This document shows, one piece after another, positions 1 to 64,000 of a DNA stretch of 64,000 bases (position 1 is the stretch's first letter; every line of letters starts with the position of its first letter). Origin of the DNA: Archangium gephyra (GTDB lineage Bacteria; Myxococcota; Myxococcia; Myxococcales; Myxococcaceae); assembly GCF_001027285.1 (NCBI RefSeq), contig NZ_CP011509.1:8952501-9016500 (forward strand), read 5' to 3'. The translations under genes and the position numbers were made by a program. The notes below the pieces were generated by a model that was given only the letters and a program-made list of their open reading frames with translations, was not told the origin of the DNA and made no database searches.

Positions 1-805
1 GGGCGAACTCGTCCCCGCCGTAGCGGAAGACATAGTCCAGCTGCCGGCAGCAGGAGACGAGCAGCTCGCCCACCTCCTTGAGCACCGCGCTGCCCACCAG
101 GTGGCCATGCGCGTCGTTGATGGCCTTGAAGCGGTCCAGGTCCAGGAAGATGAGCGACACCGGGTGGTGGAAGCGCTGCGAGCGCCGCACCTCGTGCTCC
201 AGCTGCGCCCGCAGGTGCCGGGCGTTGTACACGCCCGTGTGCTCGTCCGTGATGGTGAGCTCCTGCACCCGCCGGAAGTTGCGCGCGTTCTCGATGGCGA
301 TGGCCGCGAAGTCCGAGATGGCCGTCAGCGCCATCAGGTCATCCTGCGTGAAGGGCCGGTCCGTGGCCCCGTTCACCAGCTCGATGACGCCCAGCACCCG
401 GCCCCGGGCGATGAGCGGCACCGCCACGATGGAGCGGGTGCGGAAGGCCGAGACCTCATCGAAGCGGGAGGCGAACAGCGGGTCGCGCGTCACGTCCTCC
501 ACCAGCCGGGCCGTGCCCGTGGAGAAGACCGCCCCGGCGATCCCCTCGCCCGGGGTCAGCTGCAGCCCCTTGAGGACCTCCGCCCCCTCCCCCACGGCGA
601 TCTCGAAGTAGAGCTTGCCCGTGCGCTCGTCCTGCAGCAGCAGGGACCAGTTGCGGGGCCTGAGCAGGCTGCGCACCTTCTCCATCATCAGGTTCAGCAC
701 CTCGCGCAACTCGAGCGTCGAGGTCAGAGCCTTCGCGATGTCGTTGTAGGCGGCCAACTGCTCCACCGTGCGCGTCATGGCCGCGAGCAGGTCCGCGGGA
801 TTCAT
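1..805 (-). CDS. GAF-GGDEF protein, probable diguanylate cyclase (3' end off the window)
   Basis: 268 residues are visible before the window edge. The first ~190 residues look like a GAF sensor domain (pattern GEGIAGAVF...[19 protein letters not shown]). It is followed by a GGDEF domain with the typical [13 protein letters not shown] and [16 protein letters not shown] segments, and the active-site motif itself, RYGGDEF, is read from bases about 4-24. A protein of this type makes cyclic di-GMP from two GTP, with the GAF domain sensing an unidentified ligand. No membrane segment is visible in the part seen, so it is probably cytoplasmic. The ATG at 805-803 has a GGAG about 10 bases upstream. 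It is divergent from maf with only ~46 bases between starts. Whether an inhibitory RxxD site or another output domain follows cannot be seen. Confidence 0.9.
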
Positions 806-851
806 CCAGGGTCCACTCCAGGGCGCAGTTCTGCTAGAGGCGAGCCGTAAC

Positions 852-1487
852 ATGCACACCTCAGTGGGTCAAACCCGGCTCGTTCTCGCGTCCGCTTCGC
901 CGCGGCGGCGCGAGCTCCTCGGCCAGCTCGGACTGGCTTTCGACGTGTCCGCGGCGGACATCGACGAAACCCCCCACCAGGGCGAGGCCGCCCCAGCCTA
1001 CGTGCTCAGGCTGGCCCGGGAAAAGGCCCGAACGGTGGCCACCCGCACTCCAGGGGCCTGGGTGTTGGCCGCCGACACCACCGTCGTCCTCGGCGAGGAG
1101 CTGCTCGGCAAGCCCCGGGACGAGGCCGAGGTCCGCGACATGATGCGTCGACTGTCGGGTAGGACACACGAGGTCCAGACCGGCGTGGCCCTCGCCGGCC
1201 CCGGGGGAGAGCACCCCGGCGAGCACCCTGGCGAGCACCCCGGCGAGCACTTCATGGTGGTCCGCACCCGCGTCACCTTCCGCCCCCTGAGCGCGGGCGA
1301 GATCGCCTGGTACGCCAGCACCGGCGAGTCCCTGGACAAGGCCGGTGGCTACGCCATCCAGGGCAAGGGCGGCTTCCTCGTGGCGGGCATCGAGGGCAGC
1401 CCCACCAACGTCATCGGCCTGCCCCTGGGCGAGACGCTGGAGCTGCTCGCCCGGGCCGGCGTCCCCCTTCCCTGGAGCAAGCCATGA
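852..1487 (+). CDS. maf: Maf-like nucleoside triphosphate pyrophosphatase
   Basis: 211 residues. The N-terminal [11 protein letters not shown] motif, the [16 protein letters not shown] block with its acidic catalytic residue, the [11 protein letters not shown] stretch and the C-terminal [13 protein letters not shown] and NVIGLPL segments identify the Maf/YhdE family, which hydrolyses non-canonical or damaged NTPs (m5UTP, dTTP, UTP) to monophosphates. Most Maf proteins are near 190-200 residues. The extra length here is an in-frame 12-bp tandem repeat (residues about 120-133, GEHP units) inserted in the loop before the [10 protein letters not shown] strand. ATG 852 was chosen because the Maf motif begins a few residues later; upstream in-frame starts overlap the divergent GGDEF gene. 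The stop overlaps the next gene's ATG (ATGA), so the two are translationally coupled. Confidence 0.93.
1209..1250 (+). repeat. In-frame 12-bp tandem repeat inside maf
   Basis: Three full copies plus a half copy of GAGCACCCCGGC, with one C-to-T change in the second copy. It encodes GEHP repeats, so copy-number change alters protein length by four residues without shifting the frame. Confidence 0.9.
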
Positions 1488-2149
1488 GCGAAGTGGCCGA
1501 GCGGTTGGAGAAGATTCGCGCCCGGGTGGCCGCGGCGTGTGCCCGCGCGGGCCGGGAGCCCGGCTCCGTCACCCTGGTGGCCGTCTCCAAGCTGAAGCCG
1601 GCGGCCCTCATCCGCGAGGCGTACGCGGCGGGCCAGCGCGACTTCGGGGAGAACTACGCCCAGGAGCTGCGGGACAAGGCCACGGAGCTGGCGGACCTTG
1701 CAGGCCTGCGCTGGCACGCCATCGGGCCGCTGCAGACGAACAAGGTGAAGTACGTGGCCAAGGCCGCCCTGTCCTTCCACGCGCTGGACCGGCTGGAGGT
1801 GGCCCAGGAGCTGTCGCGCCGCCGGCAGGACGCGCCCATCCCCTGCTACGTGGAGGTGAACGTGGGCGGCGAGGCCAGCAAGAGCGGGCTGGCCCCCGAG
1901 GCGCTCGGGCCCTTCCTGGAGTCCGTGCGCGCGCTGCCGGGGCTGCGCGTGGAGGGCCTCATGTCGCTGCCCCCGCCCACCGAGGACGAGCAGGTGGCCC
2001 GGGGCTACTTCCGCACCCTCCGGGAGCTGGCCCGCCAGCACGGGCTGACGGGCCTGTCCATGGGCACCACCCACGACTTCGAGCTGGCCATCGAGGAAGG
2101 GGCCACCCTGGTGCGCGTGGGCACCGCCATCTTCGGCGAGCGCACCTGA
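1484..2149 (+). CDS. yggS: PLP homeostasis protein, YggS/PROSC family
   Basis: 221 residues, close to the usual family length. Family signatures are VAVSKLKP (PLP-binding lysine at the end of the first strand of the barrel), [22 protein letters not shown], the [14 protein letters not shown] phosphate-site region and [28 protein letters not shown]. The family binds pyridoxal 5'-phosphate in an alanine-racemase-type barrel without known enzymatic turnover and buffers B6 vitamers and amino-acid pools in the cytoplasm. The ATG overlaps the maf stop, so maf-yggS form an operon. In many bacteria yggS lies beside proC or yggT; here the partner is maf. The gene runs into a convergent small zinc-ribbon gene after 33 bases. 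Confidence 0.93.
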
Positions 2150-2182
2150 GCGCGGGGCCCCCACCCGGGGCCCACCGCCCGC

Positions 2183-2389
2183 TCACACCTCCTTGAACTT
2201 GAAGCGGCCGTTGTCCTGGGCCTTCACCAGGAACTCGCAGCCGCAATAGTTGCAGAGCAACTCCTGGCCGTCCGCGAGCGCCTCCTCGAGCGGGTTGTTG
2301 GCATTGCACTCGGGGCAGTCGAAGTCCTTACGGCCGTTTTTCGAGCCCGAGTCCTTCTCGTCCTCGTCCTCGTAGTAGTCCAGCGGCAT
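2183..2389 (-). CDS. Small acidic zinc-ribbon protein
   Basis: 68 residues. It starts with an acidic segment (MPLDYYEDEDEKD) and carries two CxxC knuckles (CPEC at about residue 26 and CNYC at about residue 47, followed by GCEF), which together form a one-zinc ribbon; the tail is lysine-rich. Such proteins usually make protein or nucleic-acid contacts, but no specific role can be assigned. The start at 2389 is supported by a strong GGAGGG 6 bases upstream. A longer in-frame reading from 2551 adds an arginine- and alanine-rich leader that looks non-coding. It converges with yggS and is probably transcribed alone. Confidence 0.8.
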   Translation of the reverse strand: MPLDYYEDEDEKDSGSKNGRKDFDCPECNANNPLEEALADGQELLCNYCGCEFLVKAQDNGRFKFKEV

Positions 2390-2677
2390 CGCGTCCCTCC
2401 TGGGCCGGGCACGGGCTCCACGCCGGCCGGGCACCACCCAGGCTAGCAGCCTCGCGGGGGGAAGGGCTCCCCCACTCCACCGGGCCTGGGCTCGCGCCTG
2501 GCCGCATGCTGCCCTACCGGCTCCCGCCCGCCGCCAAACCGGCCTGCACAACGGGGGGAATTCTGCGGTTGAATGGGCCGCCCCGCCATTCGTCCATGAG
2601 AAGGCAGTCTGAAAAGCGCGGCTGGCGGTGCGGTTGGCACCCCGGCCAGCGGCTGCCTACCTTGCCAGGAGCCATTG

Positions 2678-3487
2678 ATGCGCATGCAGTCCAAGGGAAT
2701 GTTCACCGGGATGCTGTTGAGCCTCCTGATGTCGGGGGCTGCCCTCGCCCAGGGGGGGACTTCGTCCGCCTTCGGCCCCGGTGAGCAGGCGCGCTACCGC
2801 ATCCAGTACCTCGGAGTGACGGCGGGCTCGGCGCAGGTGACGGTGGGCGCCCCCATGAAGCAGTGGGGCAAGGAAGTCTGGCCCATCGTGTCGCTGGCGA
2901 AGTCGGAATCCATCGCGGGCGTGTGGCCCGTGAAGGACAAGTACGTCTCCTATTGGGACTTCGGCACGCAGCGGGTGCTGGGCTCGGACATGCACGAGGA
3001 CCAGAACAACAAGCGCCGCCGCGTGCGCGTGAAGCTGACCGAGGACGGCAAGTCCGCCCAGGTGGTGAAGCAGAAGGAGGGCGAGACGCCCCGCGAGTCC
3101 ACCCACGAGCTGGCCGAGGGCACGCTCGACGTGGCGGGGGCCACCTTCGCGCTGCGCAACCGCGTGCTGGAGGTGGGCCAGGAGTACGCCTACCCCGTCT
3201 TCACCGGCTCGAAGACCTTCCTGATGAAGGCGAAGGTGGAGGCCCGCGAGACGCTGGACACGACGATGGGCAAGCAGGACGTGTTCCGCATGCGCGTGTA
3301 CACCGAGTTCTCCGGCAAGCTGGCCTCCAAGCGCGACATGGTGGCCTGGTTCACCGCCGACGCGCGCCACCTGCCGGTGCGCATCGAGGCGGAGCTCGCC
3401 CTGGGCTCGCTCGTGGCGGAGCTGACGGAGTACCAGCAGGGGAAGATCATCGCGTCTGCCACGGCGACGGCGCGAAACGGAACCTAG
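2678..3487 (+). CDS. Exported DUF3108 protein, first of two in the operon
   Basis: 269 residues. ATG 2678 (after AGGAG) opens a signal peptide with a hydrophobic core at residues 8-20 and a likely signal peptidase I site after ALA24. The mature part has the DUF3108 pattern: GEQARYRIQYLGVTAGSAQVTV near the start, long antiparallel strands, and the closing section VAWFTADARHLPVRIEAELALGSLVAELTEY. DUF3108 proteins are periplasmic, beta-rich and of unproven function, possibly lipoprotein- or polysaccharide-related. It is the first gene of a same-strand run with the GH123-like gene (30 bases on) and a second DUF3108 gene. An in-frame TTG directly before the ATG is an alternative start. Family assignment is by pattern recognition. 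Confidence 0.75.
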   Translation: MRMQSKGMFTGMLLSLLMSGAALAQGGTSSAFGPGEQARYRIQYLGVTAGSAQVTVGAPMKQWGKEVWPIVSLAKSESIAGVWPVKDKYVSYWDFGTQRVLGSDMHEDQNNKRRRVRVKLTEDGKSAQVVKQKEGETPRESTHELAEGTLDVAGATFALRNRVLEVGQEYAYPVFTGSKTFLMKAKVEARETLDTTMGKQDVFRMRVYTEFSGKLASKRDMVAWFTADARHLPVRIEAELALGSLVAELTEYQQGKIIASATATARNGT

Positions 3488-3517
3488 AGCGGCCAGGGGC
3501 CGCGAACGGGGGGAGAC

Positions 3518-5200
3518 ATGGGGGCGGGTTGGGCGATGGGGTGGCTGCTCGCGGAGATGCTGACCGCGGCGCCTGAACCTCGAGTGGTCTCCGCGCTGGA
3601 GAAGGTGCGGCCCGGCGTCGAGCTGAAGGGGGAGAAGGAAGCCCGGTTGAGCCTCGCGCGCGGTGAGTGCGAGGCCGTCCAGGTGGTGCTGCCCCCGGGC
3701 AGCGCGCGGCTGAAGGTGAAGCCGCTGGCGCTGCGTGGGCCCGAGGGCAAGACGCTGGAGGCCTCGGTGTGGCGCGAGGCGTACCTGGACGTGAAGACGC
3801 CCTCCAACTCCCAGGGCGGCACGGGGCTGTGGCCGGATCCACTGGTGCCAGTGGAGTCGCCACCCGGGCCGGAGGGAGCGCCCACCGTCCTCTACGTGGA
3901 GCTGTGTGCCCCGGAGTCCCAGGCGCCGGGCACGTACCAGGGCGCGCTGCACGTGGAGGCCGGCGGCAAGGCGCTGGCGCCCATTTCCTTCACAGCGGAG
4001 GTGCAGCCCTTCGTCCTGCCCGCCACCTCCTCGCTGCCCAACAGCTTCGGCATCTCGCTCTACAGCATCTCCAAGGCGCACGGGTTGAAGCCCGAGTCCT
4101 CCGAGGCCCGCGCGCTGCTGCGCGACTACGTGGGCGCGCTGCTGGCCCACCGCGTCACCGCCCATGGCATGAGCATGGAGGCGCCGCCCGTGCGCTTCGA
4201 GGGTGGCAAGGCGGTGGTGGACTTCAGCGCGTACGACGCGGAGATGAGCCCCTTCCTGGAGGGCTCCGCGCTGGACTCGGGGGCCCGCTTCACCACCGCC
4301 GACGTGCGCGACAACAAGTCGGCCCGCACCGACGCGGAGAAGTCCGCGTACTACCGCGCCTTCGCCGAGCACTTCCGCCAGAAGGGCTGGAAGGCCCGCC
4401 TCTTCTTCTACGCCAAGGACGAGCCCAAGCCCGAGGACGTGGCCCTCGTCCGCACCCAGGCCCTGCGCGTGCGCGCGGCGAAACAGGACGTGCCGGTGCT
4501 CGTCACCGCTCCGCTGGATGACGCGCTGCGTGGCTCGGCGGACATCCTCGCCCCCACGCTCAACTGTTTCTTCCCGCGCCCGGGGCCCCAGACGTGCCGC
4601 AACGTCGTCCCGCTCCAGACGCTGCGCGGCAAGCTGGAGCCCCACGTGAAGGTGTGGTGGTACCAGAGCTGCAACTCGCACGGCTGCAACGGCGGGCCCA
4701 CCCCGGACGCCGCCGCCGAGAAGGTCTACAGCGGCTGGGCCTCGTACATGGTGGACCACCCCACCCCGCTCAACCGCGCCATGGGCCCGCTGGCCTTCCT
4801 CTCCGGCGTGGACGGCGAGCTCTATTTCGACACCGTCTTCGCCTACAACACCAAGGACCCCTGGAAGGACGTCTTCGAGTTCGGCGGCAACGGCGACGGC
4901 ACCCTCTTCTACCCGGGCACTCCGGCCCGGCAGGGCTTCTCCCGCCACCAGCCCGTGGTCTCCTTGCGCCTCAAACACATCCGCGACGGGCTCGAGGACT
5001 ACGAGTACCTGCGGCTGCTGGAATCGCTCGGGGAGCAGACATTCGCCCGGGAGGCCGCGCGACGCCTCACCCGCTCGGGCTATGAAGTGGAGACGGATGC
5101 CCGGCAGTGGGAGCAGGTCCGCCGGGAGATGACCCTCCGTCTGAGGAAGCGCTGGGAAGCGTCCGAATATGCGAAGCGTTCGGGCGTCCGTCCCAAGTGA
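3518..5200 (+). CDS. GH123-like glycoside hydrolase (formerly DUF4091)
   Basis: 560 residues. The first ~20 residues (MGAGWAMGWLLAEMLTAAPE) look like a short export signal, followed by a beta-rich N-terminal domain. The C-terminal two thirds fit the DUF4091/GH123 catalytic barrel: an Asp-Glu pair D301-E302 in FFYAKDEPKPED at the place where GH123 enzymes carry their acid and oxazoline-stabilising residues, and the family's end motif with GDGTLFYPGTP and RLKHIRDGLEDYEYL. Characterised GH123 enzymes are exo-beta-N-acetylgalactosaminidases; the substrate here is unknown. It sits between two DUF3108 genes with gaps of 30 and 37 bases, so it is probably co-transcribed with them and may act on an envelope glycan. 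A GGGGGAG precedes the ATG. Confidence 0.72.
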   Translation: MGAGWAMGWLLAEMLTAAPEPRVVSALEKVRPGVELKGEKEARLSLARGECEAVQVVLPPGSARLKVKPLALRGPEGKTLEASVWREAYLDVKTPSNSQGGTGLWPDPLVPVESPPGPEGAPTVLYVELCAPESQAPGTYQGALHVEAGGKALAPISFTAEVQPFVLPATSSLPNSFGISLYSISKAHGLKPESSEARALLRDYVGALLAHRVTAHGMSMEAPPVRFEGGKAVVDFSAYDAEMSPFLEGSALDSGARFTTADVRDNKSARTDAEKSAYYRAFAEHFRQKGWKARLFFYAKDEPKPEDVALVRTQALRVRAAKQDVPVLVTAPLDDALRGSADILAPTLNCFFPRPGPQTCRNVVPLQTLRGKLEPHVKVWWYQSCNSHGCNGGPTPDAAAEKVYSGWASYMVDHPTPLNRAMGPLAFLSGVDGELYFDTVFAYNTKDPWKDVFEFGGNGDGTLFYPGTPARQGFSRHQPVVSLRLKHIRDGLEDYEYLRLLESLGEQTFAREAARRLTRSGYEVETDARQWEQVRREMTLRLRKRWEASEYAKRSGVRPK

Positions 5201-5237
5201 ATTGGAGACTTCTCACCTGGAATCAAGGATGACCGCC

Positions 5238-6128
5238 ATGCGCACCGCCCTCGCAGCCCTCCTGTTCAGCTTCTCCTCCGCTGCCTGGGCGCAGCTGCCC
5301 GACGCGGAGGGGCCCGAGGACACCAAGGCCCCCGCTGCTCCGGCCCAGCAGGCTCCGGCCGCTCCCACCCCCGTGCCCGCCTGCGCCCAGCGCCTGCCCA
5401 CCCTGCGCACCCCGCTGGCCTTCGCTCCGGGCGAGGAGCTCGAGTTCGACCTCGACGCCATGGGCGCCACCGCCGGCAAGATGATCATGTCGGTGCAGAA
5501 GAAGCAGGACGGCTCGCTGCCGGTGCAGATCAAGGTCCAGACCAACTCCTTCTTCTCCAAGGTGCGCCGGGTGAACGCCACCGCGATGAGCTACATGCAC
5601 CCGAAGACGCTGCGGCCCTCGCGCTACACCGAGGAGGCCACGGAGAACGAGCAGCACCGCACCGTGGACGTGGCCTTCAACTCCAAGGACCGCAGCGTCC
5701 GCATCGACTACGTCGTCAAGGGCAAGCCGGGCCGCAGCAACTACTCCTACGAGCACGAGGGCATGGACGTGGCCGGCGCCATCTACATGCTGCGCCAGCT
5801 GCCCCTCAAGGAGGGCCTGCCCGTGTGCTTCGACGTCTACGGCGTGCGCCGCATGTGGCGCATGACGGGCACCGTGGTGAAGCGCGAGCACGTGTCGCTG
5901 CCGCTCGGCGAGTTCGACGCCTGGCACCTGGAGGGCACCGCCGTGCGCCTGGACAACCCCAAGATGAAGCGCGAGGTGCACGTGTGGATCACCGACGACG
6001 AGCGCCGGTTGCCGCTCGCGGCCGTGGGCACCATCGACCTGGGTGCCGTGCGCGCCACCCTCACCTCGTACTCCCGCCCGGGCGAGAAGGCGAAGCAGGC
6101 CCAGGGCAAGGAGCAGCTCAAGTGGTAG
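5238..6128 (+). CDS. Exported DUF3108 protein, second of two in the operon
   Basis: 296 residues. A clear signal peptide (MRTALAALLFSFSSAAWA, cleavage likely after residue 18) is followed by an Ala/Pro-rich linker and then a DUF3108-like domain beginning FAPGEELEFDLDAMGATAGKM and ending with WITDDERRLPLAAVGTIDLGAVRATLTSY. The order of elements and the closing strand match the protein at 2678-3487, so the two are probably diverged paralogues around the glycosidase. ATG 5238 is preferred because AAGGA lies 8 bases upstream; ATG 5229, in the same frame, overlaps that site. The last 11 bases overlap the end of the convergent gene at 6118-6486. Confidence 0.75.
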   Translation: MRTALAALLFSFSSAAWAQLPDAEGPEDTKAPAAPAQQAPAAPTPVPACAQRLPTLRTPLAFAPGEELEFDLDAMGATAGKMIMSVQKKQDGSLPVQIKVQTNSFFSKVRRVNATAMSYMHPKTLRPSRYTEEATENEQHRTVDVAFNSKDRSVRIDYVVKGKPGRSNYSYEHEGMDVAGAIYMLRQLPLKEGLPVCFDVYGVRRMWRMTGTVVKREHVSLPLGEFDAWHLEGTAVRLDNPKMKREVHVWITDDERRLPLAAVGTIDLGAVRATLTSYSRPGEKAKQAQGKEQLKW

Positions 6129-6486
6129 TCGTCTGACGCATCAGCCCCGCCGCTTGCGACAGCCGGCGGCGCACCCGCGTCACCACGTCCATCAGCAGCT
6201 CCAGCCGCTCAAGCACGCGCTGCTCGTCCCCGGCCTGCAACATGCCCAGCGGGGAGAGCGCGTCCGGATGGAGGGCCTCGAGCACGTCGGAGAAGTGCGC
6301 CTCGACATCCCCCAGCGCGTCGAGCCCCTCGCGCAGGTCGTCCTCCAGGAAGTCCAGCAGCACGGTGGAATCGGCACGCACGGGCAGCACGTGGCCGAGG
6401 TGCTCCATCGACTGGCGGAGCGGATCGGCCCCCGAGCGGCGCAGCGTCGCGGGAGCGGCAACGAGGGCGGCAGCGGGTGTTGTCAT
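6118..6486 (-). CDS. Hypothetical helical protein, possibly leaderless
   Basis: 122 residues, not recognised. After a short Ala/Thr/Pro-rich start it is predominantly helical with regular leucine spacing (LLDFLEDDLREGLDALGDVEA..., VLERLELLMDVVTRVRRRLSQA), suggesting a helical bundle or coiled coil, with no signal peptide and no membrane segment. No Shine-Dalgarno sequence precedes ATG 6486. A TTGACC-N16-TAGCTT promoter candidate ends seven bases before the ATG, so the transcript may begin at the start codon. The gene's end overlaps the DUF3108 gene by 11 bases. Confidence 0.6.
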   Translation of the reverse strand: MTTPAAALVAAPATLRRSGADPLRQSMEHLGHVLPVRADSTVLLDFLEDDLREGLDALGDVEAHFSDVLEALHPDALSPLGMLQAGDEQRVLERLELLMDVVTRVRRRLSQAAGLMRQTTTT

Positions 6487-6493
6487 GTGCGAC

Positions 6494-6521
6494 AAGCTAC
6501 AGGCCGGTAGCAGGGGGTCAA
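6494..6521 (-). promoter_or_regulatory. Candidate sigma-A promoter for the 6118-6486 gene
   Basis: Read on the minus strand: TTGACC (6521-6516), a 16-base spacer, TAGCTT (6499-6494), then seven bases to the ATG at 6486. The spacing places the transcription start at or next to the A of the ATG. Prediction from sequence only. Confidence 0.45.
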
Positions 6522-6749
6522 TTTTTCGCACCCCTCCCGGCCCCGCCGCGAAGTGCACTGACAGCGGCATTTCGCAACGCTGGGACATGCGCTTTGCCAG
6601 TCTCGGAGGCCTTGACGCACCCTCCCATCCTGGGAAGCGGGGGCGGCACAGGCCTTGCTCATGGGGGCAGTGCCACTGGCGCCGTGCAACACCTCCCCCG
6701 AGGAATCCCCGATGACGCCCCTGTTCGCCGAACCGGCCCCGAGCTTCCC

Positions 6750-7370
6750 ATGGCTCCGCTGAAGGAGCTCGACGCGGCCAGCACCCCCTCCGCCGCGAAC
6801 GAGAACGAGTTGCCCCCGTTGGACGAGGGCCTGGAGTTCCTGCGCCTGCTGTGGGCCGTGGACCAGGGACTGCGCTCCACCTCCAAGTCCATGGAGACCA
6901 CCATGGGACTCACGGGCCCGCAGCGGCTGGTGGTGCGGCTCGTGGGGCAGTACCCCGGCATCACCGCGGGTGGGCTCGCGGAGATACTCCATGTCCATCC
7001 CAGCACGCTCACCGGTGTCATGAAGCGCCTGCAGAAGCGGGGCGTCGTCGAGCGCCGGTCGGATCCACTCGACGCGCGCAAGGCGCTCCTCTTCCTCACC
7101 AAGGCGGGCCGGGAGCTGGATGTTCCCTCCGAGGGCACGGTGGAGGCCGGCGTGAAGCGGGCGCTCTCCCGCGTGCCGAAAAGCCGGCTGGAGGGAGCGC
7201 GGGACGTGCTCACCGCGCTCGCCGAGGAGCTGGGTGTCGGCAACGCCCCGCTCGACGATCACGGCGAAGGCGCGGCTCCGGGTGATGACACGGCCGGCGT
7301 CGTCGCGGCGGGACTCGCGCCCGCGTTGGGGTTGGCGGGCACCAGGCCCGGTACCGAGCCCGCTCCCTGA
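6750..7370 (+). CDS. MarR-family transcriptional regulator
   Basis: 206 residues from ATG 6750. Residues about 25-165 form a MarR winged-helix fold: a helical dimerisation segment (LEFLRLLWAVDQGLRSTSKS), the TGPQRLVVRLVGQYPGITAGGLAEIL helix region, a recognition helix in HPSTLTGVMKRLQKRGVVERR, and the wing with DPLDARKALLFLTKAGREL. Such proteins are dimeric repressors released by small ligands or oxidation. The last ~45 residues are a low-complexity Gly/Ala/Pro tail that overlaps the end of the convergent gene for 112 bases. The start is uncertain: no good ribosome site precedes ATG 6750, and an in-frame GTG at 6684 is possible. The regulated gene is unknown. Confidence 0.82.
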   Translation: MAPLKELDAASTPSAANENELPPLDEGLEFLRLLWAVDQGLRSTSKSMETTMGLTGPQRLVVRLVGQYPGITAGGLAEILHVHPSTLTGVMKRLQKRGVVERRSDPLDARKALLFLTKAGRELDVPSEGTVEAGVKRALSRVPKSRLEGARDVLTALAEELGVGNAPLDDHGEGAAPGDDTAGVVAAGLAPALGLAGTRPGTEPAP

Positions 7371-9049
7371 GTCGTCGCCGGCGCCGTGGCGCCGGGCAGC
7401 GTGCCGGAGATGGGCTGCGAGTTGAGCGGCGGCGGTGCGGCGATGAGCGGCACCGCGGGCTGCGAGGTGAGCGGCTGCGGGGAGGCCACGAGCGGCACCG
7501 GCTGCTGCACGTTGAGCGGCTGCGGCGTGGCCACGAGCGGCACCGCGGGCGTCTGCACCTGCCCCGGGCTCGGCGTGCGAATCACCCCGGACGACACCCG
7601 GGTCCCACCGAAGGCGAACTCCGGCCCGGCCACTCCGGGCACCAGCGGCACCACGGAGAAGGAGCCCTGGGTGGACAGGAAGGCGGACTGTTGCGGCGCC
7701 GGCGTCAGCGGCACGAAACCGTTCAGCGTGGGCTGCGGCAGCTGGTCGTTGCTCAGACGCGCGGGGTTGTTCTGGAAGGCCTCCGGGACGATGGGGGTCC
7801 GCTGGCCGGGAAACTGCGAGTCGAGCTGACCGGGTGCCCCGGGCTCGTTCGCGTTGAGCGCCACGCGCCCCGGCAGCTCCGGAGTCACGAAGGCATCCGG
7901 AACGATGGGCGTGGTCGAGAACCCGGGCGACACCACATCCGGCTGATTGGGATCCTGTGTGGCGGGTGACACCCGGCCCGCGTCCAGGAAGGGATCCAGC
8001 ACCGCTCCCTGCTGGGTCGCGGGTCCCGGCAGCGTGGTGTCGGCCACCGGCGCCAGGTTCTGGGTCCTCGCCGGATCCGACAGGCCATCCACGGCCCCGA
8101 GCTGGGGCTGGACCGGCGCGGCACCGGCCTGGGCCTGCGCGGTACCGAACTGACCCTGCCCGGCCCCGAACTGACCCTGTCCTGCCCCGAACTGACCCTG
8201 TCCCGTCCCCGCCGCACCGGAGCCCCCCACGCCCTGCTGCTGCGACAGGGTGCTGTTGGGAACGGCCCCCAGCGAGGCCCCTCCCGGCACCGGTGAGCTC
8301 GGAGGAGCCACCCCCGCGAGGTTGCCCGCCGTGGGCACCGCCGCGACCACCGGCACGTCCCGGCCATTGACCGTGATGGCCACGTTGTCGAAATCGAACT
8401 GGATGAAGCCGCGGGGCTCGGCCTCGCGGGGCAGGTTCCACGCCAGCACGGTCAGCTCGGTGTCTCCCGGACGCGCCACGGGCAGGGTCCGGAACGTCTC
8501 GTCGTCCGCGTGCGTGCCTCGCTCCAGCGCGGCGGCATGGATGACGGCCGTATCCGTGAGCAGCTGCCCATTGCGCCAGACGCGTCCGATGCCCCACACC
8601 GCCGCCGCCGCGTGCACCCGCGACGTGTTGGAGAAGCCGAGCACCGCGCCCCCGTGCATGTCCTGGTCGAGCACCACCCCGCCCGCGATGGGCTGGGCCG
8701 GCGCTCCCGGCAACGGCCCCATCAAGGACCTGCCGGCCATCATCTGGGCTGGCGGAAAGCCCGCCTGGTCCAGTTCCACCCGGTACGTGTCACCTCCGAT
8801 GTCGAAGGTGGCCACCAGGCGGCCGGAATCCCCATAGGTCGCCCGGGGGTCCGCGATGCGCTCGCGCACGGACAGCTCGGCCGAGCCGGTGCCCCGCTCG
8901 AAGAGGTCCGTGAAGGGAACGGTGCCCTGTGTGAAGAAACCGACGTTGCCCGTCGTCCGCGCGGACACTTCGGGACCGTCGAAACTGAAGCCCCCCGGGC
9001 TGGCTGCGAGCAGCCCGGTGAGCACGAAGCTGGAGAGGAATCCCGCCAT
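7259..9049 (-). CDS. Exported protein with low-complexity repeat tail
   Basis: 596 residues, family not recognised. ATG 9049 follows GGAGGAGG. Residues 1-17 are a signal peptide (MAGFLSSFVLTGLLAAS). Residues about 20-245 form a compact beta-rich region that reads like a jelly-roll or coat-type domain (SFDGPEVSARTTGNVGFF..., FIQFDFDNVAITVNGRDV). The remaining ~350 residues are Pro/Gln/Gly/Val-rich and repetitive: three GQGQFGA units near residues 283-303, and three VPLVAxPQPL-type units near residues 500-545. This architecture suggests an envelope or surface protein with a flexible tail. Its 3' end is read on both strands (overlap with MarR, 7259-7370). No cysteine pair or catalytic motif stands out. 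Confidence 0.7.
   Translation of the reverse strand: MAGFLSSFVLTGLLAASPGGFSFDGPEVSARTTGNVGFFTQGTVPFTDLFERGTGSAELSVRERIADPRATYGDSGRLVATFDIGGDTYRVELDQAGFPPAQMMAGRSLMGPLPGAPAQPIAGGVVLDQDMHGGAVLGFSNTSRVHAAAAVWGIGRVWRNGQLLTDTAVIHAAALERGTHADDETFRTLPVARPGDTELTVLAWNLPREAEPRGFIQFDFDNVAITVNGRDVPVVAAVPTAGNLAGVAPPSSPVPGGASLGAVPNSTLSQQQGVGGSGAAGTGQGQFGAGQGQFGAGQGQFGTAQAQAGAAPVQPQLGAVDGLSDPARTQNLAPVADTTLPGPATQQGAVLDPFLDAGRVSPATQDPNQPDVVSPGFSTTPIVPDAFVTPELPGRVALNANEPGAPGQLDSQFPGQRTPIVPEAFQNNPARLSNDQLPQPTLNGFVPLTPAPQQSAFLSTQGSFSVVPLVPGVAGPEFAFGGTRVSSGVIRTPSPGQVQTPAVPLVATPQPLNVQQPVPLVASPQPLTSQPAVPLIAAPPPLNSQPISGTLPGATAPATTQGAGSVPGLVPANPNAGASPAATTPAVSSPGAAPSP
8145..8207 (-). repeat. 21-bp tandem repeat, three copies (GQGQFGA units)
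   Basis: Three adjacent copies of a 21-base unit (plus-strand core CGAACTGACCCTG) beginning at 8145, 8166 and 8187, encoding the seven-residue unit on the minus strand. The near-identity at DNA level points to recent slippage. Confidence 0.85.
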
Positions 9050-9138
9050 CGACGCTGCCTCCTCCAGGGAGGGTAGGCAGCGGAGGCGGTGGTTGGCGGC
9101 CCCGAGCGGCCAGGCGGACGAGCGTCCGCCTCGCCCGC

Positions 9139-9657
9139 CTAGATGAGGCCCCGCGCGCGGCGGATCTGCTCCACCGTCTTGTTGTACTCGATGTCGAAAG
9201 CGCTGGTGCCCTCCTGCAGATGCTTCAGGCGGGAACGCGCCTCCTTGTCGATCTCGTCATCCACGTCCAGGTGCTTCTTCATCACCACGTGGATCTTCTG
9301 CCGAAGCACGTTGTCGGCGGCATACACCTCCTCGACATTGCGGCTGATGAGGAGGAACTCGATCATCTGGTTGATGACGTATTCGATGCCCTCGTCGCCC
9401 ATCTTGAAGCCGCGGACGTCGGCCATCTCACGCTTGACCTGGTTGAACTTGGAGTAGTCGTACCCCCGACGCTCCAGTGCTTCGCGCGTGGCTTGATTCA
9501 CGCGCTCCTCGTTCGCCAGGTACTCCCGCATGATGGCGGACAGGTCCATCTCGGCATCAGCCACGCGCATCGGCTCTACCTCGATATCCCCGTCCTGCAT
9601 CAGCCTCTGGACGACCTCCCGGGAGATGATCGGAATCACCTTCGGATAGAGCCTCAT
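9139..9657 (-). CDS. DUF507 family protein
   Basis: 172 residues, soluble and highly charged. The opening MRLYPKVIPIISREVVQRL, the central IMREYLANEERVNQATREALERRG and the ending VEQIRRARGLI are typical of DUF507, a small family of unknown function found mainly in Myxococcota, Aquificae and other deep-branching bacteria. The predicted structure is almost all helical, with two similar halves. ATG 9657 follows a GAGGGA site. A promoter candidate lies at 9702-9730, between it and uvrC, so it is likely to have its own transcript even though it lies directly downstream of uvrB-uvrC. Confidence 0.82.
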   Translation of the reverse strand: MRLYPKVIPIISREVVQRLMQDGDIEVEPMRVADAEMDLSAIMREYLANEERVNQATREALERRGYDYSKFNQVKREMADVRGFKMGDEGIEYVINQMIEFLLISRNVEEVYAADNVLRQKIHVVMKKHLDVDDEIDKEARSRLKHLQEGTSAFDIEYNKTVEQIRRARGLI

Positions 9658-9701
9658 ATCGGTCCCTCGCCCCTTGAAGACGTCTCGACTGGACGTGTCC
9701 G

Positions 9702-9730
9702 CTATAAATCAGCGCCAAGCCCAGCCGCAA
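9702..9730 (-). promoter_or_regulatory. Candidate sigma-A promoter of the DUF507 gene
   Basis: On the minus strand TTGCGG (9730-9725), 17-base spacer, TTATAG (9707-9702), 45 bases upstream of the ATG. The AT-rich box stands out in this GC-rich DNA. Confidence 0.5.
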
Positions 9731-9750
9731 TGAAAAACCCCAGGAACATC

Positions 9751-9778
9751 GCGGATTCAGCGCACTTTGCGCCTCCGC
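9751..9778 (-). terminator. Hairpin downstream of uvrC
   Basis: Outer arms GCGGA/TCCGC (9751-9755, 9774-9778) enclose a perfect inner stem GCGCA/TGCGC (9760-9764, 9768-9772). About 15 bases later on the minus strand comes a run of five T (plus-strand A run at 9733-9737). It may end the uvrB-uvrC transcript; the distance to the T run makes this tentative. Confidence 0.35.
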
Positions 9779-9795
9779 TTTCGACCGGAAATTAA

Positions 9796-11733
9796 TCACG
9801 GCGAGCCGGGTGGCGACCCTTCTTCTGACTTTTCGTCCACCAGGGCACCCGCATCCGCCAGGGAGGCTTCGCGGATGGGATCCTCCGATTCCTCTTCGGG
9901 GTGGCCGTGAAGGGCCGCATGAACCCGCTCGGCCAGCGTGGGCCCGAGCACCTCGGCGAGCTCCTCGATGGTGGCCTCGCGCACCCGCTTGAGCGAGCCG
10001 AACTGGCGCAGCAGCAGCTTCTTGCGCGTGTCCCCCACCCCCGGGATGTCCTCCAGCACGGAGTGGAAATTGCCCTTCCGCATGGACTTCTGTTGGAAGG
10101 TGATCGCGAAGCGGTGGGCCTCGTCGCGCAAGCGGGCGAGCAGATAGAGCTCGGCCGAGTTCTGCCGCAGGACGATGGGATCCTTGCGGTGGGGGATGAA
10201 GACGCGCTCGGGACTGCGGTTGCTCTCCTCGTCGCGGTCGTGCACCTCGAGATCCCGGCTCTTGGCGAGGGAGATGATGTCCACCCCCTCCACCCCCAGG
10301 TCCTTGGCGGCGGCGAGCGCGCTGGCGAGCTGTCCCTTGCCACCGTCGATAACCAACAGATCAGGCAGGTCCCCCTCCTCCTGGCCGCGTTTGAGCCGGC
10401 GGGAGATGACCTCGTGCATGCTGGCGAAGTCGTCCTGCTTCTCCAGCGTCTTGATGCGGTAGCGGCGGTAGCGCGACTTGTCGATCTCCCCATCGGTGGC
10501 GGCCACCTGGGAGGCGACGATGCTGGCGCCCTGGAAGTGGGAGATGTCGAAGCACTCGACGCGGCGCGGCAGGTTGCGCAGGTGGAGCCGCTCCTGGAGA
10601 CGGCGCAGCACCACCTCGGTCTCGTCCTTGGTGCGGCGGCGCTCGATGACGGCCTGCTCGGCGTTCTTCTGCGCCATGTCCACCAGGTCACGCTTCTCGC
10701 CGCGCTTGGGCACCATCACGCGCACCTTCTCGCCCTTGCGCTCGGTGAGCAGCGCCTCGAGGCCCTCGCGCTCCTCGATGTCCAACGGGAGGAGCACCTC
10801 CTCGGGGACGAAGTTGCCCTGGTCGTAATAGAGGTTGACGAAGGAGGGCAGCAGCTCCTCGTCGGGGAACTCCTGGCTGCCGAGCGGGAAGGCCTGGCCG
10901 CCGTTGAGCCGGCCCTGGCGCACATAGAGGACGTAGACGAGCAGCCGGTCCCCCTCGCGGTGGGAGGCGAAGACGTCCTGGTCCTTGAAGTCGGTGGTGG
11001 CCACCTTCTGGCGCTCGAGGCTGCGCTCGATGGCGAGCAGCTGGTCGCGGATGCGCGCGGCCTCCTCGAACTTGAGGTCGCCGGCGGCCTGCTTCATGCG
11101 TGAGCGCAGCCCGTCCACCAACTCTCCGGCCTTGCCCTCGAGGAAGAGGACCACCTCGTCCACGCTCTTGCGGTACTCCTGCTCGGGGACGGGGTAGACG
11201 CAGGGCGCGGGGCAGCGGCCGATCTGATGGAGCAGACAGGGCCGCTTGCGGTTGGCGAGCACGTGGTCCGTGCAGGTGCGCAGGTGGAAGTAGCGGTTGA
11301 TGATGCGCAGCGTCTCGCGGATGGCGCTGGCGCTGGAGTACGGGCCGAAGTAGCGCGCGCCGTCCTTCTGGTACCGGCGAACCACCTCCAGCCGGGGATA
11401 GGGCTGGCTCCGGTCGAGCCGCAGGGAGATGTACTGCTTGTCGTCCTTGAGCAGGACGTTGAAGCGCGGCTTGTGCTTCTTGATGAGCTCGTTCTCGAGG
11501 AGGAGGGCTTCCTTCTCGTTGTGGACGAGCACCGTCTCGATGTCGCCGAGGAACTGGTCGAGCAGCGAGACGAAGGCGCGCGTGTCCCCGGTGCGCGTGA
11601 AGTAGGAGCGCACGCGGTTGCGCAGGTTGACCGCCTTGCCCACGTAGATGATCTCACCGCGGCGGTCCTTCATCAGGTACACGCCGGGCTCGGTGGGCAG
11701 CGACTCCAGCTTGGCTTCGAGCTTCGCGTCCAT
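9796..11733 (-). CDS. uvrC: UvrABC excinuclease subunit C
   Basis: 645 residues. Domains in order: N-terminal GIY-YIG nuclease ([32 protein letters not shown], residues ~15-95) that makes the 3' incision; the UVR coiled-coil motif (~200-240) that docks on UvrB; the RNase H-like nuclease (~380-545) with acidic catalytic residues in [11 protein letters not shown] and [12 protein letters not shown], for the 5' incision; and a C-terminal tandem helix-hairpin-helix ([13 protein letters not shown]...) that binds DNA. The last ~40 residues are an acidic tail outside the conserved core. It lies six bases downstream of uvrB, so it is co-transcribed and probably translationally linked. It is part of nucleotide excision repair together with uvrA at 54.8 kb. 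Confidence 0.97.
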
Positions 11734-11739
11734 ACGGAG

Positions 11740-13884
<2,145 letters not shown>

Positions 13885-13963
13885 AGCTCAGAGGTTTAAC
13901 ACCCGGAGTGCGGGGATGCCGGGTCCAAATCGTCGATCCGCCCACGGAAGGACGGAGCGGGAG

Positions 13964-15640
13964 CTACTTCGCTCCCTCGCTCCTCAGGGCCTCGAGCGCC
14001 TGGAGCCGGGGGGCCTCGAACTCATCACCCTTGTTCCAGCGGGGTGGCTCGCGCGTCCGGGCCACGTGGGAGCCGAGGAGGAAGAAGAGCCGCACGTCCT
14101 CCACCGCGCCAGAGAAGTCCCAGTCCGGGCCCAGCTCGTCCGAGGGCTGGTGGTAGTGCAGGGCCTCCCACTTCTCCCGGCGCTCCTTGCCCCACCCGGG
14201 CGGCCGGCCGATGAAGTCCATGCCGCTGCTGAAGTAGGCGGCGGGGATGCCCAGCCGGGCGAAGTTGTACTGGTCCGAGCGATAGAAGAAGCCCCGGTCC
14301 GGCAGCTGGTCCGCCTTGATGGTGCGGCCCTGCGCCCGGGCCAACGCCGTCAGCGGCCCGTCCAGCGAGGACTTGCCCAGCCCGATGACCGTCACGTCCC
14401 GCGTGCGTCCGTGGATGTTCAGCCCGTCGATGTTGACGTTGGCCGCCACGCGTCCCGCGGGGAACGGCAGGTGCTCGGCGAGGTACTGCGAGCCCAGCAG
14501 CCCCTGCTCCTCGGCCGCCACCGCCGCGAAGAGGATGGAGCGCGGCGGCGCCTTGGGCAGCACGGTGAAGGCCTCGGCCGCCTCGAGCATCGCGGCCACG
14601 CCGGACGCGTTGTCCACCGCACCGTTGTAGATGGCGTCCTCGCCCGGCTTCGCGTCGTCCTTCATGCCCAGGTGATCATGGTGCGCCGTGTAGATCACCA
14701 CCTCCCTGGACAGTCTGGGGTCGCTCCCCGGCAACAGGCCCAGCACGTTCGCCGTGGAACGGCGGCGCACCCGGTTGGCGAAGCGCGTGGACACCTTCAC
14801 CCCCAGCGGCACCGGGCGGAAGTCCCGGCTCCGGGCCGCCGTGCGCAGCGTGTCGAGGTCCGCCTCCGACAGCCGCAGCACCCGGCGCGTGGCCTCGTCC
14901 GTCGTCCAGGCCTTCATCTGCAGGCGCGGCGTGTCCTCCGAGGCCGGCAGCTCGACCTGCTCGCCCGACCAGGACGTCTGCACCACTTGCCACGCGTACC
15001 CCGCGCTCGGCGTGGTGTGCAGGAGGATCGCCCCCGCCGCCCCCACCTTCGCGGCCTGCTCGTACTTGTAGTCCCACCGGCCGTACCGCAGCCGCGCCTT
15101 GCCGCCGAAGAGCTTCGGGTCGTCCTCCGGATCGTTGTTCAGGATGAGGAGCGTCTTGCCCCTCAGGTCCATCCCCTTGAAGTCGTCCCACTGGTACTCG
15201 GGCGCCTGGATGCCGTAGCCCACGAACACCAGCTCCGAGTCCTGCAGCACCGCCTCCGCCGCCTGCACCCCCGAGCTCGCGATGAAGTCGTCGTGGAACC
15301 GGAGCTCCATGCGCTCCGTGGCGTTGCTGAAGGTCAGCGTCTCGGGGTGGCCCGTCATGCCCACCAGTTCGAAGGGCTGCAGGTAGCCGCCATTCGGGCC
15401 CGCGGGCTTGAGGCCCAGGAGTTGGAACTGGGTCGCGATGTAGTGCTGGGCCAGCGCGTCCCCCCGTGTGCCCGGGCCCCGGCCCTCGAGCAGATCCGAG
15501 GCCAGGAAGCCGATGTGGGCCCGGAGGTCCTCGGCCTCGATGCTCTGAGCGGCGGTCTTCTCCGCCGGTGTCGTGAGCTGAGACTGGGCGGCGAGCGGCA
15601 GGGGGATCAGGGCGGCGAGGAGCACCAGCGTTCGCTTCAT
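13964..15640 (-). CDS. Secreted M28 family zinc metallopeptidase
   Basis: 558 residues. Signal peptide at residues 1-18 (MKRTLVLLAALIPLPLAA). A protease-associated (PA) domain appears inserted at about residues 150-280 (GKTLLILNNDPEDDP..., KVGAAGAILLHTTPSAGYAW). The M28 co-catalytic zinc site is present in order: HHDHLG, the bridging Asp in AVDNASG, the Glu pair in AVAAEEQGLLGS, NIDGL, and the final His in HYHQPSDEL. M28 enzymes are aminopeptidases or carboxypeptidases acting outside the cytoplasm. The start at 15640 is chosen from the signal peptide; an in-frame leader from 15739 is Gly/Ser-rich and not plausible. It is divergent from the methyltransferase with 125 bases between. Confidence 0.92.
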   Translation of the reverse strand: MKRTLVLLAALIPLPLAAQSQLTTPAEKTAAQSIEAEDLRAHIGFLASDLLEGRGPGTRGDALAQHYIATQFQLLGLKPAGPNGGYLQPFELVGMTGHPETLTFSNATERMELRFHDDFIASSGVQAAEAVLQDSELVFVGYGIQAPEYQWDDFKGMDLRGKTLLILNNDPEDDPKLFGGKARLRYGRWDYKYEQAAKVGAAGAILLHTTPSAGYAWQVVQTSWSGEQVELPASEDTPRLQMKAWTTDEATRRVLRLSEADLDTLRTAARSRDFRPVPLGVKVSTRFANRVRRRSTANVLGLLPGSDPRLSREVVIYTAHHDHLGMKDDAKPGEDAIYNGAVDNASGVAAMLEAAEAFTVLPKAPPRSILFAAVAAEEQGLLGSQYLAEHLPFPAGRVAANVNIDGLNIHGRTRDVTVIGLGKSSLDGPLTALARAQGRTIKADQLPDRGFFYRSDQYNFARLGIPAAYFSSGMDFIGRPPGWGKERREKWEALHYHQPSDELGPDWDFSGAVEDVRLFFLLGSHVARTREPPRWNKGDEFEAPRLQALEALRSEGAK

Positions 15641-15765
15641 GGCTCGTGAGCCCCTACCATGACCTGACCGCTGGAGCAGGGGTGTTCTTCGACTCGATGG
15701 TTGAACGGTCGACCCTCCCCCCTGCCCCATCGTCCCCACCCGGCCCGGTACCCGAGGACCCCCCG

Positions 15766-16497
15766 ATGATCAACCAGTACGATCTGCTCGCGAAGATAAC
15801 GGAAGCCACCGCGGAGGCTCCGCTCCGCAAGTACTTCGAGGACTTCACCTTCTTCAAGGCCCTGGGCGATATCGCCGGGTGCTCGGTGCTCGACGTGGCC
15901 TGTGGCACCGGGCTGTACAGCCGGCGCATCAAACAGCGTGGCGCGGGCCGGGTCGTGGGTCTGGACTCCTCCGAGGGGATGATCGACTACGCCCGCTATC
16001 AGGAGCGGCAGGCACCGCTCGGAATCGAGTACGTCGTCCGGGACGCGGCCGCCGCCGGGGAGCTCGGCACCTTCGACGTGGTGACGGCCACGTACCTGCT
16101 GCACTACGCACCGTCGGTCGAGCAGATGCGCGGCATGTGCGCCACGCTGCGCCGCGCCATGGCTCCTGGCGGCCGGCTGGTGTCCATCTGCCTGAACCCG
16201 GAGGCCCGCGTGACGGAGCCCGCCTACTACCGGCCCTACGGCTTCGAGCTCCGCTCGCGTGGCCAGGAAGGGGATGAGGCGCATCTGGTCAGTGCGATAC
16301 CCGAGATGCCCTTCTCCATCACGGCCTGGCACTGGTCCCGGCACACCTACGAGGCCGCGCTCCAGTCCGCCGGCTTCCGGAACATCGTGTGGTGCGCGCC
16401 GGAGATCGCCCCCGAGGGCCTCGCGGCCTTCGGAGAGGCGTACTGGCGGGACTACCTGCGATTCCCCCACGCTGCCGTGTTCACCTGTACGGCGTGA
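15766..16497 (+). CDS. Class I SAM-dependent methyltransferase
   Basis: 243 residues. Motif I VLDVACGTGLYS (~residues 38-49), the acidic end of strand 2 in VVGLDSSEGMID, motif II-like VVRDAAAAGELGTFDVVTATYLLHYA, and post-motif MAPGGRLVSICLN give a typical Rossmann methyltransferase of the UbiE/ToxA-like small-molecule type. The substrate is unknown. ATG 15766 follows GAGGA at seven bases. It is a single gene facing cysS tail to tail, with a hairpin repeat element in the gap. Confidence 0.88.
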   Translation: MINQYDLLAKITEATAEAPLRKYFEDFTFFKALGDIAGCSVLDVACGTGLYSRRIKQRGAGRVVGLDSSEGMIDYARYQERQAPLGIEYVVRDAAAAGELGTFDVVTATYLLHYAPSVEQMRGMCATLRRAMAPGGRLVSICLNPEARVTEPAYYRPYGFELRSRGQEGDEAHLVSAIPEMPFSITAWHWSRHTYEAALQSAGFRNIVWCAPEIAPEGLAAFGEAYWRDYLRFPHAAVFTCTA

Positions 16498-16499
16498 GT

Positions 16500-16516
16500 C
16501 CGGGGTTCAACCCCGG
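16500..16516. repeat. Perfect 8-bp inverted repeat after the methyltransferase gene
   Basis: CCGGGGTT, one base, AACCCCGG. It stands directly in front of the dispersed hairpin element at 16524-16560 in a tail-to-tail gap, and may help end transcription from either side. Confidence 0.5.
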
Positions 16517-16523
16517 TGACGGG

Positions 16524-16560
16524 CACCCTCACCCCGTCCCTCTCCCGGAGGGCGAGGGGT
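16524..16560. repeat. Dispersed hairpin element, copy 1
   Basis: Core at 16526-16559, beginning CCCTCACCCC and ending GGGCGAGGGG, is identical over 34 bases to copy 2 at 19649-19682. The arms CCCTCTCCC and GGGCGAGGG pair with one mismatch. It lies between convergent genes (methyltransferase and cysS). Confidence 0.85.
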
Positions 16561-16588
16561 TGTTGACGCGGTGAGGGGTTTGACGCGG

Positions 16589-18055
16589 TTATGTCTGCGG
16601 GGCGACCTTCCACACGGTGCCCGCAGCCGTATCCAGGATCTCCACTCCCAGTCCCTTCAGCTCCTCGCGCAGCCGGTCTCCTTCCGCGAAGTTCTTCGCC
16701 TTGCGGGCCTCGTTGCGCGCCTGGATGAGCGACTCCACCTTCGCCACGTCGAGGCCCCGCTCCTTCACCGCCCGATCCCTCCGCCGCAGCAGCCACTGCG
16801 CCGGCTCGTCCTCGAACAGGCCCAGCACCCCGGACACCTTCCGCACGTCCTCGCGCAGCGCCTGCAGCGTCCTGCCCACCTGCGCCTTGTCCTTCACCGG
16901 CGGCTTGTCCGTCAGCTCGTTCATCTGCCCGAACAGCCCCGACAACGCCCCCAGCGCTCCCGCCGTGTTGAAGTCGTCGTCCATCTGCGACTCGAACTCG
17001 GTGAGGAACCTACCCGGCTCGCCGTACAGCGGACCCTTGCCGAAGTCCTTCCCGCCCACGCGCTCGTCCACCTTGCGCAGCGTCTCGTAGAAGTACTCCA
17101 TGCGCTGCTCCGCGTCCGCCAGGCCCTTGTCCGCGAAGTTCAGCGGGTGCCGGTAGTGCGTCGACACGAAGAAGAAGCGCAGCGCCTCCGGATCCACCTT
17201 CCCCAGCGCGTCCCTCAGCCGCACCACGTTCCCCAGGGACTTGGACATCTTCGCCCCCTCGAGATCCAGGAAGCCGCAGTGCATCCAGTAGCGCGAGAAC
17301 ATCTTCCCGCTCGCGCCCTCGCTCTGGGCAATCTCGTTCTCGTGGTGCGGGAAGATCAGATCCAACCCGCCTCCGTGGATGTCGAAGGTCTCCCCGAGGT
17401 ACTTCGCGCTCATCGCCGAGCACTCGATGTGCCAGCCCGGCCGGCCCTTGCCCCACGGGCTGTCCCACGCCGGCTCCCCCGGCTTCGCCGCCTTCCACAG
17501 CGCGAAGTCCAACGGCTCGTGCTTCTGCTCGCCCGGCTGCACCCGCTCACCCGCGCACAGGTCGTCCACGTTCCGCTTGGACAGCTTCGCGTACTCCGGG
17601 TAGTGCCTCACCGAGAAGTACACGTCTCCCCGCGACTCGTACGCCAACCCCTTGTCCACCAGCTTGCCGATGATGCCGATGATCTCCGGCAGGTGATCGC
17701 TCACCTTCGGGGACACGTCCGGCTCCAGCAGGTGCAGCGCCCGGGCGTCCTCCCGGAAGGCCTCCACGAAACGCGCCGCCAGTACCACCGCCTCCTCGCC
17801 CGTCTCGTGCGCCGCCTTGATGATCTTGTCGTCCACGTCCGTGTAGTTGCGGACGTACTTCACCTCGAAGCCGCGGTAGCGCAGGTAGCGCACCACCACG
17901 TCGAACGAGGTGAACGTCCTCGCGTTGCCGATGTGGACGTAGCTGTAGACCGTCGGGCCGCAGACGTAGACCCCCAGCTTGCCCGGCACCGCCGGCTCCA
18001 GGGACTCCTTCTGCATCGTCATCGTGTTGAAGAGTCGAATCGATGCTGCGGCCAC
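16589..18055 (-). CDS. cysS: Cysteinyl-tRNA synthetase
   Basis: 488 residues. The N-terminal catalytic core has zinc ligand C32 in VCGPTV, the HIGH-type motif HIGN at 41-44, the GWHIECSAM zinc-ligand segment, HHENE and the KMSKS loop; an anticodon-binding helical domain and the DALR-like tail follow. It charges tRNA-Cys in the cytoplasm. GTG 18055 is chosen because GGAGG lies nine bases upstream (AGCGGAGGTTATCGCAC); an in-frame ATG at 18079 has no ribosome site and would place that GGAGG inside the gene. Divergent from the FHA gene, with 201 bases between. Confidence 0.96.
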   Translation of the reverse strand: MAAASIRLFNTMTMQKESLEPAVPGKLGVYVCGPTVYSYVHIGNARTFTSFDVVVRYLRYRGFEVKYVRNYTDVDDKIIKAAHETGEEAVVLAARFVEAFREDARALHLLEPDVSPKVSDHLPEIIGIIGKLVDKGLAYESRGDVYFSVRHYPEYAKLSKRNVDDLCAGERVQPGEQKHEPLDFALWKAAKPGEPAWDSPWGKGRPGWHIECSAMSAKYLGETFDIHGGGLDLIFPHHENEIAQSEGASGKMFSRYWMHCGFLDLEGAKMSKSLGNVVRLRDALGKVDPEALRFFFVSTHYRHPLNFADKGLADAEQRMEYFYETLRKVDERVGGKDFGKGPLYGEPGRFLTEFESQMDDDFNTAGALGALSGLFGQMNELTDKPPVKDKAQVGRTLQALREDVRKVSGVLGLFEDEPAQWLLRRRDRAVKERGLDVAKVESLIQARNEARKAKNFAEGDRLREELKGLGVEILDTAAGTVWKVAPQT

Positions 18056-18256
18056 GTGCGATAACCTCCGCTGGTCCATCCAGGCTTGGAAAGCCGGACT
18101 CTAGGACTTCCCCACGTCCCGGACCACAAATGCCTGACAGTGTGAGACAACTCTGATGGCCCGTGGGCACTCCAGGCCGCCGAAAAAGGACTATCCTTCC
18201 GCTCCCCTGCCCGCCCCCACCTCCGCCCGCCGTCGAATCTGGGAGAATGCACCCCC

Positions 18257-19612
18257 ATGAGTCCTCCCAATCCCAAGCGCCCGCCCCGCTCGCCCCGCCC
18301 GCCGGGGGACTCGGCTTCGCGCCCGGAGCCGGAGGTCGAGCTCCCCTTCGACGATGACGAGGTGGCCCCCCTCCAGGCGGACGACCCCCGCCCCCAGCGC
18401 GTCCCCCAGTTCCCCGCCGGCCCCCGCCGCCGCCCCCGCCGCGGCCCCGCTGGCGCCCCCCGCGAGGGCCGCGACCGCGAGCTACCCACCCGCTTCGACT
18501 CCGGCGAGTACGAGGACCCCGGCCATACCCCCGCCTTCCTCTACGTCGAGCGCGGCCCCGGGGTCGGCCAACTGCTCCCCGTCAAGCAGGGCGTGCTCGT
18601 GCTCGGCCGCGCCTCCAACTCGGATCTGCGCCTGCAGCACCCCTCCATCAGCCGCCGCCACGCCCAGCTCACCCGCCGCGGCGACCACCTCACCCTGAAG
18701 GACCTCGGCAGCCAGAACGGCACCTACGTCAACCGCACCCGCCTCTCCGGCGAGGTGGAGCTCCGCTCCGGGGATGAGCTCGCCCTCGGCAATGCCCTCC
18801 TTCAGCTCCGGGGGCCCGGTCCCGCCCCCGCGCGCCCCCGCTCCTCCTCCAGCCGGCCCGGCTCGTCGCTCCGGGTGGGTCTGGGCTCCCGCCGCATCCT
18901 CCTGCTCGCCGTCGCCACCGGTGCGCTCGTGGCCGTGTTCCTCACGCTCGCCGCCATGCGCTTCCTGCGGATGGGCGGCGAGCCGGCTCCTTCCGCCGAA
19001 GTCGAGGCGGTGGAGGCCGAACAGGTGGCCGAGGTTCCCGCCGACGTGGCTCCAGAGGCGGAGGCCCGTCCGGTCGAGGTGGCTCCCGCCCTCGAGGAGG
19101 CCCACCCCGAGCCCGAGGCGACAGCTCCGGTGCCCGCGGCTCCGGCCCCCAAGCTTCGGAGTCCCTCCAGAGCGCGGCCCCTCAGTGCCCAGGCCATCGC
19201 CGAGTCCAGCCCCTCCCCGTCCAAGCCTCGGGAGACGGGGGGGCGGGTGAAGGCTGGGAGTGGAAAGGCCGCCGTGAAGCCCGCTCCCGCCGAGCCCCAG
19301 GCCGGGCTCGTCTCCAACCCGGAGGCCGAAGCCGAGGCCCTCGCGCGCTATGAGGCCGGCAATGTCGACTCCGCCCTCTCCCTTGCCCGGCGGGCCCAGC
19401 TGGAGACCCTGGCCACCACGCTCACTCGCTTCCAGGAGGAGTGGCGCGCTGGAAATGCCGCCCTCGCCAGCGGAGACCCTTCTTCCGCTGTGCAGCATCT
19501 CTCCGCCGCGCTCGAGCTCGATCAGCGGATTTCCAAGGGCTGGGGTGCTCTCGCGCCGAAGATCCGCAAGGCCCTCGCCCAGGCGCAGTCGCAGGCCGGG
19601 TCCACGCCGTAG
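18257..19612 (+). CDS. FHA domain membrane protein
   Basis: 451 residues. Order: Pro/Arg-rich disordered N-terminus (1-90); an FHA domain (~100-185) with the phosphothreonine-binding pattern LGRASNSDLRL, SISRRHA and LGSQNGTYVN; a basic Ser/Arg linker; one transmembrane helix (~213-235, ILLLAVATGALVAVFLTLAA); a long acidic Glu/Ala/Pro segment; and a C-terminal helical region with TPR-like spacing (ALARYEAGNVDSALSLARRAQ, NAALASGDPSSAVQHLSAALELD). The FHA side is predicted to be cytoplasmic and to bind a phosphorylated partner, plausibly a Hanks-type kinase substrate. The Pro/Ala/Glu stretch would cross the periplasm. Partner unknown. Confidence 0.85.
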   Translation: MSPPNPKRPPRSPRPPGDSASRPEPEVELPFDDDEVAPLQADDPRPQRVPQFPAGPRRRPRRGPAGAPREGRDRELPTRFDSGEYEDPGHTPAFLYVERGPGVGQLLPVKQGVLVLGRASNSDLRLQHPSISRRHAQLTRRGDHLTLKDLGSQNGTYVNRTRLSGEVELRSGDELALGNALLQLRGPGPAPARPRSSSSRPGSSLRVGLGSRRILLLAVATGALVAVFLTLAAMRFLRMGGEPAPSAEVEAVEAEQVAEVPADVAPEAEARPVEVAPALEEAHPEPEATAPVPAAPAPKLRSPSRARPLSAQAIAESSPSPSKPRETGGRVKAGSGKAAVKPAPAEPQAGLVSNPEAEAEALARYEAGNVDSALSLARRAQLETLATTLTRFQEEWRAGNAALASGDPSSAVQHLSAALELDQRISKGWGALAPKIRKALAQAQSQAGSTP

Positions 19613-19626
19613 ACGAGCATTGCACA

Positions 19627-19682
19627 GGGGCAACCCGGGGCCCGGATACCCTCACCCCGTCCCTCTCCCGGAGGGCGAGGGG
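19627..19682. repeat. Dispersed hairpin element, copy 2
   Basis: It starts with GGGGCAACCCGGGG (19627-19640), also present in copy 3, followed by the 34-base core shared exactly with copy 1 (19649-19682). It fills the gap between two convergent genes. Confidence 0.85.
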
Positions 19683-19691
19683 ATATTGGGG

Positions 19692-20336
19692 CTAGCTGGG
19701 TTTTCTCTTCAGGCCCCGGATCAGCAACGCGGCGTTCCCCAACATGAACGTCACCAGGGCGAGTGCCGCCAACAGCACCCCCTTGTCCCCTCCCGGTTTC
19801 TCCCCTTCCACCACCAGCCACAGCCTTCCGTCCCTCGGCTGCACCTCCCCCATCTCCCGCAGCAGCTTGAAGCCCTCCCGGTAGCGCTCCGCGTCCTCCT
19901 CCGCCCACAGCCGGCCCCTCACCCCGAAGGGCCGTGGATCCGGCCTGGGCGGCACCCTCCCCGGGGACCACTCCTCTCCCGGCAACGCCCTGCGGCGCAC
20001 CAGGAACGGGGACTCGCGCAGCCCCACCACCACGTAGACGTCCTCGCCTTCCCGCCCGTACGCCCCTCGCAACGTCGGCACCCCGTGCAACTGCACGTAG
20101 CGGTTCGACTCCAACGCCTCGTACCGGTACTCCCCCTCCGCCCCCAGCGTCAGCGGCGTGCGCGCGGAGAAGAAGTACGCCAGGTCCTTCCACAACAGCC
20201 CCAGCAACACCCCACCCACCACCAGCGCCAACACCGCCACCGGGGCCTTCACCCCCACCCCGCGCCGATGGAGCCGCTCCTCCAGCTCCGCGATGCGCCG
20301 GTCCCGCTCCTGCTGAAGCTCCGACTCAATGGACAT
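19692..20336 (-). CDS. Hypothetical two-pass membrane protein
   Basis: 214 residues, family not recognised. Residues 1-28 form a charged helix (MSIESELQQERDRRIAELEERL), followed by a transmembrane helix at ~31-50, a beta-rich extracytoplasmic region of ~130 residues (YRYEALESNRYVQLHGVPTL..., VYVVVGLRESPFLVRRRALPG), and a second transmembrane helix at ~188-207 ending in RGLKRKPS. Both termini are therefore predicted cytoplasmic. ATG 20336 lies just beyond the cdnL terminator, so transcription probably starts within or read-through crosses that site. No promoter was identified. Confidence 0.65.
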   Translation of the reverse strand: MSIESELQQERDRRIAELEERLHRRGVGVKAPVAVLALVVGGVLLGLLWKDLAYFFSARTPLTLGAEGEYRYEALESNRYVQLHGVPTLRGAYGREGEDVYVVVGLRESPFLVRRRALPGEEWSPGRVPPRPDPRPFGVRGRLWAEEDAERYREGFKLLREMGEVQPRDGRLWLVVEGEKPGGDKGVLLAALALVTFMLGNAALLIRGLKRKPS

Positions 20337-20350
20337 GAACGATGGACATG

Positions 20351-20386
20351 AAAAAACCCCGGCCCCCACCATCGGGGAACCGGGGC
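20351..20386 (-). terminator. Rho-independent terminator of cdnL
   Basis: On the minus strand CCCCGG (20385-20380), a loop that can itself pair, then CCGGGG (20362-20357) and six T (20356-20351), 24 bases after the cdnL stop. One of the clearest intrinsic terminators in the window. Confidence 0.8.
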
Positions 20387-20409
20387 TTTCTACATCCGCT
20401 CGAAGCGGA

Positions 20410-20904
20410 TCAGGCCAGGTTGAAGATCTTCTTCAGGTCCGACTCGATCTCTTCCTCGGTGCAGTCCTTGGCCAGCGACAGCTCCTTGATGAGCAGCGAG
20501 CGCGCCGTGTCCAGCATCTTGCGCTCACCGAACGACAGATCCTTGTCTCCCTTCAGCAGATAGAGATCACGCAGAACCTCGGCGATCTCGAACACGGAGC
20601 CCGTCTTGATCTTCTCCATGTACTCCCGGTAGCGACGGTTCCACGTCGTGGAGTCGACCGAGATGTCCTTCTCCTTCAGGATGGAGTAGACCTGCTTGAC
20701 GTCCTCCTCGCTGATGATCTCCCGGAGGCCCACCGAGCCGACCTTGTTGATTGGGATCATGATCCGCATCCCATTCTCCAGGATGCGCAGCACATAGAAG
20801 GACTGCCGCTGTCCGGCGACCTCGGTGTGCTCAATCCCCATCACCTCGCCCACACCCTGCCCAGGGTACACAGCCTTGTCGCCGGTCTTGAAGCTCGTCT
20901 GCAC
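20410..20904 (-). CDS. cdnL: CdnL, CarD-like RNA polymerase-binding regulator
   Basis: 164 residues from GTG 20904, the exact length of Myxococcus CdnL. Residues ~1-65 are the RNAP-interaction (RID) domain (FKTGDKAVYPGQGVGEVMGIE, YVLRILENGMRIMIP). The rest is the helical DNA-contact domain with the conserved Trp in STTWNRRYREYMEKI and the ending LKKIFNLA. CdnL binds RNA polymerase beta and stabilises open complexes at rRNA and other primary-sigma promoters; it is essential in M. xanthus. It lacks the HMGA-like tail of CarD. The GTG start is set by GGAGG eight bases upstream; an in-frame ATG at 20982 would lie upstream of the predicted transcription start and is rejected. Confidence 0.96.
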   Translation of the reverse strand: MQTSFKTGDKAVYPGQGVGEVMGIEHTEVAGQRQSFYVLRILENGMRIMIPINKVGSVGLREIISEEDVKQVYSILKEKDISVDSTTWNRRYREYMEKIKTGSVFEIAEVLRDLYLLKGDKDLSFGERKMLDTARSLLIKELSLAKDCTEEEIESDLKKIFNLA

Positions 20905-20965
20905 TCTTACCGCCTCCTCTAGGATGGCTTGGCTCGACTCGACACCCGGCCCAGAAAGCCGCTCA

Positions 20966-20994
20966 CAAATACCACGATTCACCCCTTACAGCAA
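20966..20994 (-). promoter_or_regulatory. cdnL: Candidate cdnL promoter
   Basis: Minus strand TTGCTG (20994-20989), 17-base spacer, TATTTG (20971-20966). The predicted start, near 20959, leaves a leader of about 55 bases to the GTG. Confidence 0.55.
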
Positions 20995-21004
20995 CATTGC
21001 AGTC

Positions 21005-21034
21005 TTGACCCGCCCAGGAATTCCTGACTAGCCT
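21005..21034 (+). promoter_or_regulatory. Candidate promoter of comEC
   Basis: TTGACC (21005-21010), 18-base spacer containing the palindrome AGGAATTCCT, TAGCCT (21029-21034). Back to back with the cdnL promoter, only 10 bases apart. The boxes resemble those of the 6494-6521 candidate. Confidence 0.4.
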
Positions 21035-21119
21035 GCGCGCCTTTACGTGTGTGCCGTCGCCCGGTAGGGCGGTGCACCACGACGGGACGGATCGGGTTGC
21101 TGGGTGGTGGGGGTGGGGC

Positions 21120-23588
21120 GTGGGCCGTTATTCGTGGCGCGATCTGACCAGGCGTCCTCTGTTCTTCCCTGCCGTGAGCTTGATGCTCGGTGCGGGGTTG
21201 GGTCTCGGAACGGACGCCGTTAACGGATTATTTCAGCTTATGGCCGCGTCTTTCGTGGGTGCGGCCGCCCTGGCGCTCGCTCGCCTGCCTGGTGCCCATT
21301 TGGGCGTGCTTTTGTGCTTGGGGCTCACGGGCGCGGGCCTCGCCCGCCTGGAAGCCGGGGTGGAGGTGCCGCCCGCCCTCCTGGAGGGAGGCCCCGCGGT
21401 GCTGGAGGGCGAGGTGGAGCGCGTGGACCGCTTCGAGGACTCCACCCGCGTCCTGCTGGCCGTGGCTCGCGTGGGACAGGGGCCCGGCACGCCCGCGCGC
21501 TTCCACACGAGCCTGTATGCCCATGGGACACCGCCCTCGCTGCTGCCCGGCCAGCGCCTCCTCGTGGAGGCCCGGCTCAAGACGCTCGAGCCCGCGTTGA
21601 ATCCCGGAGAAAAGGACTTCTCCGCGACACGGCGGCGGCAGGGACTCGCCTTCACCGGCAGCTTCCAGAGCGCGGGCATGCTGGTGCTCTCCCCTCCCCC
21701 GCGCTGGCGCCAGTACCTGGTGCGCACGCAGGAGGGCCTCACCGAGGCCGTCCACGCCGTGGCCCCCTCCACCGAGGCCGCCGCCCTCTTCCTCACCCTG
21801 GCCGCCGGACAGCGCGCCGCGCTCGATGACGGGCTGGAGGAGGACTTCTCCCGCAGTGGACTGGCGCACGTACTCAGCGTGAGTGGCCTGCATGTGGCGG
21901 CGCTCGCGCTCATGACGCTGGCGCTGCTGCGAAAGCTGCTCGTCCGGGCCGGGGCCCGCGTGCGCGGCCTGCGGCGCGTGGATGCCCGGCGCCTGGCCGC
22001 CCCCGCCTCCGTGCCCTTCGTCTGGGCCTACGTCGTCTTCACCGGCAACCAGCCTCCCGCGGTGCGCTCGGCCGTCATGGCCACGGTGGTGCTGCTGGGA
22101 CTCGCGCTCTGGCGGCGGGCCGATGGACTCAACAGCCTCGCCGCCGCCGCCGCGCTGCTCGTCGCCTGGACGCCCTCCAGCGTCGCGGACCTGTCGCTGC
22201 AACTGTCCTTCCTCGCCGTCTTCAGCCTCCTGCTGCTCACCCCCGCCCTGCGCGAGGCCCTTCCCGTTGCTCCGCCGGACCCACAGGAGGCCCACCGGCT
22301 CAAGCGCCTGCTCGCGAGCACCCGGGAGACGGTGCTGGAGACGTTCTGCGCGAGCGCCGCGGTGACGGTGGCCAGCCTGCCCCTGGTGGCGGGCACCTTC
22401 GGGCGCGCGAGCCTCGCGGGGCTCGTCTCCAACATCGTCTGCATGCCCCTGTGCGGCCTGCTCACCGGCTTCGCCGCGGGCGGCGCGGCCCTCTACGTCG
22501 TGGCGCCCGTGCTGGCCACCCCGCTGCTGTGGGGCGGGGCGTGGGCCTCGCAGGTGCTGCTGTGGCTCACCCGCTTCTTCGCGCACGTGCCGCTGGCCAC
22601 GATGGACCTGCCCGCCTTCGGCCTCACGGCCTCCCTGCTCTACGCCGCCGGGCTCGCGTGCTGGGCCCTGGGAGAGCGGCGCGCGCGGCTGGGAGGCCTC
22701 CTCGTGCCCGTGGGGCTCGCGCTCGTCTTCCTCGTGCCACGCCTCGTCCCCGAGCCCGGCCTGCGCATCACCTTCCTCTCCGTGGGCCAGGGAGATGGCA
22801 TCGTGCTCAGTTCCCGGGGGCACCATGCACTCATCGACGGGGGCGGCGTGCCCGGTGGCGCGGATCCGGGCCTGCGGGTCGTCGTCCCCTTCCTGCGTGC
22901 CTCCCGCATCGAGCGGCTCGACCTGGCCGTCCTCTCCCATCCCCACCCGGACCATGCGCTCGGGCTCGTCTCCGCCCTGGGGCAGGTCCCCACCGAGCGC
23001 CTCTGGCTCGCCGCGGACAGCGCGGACGGGCACCTGTCGAAACAGCTCATCGCCGCGGCCACCGGAGCGCACGTGGAGCAGGTGCAGCTCGGCCATCCGT
23101 CCTACCGGTTGGGAGAGGCGACCCTGGAGGTGCTCGGCCCGCCCGAGGACCGTGAGTTGATGGAGGGCGTGAACGACAAGAGCGTGGTGCTGCTCGTGCG
23201 CCATGGCGACGTCACCGTGCTGCTGCCCGGCGACGTGGAGGAAGAGGGCGAGGCCGCGCTGCTCGCCAGTGGGAAGCTCGGGCCGGTGACGGTGCTGAAG
23301 GCGGCGCACCACGGCTCCCGCACCTCGTCCACCGAGGACTTCCTCGCGCGGCTCCGTCCCCGCTTCGCCGTCTTCTGCGTGGGCCGCCGCAACCGCTTCG
23401 GCTTCCCCCATCCGGAGGTGGAGGAGCGCTACCGCTCCCTGGGCACCGAGTGTCTGCGCACGGACACGCAGGGCGCCATCACGCTGGAGAGTGATGGGCA
23501 GGACATCCGCCTGAGCACCTTCCTGCCTGCCGAGCCCCCCGTTCCCCCCGCCCCGGTTGCCCCCACGACCGCCCATCACCAGCCTTGA
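21120..23588 (+). CDS. comEC: ComEC/Rec2-family DNA uptake channel protein
   Basis: 822 residues from GTG 21120. Domain order is canonical: N-terminal membrane helices and an OB-like DUF4131 region (~20-190); the polytopic competence domain with the conserved [14 protein letters not shown] and PPAVRSAVMATV segments (~200-490); and a C-terminal metallo-beta-lactamase domain (~525-760) with SHPHPDHALG and LKAAHHGSRTSS. ComEC forms the inner-membrane pore for single-stranded DNA in natural transformation, and the MBL domain is thought to degrade the non-transported strand. The start is uncertain: an in-frame GTG at 21051 adds 23 residues without a clear ribosome site, while 21120 has a G-rich tract just upstream. 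No other competence gene lies nearby. Confidence 0.92.
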   Translation: MGRYSWRDLTRRPLFFPAVSLMLGAGLGLGTDAVNGLFQLMAASFVGAAALALARLPGAHLGVLLCLGLTGAGLARLEAGVEVPPALLEGGPAVLEGEVERVDRFEDSTRVLLAVARVGQGPGTPARFHTSLYAHGTPPSLLPGQRLLVEARLKTLEPALNPGEKDFSATRRRQGLAFTGSFQSAGMLVLSPPPRWRQYLVRTQEGLTEAVHAVAPSTEAAALFLTLAAGQRAALDDGLEEDFSRSGLAHVLSVSGLHVAALALMTLALLRKLLVRAGARVRGLRRVDARRLAAPASVPFVWAYVVFTGNQPPAVRSAVMATVVLLGLALWRRADGLNSLAAAAALLVAWTPSSVADLSLQLSFLAVFSLLLLTPALREALPVAPPDPQEAHRLKRLLASTRETVLETFCASAAVTVASLPLVAGTFGRASLAGLVSNIVCMPLCGLLTGFAAGGAALYVVAPVLATPLLWGGAWASQVLLWLTRFFAHVPLATMDLPAFGLTASLLYAAGLACWALGERRARLGGLLVPVGLALVFLVPRLVPEPGLRITFLSVGQGDGIVLSSRGHHALIDGGGVPGGADPGLRVVVPFLRASRIERLDLAVLSHPHPDHALGLVSALGQVPTERLWLAADSADGHLSKQLIAAATGAHVEQVQLGHPSYRLGEATLEVLGPPEDRELMEGVNDKSVVLLVRHGDVTVLLPGDVEEEGEAALLASGKLGPVTVLKAAHHGSRTSSTEDFLARLRPRFAVFCVGRRNRFGFPHPEVEERYRSLGTECLRTDTQGAITLESDGQDIRLSTFLPAEPPVPPAPVAPTTAHHQP

Positions 23589-23592
23589 GGTG

Positions 23593-23847
23593 ATGATTTC
23601 CGACGACCTGGATCTGCGTCAGCTCACCACTGACCTCAAGCACATGCTGGGCCCGGGCGAGCCCGTGGGCTACCTGCGAGGCAAGTCGCTCATGCGCAAC
23701 CTGCTCGTGGAGACGAAGGGCTTCTCGGAGCTGGAGGCCGAGGAGCTCATCGACACCCTCGAGCTGCGCGGCTTCCTGCGCTTCCTGGGGGACCCCACCG
23801 AGCGGTCCATCGCGGACTCCCACTGGGAGCTCTCCCCCCACTCGTAG
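23593..23847 (+). CDS. Small hypothetical protein downstream of comEC
   Basis: 84 residues, not recognised. It is acidic and mostly helical (MISDDLDLRQLTTDLKHML..., FSELEAEELIDTLELRGFLRFLG), like a small winged-helix or adaptor domain; no cysteines and no signal. It begins four bases after the comEC stop, so is probably translated from the same message. The start could also be GTG 23590, or TTG 23557 inside comEC. It ends three bases before the convergent lipoprotein gene. Confidence 0.6.
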   Translation: MISDDLDLRQLTTDLKHMLGPGEPVGYLRGKSLMRNLLVETKGFSELEAEELIDTLELRGFLRFLGDPTERSIADSHWELSPHS

Positions 23848-23850
23848 CGT

Positions 23851-25050
23851 CTACTCGAAGACGAGCCAGCCGAAGCGCGGCAGCGCGTGGAAGTCCCCCA
23901 CGAAGAGTGGCGAGAAGGACTGGCCTTCCACCTGCTGCCGCCCCACGTGCTCCAACCGGTAGAGGTTGAAGCGCCAGCGCTCCCCCTTCTTCGGCGGACG
24001 GCTCGGCACCTCGGCGAGCCGCTCGAAGGGAATCCGTATCTCCACCCGCCAGCCCTCGTCCCGGTCCTCGGGATTGTCCAGCGTGCCGCGCACCTTCACC
24101 GCCGTCTTCATCCCCGAGTCCCAGCTCAGGTCCATCCCCTGCCGGCGCGCGGGGAAATACGCGTCGAAGTTCACATTGTGCGGAGACACCTGCAGCTCGT
24201 TGTAGGTGCGCCCGTCCGCGTTCGCGTCGAGGAAGATCTCCACCACCTCCTGCTCGTAGATGCGCGCGTCCCGCTCGCGCAGGGTGCCCCAGACGTCCGG
24301 ATCCTCCACATCGAAGGCCACGTAGAGGTGCTGGTCGTCGTAGGCCAGGCGCGCCTCGGTGCGCAGCGAGGGCTCGCGGCCATCGAAGCTGCCGCGCAGC
24401 ACCACCGGGGCCGCGTCCTTCCACACCGCGTCGTCGAGCTCCCCGTCGATCACCGGGGCCTTCGCCGCGCGGCGGGCGGTGTACTCGGGCAGTGACGGAG
24501 GCCCCCCTCCGAGCTGAGGGCCCATCATCCGGTTGTCACCACCGTGCGCCTGGGGCTCGTCCACCGCGAGGCGCTCGTCCCCCTTCCAGAAGCCGAGCAG
24601 CACGCGGGCGGGCGAGGGAGGCATCGGCACCGTGTGGACGTCCTCCACCACCTTGCCCACGGGCCACGTGCCCAAGGGGGCCGAGCCTCCCGCGAAGTCG
24701 TGGTCCGCGTTGACCATCATCTGCCCGCTGGCGGCATCCACCACGTGCACGAAGAACTGCCAGCCCCGAGGCACCTCGCGCACGGCCTGGAAGTAGTGCT
24801 CCAGCTTCACCGGCTGCCCGGGCGCCGCCACCGGAGGGGAGACGCGCGTACCGAGGTAGCGCACCGCGCCCCCGCCAAACGTGGCCCCGCCGCGGTACGT
24901 GAGGTCCACCGGCGCGGCGTCCAGCACGCGGGCCTGGGCGGGCGGGGGCAGGGCCTTGGCGCGGGGTTTGGGGCCGGCCTGCTCGTCACGACAGGCGGTG
25001 GCGAGCAGCGTGAGCGTCAGCAGCGTCAGGAGGCGGGAGGCGGAACGCAT
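23851..25050 (-). CDS. Lipoprotein with C-terminal CBM9-like domain
   Basis: 399 residues. The N-terminus is a lipoprotein-type signal ending LLATAC, with Cys20 as the likely lipidated residue. Residues ~35-185 form a beta domain (VKLEHYFQAVREVPRGWQFF..., GTWPVGKVVEDVHTVPM). Residues ~205-399 match carbohydrate-binding family 9 (APVIDGELDDAVWKDA, LYVAFDVEDPDVWG, EVVEIFLDANADGRTYNEL, the closing RWRFNLYRLEH). Such domains bind cellulose/xylan ends or occur in outer-membrane-associated proteins; the ligand here is unknown. No catalytic domain is present, so a binding or scaffold role is likely. Divergent from the FHA gene at 25216. Confidence 0.78.
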   Translation of the reverse strand: MRSASRLLTLLTLTLLATACRDEQAGPKPRAKALPPPAQARVLDAAPVDLTYRGGATFGGGAVRYLGTRVSPPVAAPGQPVKLEHYFQAVREVPRGWQFFVHVVDAASGQMMVNADHDFAGGSAPLGTWPVGKVVEDVHTVPMPPSPARVLLGFWKGDERLAVDEPQAHGGDNRMMGPQLGGGPPSLPEYTARRAAKAPVIDGELDDAVWKDAAPVVLRGSFDGREPSLRTEARLAYDDQHLYVAFDVEDPDVWGTLRERDARIYEQEVVEIFLDANADGRTYNELQVSPHNVNFDAYFPARRQGMDLSWDSGMKTAVKVRGTLDNPEDRDEGWRVEIRIPFERLAEVPSRPPKKGERWRFNLYRLEHVGRQQVEGQSFSPLFVGDFHALPRFGWLVFE

Positions 25051-25215
25051 CGGGGCCGCGAATCCTAGGGCCCCCTCCCCCGGATGTCTCGGAGAAGGGG
25101 CCCGGGCCCCGTCCGCACACGTGGACGACGGGCCGAAGACGAGACGGCCTGGAAGGGGCAACCCCCCGCGATTCCATCCCCCCGTCCCGGCACCCGGTTT
25201 GCCACGGCCAGGACC

Positions 25216-26082
25216 ATGCACTTCGAATTCGAGCACATGGGCACCTCCACCCCCTTCGAGCTGCCCGAGGGCGTCCACCTGCTGGGGGGCGCCGCCGAGG
25301 ACCACGTCCAGCTCGAGGGGCTCCCCCCGGGTCTGCTGACGCTGCGCATCGAGAGCCACCGGTTGATGGTGGAGGCCACCCACGCCTTCACGGTGGGGGG
25401 CGTGGGGGTCGCGCCGGGAGTCCCCCGCCTCGTGCTGCCGGGAGAGGTGGTGGGCCTGTCCGAGGAGATGCGGTTGAAGGTGAAGGCACCGGACGGGGAC
25501 GCCGAGCGGCAGGTGGGCACCGTGGCCGTGCTCAAGCACCTCCTCATGGACCTGGAGGAGCCGCCTCCCTCACGGGCCGCCACCCTCCAGTGCCTCATCG
25601 GCGCGGACGTGGGCCGCACCTTCGCCCTCGCCGAGGCGAGCACCGAGCTCGGCCGGGGCAAGGACGTGGCCGTGCGCCTGCGGGACCTCGCCGTGTCCCG
25701 CCACCACGCCCGCATCCGCCACCACGAGGGCGCCTTCCTGCTGGAGGACCTGGACAGCCCCAACGGCCTCTTTCTCAATGGGAAGCCCGTGAAGGCCCCC
25801 GCTCCGCTCCAGGAGGGAGATGTCATCGAGCTGGGCCGGACGCTGCTGCGCTTCCAGGCCCCCATGGGCACGCCCGAGCCGGAGGCGCCGCCAGAGACGC
25901 CCCCCACCCCCGCCGAGACGCCCGCGCCGGCCGAAACGGCCCCCACGAACGAAACACCCGCGGCGCCCTCCGGCCAGGACATGCCGGAGCGCCCGCGGGT
26001 GCGCTGGGAAGGATGGCTCATCGGCCTGGGGGCGGCACTGGCGCTGGTGGGACTGCTCGCCACCTACGCCCTGACCCCCTGA
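25216..26082 (+). CDS. FHA domain protein with C-terminal membrane anchor
   Basis: 288 residues. Residues 1-95 look like a degenerate FHA-type beta sandwich (pattern VHLLGGAAEDHVQL but no conserved SxxH). Residues ~115-215 are a good FHA domain (ELGRGKDVAVRL, VSRHHARI, DLDSPNGLFLNG). A Pro/Ala/Glu/Thr linker follows, and then a single C-terminal transmembrane helix (~265-285), making it tail-anchored with the FHA domains in the cytoplasm. Phosphothreonine binding is expected for the second domain. Start ATG 25216 follows AGGA. Second FHA membrane protein in the window, with opposite topology order to the one at 18257. Confidence 0.85.
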   Translation: MHFEFEHMGTSTPFELPEGVHLLGGAAEDHVQLEGLPPGLLTLRIESHRLMVEATHAFTVGGVGVAPGVPRLVLPGEVVGLSEEMRLKVKAPDGDAERQVGTVAVLKHLLMDLEEPPPSRAATLQCLIGADVGRTFALAEASTELGRGKDVAVRLRDLAVSRHHARIRHHEGAFLLEDLDSPNGLFLNGKPVKAPAPLQEGDVIELGRTLLRFQAPMGTPEPEAPPETPPTPAETPAPAETAPTNETPAAPSGQDMPERPRVRWEGWLIGLGAALALVGLLATYALTP

Positions 26083-26085
26083 GGC

Positions 26086-26544
26086 TCAGGCGCGCTGCGG
26101 CGTGAGCCCGGCCCGCTCGACGAGGAGCTTCGCTAGGTGGCGGTGGTGCGCGAAGAGGCTGGTGAAGTGCACCAGGCCCCGGTTGCCGCGCACGGCGTAC
26201 ACCGTCACCGGCCCGGGCAGCACGTCCACCTTGTTGATGTCCGCGAAGGAGAAGCGCCGCGTGCGCACCATCCCCCGGTAGGTGATGCCTCCCGAGTCCA
26301 CGATGATCCGCGTGCGGCTGTAATACGTCACCGACACGGCGAAGAAGAGGACGAAGAAGACCGCCGAGAGGAACGTCTGGACCGGAACCCCGTCGAAGCG
26401 CAGTAGGTACAACAAGACGCCCAGCCAGAGCAGGGTCGCGGCCCCCATGATGGCCGCGAGCACTGCATGTGGGCGGAACACCTGCTTGCCAGCTTTCGGA
26501 TCGCCCCCGTTCATACGAAAAAAGCTAAGGCGGGGGGCTGACAT
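26086..26544 (-). CDS. Small membrane protein with PH-like domain
   Basis: 152 residues. Two membrane helices (~28-48 and ~56-74) are followed by a ~70-residue beta domain (RTRIIVDSGGITYRGMVRTRRFSFADINKVDVLPG) with the hallmark of bacterial PH-like (bPH) membrane proteins, in which the strand-turn with a Trp/Arg-rich 'I..v....g...' leads to a short helix. Function unknown; related proteins are linked to envelope stress. An in-frame ATG at 26514 is possible; 26544 is preferred because a purine-rich stretch precedes it. It meets the FHA gene tail to tail with three bases between. Confidence 0.65.
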   Translation of the reverse strand: MSAPRLSFFRMNGGDPKAGKQVFRPHAVLAAIMGAATLLWLGVLLYLLRFDGVPVQTFLSAVFFVLFFAVSVTYYSRTRIIVDSGGITYRGMVRTRRFSFADINKVDVLPGPVTVYAVRGNRGLVHFTSLFAHHRHLAKLLVERAGLTPQRA

Positions 26545-26598
26545 CCGCCACCCGCTCTCTCGCTTTCCCGCCAGGGGAGTTCGAGGCCTGACTTCCCG

Positions 26599-26622
26599 GG
26601 AACTCCGAGTGTCCGGAGTTCC
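26599..26622. terminator. Perfect 9-bp hairpin downstream of purA
   Basis: GGAACTCCG (26599-26607), six-base loop, CGGAGTTCC (26614-26622). It lies 16 bases after the purA stop. No T run follows, so it may be a processing or anti-exonuclease hairpin rather than an intrinsic terminator. An upstream GGAGTTC (26576-26582) can pair with the same arm. Confidence 0.5.
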
Positions 26623-26637
26623 TCAACCGCGGACGGC

Positions 26638-27960
<1,323 letters not shown>

Positions 27961-27983
27961 TTACCACGCTTCCCCACGGGCCG

Positions 27984-30900
27984 TCATCGGCCTGGAGTGG
28001 GAAGTGCCCCGGAATGGCAATGGCCGGCATAACCGCAGGCCAGCGTCTGGCACACGGACGGCTCCCGGCCCGGCCAGCGGCCCCGCACGTCCGCCTCCAC
28101 CAGCCCCCGAGCCGCTTCCCGCAGGCGCTCGGTGATGACTTGCATGTCAACGGCGGGCGCGGGGAACTCCGGCTCCGGCACGTCCTCGCCCAGGAAGGCC
28201 ACCCCCACCTCCACGGGCACGCCCTCGCGCACCAGCCGCCGCGAGGCCAGCAGCACCGCCGCCAGCGACTCGGCATGCGCCTCCACTCCCCGAGGCGACC
28301 GCTTGCCCGGCTTGAAGACGACCACCCGCGCCTCGCCCGAAGGCGTCTGCCACAACAGGTCCACTTCACCCTCGAGCGCCGCAGGGGCGTCCCCCGGCAG
28401 GGACAGCACGAAGGGCAACGCGCGATGCACGCTCGACGCCGGAACGGCGGCCAACTTGCGGGCGAACGCGGTGCCCAGGAAGCGCTCCACGGTGGCCAGC
28501 GCCTCCTCCACCCCGTCCTCGCCCTGGTCCCAGCCCACCTCGCGCACGAGGGCCTCCAGCCGGCCCCGCCGCTCCGTGGGCGGAGTCGTGGCGAGCCGGA
28601 AGTCCACCACGCGCAGCAGCGCCAGCACCCGGTCCGAGGCCCCCAGCGCCGGTGCACCCCAGGCGTCCCGCTCGATGTACAGCGGTGACACGCGCGGCGG
28701 CGTCTCCCAGGGCGCTCCCTCCGCGCGCAGCCCGAGCTGGTGCACGTAGCGGTAGCGGCGCGGACACACCACGAAGTCCTGCACGGCCTCGGTCCCCACC
28801 GCCGCCACCTCGGGCGTGGCCAGCACCGGGACGTCGTGCACCCGCTGCACCGCCGCCTCGACGCGGGCCTCCTGCTCCGCCGGGTCCACGTCCTCCGGCT
28901 CTTCCACCTCCGGGGGCGCGGGCAACGTCTCCACGTCCAGGTCCTCGACGAGCCCGCGCAGCCGCGTGTCTTCTCCCAACCGCTCGTCGAGCAGACACCA
29001 CCACGAGTCGGACGCGCCGCGCTCCTCGCCACCGGAGAGGATGAGCCGGTCCCGGGCACGGGTGAGCGCGACGTACAGCACGCGCCGGTACTCGGCCGTC
29101 TCGCGCCGCCGCAGCTCGTCCTTCACCTCGTCGAAGCGGGGAGAGCGGTACTTGTCGAGGCTGTCCGGCAGCCACGGCCGCAGGCACAGGCCATGGGTCC
29201 GCTCGAAGAGCGCCCGTCCACTGCTGAAGCGCCGCAGGCTGCCGAGCGCCGGCACCATCACCACCGGCCACTCCAGGCCCTTGGCGCGGTGGATGGTGAG
29301 CAGCTGCACAGCGCGAGGATCTCCCGCCTCCAGCAGATCCGCCTGGGCCTCCGTGGGCTCCTCGTTGGCCAGCCGCTGCAACTCACGGGCGAAGGTGACG
29401 CAGCCACCCGTCCCGCGCTCGTCACGCCGGCCCGCCAGCGAGAGCAGCTTCTCCACGTTGGCGCTCGCCTGCTCCGCGTAGGGCGTGCCCGCCAGGGACT
29501 CGCGGTAGCCCGTCACCTCCATCGCGGCCAGCAGCAGCGCGCGCACACTCAGCCGATCCCGCTCGCGCCGCAGTGACGGCAGCGCCGTGAGGAAACGCTC
29601 CAGCCGCGCCCGCTCGCCCTCGGGCAGCCCCTCCAGCGAGGAGGAGCCTCCGCGCTCCACGGCGGGCAACGACAGGCCCTCGGGCCCGGCGAGCCGGAAG
29701 AGCGAGGCGTCCGACAACCCCACCATCGGCGAGCGCAGCACCGCCGCGAAGGCGAGCGCGTCCTCGGGGTCCGCCAGCAGCGACAGCAGCGAGGCCAGGT
29801 CCAGCACCTCCTGCGCGCCGTAGAAGCCACGTCCCCGCAGCACCCGGTGCGGAATGCCGTGGCGGATGAGCGCCTGCCGGTACACCTCCAGGTGCGTGAA
29901 GGTCCGGAAGAGCATGGCCACGTCTCCGCCACGCACCGGGCGCAGGCCCTCCTTGTCCTCGCGCTCCACCAGGGGCTCTGCCCCAGGCGCCAGCATCACC
30001 TTCAGCCGCTTCGCCACCGACTCCGCGTCCGCCGCGCGCAGCTCACCCGTGGAGAGCTCCTCGTCGTCCAGCACGAGCCGCTCCACCACCGGCGCGGCCA
30101 CCCGCTCCGGCCGCACCGCCGCGAGATCGTCCTCCTCCGGGACGTACACCACCTCGTACGGGCGCGCGCCCCCCTCGCCCCCCACCAGCACGCCCGCGAA
30201 GGCGTGGTTGAAGAACTCGAGCAGCGGCGGCACCGAGCGCCGGTTGTGCTGGAGGAAGTCCCGCACACCGCCCTCGGACTCGATCTTCTTCGCCAGCACC
30301 TCGAAGACGGACACGTCGGCGCCGCGGAACTCATAGATGGACTGCTTGCGGTCTCCCACCGCGCACAGGAAGGCGGGCTCCAACGGGAGCGCATCCACCA
30401 GGCTCTCGTCCGGACGCACCGGGCGCGGGCCTCCGTCGCGCTTCTCGGCCAGCAGCAGCACCAGCTCGAGCTGCAGACGGTTGGTGTCCTGGAACTCGTC
30501 CACCATCAGTGCGCCCAGGCGCTCCTGCACCTGGCGGCGGTAGTCCGGGAGGTCTCGCAGCAGATCCCGCGTCTTCACCAGCAGCGCGGTGAAGTCCAGG
30601 GCGTTGCGCCGGGTGAACTCCTCCTCGTGGCGCGCCTCCACCTGCGAAATCAGCGAGCGGAACGAGGCCTCGAAGGGCGCCGTGCGCCACCCGGCGTACG
30701 CGTCCTCCAGCCGCATCACCGAGCCGTCGCTCTTCCCGAAGAAGGCCCAGTACAGCTCCTTCATCGAGTTGCCCGGCTCCTTCTTCAGCCGGCGCACGTC
30801 GCGTCCGTCCTCGAGGAAGGCCGCCTTGAGCGAGGGCAACCGCTCGGGCTCGAAGCAGTTGTCCGGCGTGAGGCCGTCCAGCGCCGCTTCCAGCTTCTCG

Positions 30901-31646
30901 CGCAGCTCGCGCCACTCGCCCTTCTTGTCCAGCTCGCTCACCGTGGCGCACAGGCCCTTGCACCGCTCGACGAGCACCTCGAAGCCGGCACGCATCTCGT
31001 CCGCGCTGGAGATGCGGACCTCGGCCGCGCGCAGACCCTCCTCGCGCAGCTTGCCGTAGGTGGCGGACAGCGAGGACACCAGGCCCTCGGTGAAGTCCGA
31101 GCCCGAGAACGTCAGCTCCTGGCACAGCTCGCGCACGCCCGCGTCACCGGCCTCCAGCGCGTCCAGCACCACGCGCTCGCACACGTCCAGCACCAGCGTG
31201 CGCGCCTCCAGCTCATCGAGCACCTCGAAGGACGCGTCCACCCCGGAGCCCGGTGGCGCACGGCGCAGCAACTGGCCGCACAGCGAGTGGAAGGTGCCCA
31301 CCGAGGCCGAGCCCAGCTCCTCGCGCAGGGCGCGCCAGGCGTCCTTCGTGGGGAAGGGCTGGCCCAGCCGCTCGAGCGAGGCGCGCAGCTCCGGCTCCAG
31401 CAGGGCCTTCGGCTCGGCCTGAACGAGCGCATCCAGGCGCGCCCGGACCCGCGCGCGCATCTCCGCCGCGGCCTTGTCGGTGAACGTCACCATGCACAGC
31501 CGCGAGGGACGCAAGGGCTTGGCCCCCTCGCGCGCCCCGGCCAGCAGGTGCAGCGTCATCGTCACCAGGCTGTACGTCTTGCCCGCGCCGGCACCCGCCA
31601 TCAGGGCGAGGTTCTTCTCCAGCGCCAGGTGGAAGGGCCTACTCAT
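27984..31646 (-). CDS. addA: AddA-type UvrD helicase subunit with degenerate nuclease domain
   Basis: 1220 residues. Superfamily 1A helicase: Walker A AGAGAGKTYSLV (~residues 17-28), the TFTDKAAAEMR motif, VGTFHSLC, the DExQ-box VDEFQDTN, VGDRKQSIYEFRGA, the RAKGLEWPVV segment and motif VI VLYVALTRARDRL. The C-terminal ~300 residues look like a RecB/AddA nuclease domain with CPRRYRY and a terminal C-x4-C-x5-C group. The active-site strand reads EVDLLW followed by V1110-F1111-K1112, where the (D/E)xK acid is replaced by valine, and the downstream QxxxY position is not conserved. ATG 31646 follows GGAGGAGGAG at seven bases and overlaps the end of addB. It resects double-strand breaks with AddB for recombination. 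Confidence 0.88.
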   Translation of the reverse strand: MSRPFHLALEKNLALMAGAGAGKTYSLVTMTLHLLAGAREGAKPLRPSRLCMVTFTDKAAAEMRARVRARLDALVQAEPKALLEPELRASLERLGQPFPTKDAWRALREELGSASVGTFHSLCGQLLRRAPPGSGVDASFEVLDELEARTLVLDVCERVVLDALEAGDAGVRELCQELTFSGSDFTEGLVSSLSATYGKLREEGLRAAEVRISSADEMRAGFEVLVERCKGLCATVSELDKKGEWRELREKLEAALDGLTPDNCFEPERLPSLKAAFLEDGRDVRRLKKEPGNSMKELYWAFFGKSDGSVMRLEDAYAGWRTAPFEASFRSLISQVEARHEEEFTRRNALDFTALLVKTRDLLRDLPDYRRQVQERLGALMVDEFQDTNRLQLELVLLLAEKRDGGPRPVRPDESLVDALPLEPAFLCAVGDRKQSIYEFRGADVSVFEVLAKKIESEGGVRDFLQHNRRSVPPLLEFFNHAFAGVLVGGEGGARPYEVVYVPEEDDLAAVRPERVAAPVVERLVLDDEELSTGELRAADAESVAKRLKVMLAPGAEPLVEREDKEGLRPVRGGDVAMLFRTFTHLEVYRQALIRHGIPHRVLRGRGFYGAQEVLDLASLLSLLADPEDALAFAAVLRSPMVGLSDASLFRLAGPEGLSLPAVERGGSSSLEGLPEGERARLERFLTALPSLRRERDRLSVRALLLAAMEVTGYRESLAGTPYAEQASANVEKLLSLAGRRDERGTGGCVTFARELQRLANEEPTEAQADLLEAGDPRAVQLLTIHRAKGLEWPVVMVPALGSLRRFSSGRALFERTHGLCLRPWLPDSLDKYRSPRFDEVKDELRRRETAEYRRVLYVALTRARDRLILSGGEERGASDSWWCLLDERLGEDTRLRGLVEDLDVETLPAPPEVEEPEDVDPAEQEARVEAAVQRVHDVPVLATPEVAAVGTEAVQDFVVCPRRYRYVHQLGLRAEGAPWETPPRVSPLYIERDAWGAPALGASDRVLALLRVVDFRLATTPPTERRGRLEALVREVGWDQGEDGVEEALATVERFLGTAFARKLAAVPASSVHRALPFVLSLPGDAPAALEGEVDLLWQTPSGEARVVVFKPGKRSPRGVEAHAESLAAVLLASRRLVREGVPVEVGVAFLGEDVPEPEFPAPAVDMQVITERLREAARGLVEADVRGRWPGREPSVCQTLACGYAGHCHSGALPTPGR

Positions 31647-34600
31647 GGGCACCCTCCTCCTCCACGAGCCGCCGCTCGGTGATGCGGCACACGGCGCGGT
31701 AGCCGCAGCTCCCGCAGTCCTTCGGCCTCATGGCGAACTGCCCCGCCCTCACCGTGCGCACCAAGGCCTCCACCGCGTTGGCCAGGTTGGGCTTGGCCTC
31801 CGCCTTCAACCGCTCCCGCACCCGCGGCTCGGTGGACAGCAGGTCCTCCAGCTCGACAGCGTCCTTCTCCAGCACGTCGGACAGGTAGATGACGTCTCCC
31901 GTGCGCAGCGAGAACCACGCGGCATTGCGCGTGTTGCGATGACCACTCGCCCGCGCCGCGTACAGGTACAGCGGCAGCTGGAAGTCCGAGTCGAGCAGCT
32001 TCTTCTTCAGCTCCGACTTCGACAGCTTGCCGGACTTGTAGTCGATGACGCCCACCTCGTTGCCCGACATGTCCAGGCGGTCGATGGTGCCCTCGAAGTG
32101 GATGACGTCCTCGCCCACCTGGAGCGTCACCTCGTTCCACCCTTCCTCCGGGTTGCGAGGCCCGAAGCGCAGCTCGAAGCCCGCGGGCTCGAAACGCTCG
32201 AAGGGCAGGCCCCGCCGCTCGTCCATGAGGATGCGGCGCACCATGTTCTTCGCCCGCTCGCGCGCCAGCCTCCACAGCGCCGGGTGGCCCACGTAGTGCC
32301 GCTGCTCGAAGTGCGCTCGCACCTCGTCCAGCACCGCGTCCAGCAGCGCCTCCGGAAGCTCCTCCAGCCCCAGGCCCAGCAGCTTGCGCTCCTTGAGCCG
32401 CTTGAAGAACTCCTCCAGCACCCGGTGCCAGAAGACGCCCTGCCCCCGGCGATCGAACTCCTCGCCCGGCTGCTCCGGCTCGGGCACCTTGAGCCCGTAG
32501 GACACGAACCCCTGGAAGCCGCAGTTGCCGAAGCGGGCCATCGCCGAGGCCGACAGCGGCCGCTCCTGGTCGAAACGGAACGCGTCGCGAATGGCCTCGC
32601 CCAGGGCCGGGTCCTCCACCGCGCCGGTATAGCGGCCCGCGCGCTTGCGCGTGTCGCCGAAGAAGTGCAGGCGCTCGATCTCCACCTGCACCATCTCCTT
32701 CGCCGAGGCGAGCCATGGCGTGCCCTCGAAGCGCCGCTGGAGCACGTTCCGGGCGGGATCCGGCGTGGAGACGCGCAGCCGCGCGAGCGCGAGCGACTCC
32801 AGCACCACGCGCTGGCGCAGCTCCGCCTCGGTGAGCACTTCGTCGAGTGGCGCGATGGCCGGCAGCGAGCGCGCCTCCCACGACATGCCCGTCAACCGCC
32901 GCACCTCCTCCAGGAAGGTGGAGGGCGCCTGCTCCTGGCCTCCCTGCCCCTCCACCGCGAAGGACAGGCTCACCGTCTCCCTGGCGGCGGCCAGCACGCT
33001 GGCGAACAGGAGCCGATCCTCGGTGAGGCGCCAGGGCGCGCGGTCCTCGAACTCGCCGCCCGTGAGGCGGAAGATGTCCCGGCCCAGGTGCTTGTTGAGG
33101 GCGATGCGCTCGGCGTCTCCCAGCAGCGCGTTGGGCGCCTCGCGGCCGGGGAAGCGGCCCTCGGCCAGTCCTCCGATGAAGACATGGTCGAAGGTGCGCC
33201 CCTCCAGCTCACGGACGTCCAGCACCTCCACGGCGCCCGTGGCGGGCCCACGCGCGGGCAGGTGCACATCCCGCATCATGTCCTGCAGCCAGCGGCCGAA
33301 GGTGCGCCGCTTCAGCCGGGGCCCTCCGCCCACCGCCGCGAGCGTCCGCTCCAGCTCACGCACCCGCTGGGTGAGCGCCGCCCGCGCGGCATCGTCCCGG
33401 GCCCGGGCATCCAACACGAGCGCCCCCAGCCCCTCCTCCGAGGCGGCCTCCAGCGGCCCCTCCGAGTCCAGCAGCCCCAGCCGCCGCACCACCTGCCACC
33501 ACGCGGCGAGCAGCTCCGAGGCCTTGCCCTGCTCCGGAATGCGACGGCAGGACTCCAGCAGGAAGAGGCACCGCTCGCGCAACACCCGGGCCTCATGGGC
33601 GCGCTGCTGCTCCTTCTTGCGCACCTGGTCCGGCAACGGCTCCAGCCGCTTCGCCAGTGACTCCAGACGCAGGTCGTACGCGCCCTTGCTCCGCGTCGCG
33701 CCCAGCCGGTCGTCCCGCACGGCCGCGAGCGTGAGGAGCGTCGCTGGAGCCGCGGGCGCGCCCCGGGAGAGCGCGGGGGCGTAACGGCTGGAGACCAGCT
33801 CGGCCACGCGCTCGGCGGGGAAACCATCCTCTACCAGCAGCGGCAGATCCAACGCCAGACGCACCGGGCCGGCCAACGCGAGCGGCTCGCCCCAGGGCAG
33901 GCGCACCGGGACACCCAGCTCGCCGAACGCATCCGCCACCCAACGGGCCTCGGACCCCAGGTCGCGCCACGCCACGGCGATGCTCCCCGGAGGCACGCCT
34001 TCGGACACCTTGCGGCGCACGTCCCGGGCGATGAGCCGGGCCTCGTCCCGGGCCGAGCCCGCGCTCCACATCCGCAGGCCCTCCACCGCGTCCTTCAGCA
34101 CGTCCTTCGCCGCATGGGGCGAGAAGAGGTGGCGGCCGAGCTCCACCATGGGGCGGGACTCGAAGGTGACGTCCGCCTTGAAGAGGTCCACGTGGGGCAG
34201 CGCCTCTCCCCGGTTCTCGAAGGCGCGGAAGAGGGCGGCCAGGGCTGCGTCCGCCACCGGCGAGCCACCCACCGGCGTCTCCACCCGCAGGCCCACCCGG
34301 CGCGCGTCACAGGCGGCCGCCAGGGCCATCAGCAACTCCAGCCCCGAGGGCCGCACGTCGTAGATGCCGTGCAGCACGATGCTGCCCACGTCGTCCCAGG
34401 CCGCGGGCCAGGCCTGGCGCTCCAGGGCCTCGCGTGCCCCGCGCACCACATCCTCGCGGTCCGCCAGGGCCAGCTCGGCCATCTTCTGCTCGTAGCCGTG
34501 GTGCAGCAGGGCGAGCGTCCGGGCCCGGTTGCGCCGCTCGGGAGGGAGCACCTCCAGCGCATCCTGCAGCTCGCGCGGGGAGAGCCGGCCGGCCTTGAGG

Positions 34601-34890
34601 TCCAACAGCACCTCCAGCGCGGCGCGCGCGAAGGCGGGCTCGTGCACGAAGTCGCCGAAAGGGGTGTCGCTCAACCCCTGGGCAAGCGAGGCCACCACGG
34701 TGCGCGCCACGAGGGGCGGACATGGGCGGCGGCCCAGTTCCCGCGCGCCTCCGAGGGCGTCGAGGAAGCCCTCCCAGGTCAGGTACGCGTCTCCACGCAC
34801 GACTCCCGCATGGCCGCGGGCCGCGCGCAGAGCGGCCTGACGGCGACCATTGTCGGGGAAGACCTGGAGGGTACGGCGAGAATCGGTCAT
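31639..34890 (-). CDS. addB: AddB-type subunit with intact PD-(D/E)XK nuclease
   Basis: 1083 residues. The N-terminus (LQVFPDNGRRQAALRAARGH) has no Walker A, so it is a non-motor helicase-fold subunit as in proteobacterial AddB. The C-terminal nuclease is complete: TIDRLDMSGNEVGVIDYKSGK with D950 and K952, QLPLYLYAARA as the QxxxY helix, and cysteines at FGNCGF plus the closing DCGSCGYRAVC, the pattern of the 4Fe-4S staple of AddB-type nucleases. It forms the AddAB complex with the overlapping downstream addA (8 bases shared). No Shine-Dalgarno sequence precedes ATG 34890. Divergent from PAP2, with 40 bases between. Confidence 0.85.
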   Translation of the reverse strand: MTDSRRTLQVFPDNGRRQAALRAARGHAGVVRGDAYLTWEGFLDALGGARELGRRPCPPLVARTVVASLAQGLSDTPFGDFVHEPAFARAALEVLLDLKAGRLSPRELQDALEVLPPERRNRARTLALLHHGYEQKMAELALADREDVVRGAREALERQAWPAAWDDVGSIVLHGIYDVRPSGLELLMALAAACDARRVGLRVETPVGGSPVADAALAALFRAFENRGEALPHVDLFKADVTFESRPMVELGRHLFSPHAAKDVLKDAVEGLRMWSAGSARDEARLIARDVRRKVSEGVPPGSIAVAWRDLGSEARWVADAFGELGVPVRLPWGEPLALAGPVRLALDLPLLVEDGFPAERVAELVSSRYAPALSRGAPAAPATLLTLAAVRDDRLGATRSKGAYDLRLESLAKRLEPLPDQVRKKEQQRAHEARVLRERCLFLLESCRRIPEQGKASELLAAWWQVVRRLGLLDSEGPLEAASEEGLGALVLDARARDDAARAALTQRVRELERTLAAVGGGPRLKRRTFGRWLQDMMRDVHLPARGPATGAVEVLDVRELEGRTFDHVFIGGLAEGRFPGREAPNALLGDAERIALNKHLGRDIFRLTGGEFEDRAPWRLTEDRLLFASVLAAARETVSLSFAVEGQGGQEQAPSTFLEEVRRLTGMSWEARSLPAIAPLDEVLTEAELRQRVVLESLALARLRVSTPDPARNVLQRRFEGTPWLASAKEMVQVEIERLHFFGDTRKRAGRYTGAVEDPALGEAIRDAFRFDQERPLSASAMARFGNCGFQGFVSYGLKVPEPEQPGEEFDRRGQGVFWHRVLEEFFKRLKERKLLGLGLEELPEALLDAVLDEVRAHFEQRHYVGHPALWRLARERAKNMVRRILMDERRGLPFERFEPAGFELRFGPRNPEEGWNEVTLQVGEDVIHFEGTIDRLDMSGNEVGVIDYKSGKLSKSELKKKLLDSDFQLPLYLYAARASGHRNTRNAAWFSLRTGDVIYLSDVLEKDAVELEDLLSTEPRVRERLKAEAKPNLANAVEALVRTVRAGQFAMRPKDCGSCGYRAVCRITERRLVEEEGAHE

Positions 34891-34930
34891 ACGGAGGGGT
34901 GGAGTGTAGAACGGGGCGGGGGGGCTATTT

Positions 34931-35851
34931 ATGCTCGGCGATATGCCAACCGCTCTCTGTTTTCTAGCGCTCGCTTCCCTGGTCGCCTCCTCTCCCGTCC
35001 CGTCCGAGGCCCTCCCCCCGGCGGCCCGGCAGGTTTCGGACGCCCCCACGGTCCAGGCGCTCGACTTCAACTGGACGCGTGAGGGAGTCATCACCGGCGT
35101 CGCCGGGGTGCTGTGGATCAGCAGCGAGGCCATCTTCAAGAAGGACCTCTCCCCGAAGACCTGCCGGTGGTGCGACCGCACGGTGGATGGCACGGACACC
35201 CTCAACGCGGTGGACCGGTGGGGCCGGGGCGTGGCGGCGGACACGCTCGAGGGCCGTGAGCGCTGGGACCTGTGGAGCAACATCGGGGGCTTCGGCGTGC
35301 TCCCGGTGGGCGTGCTCGGGGCGCAGTACCTGCTGGGCTCGGGCAGCGGCGCGCCGCTGCAGTATTACGCGCAGGACGCCGCCATCATCATCGAGACGAC
35401 GGCGGTGGCCGCGTTGGTGAACCAGGTGGTGAAGTTCTCGGTGGGCCGCGAGCGTCCCTTCGTCCACGCGCTGCCCGAGGACCAGAAGGGCCTCACCAAG
35501 CACCCCACCGACAACAACCTGTCCTTCTACAGTGGGCACACCAACATGGCCTTCGCGCTCGTCACGGCGGCGGGTACGGTGTCCGAGCTGCGCGGCTACA
35601 AGAACCGCTGGCTCATCTGGGCGGTGGGTCTGCCGGCGGCGGCGTCGATCGGCCTGCTGCGCATGGGCGCGGACCGGCACTACCTCACGGACGTACTGGT
35701 GGGCGCCGCTGCGGGCACCGTCTTCGGCGTGGGCATGCCCCTGCTGCTCCACGGCCGCCAGGAGGAGTCGCAGGCGCGGACTCGAGCCGCGCGCATGTCG
35801 ATGAACGTGTCCGGCGGCCTCGGCGGCGTGATGTTCTCCGGGCAGTTCTGA
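34931..35851 (+). CDS. PAP2-family membrane phosphatase
   Basis: 306 residues. An N-terminal signal or first membrane helix is followed by a polytopic region with the three PAP2 motifs: KFSVGRERP (KxxxxxxRP), FYSGHTN (the PSGH-type motif, with Tyr before SGH), and RMGADRHYLTD (RxxxxxHxxxD) supplying the nucleophilic His and Asp. Such enzymes dephosphorylate phosphatidic acid, undecaprenyl diphosphate or similar lipids on the periplasmic face. Start ATG 34931 follows a G-run; ATG 34943 in frame is the alternative. The last 18 codons plus stop are duplicated exactly 1.3 kb downstream (37107-37165), bounding an insert. Confidence 0.88.
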   Translation: MLGDMPTALCFLALASLVASSPVPSEALPPAARQVSDAPTVQALDFNWTREGVITGVAGVLWISSEAIFKKDLSPKTCRWCDRTVDGTDTLNAVDRWGRGVAADTLEGRERWDLWSNIGGFGVLPVGVLGAQYLLGSGSGAPLQYYAQDAAIIIETTAVAALVNQVVKFSVGRERPFVHALPEDQKGLTKHPTDNNLSFYSGHTNMAFALVTAAGTVSELRGYKNRWLIWAVGLPAAASIGLLRMGADRHYLTDVLVGAAAGTVFGVGMPLLLHGRQEESQARTRAARMSMNVSGGLGGVMFSGQF

Positions 35852-35852
35852 G
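35794..35852 (+). repeat. 59-bp perfect direct repeat, left copy (3' end of the PAP2 gene)
   Basis: Starts CATGTCGATGAACG and ends CAGTTCTGAG, including the PAP2 stop codon. Identical at all 59 positions to 37107-37165; the bases just outside differ on both sides. The two copies enclose 35853-37106. Confidence 0.95.
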
Positions 35853-35957
35853 GTCCTCCACCCGCCACAAGCTCTTTCACAGACAAACGCCTGAAAGCAC
35901 CCAAATCCTGAACATGTCGGACCTTCCCTTCAGCATGTCTGTCGAAAGGGAGGTCCC

Positions 35958-36434
35958 ATGCACATTCGGCCACCACTCACTGCACGAGTGGTCCTGCTGT
36001 GGCTGGCGGCATTTGTCTCCTGCCAGCTTGCATGTGTCGGCGGCCATATCTCGCCGTCCATGTTCCAGTTCACCAACGTCGTGCCCTATACCGGTCCGGA
36101 AGGAGGGGGGTGGAAGGTCGCCCAGGTACTCATCCTGCTGGGCAAGATTTCCCCCATGTTCTCGTCAGCCGCCACTTGCGACATCGAGGTGGGCGTTCCG
36201 GAAAAGTATGGGGAGGTGTGGGTGACGAATGAGTTCGCACAAGTAGAGGCCGCCAAGGCGGCAGACCATGCCGCACGTCGTGTCCTGCGAGAGCACCAGC
36301 CGACTGCACTGGCCTGCATCAAGTTCAGGGAACACATGCAAAGCATCCTGAGGGACAGAGTGTCCGGCCCCATTCCCGGTGCAACTGTCACCAGATTTCG
36401 AACGTCAGGTATCTCGCCAATGACGTTTCCGTGA
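35958..36434 (+). CDS. Exported or lipoprotein-like hypothetical in the repeat-bounded insert
   Basis: 158 residues, not recognised. It has an excellent ribosome site (GGGAGG, four bases, ATG). Residues 1-~24 are a signal sequence (basic start, core VVLLWLAAFVS) with cysteines at positions 22 and 26; FVSC or QLAC could act as a lipobox, each imperfectly. The rest contains two more cysteines (ATCDIEVGV, LACIKF) and an Ala/Glu-rich helix (EFAQVEAAKAADHAARRVLREHQ). DNA around it is visibly less GC-rich than the neighbours. With the next gene it forms a small two-gene unit. A secreted toxin-like or binding role is only a guess. Confidence 0.6.
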   Translation: MHIRPPLTARVVLLWLAAFVSCQLACVGGHISPSMFQFTNVVPYTGPEGGGWKVAQVLILLGKISPMFSSAATCDIEVGVPEKYGEVWVTNEFAQVEAAKAADHAARRVLREHQPTALACIKFREHMQSILRDRVSGPIPGATVTRFRTSGISPMTFP

Positions 36435-36516
36435 CAACAGAGCCCTCCGTGCGCATCAACCAGGATAGAAGGGCCGAACGTCCTCTCAAGAATGCAACTC
36501 CTGGTGGACTCCGTTC

Positions 36517-37098
36517 ATGAATCCGGAACTGACAGCCGATGCGCTCGTTCAACTCGTTCACCGTTACCACCCGGCTGGCCTTCTCAACGGGGATCCCCGC
36601 TACGATGAGTCGGAGGAAGGTCAGCGTCTCACCGCGCTGGTCCACGCCCATGTGGCACCTTCACCGGAATGGAAGGGCTTCATCCAGCAGCTTCATGAAC
36701 AGTTCCCCAACTGCCATCTCTGGGACACAACCGTGCCCTGGCATGACCCTTGTTACAGCATTCGGGTATCCCTCCCAGGATTCGTGTCAGGGGGGCCCCG
36801 TGACGACTGCATCGTCGCTCTGCTGAGCCAGCTCGCTCCGGTGTATGCCATCTATGCCTCCCACACGGACAAGAGCTTGCCTGGAGCGGACTATTGGCTC
36901 CGCTTTCCCCCCTTCCCCCCTGAATTCCAAGCGCACGAGGCCAAGCTCGCCGGACTCATCGAGTCCACCTTCGGCTTCACCCGTCTGACCAACGACATCC
37001 TCCTCACCCCCGTGCCGGACCTTGTCCCGCGCACGGCCAATCATGAGCTCGGCAGGGCACAGCTCATCGATTGCCTCTTCACCTGGAACCGCTGGTAG
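36517..37098 (+). CDS. Soluble hypothetical in the repeat-bounded insert
   Basis: 193 residues, not recognised. It has no signal sequence or membrane segment; Trp/Tyr/Pro-rich globular sequence (LLNGDPRYDESEEGQRLTAL, WDTTVPWHDPCYSIRVSLPG, YWLRFPPFPPEF) ending in LFTWNRW. Size, acidity and position after a secreted protein resemble immunity proteins of bacterial polymorphic-toxin modules, but no family can be named. The ribosome site is weak (GGTGGA 10 bases upstream). Its stop lies 8 bases before the right copy of the 59-bp repeat. Confidence 0.6.
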   Translation: MNPELTADALVQLVHRYHPAGLLNGDPRYDESEEGQRLTALVHAHVAPSPEWKGFIQQLHEQFPNCHLWDTTVPWHDPCYSIRVSLPGFVSGGPRDDCIVALLSQLAPVYAIYASHTDKSLPGADYWLRFPPFPPEFQAHEAKLAGLIESTFGFTRLTNDILLTPVPDLVPRTANHELGRAQLIDCLFTWNRW

Positions 37099-37106
37099 CG
37101 AGCGAA

Positions 37107-37165
37107 CATGTCGATGAACGTGTCCGGCGGCCTCGGCGGCGTGATGTTCTCCGGGCAGTTCTGAG
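37107..37165 (+). repeat. 59-bp perfect direct repeat, right copy
   Basis: Exact copy of 35794-35852, the PAP2 3' end, here without any reading frame attached. It lies between the insert's second gene and the lipid cassette. Confidence 0.95.
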
Positions 37166-37268
37166 CGCGGGTCTGATCAAAAGGCCACACCGTCCCGTCC
37201 ATGGAGCTGATGGCGGGGGCTCGTGGAGTCATGCTGCTCTTCCTGGAGGACACCCCGGAGGAGCGGCC

Positions 37269-38279
37269 ATGAGGGCAGCGGAGCAGGCGAGCCCGCGCGG
37301 AAACGTGATGCTCCCCGTTCGCATCCTGGGCACGGCCAGCGTACTCCCGGGGCGTGCGGTGACCACGGCGGAGCTGGCGCGAGAAGTCGGGCGCGAGCCC
37401 GAAACGATCGAACAGAAGACGGGGATTCGCACCCGCTACTGGGCTCCCCCCGGCACCCTCATGGCCGACCTGGGCGCCCAGGCCCTCCGCCTCGCCCTGG
37501 AGCAGGCCGGGTTGGCCGCGACCGAGCTACGCCGCATCCTCTTCGTCTCCTCGTCCGGCGGAGACACACTCGTGCCCGCCACCGCGAACCGGGTCGCCGC
37601 CGCGCTCGGGCTGTCCGGCTCGTGTGACGCGTTCGATCTCAACAACGCCTGCATGGGCTTCCTGTCCGCCTTCGATGTCGCCGCACGCTCGGTGGCCACC
37701 GGGCTGGGTCCCGTCGGCATCGTCACGGTGGAGTACAACTCGAGGGCCCTCTCCCCTTCCGAGCCACGCCCCTATCTCATCTTCGGAGACGTGGCGGCGG
37801 CCGCGGTGCTGGCGCCCGGAACCCGGCCCGGCGAGGGCGTGCTCGCGGCGGCGTTCGGGAACGATGGCAGCCACCCTCCTGACACGGTGCTCGAGCATCC
37901 CCTGCGCACCGGGCGCTTGGAGGGCGTCCGGTTCCACACCCCCTCCCGCGACATGCTCCGCGTCGTCTTCGAGGCCCTCGACCGGGCCACCTCCCGGGTC
38001 CTGGAGCACGCGGGCATACCGCTCGGCGACATCCAGTGGGTGCTTCCACACCAGCCCAACGGCACCATGCTCCGCGACATCATCGAGCGCTATGCCATCG
38101 AGCCCGCGAGGCTCGTCCCGGTGGTGGAGGAGATCGGCAGCGTGGCGGCGGCCTCCATCCCCTTCAGCCTCGATCGGCTCCTGCGCACCCGTCCCGTGCG
38201 CCCGGGGGACCGGATCCTCATGCTCGGCGTGGGAGCGGGAGTCTCCTACGGCGCCATCCTCTACCAGGTGGGTGGATGA
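37269..38279 (+). CDS. KAS III-like 3-oxoacyl synthase (FabH family)
   Basis: 336 residues. FabH-type thiolase fold: catalytic C128 in FDLNNACMGFLSAF, H261 in LPHQPNGTML, and C-terminal GAGVSYGAILYQ. In E. coli FabH the triad is Cys112-His244-Asn274; here the residue 30 after the His, in EEIGSVAAASIP, is S291 rather than Asn, so the GNTSAAS motif is altered. The protein may condense unusual acyl thioesters or act as an acyl transferase or beta-lactone/thiolase-like enzyme. Start ATG 37269 follows GGAGGAG. Its stop overlaps the next ATG (ATGA). First gene of a three-gene coupled lipid cassette. Confidence 0.88.
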   Translation: MRAAEQASPRGNVMLPVRILGTASVLPGRAVTTAELAREVGREPETIEQKTGIRTRYWAPPGTLMADLGAQALRLALEQAGLAATELRRILFVSSSGGDTLVPATANRVAAALGLSGSCDAFDLNNACMGFLSAFDVAARSVATGLGPVGIVTVEYNSRALSPSEPRPYLIFGDVAAAAVLAPGTRPGEGVLAAAFGNDGSHPPDTVLEHPLRTGRLEGVRFHTPSRDMLRVVFEALDRATSRVLEHAGIPLGDIQWVLPHQPNGTMLRDIIERYAIEPARLVPVVEEIGSVAAASIPFSLDRLLRTRPVRPGDRILMLGVGAGVSYGAILYQVGG

Positions 38280-39028
38280 GCCGCGAGGGGAGCATCCCGC
38301 GGACGGCCTGGCTGGCCACCTTCGGGTTGCTGCGCAGGTACCACCGCTACCAGGTCCTCGGCCTGGAGACCCTGCTCGAGCCGGGCGCACGGCTCATCGT
38401 CGCCTACCACGGGCGGCCCCTGGCGCTCGATCAGTGCATGCTCACCACCGTCCTCCACGAGCGGCTGGGCTACCTGCCCCATGGCATCATCCACGAAGCC
38501 TTCGACCGGCATCCGGCGCTGCGCTGGCTCAAGGAGGGCCTCGGCTTCGTCACACGGGATGGGCCGGAGCTGGCGGCGGCGGTGGCGCGCGGCGAGCACA
38601 TCCTCGTCCAGCCCGGTGGCACGCGCGAGGGCTGCCGGAGCTTCCGTCACCGCTACCGCGTGGAGTGGGGCGAGCGGCTGGGCTACCTGCGCCTCGCCAT
38701 CCGCTACCGCCTGCCCATCGTCCCCGTCGCCGGGCATGGGATGGATGATGCCTTCATCGGGCTCAATGATGGATACCAGCTCGGCCGCCGGCTCGGCGCG
38801 CCCTGGGGATTGCCGGTCTGGCTGGGGCTCGGCGCCACCGGGCCCTGGCCCCTCTCGCTCCCCCTGCCGGTACGGATGACCCAGTGGGTGGGCCAGCCCA
38901 TCCACCGGCACCTCGATGGGCGGATCGACCCCGATGATCGCCCGGCGCTGATGGAGCTGCATCGGGAGGTGGGCGGAGCGGTCCAGTCCCTGCTCGACCG
39001 CGCACGCGCGAGCGGAGGTGACGCATGA
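38276..39028 (+). CDS. Lysophospholipid/DAG acyltransferase-like protein
   Basis: 250 residues. The first motif AYHGRPLALDQ places H45 and D52 in an H-x6-D arrangement rather than HxxxxD. The second block LVQPGGTREGCRSF is the PGGxRE signature of DGAT2/MGAT-like LPLATs, followed by LAIRYRLPIVPVAGHG. Members transfer acyl groups to glycerol-, sugar- or alcohol-type acceptors at the membrane. There is no obvious membrane helix except a weak hydrophobic segment near residues 165-190. Start and stop each overlap the neighbours by four bases, so it is translated together with the synthase and the SDR. Confidence 0.78.
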   Translation: MSREGSIPRTAWLATFGLLRRYHRYQVLGLETLLEPGARLIVAYHGRPLALDQCMLTTVLHERLGYLPHGIIHEAFDRHPALRWLKEGLGFVTRDGPELAAAVARGEHILVQPGGTREGCRSFRHRYRVEWGERLGYLRLAIRYRLPIVPVAGHGMDDAFIGLNDGYQLGRRLGAPWGLPVWLGLGATGPWPLSLPLPVRMTQWVGQPIHRHLDGRIDPDDRPALMELHREVGGAVQSLLDRARASGGDA

Positions 39029-39840
39029 GTCAGGAGCAGTGGGCCGTCATCCTGGGCGCCTCGTCGGGCACGGGCGCCGCCATCGCCCACCAGGTGGCGA
39101 GGCAACCCGGGCTGCACGTCTTCGGCATGCACCGGGGCCGCTACCCCGAACAAGCCGCGGAGGTGGAGCGCCAGGTGCTCGCCACCGGCAGGCGCATGGT
39201 GATGATCCGCGCGGACGCCGGCACGCCCGAGGGCGCGGCGCAAGGAGCCGAGACCCTGCTCGCCACCGCGGGGCCGCGCTCCATCAAGCTCTTCGTCCAC
39301 TCGCTCGCCAGTGGCTCGGTGGGGCGCTTCGTCTCCAACGAGGACGACCGGCTCCACCCCCGCCAGCTCGCGCGCACCTTCGAGGCCATGGCCCACTCCT
39401 TCGTCTACTGGGCCCAGGCCCTGGTGGATCGGGAGCTCCTCGCGCCCTCGGCCCGGCTGCTGGGACTCACCAACCCGCTCACCGAATCCCTGCTGCACAA
39501 CTGTGGCGCCATCACCGCGGCCAAGGCCGCGCTGGAGATCTACGTGCGCCATCTGGCCCTGGAGCTCGGCCCCCTGGGGCACCGGGTGAATCTGCTCAAG
39601 TTCGGCACGGTGATGACCCCCGCCATCCGCCACGTCTATGCCCCGGACGTCCTGGCCCGGCTGGAGGAGGCCCACCGCCAGATGAACCCGGCCGGACGGA
39701 TGTGCACCCTCGAGGAGGTGGCCCGCTTCGTCTCCACGCTCGTGGGGGACGAGACGGAGTGGTTCAACGGAGCCACCATCGACTTCACCGGCGGAATGAC
39801 GCTGCGTCTCCTGGACCTCCTGCTCAACGAGCGCCGGTGA
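39025..39840 (+). CDS. SDR oxidoreductase related to FabI-type enoyl-ACP reductases
   Basis: 271 residues. Rossmann start VILGASSGTGAAIAHQVA, then VHSLASGSVGRF near the cofactor nicotinamide, AAKAALE with K167, and the PxxT-like region FGTVMTPAIRH. The general-acid Tyr is missing: K167-4 is Ile163 and K167-7 (the FabI Tyr position) is Cys160. So it is either an unusual reductase or a non-catalytic or differently acting paralogue. The end NGATIDFTGGMTLR matches the SDR C-terminal 'ITGQ..vDGG' region. Last gene of the cassette; its tail overlaps the convergent methyltransferase by 17 bases. Confidence 0.78.
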   Translation: MSQEQWAVILGASSGTGAAIAHQVARQPGLHVFGMHRGRYPEQAAEVERQVLATGRRMVMIRADAGTPEGAAQGAETLLATAGPRSIKLFVHSLASGSVGRFVSNEDDRLHPRQLARTFEAMAHSFVYWAQALVDRELLAPSARLLGLTNPLTESLLHNCGAITAAKAALEIYVRHLALELGPLGHRVNLLKFGTVMTPAIRHVYAPDVLARLEEAHRQMNPAGRMCTLEEVARFVSTLVGDETEWFNGATIDFTGGMTLRLLDLLLNERR

Positions 39841-40705
39841 CGAGTGCCTCCGGCGGCATCCGGAAGGAGAGGCAGAAGTAGAAGCGGCTGAGCTGCTCCT
39901 CTCGGATGTCCACCGCCCCCGCGGGCAGCAGCTCCCGCGGGCAGTGAGGCTCGCGCGTGTAGAAGGTGAGCAGCCGGAAGGCCACCCTGTCCCGAAGGGA
40001 GCGCGCCTCCGCGTCGAGCTGCTCGTCCACCACCACCAGGGGAGTTCCAGGACAGGCCACCCGCGCCATCTCCCCGAGCGCGCGTCCCGGATTCCGGTAG
40101 CCGTTGATGCCACCGATCTCGAACACCCGGTCGAAGGTGTGGTCCGCGAACGGCAAGGCATGGGCATCCGCCACGAGCAGGCGCACACCCCGAGGGCCCT
40201 CCCGCTCCAGGCGCTCGCGGCAACACCCCAACATGCCCGTGCTGAGATCCACCCCCCACACCTCCACGTCGAGCCCGGGCGACAGGGCCCGGGCGAGGAG
40301 CGGAAGATTGGCGCCGGCACCGATCCCCACCTCCAGGATGCGCGGGGGCCGTCCCCCGGGCCGTGGCACCAGGGTGTCCAGCTCGAACCGGGACACGTAA
40401 CGCTCGCGAAGCTCCGCCTCCGAGTGGCCCTGCAACAGGGGCGTCAGCAGGGTGGTGAGCGGATCATGCAGAGAGGGCAGCCCGTCGTAGAGGGCGCGCA
40501 GGAGGCGATCCGTCCCACGAACCTCCCGCTCCCGGAACAGCCGGGGCAGGCCCTCCACCACCGGCCAACGGGCGCCACACTCCGAGCAGGACAGCCCGCC
40601 CTCCTCGAGCAGCCCTCCGCGCGCCCTCCCCTCCCACGCGAGCTTTCCCCGGCAGGAGGGACAGGCCAGCACCTCGACGTCCTCCACCGGCACCGTGCAC
40701 ATCAT
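39824..40705 (-). CDS. Methyltransferase with N-terminal Trm112-like zinc domain
   Basis: 293 residues. Residues ~10-57 form a zinc-ribbon of the Trm112 type (LACPSCRGKLAWEG... LSCSECGARWPVVEGLPRLF). The remaining part is a class I methyltransferase: motif I ILEVGIGAGANLPLL, VWGVDLSTGML, DAHALPFADHTFDRVFEIGG, and a UbiE/Coq5-like substrate cap. Such zinc-fused methyltransferases often act on quinones, lipids or tRNA partners. Its ATG overlaps the stop of the kinase gene (ATGA), so it is translated with it. It converges with the SDR gene. Confidence 0.85.
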   Translation of the reverse strand: MMCTVPVEDVEVLACPSCRGKLAWEGRARGGLLEEGGLSCSECGARWPVVEGLPRLFREREVRGTDRLLRALYDGLPSLHDPLTTLLTPLLQGHSEAELRERYVSRFELDTLVPRPGGRPPRILEVGIGAGANLPLLARALSPGLDVEVWGVDLSTGMLGCCRERLEREGPRGVRLLVADAHALPFADHTFDRVFEIGGINGYRNPGRALGEMARVACPGTPLVVVDEQLDAEARSLRDRVAFRLLTFYTREPHCPRELLPAGAVDIREEQLSRFYFCLSFRMPPEALVTGAR

Positions 40706-43700
40706 CGGACCAGCTCGGCCTCGGCCCGTGCCAGGTCATCGGCGGCCTCGAGCTCCGCGAAGAGTGCCCGCGCCCGCATCAAGTGGGTGTACCGGGCAGA
40801 AGCCCCGAGGGGAAGGTGGCGCCCCAGCTCGAAGTGACCACGGCCTTCCTCGTAGGGCATCTCCAGCTCCACGGCACGCTGGACGCAGCGCTCCCAGGCG
40901 CGGTGCGCGGCCGCGGGCCGTCCGGAGAGCCAGGCCTCGAGCCCGTTGCACAGCAGGGCGAACGGCTGGCCGAACGCGAAGGCACGGGCGAACGCACTCA
41001 TGGCCTTGCAGGCCTCATGCGCCGCACGCACCAGCTCCTTTTCGCCTGGTGGAGTCCCCCCGCCCCGCCGCTCCCAGACCGTCAGGTAGACCTCGGCCAC
41101 CTGGCTCACCCCGGTGTGCAGCCAGTACGCCACCGGCCGCATGCCCCTCAGCAGGAGCAGGCCCCGCCGCGCCACCTCGAGGGCCCGGGCCTCCTGGCCC
41201 CTCCGCAGCAGCGCCAGGGCCAGCACCCCCTGCATCACCACCTGCTCCGAGACACCGGTGTGGGCCTCCATCAGCTCCACGTCCAGTGCCTGGAGCGACT
41301 CCTCGGAGCGGCCCAGGCGGACCAGGGCACCCGCCCGGCCCAACGCGCCCCAGAGCCGCGTCTGCATGGAGCCCCGCCGCCGCGCGGAGGCCTCCAGCTC
41401 GTCCGCCAGTTGGATGCAGCGCCGGAAACGCCCCTGGTACTGCGCGGCCATCGACATCACCACGCGGCTCTCCTCCGACTGCCGGAAGTCCCGGGCCTCA
41501 TCCGCGAGCCGCCGGGCCCGCTCCACCCACCCCTCCACCGACTCCCACCGCGCCAACCCGAGCCCGCAGACGGCGCTGCGGACCAGGGTGAAGGCGACGT
41601 CCGCGGGAGTCCCCACGCGCTCGGCCATCCGCATCGCGCACGTACACCAGGACTCCACCATCGGACGCAGCACGGGCAAGCTGCTCAACACCACCGCCAT
41701 GATGATGGAACCCCTCGCCAGGCATTTCGACGGGCCATTGGGCTCCAGCACGTTGAGCGTCCGGAAACCCGACCACAGCAGGTGGTCCGGCTCCTGGAGG
41801 TAGATGAAGATCTCGCACATCCGCACCATCAACTTCCCCGCCTCGGCGCGCGTGCGCCGCTCCTCGCTCGACTTCACCGCGAACGCCCAGGGGAAGGCGG
41901 ACTGGAGGAGCCATTCGAACACCTGGAGGGGCAACCCCAGCCGCCAGCCCCGCTGGCTCCGGGGAAGCGGCCAGCCCAGGTGCCGCAGGGCGCGCTCGGC
42001 ATGGACGCGGCATTGCCTCAGGTCCCCGACGAGGAACCAGGTCTCCGCCAACTTCGCCTCGAGCTGACCCAGCCGAAGAGCTCCCACCTCTCTGGATTCG
42101 GCGAAGGCGAGCGCTCGCTGGAAGTACGGGATGGCCACCCCACAGGCATACACGGACATGGCCTGCTCACCCGCCAGCTCCGCGTAGTGCGCCTCGCGAG
42201 TCTCGTCACCCGCCTGTCCCCAATGGTGCGCGAGCGCGGCCACCCACTCCGCCTCGTCCCGGTGCACCTGGCTGATCACCTCGGCGGCCTTGCGGTGCAG
42301 GGCCCGCGTGAGGGCCGGGGAGAGGCTGTCCACCAGACCCTCCCGCAGCTTGTCATGGGCGAAGCGCCAGCGGTTCCCCGTCACCTCGAGCACCGCGGCG
42401 TCGGAGCACGCGCCCAGCCAGGCCGGCAGCTCCACCGACGGCTCGGCCGCACGCAACAGCTCCTCGTGGATGTCCCGTCCGATGATGGCCGCCAGCCGGA
42501 GCAGCTCGCGCGCGCCAGGTGGAACCTTTCCGAGCCGCCGCTGGACGATGGAGCGCATCCCGCCGACGAAGGCCTTGTCGGGCAGGGGCTCGTGGCCGAT
42601 GCGGTTCAACCTCCCGCTCTGCTCCGCCAGGGCGCGGATCACCTCGACGAGGAAGAAGGGGTTGCCCTCCGTCTCCCGCTCGAGCAGGGAGAGCACGCGC
42701 GGCGACTGTCCCCCCGGTCCCACCATGGACTCACTCAGCGCGGCGATCTCCCCGGGCGTGAGCCGCGGCAGCTTCAGCACCTGAAGTGAAGGCAGCTCCC
42801 GGGGCAACGTGGGCCGCTCGTCATCCCGGTAGCTGGCCAGCAGCAGCAGCCGCGCCTTCGAGGCCGAGCTGGCGACCCGGGACAGCAACGACAGCGTGGC
42901 ACTGTCCGCCCACTGGAGATCCTCCAGGAGGACCACCGTGGGCTGGAGCTGCCGGCCGAGGACCTCCTCCACCGTGGCGAGCAGCCGCTGATGGGCCTCT
43001 TCCGCGCCGAGCGGCTCGGGCTCCGGAATGTCGCGCCGGAGCAGCGCGCCGATGTCCGGGACGAGCGGCTTGAAGATGCTGGCCTCCCGCGCCTCGAGGG
43101 GACAGAGGAGGGCCAGTTGCCGCAGCACTTCCCGCCAGGGCTGATAGGGATTGCCACCCCTGTCGATGGCCTGCCCGCGCAGGACGAATGCGCCCCGGAC
43201 CAGCGCCAGGATGCGGAACTCGGCCAGCAAGCGCGACTTGCCCACGCCACTCTCTCCGGCCACCAGCCACGCACTGCCCCGGTGCTCCCCCTCCGCCAGG
43301 TCGAGCGCCTGTCCCAACCGCGCCAGCTCGTGCTGCCGTCCGATGAATCGCGCCGCTTGAAGGAAACTCTCCCGGGTAGCGACCGTCTCCACCGGCAGGG
43401 GCTGCCCCACCGCTTCCCGGAGCGCGGCAATCGCCTCCTCGGCGCTCTGGAAACGGTCCCGCGGTGCGAACGCCAGCAGCTTGCGGAGGAACCTGGCCAA
43501 CTGCGGCTCGAGCCCCTCGACACCTTCCGAATCCTGGTGGGCCGTCATCTCGAGCGCCTCCTGGAGCTCCTGCGTGGGGGATTGGGCGGCGAACCAGGCG
43601 AGGTCCAACTCGAGACTCCCTCCCGCCCCTCCACCGTGGCGCCCGCGCGGCGCGTCCGGATGCCTTCCCACGAAGAGCTCATGGGCAATCACCCCGACGG

Positions 43701-44301
43701 CATAGAGATCCGACAGCTCGGAGGGAGCCTCGCCCTGGAGGAGCTCCGGAGCGAGGTAGCCATGGGTTCCCGAGCGCAACGCGCGGGCCCGCTGCTCCGG
43801 GCCGATCGCCAGTCCGAAGTCGAGCAGCTTGACCTGTCCCTCGGCCACCAGGACATTGGCGGGCTTCAGGTCCCGGTGGATGATTCCACGCCGGTGCAGG
43901 TAGAGCAGCGCCTGGAGCATCTGGTGGAGCAACTCCGCCTGCACCTTCCGGGGCTGCTCCCATCCCGCTTCGGTGAGGGTCTGGGCCCCGTCGAGGAACT
44001 CCAGCACCAGATAGGGCCGCTGCTGCCCATCGAAGCCATAGTCCAGCACACTGATGATGTTCGGATGCCGCAACGAGGCGAGGATCTCGAACTCGCGCGC
44101 CAGTTGCAGGGAGCGCCTGTACGGACCCGGGTGGAGCTGTTTGAGGGCCACCAGACCGCCGAGCCGATCTCTCGCCAGATAGACGGCTCCGAACCCGCCG
44201 TGCCCCAGGCTCATGAGCAGCCGGTACCGGTTGCCTACTTCACGGGACCTGGGAATGGATGCAAGGCCCGGTGAATCCAACGACGCGGCATGTCCAGCCA
44301 T
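40702..44301 (-). CDS. Ser/Thr protein kinase fused to AAA ATPase and TPR-like region
   Basis: 1199 residues. Hanks-type kinase at residues ~25-295: glycine loop GHGGFGAV (33-40), K54 in VALK, HRDLKPAN with D144, DFGLA at 161-165 and the APE helix. Then an AAA16/STAND ATPase with GESGVGKS (349-356), the LLEDLQWAD Walker B and DDERP. From ~740 on, about 450 residues of degenerate helical repeats (TPR-like, many AL..A..A). This is the PknK-like 'kinase-ATPase' layout common in myxobacteria; no LuxR, GAF or histidine kinase end is present. Start ATG 44301 follows GGAGGAGGG. Probably signals through phosphorylation in the cytoplasm. The coupled methyltransferase follows. Confidence 0.9.
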   Translation of the reverse strand: MAGHAASLDSPGLASIPRSREVGNRYRLLMSLGHGGFGAVYLARDRLGGLVALKQLHPGPYRRSLQLAREFEILASLRHPNIISVLDYGFDGQQRPYLVLEFLDGAQTLTEAGWEQPRKVQAELLHQMLQALLYLHRRGIIHRDLKPANVLVAEGQVKLLDFGLAIGPEQRARALRSGTHGYLAPELLQGEAPSELSDLYAVGVIAHELFVGRHPDAPRGRHGGGAGGSLELDLAWFAAQSPTQELQEALEMTAHQDSEGVEGLEPQLARFLRKLLAFAPRDRFQSAEEAIAALREAVGQPLPVETVATRESFLQAARFIGRQHELARLGQALDLAEGEHRGSAWLVAGESGVGKSRLLAEFRILALVRGAFVLRGQAIDRGGNPYQPWREVLRQLALLCPLEAREASIFKPLVPDIGALLRRDIPEPEPLGAEEAHQRLLATVEEVLGRQLQPTVVLLEDLQWADSATLSLLSRVASSASKARLLLLASYRDDERPTLPRELPSLQVLKLPRLTPGEIAALSESMVGPGGQSPRVLSLLERETEGNPFFLVEVIRALAEQSGRLNRIGHEPLPDKAFVGGMRSIVQRRLGKVPPGARELLRLAAIIGRDIHEELLRAAEPSVELPAWLGACSDAAVLEVTGNRWRFAHDKLREGLVDSLSPALTRALHRKAAEVISQVHRDEAEWVAALAHHWGQAGDETREAHYAELAGEQAMSVYACGVAIPYFQRALAFAESREVGALRLGQLEAKLAETWFLVGDLRQCRVHAERALRHLGWPLPRSQRGWRLGLPLQVFEWLLQSAFPWAFAVKSSEERRTRAEAGKLMVRMCEIFIYLQEPDHLLWSGFRTLNVLEPNGPSKCLARGSIIMAVVLSSLPVLRPMVESWCTCAMRMAERVGTPADVAFTLVRSAVCGLGLARWESVEGWVERARRLADEARDFRQSEESRVVMSMAAQYQGRFRRCIQLADELEASARRRGSMQTRLWGALGRAGALVRLGRSEESLQALDVELMEAHTGVSEQVVMQGVLALALLRRGQEARALEVARRGLLLLRGMRPVAYWLHTGVSQVAEVYLTVWERRGGGTPPGEKELVRAAHEACKAMSAFARAFAFGQPFALLCNGLEAWLSGRPAAAHRAWERCVQRAVELEMPYEEGRGHFELGRHLPLGASARYTHLMRARALFAELEAADDLARAEAELVR

Positions 44302-44466
44302 CACACTCGTCCCTCCTCCCCAGGACCCTCTCTGCATAATGGACGGGGAATGGGCTCGATTCCTGCCGGGTCCGCCAGGCTGAAAGGCATCCCTGCGTCC
44401 AGCGCCCTGCGCGCGTCCGAGGAGGCGGTAGCACTCACAAAAAGCGATCTCGTGTCCCTCCGTATG

Positions 44467-44477
44467 TAAGGAGGTGA
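44467..44477 (+). promoter_or_regulatory. Full-length Shine-Dalgarno sequence before the patatin gene
   Basis: TAAGGAGGTGA, the complete 11-base complement of the 16S anti-Shine-Dalgarno, four bases before ATG 44482. It fixes the start and predicts high initiation. Confidence 0.85.
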
Positions 44478-44481
44478 CTTG

Positions 44482-46389
44482 ATGAATCAGCCTCGCTTCA
44501 CCCGAGCACGTCGCCCATCTCGAGAGACACTCCACACGACGAACGTGAGTGAGTCGCTGCTCTCCCATGCGAAGACGCTGGCCGCGCTGAATCATTCTGA
44601 TCTGTCAGGTCTCGGCCCCTCGTTGTTGCTGCAACTGCTGCGCTCGAGCCAGACCCGGCACCACGGGCCAGGAGAACGGCTCTGCGCGGCGGGGGAGCCG
44701 CTCTCCGGGTTCTGGGTGGTCCTGGATGGGCTGCTCGAGCTGCGGTCCCGTGCCGGCACGGGGATCGCCACGTTGGGAAGAAGCTCCGTCTTCGGGGTGG
44801 AGGAGTGCCTCGAGGGGACCCCGGCGACCATGGCGCTGCATGGCGGAGCGCCAGATGGGGCGCAGGTGCTCTTCGTCAGGGGTCAGGACGTCCAGCACCT
44901 GATCGCGCAATCCCTCCCGCGGTGTGCCTTCATGGGGGAGCGCCTCCAGGTGGCCCTGTCCGAGCATCCCGAGCAGTTCGATGTGCTCCGGCTGGCCGGC
45001 CCGAGAGGGATGAACCTCCCGGCCCTGACGGAGCTGCTGGCGAATACCATCGTCTCCGATTTCCGCGACAGGGTGCTGCTCGTGAGAAAGGGCACCCGCC
45101 GGGGTCTCATGCCCTGCGGGAACACGCACTCCTGTCTGATGCACGCCTGGATGGTGGATGAGCACCTCCCCTTCGACCCTGGCGATTTCGACTACATCTT
45201 CGCCGACGAGGACGCCGCCCGGCTCCTCGCGCGCCATCCAGCGGCCCACCTCCACACCGTCCAACTCACCCGCGAGCTGCCACGGCCCGAGCGGGACCAG
45301 GGACAGGACACCCTCATCACCCTGTTGATGCCCATGTCCCAGCGCCCCCTGCACGCGGGACTGGAGGGCGCCTTCAGCCCGGAAGAGCTGCAGTTGCATC
45401 AGCGCGGCTGCTGGCTCCAGCTTCCGGACGAGCTGCTCCGGGCAGGCCCCCTCCATCCAGACGAGCTCGAGGGCTCGCAGCGGGAAGAGCTCTCCCGGTG
45501 GGCGCGAGCGGTCACCCACCGCCGGGTGGGCCTTGGCCTGAGCGGAGGAGGCGCCTGGGGCTTCTACCACTACGTCGTCCTCGAGGAGCTGACGCGCAGG
45601 AAGGTGCCCATCGACATCATCACCGGCAGCAGCATCGGCTCGGTGCTGGGGGCGTATTACAGCGTGCTCGGAGTGAACGGGCTGGAGCTCTTCCGGGAGC
45701 GCTGCACGCAAGGGCAGATCAGCATGCTCGTGCTGCTCAACATCCTCACCACCCTGCCCATCGAATACCTGCTCGAGAAGGATCTGGGCCTGGTCCAGCT
45801 GGACCAGCTGCCGGTGCGGCTGCACCCGGTGGCCACGGACATCACCTCCGGCAAGGCCATGGCCTTCACCCGGGGACGGGTGTCCCTGGCGGTCCGCGCC
45901 AGCAGCTCCGCGCCCGGCCTGTGGGGCCCCACCCTCCTGCCGCCGCGGCACTTCGTGGACGGCGGCACCGCGGACAACCTGCCCGCCCTGTGGCTCCCGT
46001 ACTTCGGAGCGGACCTGACCTTCTCCTGCAACTGCTACCCGGCCCAGATCCGCCCCTACCGGCAGCTCATTCCCGGCCCCATCGGCCGCTTCTTCAAGGA
46101 GCTCAATCCCATGGGCCGCTGGCAGGATCTGCTCTCCAGCGGCAGCCAGATGCTGCATGCGAACGGAGGCCTCGGGGCCAGGATGAGCACCTGCGCCTAC
46201 CAGATCTCTCCCCACGAATCGTCCCCGCTCCGGGCCACCGAGTTCCTCAGACCGGATGAGTTCATCCAGCAGGCCCGGAAGGACGAGGCCCTGCTCGCGA
46301 GGCTCGAGGAGTTCGCGGCGCATTGGGAGGCACTTCGCGGCACCCATGGACAGGTCCGCGGGCTCGAGGCCCGGCCCGCGATTTCTTGA
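44482..46389 (+). CDS. Patatin-like phospholipase with N-terminal Crp-fold domain
   Basis: 635 residues. Residues ~35-165 form a cyclic-nucleotide-binding (Crp-type) beta barrel (GERLCAAGEPLSGFWVVLDGLLELR), lacking a clear phosphate-binding Arg/Ser cassette. Residues ~180-330 link to a catalytic patatin domain: oxyanion hole GLGLSGGGAWGFYH, nucleophile S384 in GSSIG, and D493 in VDGGTADNLP. This layout resembles NTE/RssA-type lysophospholipases. It hydrolyses acyl esters at the membrane; the regulatory ligand is unknown. It is preceded by an unusually strong ribosome site and followed by the gene at 46409. Confidence 0.88.
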   Translation: MNQPRFTRARRPSRETLHTTNVSESLLSHAKTLAALNHSDLSGLGPSLLLQLLRSSQTRHHGPGERLCAAGEPLSGFWVVLDGLLELRSRAGTGIATLGRSSVFGVEECLEGTPATMALHGGAPDGAQVLFVRGQDVQHLIAQSLPRCAFMGERLQVALSEHPEQFDVLRLAGPRGMNLPALTELLANTIVSDFRDRVLLVRKGTRRGLMPCGNTHSCLMHAWMVDEHLPFDPGDFDYIFADEDAARLLARHPAAHLHTVQLTRELPRPERDQGQDTLITLLMPMSQRPLHAGLEGAFSPEELQLHQRGCWLQLPDELLRAGPLHPDELEGSQREELSRWARAVTHRRVGLGLSGGGAWGFYHYVVLEELTRRKVPIDIITGSSIGSVLGAYYSVLGVNGLELFRERCTQGQISMLVLLNILTTLPIEYLLEKDLGLVQLDQLPVRLHPVATDITSGKAMAFTRGRVSLAVRASSSAPGLWGPTLLPPRHFVDGGTADNLPALWLPYFGADLTFSCNCYPAQIRPYRQLIPGPIGRFFKELNPMGRWQDLLSSGSQMLHANGGLGARMSTCAYQISPHESSPLRATEFLRPDEFIQQARKDEALLARLEEFAAHWEALRGTHGQVRGLEARPAIS

Positions 46390-46408
46390 GAACAACGACA
46401 AGGAGCTT

Positions 46409-46930
46409 ATGGCCCCGCGACACCGTGAAGACACATCCCTCGAGACCATCCTCGGCGACGAGGAGCTCCAGAAGCTCCGCCAGGACTTCCAGGAGCAGGA
46501 GCTGCTGGACAGCACCCGCGCGGGAATCGGGCGGAAGCTGCCGGACGCGGCGGGGTTCCTCGCGACCCTCGAGGAGCAGTTCTACCAGCGGGCCTCGCAC
46601 CAGACCCCCGAGCAGTACAGGGAGTTCGCCCGCCAACGCGAAGCCCAGCTCATCACCCTCTTCCTGGTCTACTCCCGGGGCCAGGGCTTCTTCCTGAGCG
46701 TCCACTTCTACTGGGGCCTGATGATGGGCCTGAGCCCCCCGGAAGTCGTCAAACAGCTCCTGCTCGTGGGCATGTACGGGGGCATCCACGTCCTCAATGC
46801 CGGGCAGATGACCCTGGAGCGCACGCTCCTCTATTTGAAGCGCAGGGTGGAGGAGAGGAAGACCACCACGCTGGAGATCCTGGGGGGCATCACCACGGTG
46901 AGCCCCGAGCCGCTGGCGCCGGCCGGTTAG
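46409..46930 (+). CDS. CMD/AhpD-like helical protein, operon partner of the patatin
   Basis: 173 residues. The C-terminal half reads like the carboxymuconolactone decarboxylase fold (AQLITLFLVYSRGQGF..HFYWGLMMGLSPPEVVKQLLLVGMYGGIHVLNAGQMTLERTL), matching the helix order and the GLSPxEV turn of that family. The CxxC peroxidase motif of AhpD is absent, so a non-redox or scaffold role is likelier; identification is tentative. It starts 19 bases after the patatin stop with AAGGAG before ATG 46409. Its stop overlaps the convergent sigma factor by four bases. Confidence 0.55.
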   Translation: MAPRHREDTSLETILGDEELQKLRQDFQEQELLDSTRAGIGRKLPDAAGFLATLEEQFYQRASHQTPEQYREFARQREAQLITLFLVYSRGQGFFLSVHFYWGLMMGLSPPEVVKQLLLVGMYGGIHVLNAGQMTLERTLLYLKRRVEERKTTTLEILGGITTVSPEPLAPAG

Positions 46931-47556
46931 GAGACGGGGGGATGGGAAGAGGAGAACAGCTCCGCTTCCAGGGCGAGCTCCCGGAGGCGCTCCTTGATGC
47001 GCTGGAATTGCTGACGCAGGACAGCGGCCCTGCGGTTGACCGCCCCGGGCGTCCGCTCCTCGTCCGAAGTGGCCATCGCCCGCGCCACGTCGGACCAGGA
47101 CATGCGGCGATCCACCCGGAGCATCAGGATGGTCTGCTCATGCGGGGTGAGCTGCTCGCGCAGCGCCCGGAAGCGGGCCTTGACCGTGGTCTGCAGCCAG
47201 GGGCTCGTCTGGCTCCGCTCGGGTTGCACTTCATCGTGGAAGGCCCCGTGGCTCACCGGCAGCTCCCTGGCGGCCGCCGCGTGGGCCAGGCGATAGCCCA
47301 CGTGCCTCGCCACCTGGTAGGCCCACGTCCTGAAGGAGCACTCCCAGCGGAAGTCTGGGAGGTCGAGCAGCAGGCGTTCACTGAAGATGCCGTAGGCATC
47401 CCTCGCCAGCTCCCGGTCGTGCAGGATCGAGCCGAGCAGCCGCAGGAACTCCGGCCCGTAGCCTTCCAGGGCAATCCGGACGGCCTGCTCGATGTCTCCG
47501 CGCAGGCAGCGCTCCTGAATCCGCTGCTCCAACGCCTGACGTTCGCTCGATTCCAT
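46927..47556 (-). CDS. RNA polymerase ECF-type sigma factor
   Basis: 209 residues. Sigma region 2 is recognisable (AYGIFSERLLLDLPDFRWECSFRTWAYQVARHVGYRLA, with the Trp/Ala-rich core helix for -10 recognition). Region 4 follows (ALREQLTPHEQTILMLRVDRRMSWSDVARAMATSDEERTPGAVNRRAAVLRQQFQRIKERL, the helix-turn-helix for the -35). No domain extension. No anti-sigma gene is adjacent, so control may run through the nearby response regulator or the sigma factor may be released by another route. ATG 47556 follows GGAGGGGAGG. Divergent from the response regulator gene. Confidence 0.85.
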   Translation of the reverse strand: MESSERQALEQRIQERCLRGDIEQAVRIALEGYGPEFLRLLGSILHDRELARDAYGIFSERLLLDLPDFRWECSFRTWAYQVARHVGYRLAHAAAARELPVSHGAFHDEVQPERSQTSPWLQTTVKARFRALREQLTPHEQTILMLRVDRRMSWSDVARAMATSDEERTPGAVNRRAAVLRQQFQRIKERLRELALEAELFSSSHPPVS

Positions 47557-47721
47557 GCCTCCCCTCCAGGTGAGGTGGGGATGTCCTCCCAGCAAGATTT
47601 AGACACTTCCCGCCAGCTTGACGAGTGCCGCACGGATTCTCCCGTTCACATCGGCGAGCTCGCGGACCCATCCATTTTGAAAGGCGGGCAGCGCCCAGCT
47701 GCTCCTTCGAAGCGAGAGCGC

Positions 47722-48102
47722 ATGAAGAGCATTCTATTGGTCGATGACGATCCGGACCTGACCGAGATCTACACGGAGCTCCTGGAGCAACTGGGCTTCT
47801 CCATCACCAGTGCACCGGATGGCCAGGAGGCACTGGCACTCGCTCCGCGGTTGCGGCCGGATCTGATCATCACGGACGTGTCGATGCCTCGAATGAACGG
47901 GCTCGAGCTGTGCCGGAGGTTGCGCGCGGACCCACGGCTCCACGCCATTCCCCTGATCATCCACAGCAGTGAGGTGGAGCTCCGGGTCCCCCACGGCGAG
48001 GTGTTCCTGCCCAAGCCATGTGAGCTGTCGGCGCTCCTCACCCTGGTCGATCAGATGCTCGCGGACTCACAGGATGACCCGCTGCTGGCCTCGGTGGCCT
48101 GA
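47722..48102 (+). CDS. Stand-alone response regulator receiver protein
   Basis: 126 residues, a single receiver domain: acidic pocket DDDP near the N-terminus, phospho-acceptor D52 in LIITDVSMP, Ser near 80 (IIHSSE), K98 in FLPKPCE. No output domain, so it works as a phospho-relay or protein-protein switch. The short spacing (165 bases) to the divergent ECF sigma gene suggests a shared regulatory unit. Its 3' end overlaps the glycosyltransferase by 65 bases on the other strand. Confidence 0.9.
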   Translation: MKSILLVDDDPDLTEIYTELLEQLGFSITSAPDGQEALALAPRLRPDLIITDVSMPRMNGLELCRRLRADPRLHAIPLIIHSSEVELRVPHGEVFLPKPCELSALLTLVDQMLADSQDDPLLASVA

Positions 48103-49405
48103 GGCGAGCCTCCTTCAGGCGACGCTCGATCTCGTCGGCGGCGAGCACCTCCGCCCCCTCCTGACAGGCACGGGCTCCCAGCGCCCTGGCCCGCTCGGCC
48201 ACGTGCGGCTGAGCCACCTCTCGAAGCGCCGAGGCCAGCGTGTCCACGCGCAGCTCGCGCCGGGACAGCATCGTCCCGATGCCCTTGCGGCGAACGATGT
48301 CCCCCCACACCTCCTGCGCGAAGAAGGCCGGGACGATCACCGAGGGAACACCCGCCGTGGCCACCGCCCCCGTCGTCCCCGCCCCTCCGTGGTGCACCAC
48401 CGCCTTCACCCGGGGAAACAACCAGTCGTGCGGCAGGTTGTCATCCACGTACACGTCCGCCGGGAACGTGCTCCGCCCATCCACGGTGTTGCGGTGCAGG
48501 ATGCCCCGCTGGCCCGTGACCCGCAGGGCCTCGAGCAGGAGCTCCGTCACGGCCGTCTTGTCGTGCACGCCCCAGCTGCCGAACCCGAGGTACACGGGAG
48601 GCGCCCCGGCGGCCATGAAGTCCTTCAAGCGCTCCCCGGGCCGCTGCTGCGCCGGGAGGCGCCAGCGTCCTGTCTGGGTGAACCACTCCGGCCAGTCATC
48701 GGGCCGCTCCAGCAGCTCCGGGCTCCACGCCACCAGCACCGGCAACCGGAAGAGCCGTCCGGGGCGGTGGGACTCACCCAGCAGGTCCACCGGCAGGCGG
48801 TGCTCCCTGCGCCACGCATTCACCAGGTCCCACGTGAACAGTCCGCCGGCGAGGTTCTTCAGGCGCGTCGTGGCGACATTGCGGAGCGCGTTGCCCTCCT
48901 GGATGCGGTTGCCGGAGACGCAATAGCGCCGCGTCGGGATGAAGCCGGGATCGAAGAAGGCCTGGAAGATGGGCACCCCGCGCCGCTCGGCGACATGGAG
49001 CGCCGGGCCCGTGAACGCGGCGTTGTTGATGAGGACGTCGGCCCCCTCGGTTGCCTTCCAGAACTGCCGGAACTGGGACGGCACCATGCGCCGCTGCCAC
49101 GCCACGAAGAGCTTCACCCCCTCCGGCCCTCCGTCGCTGCTCGCCAGCGAGTGCATCAACTCCTCGGTGCCGTCTTCCTCCAGCTCGAAGAAGTCGAGCC
49201 CGTGCTCCTCGACGAACGCGCGGAAGGGCGCTCGGGCCGCGAGCGTGACCCGGTGACCCCGGCGCACCAGCTCCGCGCCGAGCGAGACGAAGGGCTGCAC
49301 ATCCCCGCGCGAGCCCCACGTGAGCGCGGCGAAGCGCGAGGACGGCTTGTACTGGAAGGCCCTCAGGAACTCCCGAGGCCAGAGGTTCTCATTGGGATGC
49401 GTCAT
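48038..49405 (-). CDS. GT1-family (UGT/sterol-type) glycosyltransferase
   Basis: 455 residues. N-terminal acceptor domain (TWGSRGDVQPFVSLGAELVRRGHRVTLAA, the classical GDVQPF motif of sterol and lipid UGTs); C-terminal nucleotide-sugar domain with GFGSWGVHDK and the VHHGGAGTTGAVATAGVPSVIVP signature. No membrane anchor. It probably glycosylates a lipid or secondary metabolite. Lies eight bases downstream of the metallophosphoesterase gene, so co-transcribed. ATG 49405 has no evident ribosome site. The tail overlaps the response regulator by 65 bases. Confidence 0.88.
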   Translation of the reverse strand: MTHPNENLWPREFLRAFQYKPSSRFAALTWGSRGDVQPFVSLGAELVRRGHRVTLAARAPFRAFVEEHGLDFFELEEDGTEELMHSLASSDGGPEGVKLFVAWQRRMVPSQFRQFWKATEGADVLINNAAFTGPALHVAERRGVPIFQAFFDPGFIPTRRYCVSGNRIQEGNALRNVATTRLKNLAGGLFTWDLVNAWRREHRLPVDLLGESHRPGRLFRLPVLVAWSPELLERPDDWPEWFTQTGRWRLPAQQRPGERLKDFMAAGAPPVYLGFGSWGVHDKTAVTELLLEALRVTGQRGILHRNTVDGRSTFPADVYVDDNLPHDWLFPRVKAVVHHGGAGTTGAVATAGVPSVIVPAFFAQEVWGDIVRRKGIGTMLSRRELRVDTLASALREVAQPHVAERARALGARACQEGAEVLAADEIERRLKEARLRPPRPAAGHPVSPRASDRPG

Positions 49406-49413
49406 ACGTGTCG

Positions 49414-50322
49414 TCAGTAGCCCGTGCCCAGCGGCTCGGGCTCCACGGGCGCCGGCAGCACGCCCAGGCCCCACGGCTGCCCGGCCCGCCACGACACCTG
49501 CCCGGAGATGCCCCACCCGGCGCACACCACCTCGCGGCCCTGGAACTCCATCCAGAACACCGACTCCTCGGGCCGCGCCGCCTGGTCCAGGCATGCCACG
49601 CGCGTCAGCGGCCTCGCCGCATTGCCCCCGAGCGACACCGCGAAGGCCCGGTGCGAGTGCCCGCACAGCACCCACTTGGGGTGCACCGTCTCCACCAGCC
49701 GCCGGGTCATCGGGTTGCCAATCCAGTACGAGGGCAGCGTCCGGCCCGGCGGCGGCACCTCCCGCTCCTGCGCCCGCTGCGGCAGCCCTCGCGGCCACTC
49801 GTGCACCAGCAGCAGATCCATGTCCTTGAGCGCCGCCACCTTCTCCACCTCGGGCGCGCGGAAGTAGCCGGCCTGCTTCGCCGTGTCGAGCGAGCGCGGC
49901 CGCTTGAGGGGCTGCTCGTAGAAGCGCGGCGCGTGGATGCCCGACAGGTACCCCACCCGCAGCCCGTGCAGTTCCTTCAGGCCCGCCCGCCCCAGGTAGT
50001 GCACGTTGGGCGCGAGCTGGAAACCCTCCGGCGCGTCGTGCAGCGCCTCGAAGTCCTCGTTGTTGCCGCCAATGAAGTACAGCGGCCGCGACATCTCGCG
50101 GATGCCATCCGCGTACTCGGCGAACTCGGCGGGCATGGCGCGCTTGGCCGCCTTGCGGCGGTGATCATCCGCGCGCCGGAAGGCCTCCACGTCCCCCACG
50201 GCCAGCACCATGTCCACCGGCCGGCCCCGTGCCGCCGCCAGCGCGTCGAGCCACGAGTCCACGCGGCGGAAGCGGCCGTGGATGTCTCCCACACCGGCGA
50301 CCAGGAGGGATTCTGGAGCCAT
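49414..50322 (-). CDS. Calcineurin-like metallophosphoesterase
   Basis: 302 residues. Metal-site motifs in order: GDIHGRF, GDVEAF, GGNNED (the GNHE-type motif, with N in place of H), and CGHSH with an upstream HEWP. The active site of the superfamily is binuclear, acting on phosphomono- or diesters. GGNNED rather than GNHE is also seen in some lariat-debranching-like members. Substrate unknown. ATG 50322; an in-frame GTG 12 bases upstream is possible. First gene of a two-gene unit with the glycosyltransferase. Confidence 0.8.
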   Translation of the reverse strand: MAPESLLVAGVGDIHGRFRRVDSWLDALAAARGRPVDMVLAVGDVEAFRRADDHRRKAAKRAMPAEFAEYADGIREMSRPLYFIGGNNEDFEALHDAPEGFQLAPNVHYLGRAGLKELHGLRVGYLSGIHAPRFYEQPLKRPRSLDTAKQAGYFRAPEVEKVAALKDMDLLLVHEWPRGLPQRAQEREVPPPGRTLPSYWIGNPMTRRLVETVHPKWVLCGHSHRAFAVSLGGNAARPLTRVACLDQAARPEESVFWMEFQGREVVCAGWGISGQVSWRAGQPWGLGVLPAPVEPEPLGTGY

Positions 50323-50384
50323 CGTGCCCACCACCCTGCCCCGCGACTCGCGTCCTGTCGAGTGGGATCACCGCGCAGTGTGTC

Positions 50385-50419
50385 AAAAAGGAAAAGGGGC
50401 GCCCCGCGAAGAGCGCCCC
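50385..50419 (-). terminator. Intrinsic terminator after the ASH/vWA gene
   Basis: On the minus strand GGGGCGC (50419-50413), ten-base loop, GCGCCCC (50402-50396), then TTTTCCTTTTT (plus strand AAAAAGGAAAA at 50385-50395), 27 bases after the stop of the 50446-53412 gene. Confidence 0.85.
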
Positions 50420-50445
50420 CGCTCGAGTCCGTCATACTCCCGGTG

Positions 50446-53412
50446 CTAGCAGCCCACGGGATAGGTGATTTCCACGCTCGCCCCGGGCTGCGGCGCCTTG
50501 TCCACGTCGAAGATGACGGTGTTGCTGGCCGCGTCGTACGTCCACCCGCCCGTCACCACCGCACCATCCACGCGCACCACGATGCGCGAGGTGTCCGAGG
50601 GCGTCTCGCTGAGCGGGAAGGAGCGGTTGGGACCGAAGGCGTTCTCCGAGATGCGCTCCAGCGACTCGGCCCAGTTGGGCGTGCAGATGCTCTCCACCAC
50701 GCCGCCGGTGGACTGGGCCAGCTGGATGTAGCGGCTGCCGGTGCTGCTGGCCCGGGGACAGGTGGTCAGGTCCCCCGGCCCGGCGATGGCGGAGAAGAGG
50801 ACCTTGGAGCGATCCCCACCCTTGAGGCCCAGCAGGAACGTTTCGTAGGCGGCCACCGGCTGCGGCGAGAAGTCCTCCTCGTCGGTGACGGCGATGATGG
50901 CCAGCTTGGCGTCCTCGCGCAGGAAGCCGGCGTTGCCGTCCATCGTCTGCGGCGTGCGCGGATCATCCATGTCGAACACGAGCGGATCCGACAGGGCGCG
51001 GTACATGGCCTCCAGGCCCCGCTCGTCCCAGTGGCACACGCCCACGTTGGTGTTGCGCGCGAAGACCGCCTCGGCGCCAGGCGTGGTGGGCGTGATGATG
51101 CGGGGCGAGGAGTTGTCCACGGGGAAGAAGCGGCCATTCTCACCGCCCTCGGCGCCACCCGGGCACGTCGCCCAGCCACCCGAGGAGCGCTCGAGGCCCG
51201 TGGTGGTGACGGCGATGTGGTAGTCCACGCCCGCCTCGCCCGCGTGGGAGAGGAAGGCCGAGAAGTTGGCGCCCAGGCTCTGCTGCTCGTCCATCATGGA
51301 GCCCGAGTTGTCCACCACGAAGAGCACGTCCACCTTGGCCTGCGACTCCTGGACGAACTCGTCCGTCTGCTCGTTCTTGAGCACGCCCTTGCCCACCAGG
51401 CCCACCGTGTAGGGCGCGCCCGTGGCCAGGTCGAACCGCAGCGCGGCGGCGTCATCCCCGTCGCTCGACGGCTCGTAGATGACCTTCATGGAGACCCTGC
51501 TCTTGGCGGGGAGCACCGCCGGGAACACGAAGCCGTGGGCCAGCTTGAAGTCGGAGGCATCCCCCTCGGTGCGCAGGGCCTTGAGGGTGGTGGGCCCGGG
51601 GCAGTCGTTGTAGACGATGAGCTCACGCTCGCGCGGGCCGCAGGTGAGCCGCGTGATGCCGAAGTCCAGGCTGGTGGGCTGCACCGAGAAGCAGCCCTGC
51701 ACGCCCTGGCCGTGCAGCGGCACCAGCAGGTGGCCGGCGCTCGCGTGGTTCACCCACCCCTCCGCCATGCCGGAGAACTCCCCTTCGGAGCCCGGCTTGA
51801 AGCGCACCAGCAGCCGCGCACGCTGCCCCGGCATCAGCACCTGGTTGCCCAGCCGCTCCGCGCGGAAGGCCTCATCCGAGCCGCCCGCCACCTGCATCCC
51901 CTTGAGGAAGCACTCGGACTTTCCGGTGTTGCGCACCGACGCGCCGAGCGTCACCTCGGAGCCCACCGGCACGCTGCCGAACTCCACCACCTCCGGCTCC
52001 AGCGTGTACTCGCAGGGCGCGAACACCTTGCCCGTGCCCTTCACCTTCACCACCTCGGTGGAGGTGCTGGTGCCATTGAGGATCTTCGCGGAGAGCTCCG
52101 CCTCGCCCTCGCCCATGCTGGCGCGCGGCATGAAGGTGATGGGAACGGTGGCGGACTGGCCCGCGGGGATGGGCACGCTGGAGGGCGCCGTCGCCAGCAG
52201 GAAGTAGCCGCCCTTCTTCGTGGTGAGCTTCACGTCGCTCAGCAGCACGTCGTTGCGGCAGCGGTTGATGACCTGCACGTCCTGGGTGGCGCTCATGCCC
52301 TCGGCCACCACGCCGAAGTCGAGCGGATCCGGCTGCAGCGCCACGCACGAGTTGCCCACCTCGCCCCGGAGCGACACCTTGGGCCCCGGCTTGCTGGTGC
52401 CCAGGGGCTTCACGTCCAGTTCCAGGCGCGCCTCGCGCACCGGGCCGGGGGCCGTGGGCGAGAAGGCCACGCGAATCTCCGCCACCGCGCCCGCGGCGAG
52501 CAACCCACCCGCCACCGGGGGCGCGCTCACCACGCGGAAGGCGTTGCTCGTGTTGTCCAGCAGCTTCACCCCGCCGTACGCCATGGACTCGGTGCCCAGG
52601 TTGCGCACGATGACGCGCTCCTCGGCGGTGGCCCCCACCGGCACGCGGCCGAAGTCCACCCGCAGCGGCGTCACCTCCAGCAGCGTGGCGATGCCCGTTC
52701 CCGACAACGAGACGACGATGGGCTCGCACATGGGACACTCCACGCCCACGTGCAGCTGCGCCGAGGCCGCGCCCAGCCGCTGCGGACTGAAGGCCAACGG
52801 CACCCGGCGCTCCTCGCCCGGCTTGAGCACGAAGGGCGCTCCCGCCTCGCTGGAGCCGAACTGATCCGCGTCCGAGCCATCGAAGGACAGCCGCACCGGG
52901 CTCTCCACCTTCGTGGGGTTGCGCACGACGAGCTCGCGCAGCTCCACCTGGCCCATCTCCACGTTGCCGAAGTCGAGCGTACGCGCCGGCACCTCGACGA
53001 ACGCCTTCACGCCCTGGCCGTCCAGGCCGAGCTTCGCCACGCCCTCCTTGCCCACGTTGTCGGCGTCGGTGAGCACCTCCAACATTCCGGCCACCGCGCC
53101 TTCCACGTCCGCCGTGAAGCGCACCTCCACCTCGCGCTCACCGCCGGCCTTCAGCTCGAAGGCGTCGAAGGGCGCCACCTGCACGTTGGGCAGGGTGGCC
53201 CGGGCGCCGTGCACCATGAAGGGCGCGCGGCCCCGGTTGGACAGCCGGACCTTCATCGTCTTGGTCACGCCCACCGCCGAGAGCCCGAACTCCAGCTTCT
53301 CCGGTGACGCCCCCAACCCCGACGGAGCCCGATGCGACGACGGTCGATCGCAGCCCGCCCCCGCGAGGGCCATCAGGCACGCGGCCACGCACACCCATCG
53401 CAATCCCAACAT
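50446..53412 (-). CDS. Lipoprotein with ASH (choice-of-anchor D) repeats and vWA domain
   Basis: 988 residues. Residues 1-21 are a lipoprotein signal (LMALAGAGC). Five to six beta-sandwich ASH/choice-of-anchor D repeats follow (recurring pattern LDFG.V..G......V.V.N.G, with GTG- or GQG-ended strands). From ~690 on there is a von Willebrand A domain with the MIDAS DNSGSMMDEQQ and TDEED downstream, and a final beta domain ending VEITYPVGC. Likely a surface or outer-membrane-anchored adhesin or metal-dependent binding protein. Preceded by GGGGAGG and followed by a strong terminator, it appears monocistronic. Confidence 0.82.
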   Translation of the reverse strand: MLGLRWVCVAACLMALAGAGCDRPSSHRAPSGLGASPEKLEFGLSAVGVTKTMKVRLSNRGRAPFMVHGARATLPNVQVAPFDAFELKAGGEREVEVRFTADVEGAVAGMLEVLTDADNVGKEGVAKLGLDGQGVKAFVEVPARTLDFGNVEMGQVELRELVVRNPTKVESPVRLSFDGSDADQFGSSEAGAPFVLKPGEERRVPLAFSPQRLGAASAQLHVGVECPMCEPIVVSLSGTGIATLLEVTPLRVDFGRVPVGATAEERVIVRNLGTESMAYGGVKLLDNTSNAFRVVSAPPVAGGLLAAGAVAEIRVAFSPTAPGPVREARLELDVKPLGTSKPGPKVSLRGEVGNSCVALQPDPLDFGVVAEGMSATQDVQVINRCRNDVLLSDVKLTTKKGGYFLLATAPSSVPIPAGQSATVPITFMPRASMGEGEAELSAKILNGTSTSTEVVKVKGTGKVFAPCEYTLEPEVVEFGSVPVGSEVTLGASVRNTGKSECFLKGMQVAGGSDEAFRAERLGNQVLMPGQRARLLVRFKPGSEGEFSGMAEGWVNHASAGHLLVPLHGQGVQGCFSVQPTSLDFGITRLTCGPRERELIVYNDCPGPTTLKALRTEGDASDFKLAHGFVFPAVLPAKSRVSMKVIYEPSSDGDDAAALRFDLATGAPYTVGLVGKGVLKNEQTDEFVQESQAKVDVLFVVDNSGSMMDEQQSLGANFSAFLSHAGEAGVDYHIAVTTTGLERSSGGWATCPGGAEGGENGRFFPVDNSSPRIITPTTPGAEAVFARNTNVGVCHWDERGLEAMYRALSDPLVFDMDDPRTPQTMDGNAGFLREDAKLAIIAVTDEEDFSPQPVAAYETFLLGLKGGDRSKVLFSAIAGPGDLTTCPRASSTGSRYIQLAQSTGGVVESICTPNWAESLERISENAFGPNRSFPLSETPSDTSRIVVRVDGAVVTGGWTYDAASNTVIFDVDKAPQPGASVEITYPVGC

Positions 53413-53705
53413 CTCAGCCTCCCCGGACCGGCGAGCGCACGCACCGCCCGCGCGATCACCAGCCACACCTTGGGTAGGGGGCTCTTGCAACCCCGGGGCC
53501 CACCGCGGCGCAAGGCCTCGGCGTTACCCAACGCTGTGACAAGTCGAGGGACTACGGGGAAAACTATTGGACTCCCGTGGGCATCACCCTGCCCCTCCAG
53601 AGCGCCCTTGCTGAAAAGATTTCCAGAGTGCTCGGCAGGTGACGGGAAAAAACCGGAAGACTCGGGGCCAAGAAGGGAAAAGGCCCACTCCCCCGGACTC
53701 CCCGC

Positions 53706-54602
53706 TCAGGGCGCGGGCCGCGCGGCCGGAAGCAGCAGGCGAGGGACCAGCCCCGTCCCCCACAACACACCACCCATGCACACCAGGGAGCCCACCATGG
53801 CGAGCGGACGGAGGGGCTCGCCGAGCAGCAGCGCGCCGAGCAGCCAGGAGAAGGCCGGGGTGAGCTGGGTGGTGATGCCCCCGGCCGCGGCCGTCACGTA
53901 GCCCATGGCGTAGGTGAAGATCATCTGCGCCACCACGGAGGACAGGCCCACGCCGAGCAGCGGCAGCACCATGTCCGGCGTCACGGGCCGCCAGTCCTGC
54001 AGGGCGAAGGGCAGGCCGAACAGCAGCCCGAAGAGACAGAAGGAGAGGAAGATGGAGGCGGCGTCGGTGTCCCCGCGCAGCGCGCGCAGGGCGATGACGG
54101 CCGCGCCACTGAGGAGCGCGGAGGCCACTCCGGCCCACGCGCCCACGCCCGAGGTGAGGGCCAGGCCACCCTGCACGGTGCTCCAGATGACGAGCCCCGC
54201 TCCGAAGGTGGTGGCCATGAGTCCGGTGGCCAGGTAGCCATTCACGCGCTCGCCGAGGATGAAGATGCCGAGGATGGCGGCGCAGATGGGCCAGCAGGCG
54301 TTGAGCAGCGTGGCCGGCCCCACCGCGAGCCGGTCGATGGCCACGAAGTAGCAGTAGACGGAGCCGCCGCCGAAGAGGCCGCGCAGGGCCCACAACACGG
54401 GCCGTCCCATGCGTGGACGGGTGCGGGTGAGTGGGAAGTAGAAGGCGAGGAAGACGAGGCCGATGGCGAAGCGGGCGCACACCACCTGCCCCACCGACAG
54501 CCGGCCCGCCACCGTGCGTGCGCAGAAGGCCATCACCGCGAACATGAGGCTGGAGATGACGAGCAGCGGCGAGCCGCGCAGACGCTCGGGGATGGAGGGC
54601 AT
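53706..54602 (-). CDS. EamA/DMT-superfamily transporter
   Basis: 298 residues, ten hydrophobic helices in two EamA repeats of about 140 residues: ISSLMFAVMAFCARTVAG ... RFAIGLVFLAFYFPLTR, and the second with FTYAMGYVTAAAGGITTQLTPAFSWLLGALLLGEPL. These drug/metabolite exporters carry small metabolites outward; the substrate cannot be told. Divergent from uvrA with 186 bases between. No ribosome site stands out before ATG 54602. Confidence 0.85.
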   Translation of the reverse strand: MPSIPERLRGSPLLVISSLMFAVMAFCARTVAGRLSVGQVVCARFAIGLVFLAFYFPLTRTRPRMGRPVLWALRGLFGGGSVYCYFVAIDRLAVGPATLLNACWPICAAILGIFILGERVNGYLATGLMATTFGAGLVIWSTVQGGLALTSGVGAWAGVASALLSGAAVIALRALRGDTDAASIFLSFCLFGLLFGLPFALQDWRPVTPDMVLPLLGVGLSSVVAQMIFTYAMGYVTAAAGGITTQLTPAFSWLLGALLLGEPLRPLAMVGSLVCMGGVLWGTGLVPRLLLPAARPAP

Positions 54603-54788
54603 GGGCGCGGCACCCTAACGCGGAACCGCCCGCCTCCCCAGTCCCCCTCGCCTGCCCGCTCCCCACCCGGGCGGAAGAGGGATTCACCTTGAAACTCCAG
54701 GCGTTCAGGATCATTCAACCCCCCGGCAAACCCCGCGCGCCCACAATCCCCCTACCTGCGCGCCCTTTCAGTGGTAGATCGCGCCCCC

Positions 54789-57674
54789 ATGTCCGAGCCC
54801 GACGTCATCTCCATCCGCGGAGCCAAGGAGCACAACCTCAAGAACATCTCCCTGGAGATTCCCAAGAAGAAGCTGGTGGTGTTCACCGGCGTCTCGGGTT
54901 CGGGGAAGAGCTCGCTGGCGTTCGACACGCTCTACGCCGAGGGCCAGCGCCGCTACGTGGAGAGCCTCTCCGCGTACGCGCGGCAGTTCCTCGGGCAGAT
55001 GGAGAAGCCCAAGTACGACACCATCCGGGGCCTGTCGCCCACCATCTCCATCGAGCAGAAGGCGGCCAGCAACAACCCGCGCTCGACGGTGGGCACCGTC
55101 ACCGAGGTGCATGACTACCTGCGCGTGCTCTTCGCCTCCGTGGGCGTGCAGCACTGCCCCCAGTGCGGCAAGCGCGTGGGCAAGCAGAGCGCCCAGCAGA
55201 TCGTCGACACGCTGATGGACTCGCCCGCGGGCACCAAGGTGATGGTGCTGGCCCCCGTGGTCACCAACCGCAAGGGCGAGCACAAGGACATCCTCACCGA
55301 GGCGCAGAAGCGCGGCTTCTCCCGCGCGCGCGTGGACGGCAAGGTGAAGAGCCTGGAGGAGCGCATCGAGCTGGACAAGAAGTCCAAGCACGACATCGCG
55401 CTCATCATCGACCGGCTGGTGCTTAAGCCGGAGATCCGCACGCGGCTCACCGACGCGGTGGAGACGGCGCTGCGCGAGGGCAAGGGCATGCTCATCATCA
55501 CGGATGAGACGGGCAACACGGCGAGCGATCGCATCATGAGCGAGCTCAACGCCTGCCACACGTGCGGCCTGTCCTTCGGAGAGCTGAGCCCCTCCTCGTT
55601 CTCCTTCAACAACCCGCTGGGCATGTGCCCGGACTGCAACGGCCTGGGCACCAAGGCGGAGATGGATCCGGAGCGCATCGTCCCGGATCCTTCGCGCAGC
55701 CTGCGAGATGGCGCGGTGGAGCCGTGGGCCAGCGGCATGAACAAGGGCGAGGGCTGGACGGCGGACTTCGTGGAGAGCCTGGCCGGCAACTTCGACATCG
55801 ATCTGGACACGCCGTACGGCAAGCTGCCGGCGAAGGCGAAGAAGATCCTGATGTACGGCGCCGAGGGCAAGCGCTTCACCGTGAAGTGGGGCGATGGCGG
55901 CCGCTACGAGATGGAGTGGGAGGGCCTGGTCAACAGGCTGATGCGCGGCTTCAAGACGACCACGTCCGAGGCGATGCGCACCTACTACCAGAAGTTCTTC
56001 AGCGACAAGCCGTGCCCCACGTGCGAGGGCGCGCGCCTGAAGCCGGAGAGCCGGGCGGTGAAGGTGCACGGGCGCTCCATCGTGGAGCTGAGCCGGCAGA
56101 CGATCGGCGACGCGCTGCGCTGGCTGCGGGACATGCAGCTCACCGAGACGGAGCGGAAGATCGCCACCGAGCTGCTCAAGGAGATCCGCAGCCGCCTGGG
56201 CTTCCTGGAGGACGTGGGGCTGGCGTACCTGACGTTGGACCGCACGGCGTCCACCTTGTCCGGCGGCGAGAGCCAGCGCATCCGGCTGGCGTCGCAGATG
56301 GGCAGCGAGCTCACGGGCGTCATCTACATCCTCGACGAGCCGTCCATCGGCCTGCACCAGCGGGACAACGGCAAGCTGCTGGCCACGCTCAAGCGGCTGC
56401 GCGACCTGGGCAACTCCGTCGTGGTGGTGGAGCACGACGAGGAGACGATGGAGGAGGCGGACTGGCTGGTGGACTTCGGACCGGGCGCGGGCGAGCTGGG
56501 CGGCCAGGTGGTGGCCGAGGGCACGCCGGCGCAGGTGATGGCCAACGAGAAGAGCTCCACGGGCGCGTACCTCTCTGGCCGCAAGGAGATCGAGATCCCC
56601 GAGCAGCGGCGCGAGCCCGGCAAGACGAAGGTGGTCATCCAGGGGGCGAAGGAGAACAACCTCAAGGACGTCACGGTGGAGATTCCGCTTGGGCTCTTCG
56701 TGGCCGTGACGGGCGTGTCGGGCGCGGGCAAGTCCACGCTCATCAATGAGATCCTCTACCCCGCCGCGGCACGCGCGCTGTACGAGAGCCGCGAGGTGCC
56801 GGGCAAGCACAAGGCCATCACGGGGCTGGAGCACCTGGACAAGGTGATCGACATCGACCAGCGGCCGATTGGACGGACGCCGCGCAGCAATCCGGCCACG
56901 TACACGAAGCTCTTCGACGCCATCCGCGACGTATTCGCGATGACGCCGGAGGCGCGGGCGTTCGGGTACACGCCGGGGCGCTTCTCCTTCAACATCAAGG
57001 GCGGACGCTGCGAGGCGTGCGAGGGCGATGGCGTGAAGCTGGTGGAGATGCACTTCCTGGCGGACGTGTACGTGCCGTGCGAGGTGTGCAACGGCAAGCG
57101 CTTCAACGAGGCGACGCTGCGGGTGCGGTACAAGGGGAAGAACATCGCCGAGGTGCTCGAGATGAGCGTGCGCGAGGCGATGCAGCACTTCGGCGCGCAC
57201 AAGGACATCATGCGCGTGCTGCAGACGCTGGAGGACGTGGGCCTGGGCTACATCCGGCTGGGGCAGAGCTCGCCCACGCTGTCGGGTGGCGAGGCGCAGC
57301 GCATCAAGCTGGCGCGTGAGCTGGCGCGCGTGGCCACGGGCCGCACCCTGTACATCCTCGACGAGCCCACCACGGGTCTGCACTTCGAGGACATCCGGAA
57401 GTTGTTGCACGTGCTCAACCGGCTGGTGGAGGCGGGCAACTCGGTGCTTGTCATCGAGCACAACCTGGACGTCATCAAGAGCGCGGACTGGATCATCGAC
57501 ATGGGGCCCGAGGGCGGCGCGGGCGGCGGGCAGCTGCTGGCCACGGGCACGCCCGAGCAGGTGGCGGAGGTGAAGGAGAGCCACACCGGGCGCTACCTCA
57601 AGCACGTGCTGACGAAGTCCCGGAAGAATCGCGTGGGCCGCAAGCCTCCCGAGAAGGCGGCTCCCGCGGCCTGA
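54789..57674 (+). CDS. uvrA: UvrABC excinuclease subunit A
   Basis: 961 residues. Two ABC ATPase modules: first Walker [15 protein letters not shown] (~30-45), zinc finger CHTCG...CPDCNG (~255-285) and [14 protein letters not shown]; second Walker [11 protein letters not shown], zinc ribbon [10 protein letters not shown]...CEVCNGKR (~735-770) and [14 protein letters not shown]. It dimerises, finds DNA lesions and loads UvrB. ATG 54789 is chosen; an in-frame GTG at 54771 (six codons upstream) is the alternative. Completes the uvrABC set of this window although it is ~41 kb from uvrB-uvrC. No clear LexA box is visible upstream. Confidence 0.97.
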
Positions 57675-57761
57675 CCGGACACACCTCGCGCTCTTTACTT
57701 GCGCCCCCCTCCCTCCTGCGCTGGCATCCCGGGTTCCACCATCCTCGCAGGGGGAGTAACC

Positions 57762-58448
57762 GTGTCCGAGACATCTCTCGCCGCACCGCAGCTCGTCATC
57801 AACAGCCGCATGCTGTACTCGAGCTGGATTCCCGCGGATCCGCAGGCCGCCGCCGCACTGCTGCCCAAGGGACTCCAGCCCGCCACCAACCGCGCCATCT
57901 ACATGAACCAGTACGTCGTCGACTCCGAGGAGCAGACCTCGAGCTTCGGCGCCTACTCGCTCACGTACCTGGGGCTGGATCTCGCGGGCCGCACCGCGCC
58001 GGATGGCGTGACGCCCTCGCGCTTCTTCACCCACTACTTCAACTCCTCGGAGAAGGTGCGTGCCTACGTCCGTGAGCGCGGCGTGCCCGCCTCCCCGGGC
58101 ACCACCACGCTGGAGCTCAACGGCGGCGAGCTGGTGGCCACCACGCGCGTCGATGGCACCCCCATCATCCGCACGGTGGCCCGGGTGGGCTCGAAGATCT
58201 CCTCGGTGGCGCGCGGGCACCTCACCTACGTGACGCAGGTGGGTGGCAAGCTCGTGGCCGGCAACTACCCCTACGTGGGTGAGCTGGCCTCGCCCTTCGA
58301 GCTGGTGTCGCTCGAGTTCCTCGCCAAGGACCACCCCGTCTACGCGCTGCGGCCCTCGAGCCCCCTGCAGAAGGTGGAGGGCTGGTGCTGGTACGCGCCG
58401 CGAGACTCCTTCGTCTACCCGGGCGGCGAGTACGAGTACAAGCAGTAG
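57762..58448 (+). CDS. Acetoacetate decarboxylase-like protein
   Basis: 228 residues from GTG 57762 (GGGGGAG five bases upstream). The opening SSWIPADPQAAAALLPKGLQP, the central YSLTYLGLDL, and the closing PLQKVEGWCWYAPRDSFVYPGGEYEYKQ resemble the ADC superfamily of beta-cone proteins. The Schiff-base lysine of true acetoacetate decarboxylases could not be placed with confidence, so the activity may differ. No signal sequence. It is downstream of uvrA (gap of 87 bases), perhaps read through. Confidence 0.55.
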   Translation: MSETSLAAPQLVINSRMLYSSWIPADPQAAAALLPKGLQPATNRAIYMNQYVVDSEEQTSSFGAYSLTYLGLDLAGRTAPDGVTPSRFFTHYFNSSEKVRAYVRERGVPASPGTTTLELNGGELVATTRVDGTPIIRTVARVGSKISSVARGHLTYVTQVGGKLVAGNYPYVGELASPFELVSLEFLAKDHPVYALRPSSPLQKVEGWCWYAPRDSFVYPGGEYEYKQ

Positions 58449-58493
58449 GCCCCGCCGTGGCGGAGGGAATTCCCAGCGCGCGGCGCCACCGGC

Positions 58494-59780
58494 TCAGGCG
58501 GCGCTCGCCGTTGGGGGGTGCGTGGCCCGCTCCGCCACGGTCTGCGGCTCGTCCGACCAGAAACGCAGCCACTCGTCGCGCAGGGCCCGGGCGTCCTGCC
58601 GGCCCAGGTCGATGAGGATGTCCGCGAAGCCACCGTCGAAGAGCAGGTACGAGGCCAGGTCCGCCTCGTGCGCGGCATCCCGATCCACCAGCCGGAGGAT
58701 CGCCTTGTGCGCCAGGCCACTGCTGCGGCGGCGGAACGCGGGCGTGCGGACATACTCGGCGGCCAGCGCGCCGATGTCCTTCGAGGGCCGTACCAGCAGC
58801 TCGCGCACGTAGCGCAGGGGCTGGCTGCGGTGGTGCCCCAGCACGCCGCTGAGCGTGCGCGCGAAGTCCGGCCCGTAGGCCACCGTGCCCGCCTCGAGGA
58901 TGGCGTTGAGCCGCCGCAGCCGGCCGAGGTCCTGGTCCGTGCGGTCCATCATCAGCGTGTTGAGCATCTTGCCCGCGAGGAAGGGCGCGGTCGCCAGGGC
59001 CTGCTCGCGCTCCAGCTCGGTGCTCTCCAGAGGGCCCGCGAGCGTCCGGGCGCGCAACGCCTCGTGCCGCAGCGACACGACGATCACCCGCTGCGCTCCC
59101 AGCCGCAGCGCCGGGCTGAGGGGGACGTTGAGCCGCAGCCCTCCATCCACGTGCAGCCCGCCACGCAGGCGCACCGCCGGGAAGACGACCGGGATGGCCG
59201 CCGAGGCCAGGGCGTGATGCGGGGTGATGCGCGTGGCCTCGGCCTGGTACGAGGGATCATTGCCCCACGTGGGGATTTCGCCATCGCGCCGCTGCACGAA
59301 CACCGAGGCCCTTCCACTGCCCACGTGCGTGGCGCTCACCGCGAGCGCATCGATATGGCCCCTGCGCATGTTGCGGGCAATCCCCAACCAGGGAATGCCG
59401 CGGCTCACGATGGCCCGCAGCCCTCGGGGATCCACCAGCCCGCCGTACTGGAGATCGCGCGGATGGGGCGCCGGCTTGCCGAGCGCCTCGCGCAGCACCC
59501 GGAAGACGTCTCCCACGCCCACCCGGAGCACCTCCTCCACCTTCATGCCCGTCCAGTGCGCCCGCATGCCCCTGCCTTGCAAGGCTGGCTGGTCGCTCGT
59601 CGCGGCGAGGTAGCAGGCGTGGATGGCACCCACCGACGTGCCCGCCAGGATGTCGAGCTTCAGCGGCCGGCCGAGCTCCGGCTCCAGCTCCTCGCGCAGA
59701 TAGGAGAGGACTCCGGCCTCATAGGCCCCTCGCGCGGCACCACCCCCCAGGACCAGACCCGTCTTCAGCCCGGACATCAT
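58494..59780 (-). CDS. Patatin-like phospholipase, bacterial RssA type
   Basis: 428 residues. Oxyanion hole GLVLGGGAARGAYEAGVL, nucleophile S49 in AGTSVGA (GTSVG), and D212 in HVDGGLRLNVPL. Soluble, no membrane helix and no regulatory domain, unlike the one at 44482. The C-terminal ~170 residues are mostly helical (ELLVRPSKDIGALAAEY...). Start ATG 59780, where AGAGAGG lies upstream; an in-frame GTG at 59789 is an alternative. Likely cleaves phospholipid acyl chains in the cytoplasm or at the inner membrane. Second patatin of the window. Confidence 0.9.
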   Translation of the reverse strand: MMSGLKTGLVLGGGAARGAYEAGVLSYLREELEPELGRPLKLDILAGTSVGAIHACYLAATSDQPALQGRGMRAHWTGMKVEEVLRVGVGDVFRVLREALGKPAPHPRDLQYGGLVDPRGLRAIVSRGIPWLGIARNMRRGHIDALAVSATHVGSGRASVFVQRRDGEIPTWGNDPSYQAEATRITPHHALASAAIPVVFPAVRLRGGLHVDGGLRLNVPLSPALRLGAQRVIVVSLRHEALRARTLAGPLESTELEREQALATAPFLAGKMLNTLMMDRTDQDLGRLRRLNAILEAGTVAYGPDFARTLSGVLGHHRSQPLRYVRELLVRPSKDIGALAAEYVRTPAFRRRSSGLAHKAILRLVDRDAAHEADLASYLLFDGGFADILIDLGRQDARALRDEWLRFWSDEPQTVAERATHPPTASAA

Positions 59781-59970
59781 GGCGATCACCTCTCTGGGAG
59801 GGAGTCTACGGCGGTTGGTGCGTGACAGCGAGGGAGCCCCTGCCTACAGCACCCCACAGTCCTGGCTCCGCGGCCGTGGAAGCCAGCGTGCCCGGGGGGC
59901 GTTGAGCCCCCGACACCCACCGACCTATCGTGGCGCCTCTTTCGACTTCGGCCGCCCGGGGGAAGACACG

Positions 59971-60771
59971 TTGAGCAACGCACCCATCGAGAACCCGCAG
60001 GAACAGTACACGGACACGCGCCGCAGGGCCGCCGCCGCGCAGCGTGTCTCGTTGAGGGCGATGGGTCCCATCACCGGCGCCATCGCCTCCGCCGCGGCCA
60101 CCGTCGCCTCCCGGGCGCTGGGGCTCGGCGCCGTCGGCTTCGTGCTCGGAATCGTGGCCTTCTTCGTCGAGAAGGCCACCGGCCTGCTCGCGCACCCGTC
60201 GGAGAACTGGGGCGCGTTCGTCTACGTCCTGCTGCTCGTCTACATGGCCGCGGGTGCCCTCGGGCTCGGGGCCGCGGGGATGTGGCGCGGCATCGGCCGC
60301 GTGGCGATGAACCTCGTGCAGAAGCACAAGCTCTGCCAGCGCATCGTCGAGCGCGTCTTCGAGCGGGCGGCCGGCCTCGTGGAGGGCGCGGCCACTCCGG
60401 AGCTCCTCCGCAAGCCCCTGCCCATCCAGAAGCTGCGGGACGTGCTGAGCCGCGCCATCACCGCGTACGCCACGAGCGATGATGACGAGTCGGGCCTCGG
60501 CGGCTTCTCCCGCTCCATCTTCCGGCGCCTCAAGCTGAAGGTGTGCCTCCACATCGAGACGAAGCTCATCGACATCATCGGCGAGGAGAGCCGCGACCGG
60601 AACGCCGTGGAGCTGACGCTCGAGCGGCTCCAGGAGCTCGCCGAGGAGAAGCTCGACGAGCGCGTGATGGATGCGCTGGATGGCGCGCGCAACCAGCAGG
60701 CGCTCGTGTGGGGCGGTCTGTTCGTGGCCGTGCTGGCGCTCCCGCCCATCGCGCTCGCGCTGCTGCGCTAG
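59971..60771 (+). CDS. Hypothetical membrane protein, probable TTG start
   Basis: 266 residues, not recognised. Two transmembrane helices at ~50-72 (GLGAVGFVLGIVAFFVEKA) and ~84-110 (FVYVLLLVYMAAGALGLGAAG), a cytoplasmic helical region of ~120 residues with many charged side chains (LPIQKLRDVLSRAITAYATSDDDE, LTLERLQELAEEKLDERV), and a C-terminal helix (VWGGLFVAVLALPPIALALL). The chosen TTG follows GGGGGAAG; the frame is open far upstream, but that reading overlaps the divergent patatin start and its composition is not protein-like. Confidence 0.65.
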   Translation: MSNAPIENPQEQYTDTRRRAAAAQRVSLRAMGPITGAIASAAATVASRALGLGAVGFVLGIVAFFVEKATGLLAHPSENWGAFVYVLLLVYMAAGALGLGAAGMWRGIGRVAMNLVQKHKLCQRIVERVFERAAGLVEGAATPELLRKPLPIQKLRDVLSRAITAYATSDDDESGLGGFSRSIFRRLKLKVCLHIETKLIDIIGEESRDRNAVELTLERLQELAEEKLDERVMDALDGARNQQALVWGGLFVAVLALPPIALALLR

Positions 60772-60807
60772 GCGTTCCCGAGGGGGCCTCCCGGACGCGC
60801 GGCTTAC

Positions 60808-60834
60808 CAACTGGTCCAACAGTCGGACCAGTTG
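60808..60834. repeat. Perfect 10-bp inverted repeat
   Basis: CAACTGGTCC (60808-60817), seven bases, GGACCAGTTG (60825-60834), with no T run. It lies between two plus-strand genes, 37 bases after one stop and 131 before the next start. It could be an operator or a hairpin terminator. Confidence 0.6.
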
Positions 60835-60965
60835 CTCGAGCTCGGGCCCGGAAGGTCCCCCTGCACGCCGAACGCGCCGGGAGTATCCTGTCCCGGCGCG
60901 TGTTGCGCCGTGTGCAAGGGCAACCGGACGCCGTACTTCACCGCCGGTTGCACGGGAGTAGGACC

Positions 60966-61856
60966 ATGTGGAAACAAGGCTTCGCCGTCCTGGCCGTGCT
61001 CCTGCTGGGACTCGGCTCCGGAAGTGCCGAGGCGCGCTTCGGCAAGCGCCCGCCCTCCTCGCCGTCAGCTCCTTCGTCGCCCTCGTCCCCGGGCCCCTCG
61101 CATCCGAGCAGCGGCGTGGGCGTGGGCAGGCCCCGTTACAACCCTTATTACGGGCCTGGGTACTACGGGTTCTACGGAGACCCCTGGGCCCGGTACTACT
61201 ACGACCCCTCCTGGGCCTGGCCGTACATGGGGCCGGGCCGCCCGTTCATCTACGGCCGGTACTACGACCTGGCCTGGCGGCGCCGGATGATGCCGCCTCC
61301 GAGCGCGCAGGCGGTTCCCAGCCAGCCCTCGGTCCCCACCCGGGTGGACCTCATGGCGGACGCGGGCTTCGTCTCGCAGGGCTACGCGGTGGCGCTGGGG
61401 CTGCAGGCGGATGGAGAGCAGCTCGCCTTCGGCGCCCGGCTCAACCTCTTCAACCTGGCCACGGATGATGGCTCGCCGGGCCGGGACACCCTCACGTTGC
61501 TGTCGCTCAAGCCGGGCGTGGTGCTGGTGTCACGCGAGGATCTGCGCGTGCGCCTGCTGGCCGGCGTGGACGTGGCCTTCGCGCCGGATGCCACCTTCGT
61601 GGGACCGGGACTGGGCGCGAGCACGCTGATGCGCGTGGCGGGTCCGCTCAAGCTCGAGGCGAGCGCCCACTGGACGGTCCTGCCCTTCACCCAGCTGAGC
61701 GGGGAAGCCGGACTGGCGCTGGAGCTCGGCCCGGTGCGGCTGCGGGGGGGCTACCGCGCCACCTACCTGGACGACCAGGGCCGCCTGGACCCCGACGGCA
61801 TCCCCACCCGCGACCTCTTCACGGGGCCCTATGTCGGCGTGGCGCTGATGCCCTGA
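60966..61856 (+). CDS. Exported protein with Tyr/Gly/Pro-rich linker, predicted outer-membrane type
   Basis: 296 residues. Signal peptide (MWKQGFAVLAVLLLGLGSGSAEA). Residues ~27-110 are Ser/Pro- then Tyr/Gly/Pro-rich (YYGPGYYGFYGDPWARYYYDPSWAWPYMG). The remaining ~165 residues show alternating hydrophobic strands (VDLMADAGFVSQGYAVALGLQAD, LSGEAGLALELGPVRLRGGYRATYL) ending in GPYVGVALMP, consistent with an eight-stranded outer-membrane barrel. ATG 60966 follows AGGA. Not recognised; no interaction inferred. Confidence 0.68.
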   Translation: MWKQGFAVLAVLLLGLGSGSAEARFGKRPPSSPSAPSSPSSPGPSHPSSGVGVGRPRYNPYYGPGYYGFYGDPWARYYYDPSWAWPYMGPGRPFIYGRYYDLAWRRRMMPPPSAQAVPSQPSVPTRVDLMADAGFVSQGYAVALGLQADGEQLAFGARLNLFNLATDDGSPGRDTLTLLSLKPGVVLVSREDLRVRLLAGVDVAFAPDATFVGPGLGASTLMRVAGPLKLEASAHWTVLPFTQLSGEAGLALELGPVRLRGGYRATYLDDQGRLDPDGIPTRDLFTGPYVGVALMP

Positions 61857-61929
61857 GTCGTTCCGAAGGGAGGGTTCCCGCACTCCGCGGGTTGTGCTCG
61901 GGGCCACCGCTGGAGTAACCCTCCCGTCC

Positions 61930-63393
61930 ATGGCCAGTCCGTCCACCGCCGCCGCCCCCACCGCGACGTCCAGCGCCCGTTTCCCGCCCCAGATTCCCTT
62001 CATCATCGGGAACGAGGCCTGCGAGCGCTTCAGCTTCTACGGGATGCGGAACATCCTCACGGTGTTCCTCATCGACTACCTGCTGCGCAACGCCGTGCCC
62101 GACGAGGTCGCCCGCTCCGCCCAGGCCAAGAGCCTGATGCACCTCTTCATGGCGGGCGTGTACTTCTTCCCGCTGTTCGGCGGCTACCTCGCGGACCGCT
62201 GGCTGGGCAAGTACAAGGTCATCCTCTCGCTGAGCCTCGTGTACTGCCTGGGCCACGCCTGCCTGGCCATCTTCGAGAACAACGCCACCGGCTTCTACGC
62301 GGGCCTCGTCCTCATCTCCCTGGGCAGCGGCGGCATCAAGCCGTGCGTGAGCGCCATGGTGGGGGACCAGTTCAACGAGTCCAACAAGCACCTGGTGAAG
62401 AAGGTCTTCGCCATCTTCTACTGGACCATCAACTTCGGGTCCTTCTTCGCCTCGCTGACCATCCCCCTCACGCTCAAGCACTTCGGCCCCGCGGTGGCGT
62501 TCGGCATCCCCGGCATCCTGATGTTCATCGCCACCGTCATCTTCTGGATGGGTCGCCATCACTACGTGAGGGTGCCCCCCACCGGCCCCAACCCCCACTC
62601 CTTCCTCAAGGTGGTTGGCTCCGCGCTGCGCCACCGCGGGCAGGGCTCGCACTGGCTCGACGGCGCCGCCAAGGAGCACCCCACCGAGTCCGTCGAGGGC
62701 GCCAAGGCCGTCTTCCGCATCAGCGCCCTGCTGCTGCCCACCATCCCGTTCTTCTGGATGCTCTTCGATCAGAAGGCCTCCACCTGGGTCATCCAGGCGC
62801 GCGCCATGGATCCGCAGGTCGGCCCCATCACCTTCCAGCCCAGCCAGATGCAGTTCATCAACCCCGCGCTGGTGATGATCCTCATCCCCTTCCTCGTGGG
62901 CGTCGTGTACCCCGCCCTCCAGCGCGCCGGCTGGGAGCTCACCCCCCTGCGCCGCATGCCCCTGGGGCTCGCCGTGGGCGCGTTCTCGTACGTCATCGCC
63001 GGCTACTACCAGGTGCTCATCGAGCGCCACACCGTGCTCAACATCTCCTGGCAGTTGCTGCCCTACATCGTCCTCACCGTGTCGGAGATCCTCGTCTCCA
63101 CCACCGGCCTCGAGTTCGCCTACACCCAGGCCCCCCGCGAGATGAAGGGCATCATGCAGAGCGTCTGGCTGCTGACCTCCTCGCTCGCCAACATCGCCGT
63201 GGCCATCGCCGCCGCCCTCAACGTCTTCACCGGCTCCGGCCAGTTCTTCTTCTATGGCGGCCTCGCGCTCCTGGCCGCCGTGGGCATGGCCCTCATGGCC
63301 CGGAAGTTCGAGGTGCGCGATTACTACCAGCTGGATACGTCCGGCCCCGTCCCCGACCGCGCCCAGCCTCCGCTCGCGAGCTTGAACAAGTAG
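61930..63393 (+). CDS. POT/PTR2 family proton-dependent oligopeptide transporter
   Basis: 487 residues. Contains the ERFSFYGMR motif (ExxERFxYYG on helix 1), LADRWLGKYK on the first cytoplasmic loop, GSGGIKPCVSAMVGDQF, and about 12-14 helices (FFYGGLALLAAVGMALMA at the end). Transports di- and tripeptides with protons into the cell. It faces a second POT gene tail to tail. ATG 61930 preferred; GTG 61894 in frame is possible. Confidence 0.92.
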   Translation: MASPSTAAAPTATSSARFPPQIPFIIGNEACERFSFYGMRNILTVFLIDYLLRNAVPDEVARSAQAKSLMHLFMAGVYFFPLFGGYLADRWLGKYKVILSLSLVYCLGHACLAIFENNATGFYAGLVLISLGSGGIKPCVSAMVGDQFNESNKHLVKKVFAIFYWTINFGSFFASLTIPLTLKHFGPAVAFGIPGILMFIATVIFWMGRHHYVRVPPTGPNPHSFLKVVGSALRHRGQGSHWLDGAAKEHPTESVEGAKAVFRISALLLPTIPFFWMLFDQKASTWVIQARAMDPQVGPITFQPSQMQFINPALVMILIPFLVGVVYPALQRAGWELTPLRRMPLGLAVGAFSYVIAGYYQVLIERHTVLNISWQLLPYIVLTVSEILVSTTGLEFAYTQAPREMKGIMQSVWLLTSSLANIAVAIAAALNVFTGSGQFFFYGGLALLAAVGMALMARKFEVRDYYQLDTSGPVPDRAQPPLASLNK

Positions 63394-63403
63394 GGGTCCG
63401 CTC

Positions 63404-63460
63404 GGGGCAACCCGGGGTCCGTGGCACCCTCACCCCGTCCCTCTCCCGAGGGGAGAGGGG
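63404..63460. repeat. Dispersed hairpin element, copy 3
   Basis: Shares GGGGCAACCCGGGG (63404-63417) and the first 21 core bases (63427-63447) with copy 2. The hairpin arms CCCTCTCCC (63439-63447) and GGGAGAGGG (63451-63459) pair perfectly with a three-base loop. Again in a tail-to-tail gap. Confidence 0.85.
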
Positions 63461-63465
63461 AGCTC

Positions 63466-63508
63466 GAAAAGCAAAGGGCCCCGGGTTGGTCTCCGGGGCC
63501 CTTCTCTT
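63466..63508. terminator. Bidirectional intrinsic terminator between two POT genes
   Basis: GGGCCCCGG (63476-63484), eight-base loop, CCGGGGCCC (63493-63501), flanked by GAAAAGCAAA on the left and TTCTCTTG on the right, so each strand has a T-rich run after the stem. Confidence 0.75.
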
Positions 63509-63509
63509 G

Positions 63510-63530
63510 CCCTCTCCCAGAGGGAGAGGG
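63510..63530. repeat. Hairpin related to the dispersed element
   Basis: CCCTCTCCC (63510-63518), AGA loop, GGGAGAGGG (63522-63530): the same perfect 9-bp stem as copy 3 but without the GGGGCAACCCGGGG part. It abuts the stop of the second POT gene. Confidence 0.75.
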
Positions 63531-63532
63531 AG

Positions 63533-64000
63533 CTACGCCACCTGCGTCTTCGGCTCCGACGTCGGCGCCGGGTGCTCGGACGCCATCGGCTTCGTCTCGT
63601 CCGCGCCGTGCATCATCCGCTTCAGGAACGGCGAGATGGCCAGCAGCACCACTCCCGCCACCGCCGTGGCCACCGTGATCGCCAGGAACAGGTCGAACTC
63701 GCCCAGCTTCTCCGCGAAGCCACCGATCAGACCCGCCAGGTAGTTGGCCACCGCGTTGGCGATGAACCACACGCCCATCAGCAGCGAGGCGAACCGCGTC
63801 GGCGCCAGCTTCGTCACCATCGACAGGCCCACCGGCGACAGGCACAGCTCTCCCGCCGTGTGGAAGAAGTAGGCCGCCACCACCCACATCAGTGCCGCCT
63901 TGCCCGCCGCCTCGCTCTGCTTGGACGCGCCCAGCATGAACACGAAGCCGAACGAGAGCAGCAACAGGCCCATCGCCATCTTCGCCGGAATCGACGGGTC
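63533..64000 (-). CDS. POT family transporter, C-terminal part (5' end off the window)
   Basis: 155 residues visible up to the window edge, without start codon. Recognised by AAYFFHTAGELCLSPVGLSMVTKLAP, the POT motif of helix 10-11, and further helices GVWFIANAVANYLAGLIGG and LFLAITVATAVAGVVLLAI. The end is a soluble tail (HPAPTSEPKTQVA). Homologous in family to the gene at 61930 but not to its sequence in this stretch, and the reading continues in frame through base 64000. Confidence 0.88.
   Translation of the reverse strand, partial: DPSIPAKMAMGLLLLSFGFVFMLGASKQSEAAGKAALMWVVAAYFFHTAGELCLSPVGLSMVTKLAPTRFASLLMGVWFIANAVANYLAGLIGGFAEKLGEFDLFLAITVATAVAGVVLLAISPFLKRMMHGADETKPMASEHPAPTSEPKTQVA

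Follow-up and report, generated by a model that had tools for sequence, protein, structure and literature searches.

The 64,000-nucleotide stretch of the Archangium gephyra genome analysed here (contig NZ_CP011509.1; hereafter the window) carries a trio of genes in the order KS, AT and SDR, all on the + strand, with four further genes beside them:

37269..38279, + strand: KAS III-like protein (KS), 336 aa; PF08541 and PF08545 over cut-off, PDB FabH alignments
38276..39028, + strand: LPLAT/MGAT-type acyltransferase (AT), 250 aa; window protein under the PF01553 cut-off
39025..39840, + strand: FabL/FabI-like SDR, 271 aa; PF13561 over cut-off, nearest PDB sequence B. subtilis FabL (3oic)
39824..40705, - strand: methyltransferase (MT) with an N-terminal Trm112p-like zinc ribbon; Pfam
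40702..44595, - strand: Ser/Thr kinase with an AAA_16 ATPase domain; Pfam
44545..46389, + strand: cyclic-nucleotide-binding domain and patatin-like phospholipase; Pfam on the ORF from 44479
46346..46930, + strand: small protein related to CMD (carboxymuconolactone-decarboxylase-like) proteins; alignment

Read from the sequence, ATGA overlaps join KS to AT (38276-38279) and AT to SDR (39025-39028), as an earlier note on this DNA had described. Among 22 stretches (20 genomes) whose genes were called automatically, a 4-base KS/AT overlap is called in 15 of the 17 where the two genes adjoin, and the same holds for AT/SDR (15/17). The gene caller missed the SDR of L113, which was found by homology search, and stretch counts by gene group are therefore lower bounds. 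The sequence GGAGGAG lies five bases upstream of the KS ATG at 37269. For the KS relatives in G006, G002 and G032 the alignment begins at residue 1, for the remaining homologues at residue 2-13, so it is possible that translation starts at 37305-37308 instead. A scan upstream of KS found no promoter or terminator. The neighbours scanned (34931 to 47556) include neither an ACP nor a dehydratase nor any other fab gene, which bears out the earlier note. With dN/dS of 0.10-0.22 across KS, AT and SDR (three comparisons each), we reject the idea that these genes are decaying.

Distribution of the trio across genomes

KS, AT and SDR are all present in the same 57 of the 96 genomes of the host's family, SDR being missing from 39 of the 96 at E<=1e-40. 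KS and AT adjoin (same strand, <1,000 nt) in 56 of these 57 genomes, and AT and SDR (<200 nt) in 42. Linkage of the trio thus exceeds chance by far. The earlier note had proposed looking for co-occurrence across genomes; the genes do occur together, and we did not find them scattered and independent in relatives. SDR lies apart from KS-AT in 15 of the 57 genomes, at 2.6-7.4 kb in 14 (genus g5) and on broken contigs in one, and in genome G002 KS is 2.8 Mb away from AT-SDR. The suggestion that the three proteins are made in step is therefore plausible for the window but not universal.

The order of the trio also recurs in a distant Myxococcota genome (G111, a 590-contig assembly with 6% contamination), as KS-AT-SDR-CMD with a converging methyltransferase; there, identity to the best match among our loci is 46% for KS, 57% for AT, 54% for SDR, 31% for CMD and 54% for the methyltransferase. 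Searching with AT only, we recovered one related locus from genome contigs, that of Corallococcus sicarius, and LPLATs of 27-33% identity in 7 of 72,556 plasmid records. From relative genome position, our guess is that the M. xanthus counterpart lies near the efflux gene MXAN_7238; the literature around this gene yielded only the one paper whose table lists it.

Neighbouring genes

The cassette is not limited to three genes, as had been supposed: MT, the kinase-ATPase, the patatin and, in some stretches, an RND pump also belong to the neighbourhood. MT converges on SDR with a 17-nt tail overlap; 54 of the 57 genomes with the trio have it and 3 lack it, as do all 39 others (E<=1e-40), and in 52 of the 54 it lies within 20 kb of SDR. 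The kinase-ATPase, which is probably regulatory, overlaps the MT start by 4 bases and has a homologue in 18 of the 22 stretches. A patatin relative is found in 19/22, with identity between arrangement types of 29-38%, a dissimilarity suggesting that the types may have been recruited separately. An RND pump operon is contiguous with patatin-KS-AT in 8/22 stretches, plus three further ones, and runs in the same direction in relatives belonging to g4, g5 and g19 (genera). Neither the window's own locus nor any of the g1, g6, g7 and g8 stretches has the pump, and the second copies viewed lack it too. Relatives of the CMD protein adjoin KS or SDR in other loci and occur in 6/22 stretches. In the three CMD-related members scanned, PF02627 is over cut-off (G111), below cut-off (L105) and absent (the window protein).

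Catalytic residues of KS, AT and SDR

Active-site residues were counted in sequences drawn from 118 loci, which do not represent all 57 genomes, leaving out rows of <85% of query length or <45% identity; these filters dropped the KS fragments of G020 and of G023 contig C83, as well as the AT fragment of G020. The SDR set (n=50) corresponds to 65 rows minus 15 same-sequence repeats from overlapping loci.

KS scores over cut-off for both PF08545 (48.6 bits) and PF08541 (84.9 bits) and below the curated cut-offs of the NCBIfam FabH-type models PRK09352 (190/249 bits) and TIGR00747 (173/292). The FabH Cys-His-Asn triad is incomplete: Cys (codon 37650-37652) and His (38049-38051) are kept, and Ser replaces the decarboxylation Asn (38139-38141). 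All three residues are invariant in the family (48/48 each), and the KS of G111 likewise has Ser; Asn occupies the position in three aligned PDB sequences and in the FabH-like paralogue of this genome. No second KAS III domain is present in the other window neighbours scanned, and 21 of the 22 stretches have one KS-group member each, a very divergent partner elsewhere being conceivable.

Several identities for KS were rejected. A DarB/StlD dialkylresorcinol cluster is contradicted by scores of 31.9 of 450 bits for PRK06816 and 17 of 550 for DarB. OleABCD olefin clusters are defined by their OleB hydrolase and OleC ligase neighbours; neither is among the window neighbours scanned, and the recurrent neighbour groups differ. 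BioZ-type 3-oxopimeloyl synthases are among the best PDB sequence matches of KS; BioZ keeps Asn, and the KS family has Ser throughout.

AT carries the motifs HGRPxAxD (His codon 38408-38410) and PGGTRE, of which the His, Asp, Gly and Glu are kept in 47/47 family sequences. The window protein reaches 18.7 bits against PF01553 (gathering cut-off 23); at E<=0.01, PF01553 matches 12 of 13 family members and PF03982 (DAGAT) 8 of 13. The His-X6-Asp spacing is identical in the paralogue L146, and in most family genomes the AT-like matches at E<=0.001 number 2-7, the cassette AT counted in.

In SDR, Asn150 (39472-39474) takes the position of the catalytic Ser and Cys160 (39502-39504) that of the catalytic Tyr; Lys167 (39523-39525) and the Gly-rich loop are kept. 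The protein accordingly lacks the Tyr-X6-Lys signature with Ser (FabL) or a second Tyr (FabI). Across the 50 distinct family sequences the Ser position is always Asn and the Lys always present, the Tyr position is Thr in 45, Cys in 4 and Gly in 1, and the residue neighbouring the Ser position is Gln (34) or Thr (16). G111 has Ala at the Tyr position. Three stand-alone relatives (G157, G122 and G164) retain both Ser and Tyr. AlphaFold models from two-row alignments had low pLDDT (AT 38, SDR 52). The earlier note had called two enzymes of the cassette non-canonical, and the residues agree: KS has exchanged Asn for Ser, and SDR has lost both Ser and Tyr.

A possible lipid-assembly module

Elsewhere in the genome are a cluster resembling plsX-fabH-fabD-fabG-acpP-fabF, its genes named by eye from how their translations begin, and a FabI-like protein that has Tyr-X6-Lys and scores 198.9 bits against a model cut-off of 337, with all controls likewise below. 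Given FabH- and FabI-like genes elsewhere and the absence of the trio from 39 of the 96 family genomes, we reject the idea that the trio carries out normal fatty-acid synthesis in the cell; the evidence supports a real conserved unit outside the canonical pathway. Nor did we find, in the open-access literature, a described pathway with this gene set, in line with the earlier note.

Our preferred reading, which we hold tentatively and at a little below an even chance, is that large-genome myxobacteria share a conserved module for lipid assembly, made from repurposed type II fatty-acid-synthesis enzymes. What the data show is that the genes occur together in a conserved order, that they are under purifying selection, and that KS and SDR have lost canonical catalytic residues. 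We infer that an unusual lipid would be assembled from existing acyl chains. An acyl chain from acyl-CoA or ACP would be loaded onto the KS Cys, and KS, lacking the decarboxylation Asn, would pass it to a non-malonyl acceptor, either a beta-keto acid (PqsBC-like) or a hydroxyl or amine (CerJ-type). A second acyl chain would then be attached by the LPLAT-type AT, SDR, with Lys only, would perform a non-standard NAD(P)-dependent step, be it a reduction or a displacement needing no Tyr acid, and MT would cap the product, perhaps by methylation. The patatin could supply or trim acyl chains, the kinase-ATPase would probably control the locus, and in the g4, g5 and g19 relatives the RND pump would export the product. 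It is possible, if rather unlikely, that the product is an undescribed class of myxobacterial lipid (signal, toxin or envelope), made by a KS that moves or joins acyl groups with no malonyl involved and by a descendant of an enoyl reductase that gave up Ser and Tyr for new NAD(P) chemistry; it would also be methylated and, in many species, exported.

Residue loss could mean lost activity rather than new chemistry, above all in SDR with its variable Tyr position. SDR, and perhaps KS too, might be a non-catalytic NAD(P)-binding partner that scaffolds or regulates KS or AT, as PqsB does for PqsC. SDR has neither catalytic Ser nor catalytic Tyr, its Tyr position can be Thr, Cys, Gly or, in G111, Ala, and the Gly-rich loop and Lys persist; there is also the precedent of PqsB, which is reported to lack all three FabH catalytic residues and yet to be part of the enzyme (PMC4807248). 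However, purifying selection on SDR is strong (dN/dS 0.14 and 0.10 against two relatives) and the new Asn is invariant, which suggests a working active site, and we consider this alternative unlikely.

A specialised but chemically ordinary pathway is more improbable still. KS would elongate a particular primer with malonyl-ACP as BioZ does, SDR would be a variant reductase, and AT would put the chain on a lipid. The KAS III domains, the retained Cys and His and the BioZ-type matches of KS fit such a scheme, but BioZ is described as retaining Cys-His-Asn (PMC7645780), against the uniform Ser of the KS family, and FabL catalysis as relying on Asn-Ser-Tyr-X6-Lys (PMC9260719), against an SDR devoid of Ser and Tyr.

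Least probable is that the cassette is the missing acyltransferase/phospholipase route from membrane phospholipid to triacylglycerol (TAG) in myxobacterial development, with the patatin freeing acyl chains and the MGAT/DGAT-type AT esterifying them: the frequent patatin relatives and DAGAT matches, and the TAG that M. xanthus still makes after deletion of its single annotated DGAT, the phospholipid-to-TAG enzymes being unknown according to that 2014 paper (PMC4048283), speak for it, but TAG can be made without a KS, an SDR or a methyltransferase, there are LPLAT paralogues besides AT, and the patatin types are only 29-38% alike. The AT-patatin pairing nevertheless provides candidates for how Myxococcus makes developmental triacylglycerol, a question left open in the same paper (PMC4048283).

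A condensing enzyme and a reductase of the fatty-acid-synthesis type that have both lost decisive residues offer a concrete and cheap test for new lipid enzymology. The gene set is co-inherited in 57 of 96 family genomes, and a distant Myxococcota genome preserves its order.

Comparison with known systems

Wide conservation among myxobacteria is shared with the five conserved biosynthetic gene clusters of a 2025 survey (geosmin, carotenoid, VEPE/AEPE/TG-1, alkylpyrone and myxochelin; PMC12766979), none of which has this set of genes according to section 7 of that survey. FabH, BioZ and PqsD have KAS III domains, Cys and His in common with KS, which differs in having Ser for Asn, and in contrast to FabH systems the KS locus has no fab gene among its scanned neighbours. 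PqsBC would resemble KS in its working: PqsC has also lost Asn while keeping Cys and His, and it is reported to condense octanoyl-CoA with 2-aminobenzoylacetate, a non-malonyl partner, with almost no malonyl-CoA turnover (PMC4807248). However, PqsC has Val (Val299) and pairs with the inactive PqsB, whereas no second KS was found beside this one. The likeness to CerJ/ChlB3 would be functional, in that a KAS III Cys serves acyl transfer; these acyltransferases carry Cys-His-Asp (PMC9573744) and have roles in antibiotic pathways.

AT has the His-X6-Asp and PGGxRE-type motifs of bacterial LPLAT/MGAT-DGAT-like acyltransferases, although the window protein scores below the Pfam cut-off. SDR shares Lys and the Gly-rich loop with the FabL/FabI enoyl-ACP reductases, B. 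subtilis FabL being its nearest PDB sequence, but has Asn for the catalytic Ser and Thr, Cys or Gly for the Tyr. A functional precedent for a Lys-dependent SDR of this kind is eugenol synthase, which is described as lacking the Tyr, depending on Lys and displacing acetate in a hydride reduction (PMC1991597); it is a plant enzyme of another SDR subfamily, and the proposed likeness is one of function, sequence kinship aside.

Conservation of the KS-AT-SDR trio

The KS, AT and SDR genes lie where the earlier note had placed them, joined by ATGA overlaps at 38276-38279 and 39025-39028, on the single contig of a 12.49 Mb genome whose owner is probably a myxobacterium of the Archangium/Cystobacter kind. 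The genes that concern us in the window are:

37269-38279 (+), KAS III-like protein (KS)
38276-39028 (+), LPLAT/MGAT-type acyltransferase (AT)
39025-39840 (+), FabL/FabI-like protein (SDR)
39824-40705 (-), methyltransferase (MT)
40702-44595 (-), Ser/Thr kinase with AAA_16 ATPase
44545-46389 (+), cNMP-binding domain with patatin-like phospholipase
46346-46930 (+), CMD-like small protein

Family models identify KS as a KAS III and SDR as a FabL-like adh_short_C2 protein, both over cut-off, and the PDB sequence searches (FabH and BioZ for KS, FabL 3oic for SDR) are consistent with this. Against the LPLAT acyltransferase model the window's AT falls under cut-off, with 12 of 13 family members matching at E<=0.01; the PDB sequence search gave no credible match for AT.

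Presence was called at E 1e-60 for KS, 1e-40 for SDR and, for AT, at a gap in the match list (58 places at 2e-47 or better, the next at 8e-26). The trio is a conserved unit: the co-occurrence check proposed earlier, now run, finds the three genes not scattered but together in the same 57 of 96 family genomes, with none of them in the other 39 at these limits. Weaker AT-like matches are widespread (93/96 at E<=0.001, including most of the 39). By genus, the trio is found in g5 (16/16; taken as Corallococcus from locus L098 of Corallococcus sicarius), g19 (27/27; probably Myxococcus/Pyxidicoccus), g7 (7/7), g4 (2/2), g8 (1/1), the window's own g1 (3/6) and g6 (1/4), and in 0/33 genomes of all other genera. 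Of the 57 trio genomes, 56 have KS next to AT and 42 have AT next to SDR; in 14 g5 genomes SDR follows at a distance of 2.6-7.4 kb. One genome (G020) has the pieces on separate contigs, and in another (G002) 2.8 Mb separates AT-SDR from KS, with which MT, kinase and patatin stay. Purifying selection acts on all three genes, with dN/dS of 0.10-0.22 in comparisons with two relatives and of 0.10-0.16 within a single pair of relatives.

Four genomes carry second cassette copies; two of these, L107 and L116, have KS, kinase, MT and SDR, with AT absent in the stretch called. The order in L098, L107 and L116 (g5 and g19 genomes) is KS > kinase > MT < SDR, L098 having AT as well. Separately, in g5 loci L112, L113 and L139 the place 3' of AT, taken by SDR in other genera, is occupied by a protein of 755-762 aa and by small related ORFs.

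Among 195 phylum genomes one further genome, G111 from another family, has the set, in the order KS-AT-SDR-CMD with a converging MT (identity to the best match among our loci 46%, 57%, 54%, 31% and 54%, respectively); its owner is less sure than its sequence because the assembly has 590 contigs and 6% contamination. At the limits used, this search also returned AT alone (G105), AT and SDR on different contigs (G164) and SDR alone (G157, G122).

The wider neighbourhood

MT, which carries a Trm112p-like ribbon and lies tail-to-tail with SDR in the window, is present in 54/57 trio genomes and 0/39 others (E<=1e-40). Among the 54, it is no more than 100 nt away from SDR in 38 and no more than 20 kb away in 52. 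Other neighbours were counted in 22 stretches from 20 genomes, all counts being minimum numbers: at least 18 stretches hold the kinase-AAA protein, at least 19 a cNMP-binding patatin relative and at least 6 the CMD-like protein. Efflux pump genes (MFP-RND) and patatin lead into KS-AT in eight stretches (g4, g5, g19), seven also with OMF, and patatin overlaps KS by four bases in six of the eight; three more stretches have a pump-patatin-KS-AT run. In the window, patatin and CMD-like genes lie on the far side of the kinase. Since identity between arrangement types is only 29-38%, patatin may have entered the neighbourhood on more than one occasion. The conserved unit is thus larger than three genes: the cassette reading pointed in the right direction, but its three-gene extent was too narrow, as MT, kinase, patatin and pump recur nearby.

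An ECF-type sigma factor gene (46930-47556, (-); Sigma70_r2 barely over cut-off), a possible regulator of the locus, adjoins the CMD-like gene, and members occur in 4/22 stretches. On the other side, positions 35794-35852 and 37107-37165 hold identical copies of a 59-base sequence (64 bases at 97%). One copy forms the 3' end of a PAP2 gene (34931-35851) and the other follows two orphan ORFs (35958-36434, 36517-37098); the arrangement looks like that left by an insertion which hit the gene end and restored it. In G002 a larger insertion, placed between PAP2 and KS (L101/L138), holds a protein that by eye resembles the 36517 ORF, so the site next to the cassette may be an insertion hot spot.

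Active sites

The claim of two non-canonical enzymes holds for KS and SDR. In KS (numbered from 37305; add 12 for the start at 37269), Cys116, His249 and Ser279 are invariant in 48 distinct sequences, and G111 likewise has Ser. That position is Asn in the three PDB KAS III sequences displayed and in the host's own FabH-like paralogue (L147). Another KAS III-like paralogue in this genome (L148, G000:C1:1005000-1014000, KS at 4259-5254) has Tyr instead of Asn there and adjoins a gene that looks AMP-ligase-like by eye. In FabH, His and Asn take part in malonyl decarboxylation (PMC4807248, PMC7645780), so the acyl-loading half of KS can be intact and the normal second half not.

All 50 distinct SDR sequences have Lys167. 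Seven residues before it, at the catalytic Tyr position, they carry Thr (45), Cys (4) or Gly (1); the catalytic Ser position, which we take to be 17 before Lys after FabG and FabI numbering, is always Asn. FabL also has Ser 18 before Lys, where cassette SDRs have Gln (34) or Thr (16). G111 has Ala and Asn at the Tyr and Ser positions. The stand-alone SDRs of G157, G122 and G164 retain both residues, so the loss most likely occurred in the cassette lineage; another FabI-like protein with Tyr-X6-Lys is encoded in the host genome. AT, unlike KS and SDR, appears canonical from its sequence, with family motifs kept in 47/47.

Proposed pathway and known systems

As far as listings and passages of the open-access full-text literature go (subscription papers lie outside this coverage), the gene set is described nowhere, and no known pathway cluster with the same trio was found there. 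The earlier observation is borne out and is stronger than first stated. The parts consulted of a 2025 survey (PMC12766979) list five conserved myxobacterial clusters, the cassette not among them; its starting point was antiSMASH regions, which may leave such a locus unflagged. According to PMC4048283, it is not known which M. xanthus enzymes convert phospholipid into TAG; this gives reason to test the AT-patatin pair in that species.

From KS through to export, we infer the following route. KS most likely holds an acyl chain on Cys and hands it to an acceptor other than malonyl-ACP; AT then probably acylates a hydroxyl; and SDR, with predicted activity, probably performs an NAD(P) step without Tyr. 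Putative methylation and export steps are read from neighbouring genes only.

Known systems offer analogues. PqsC, with Val for Asn where KS has Ser, passes its acyl group to a non-malonyl acceptor, 2-aminobenzoylacetate, and turns over malonyl-CoA at only 0.0005 per second (PMC4807248). CerJ transfers a malonyl unit to a sugar; it and ChlB3 have Cys-His-Asp (PMC9573744), whereas the cassette KS has Cys-His-Ser. Eugenol synthase, an SDR without Tyr, acts through Lys (Lys132Ala is inactive) with loss of acetate (PMC1991597), and may serve as a functional precedent for a Tyr-less, Lys-using SDR.
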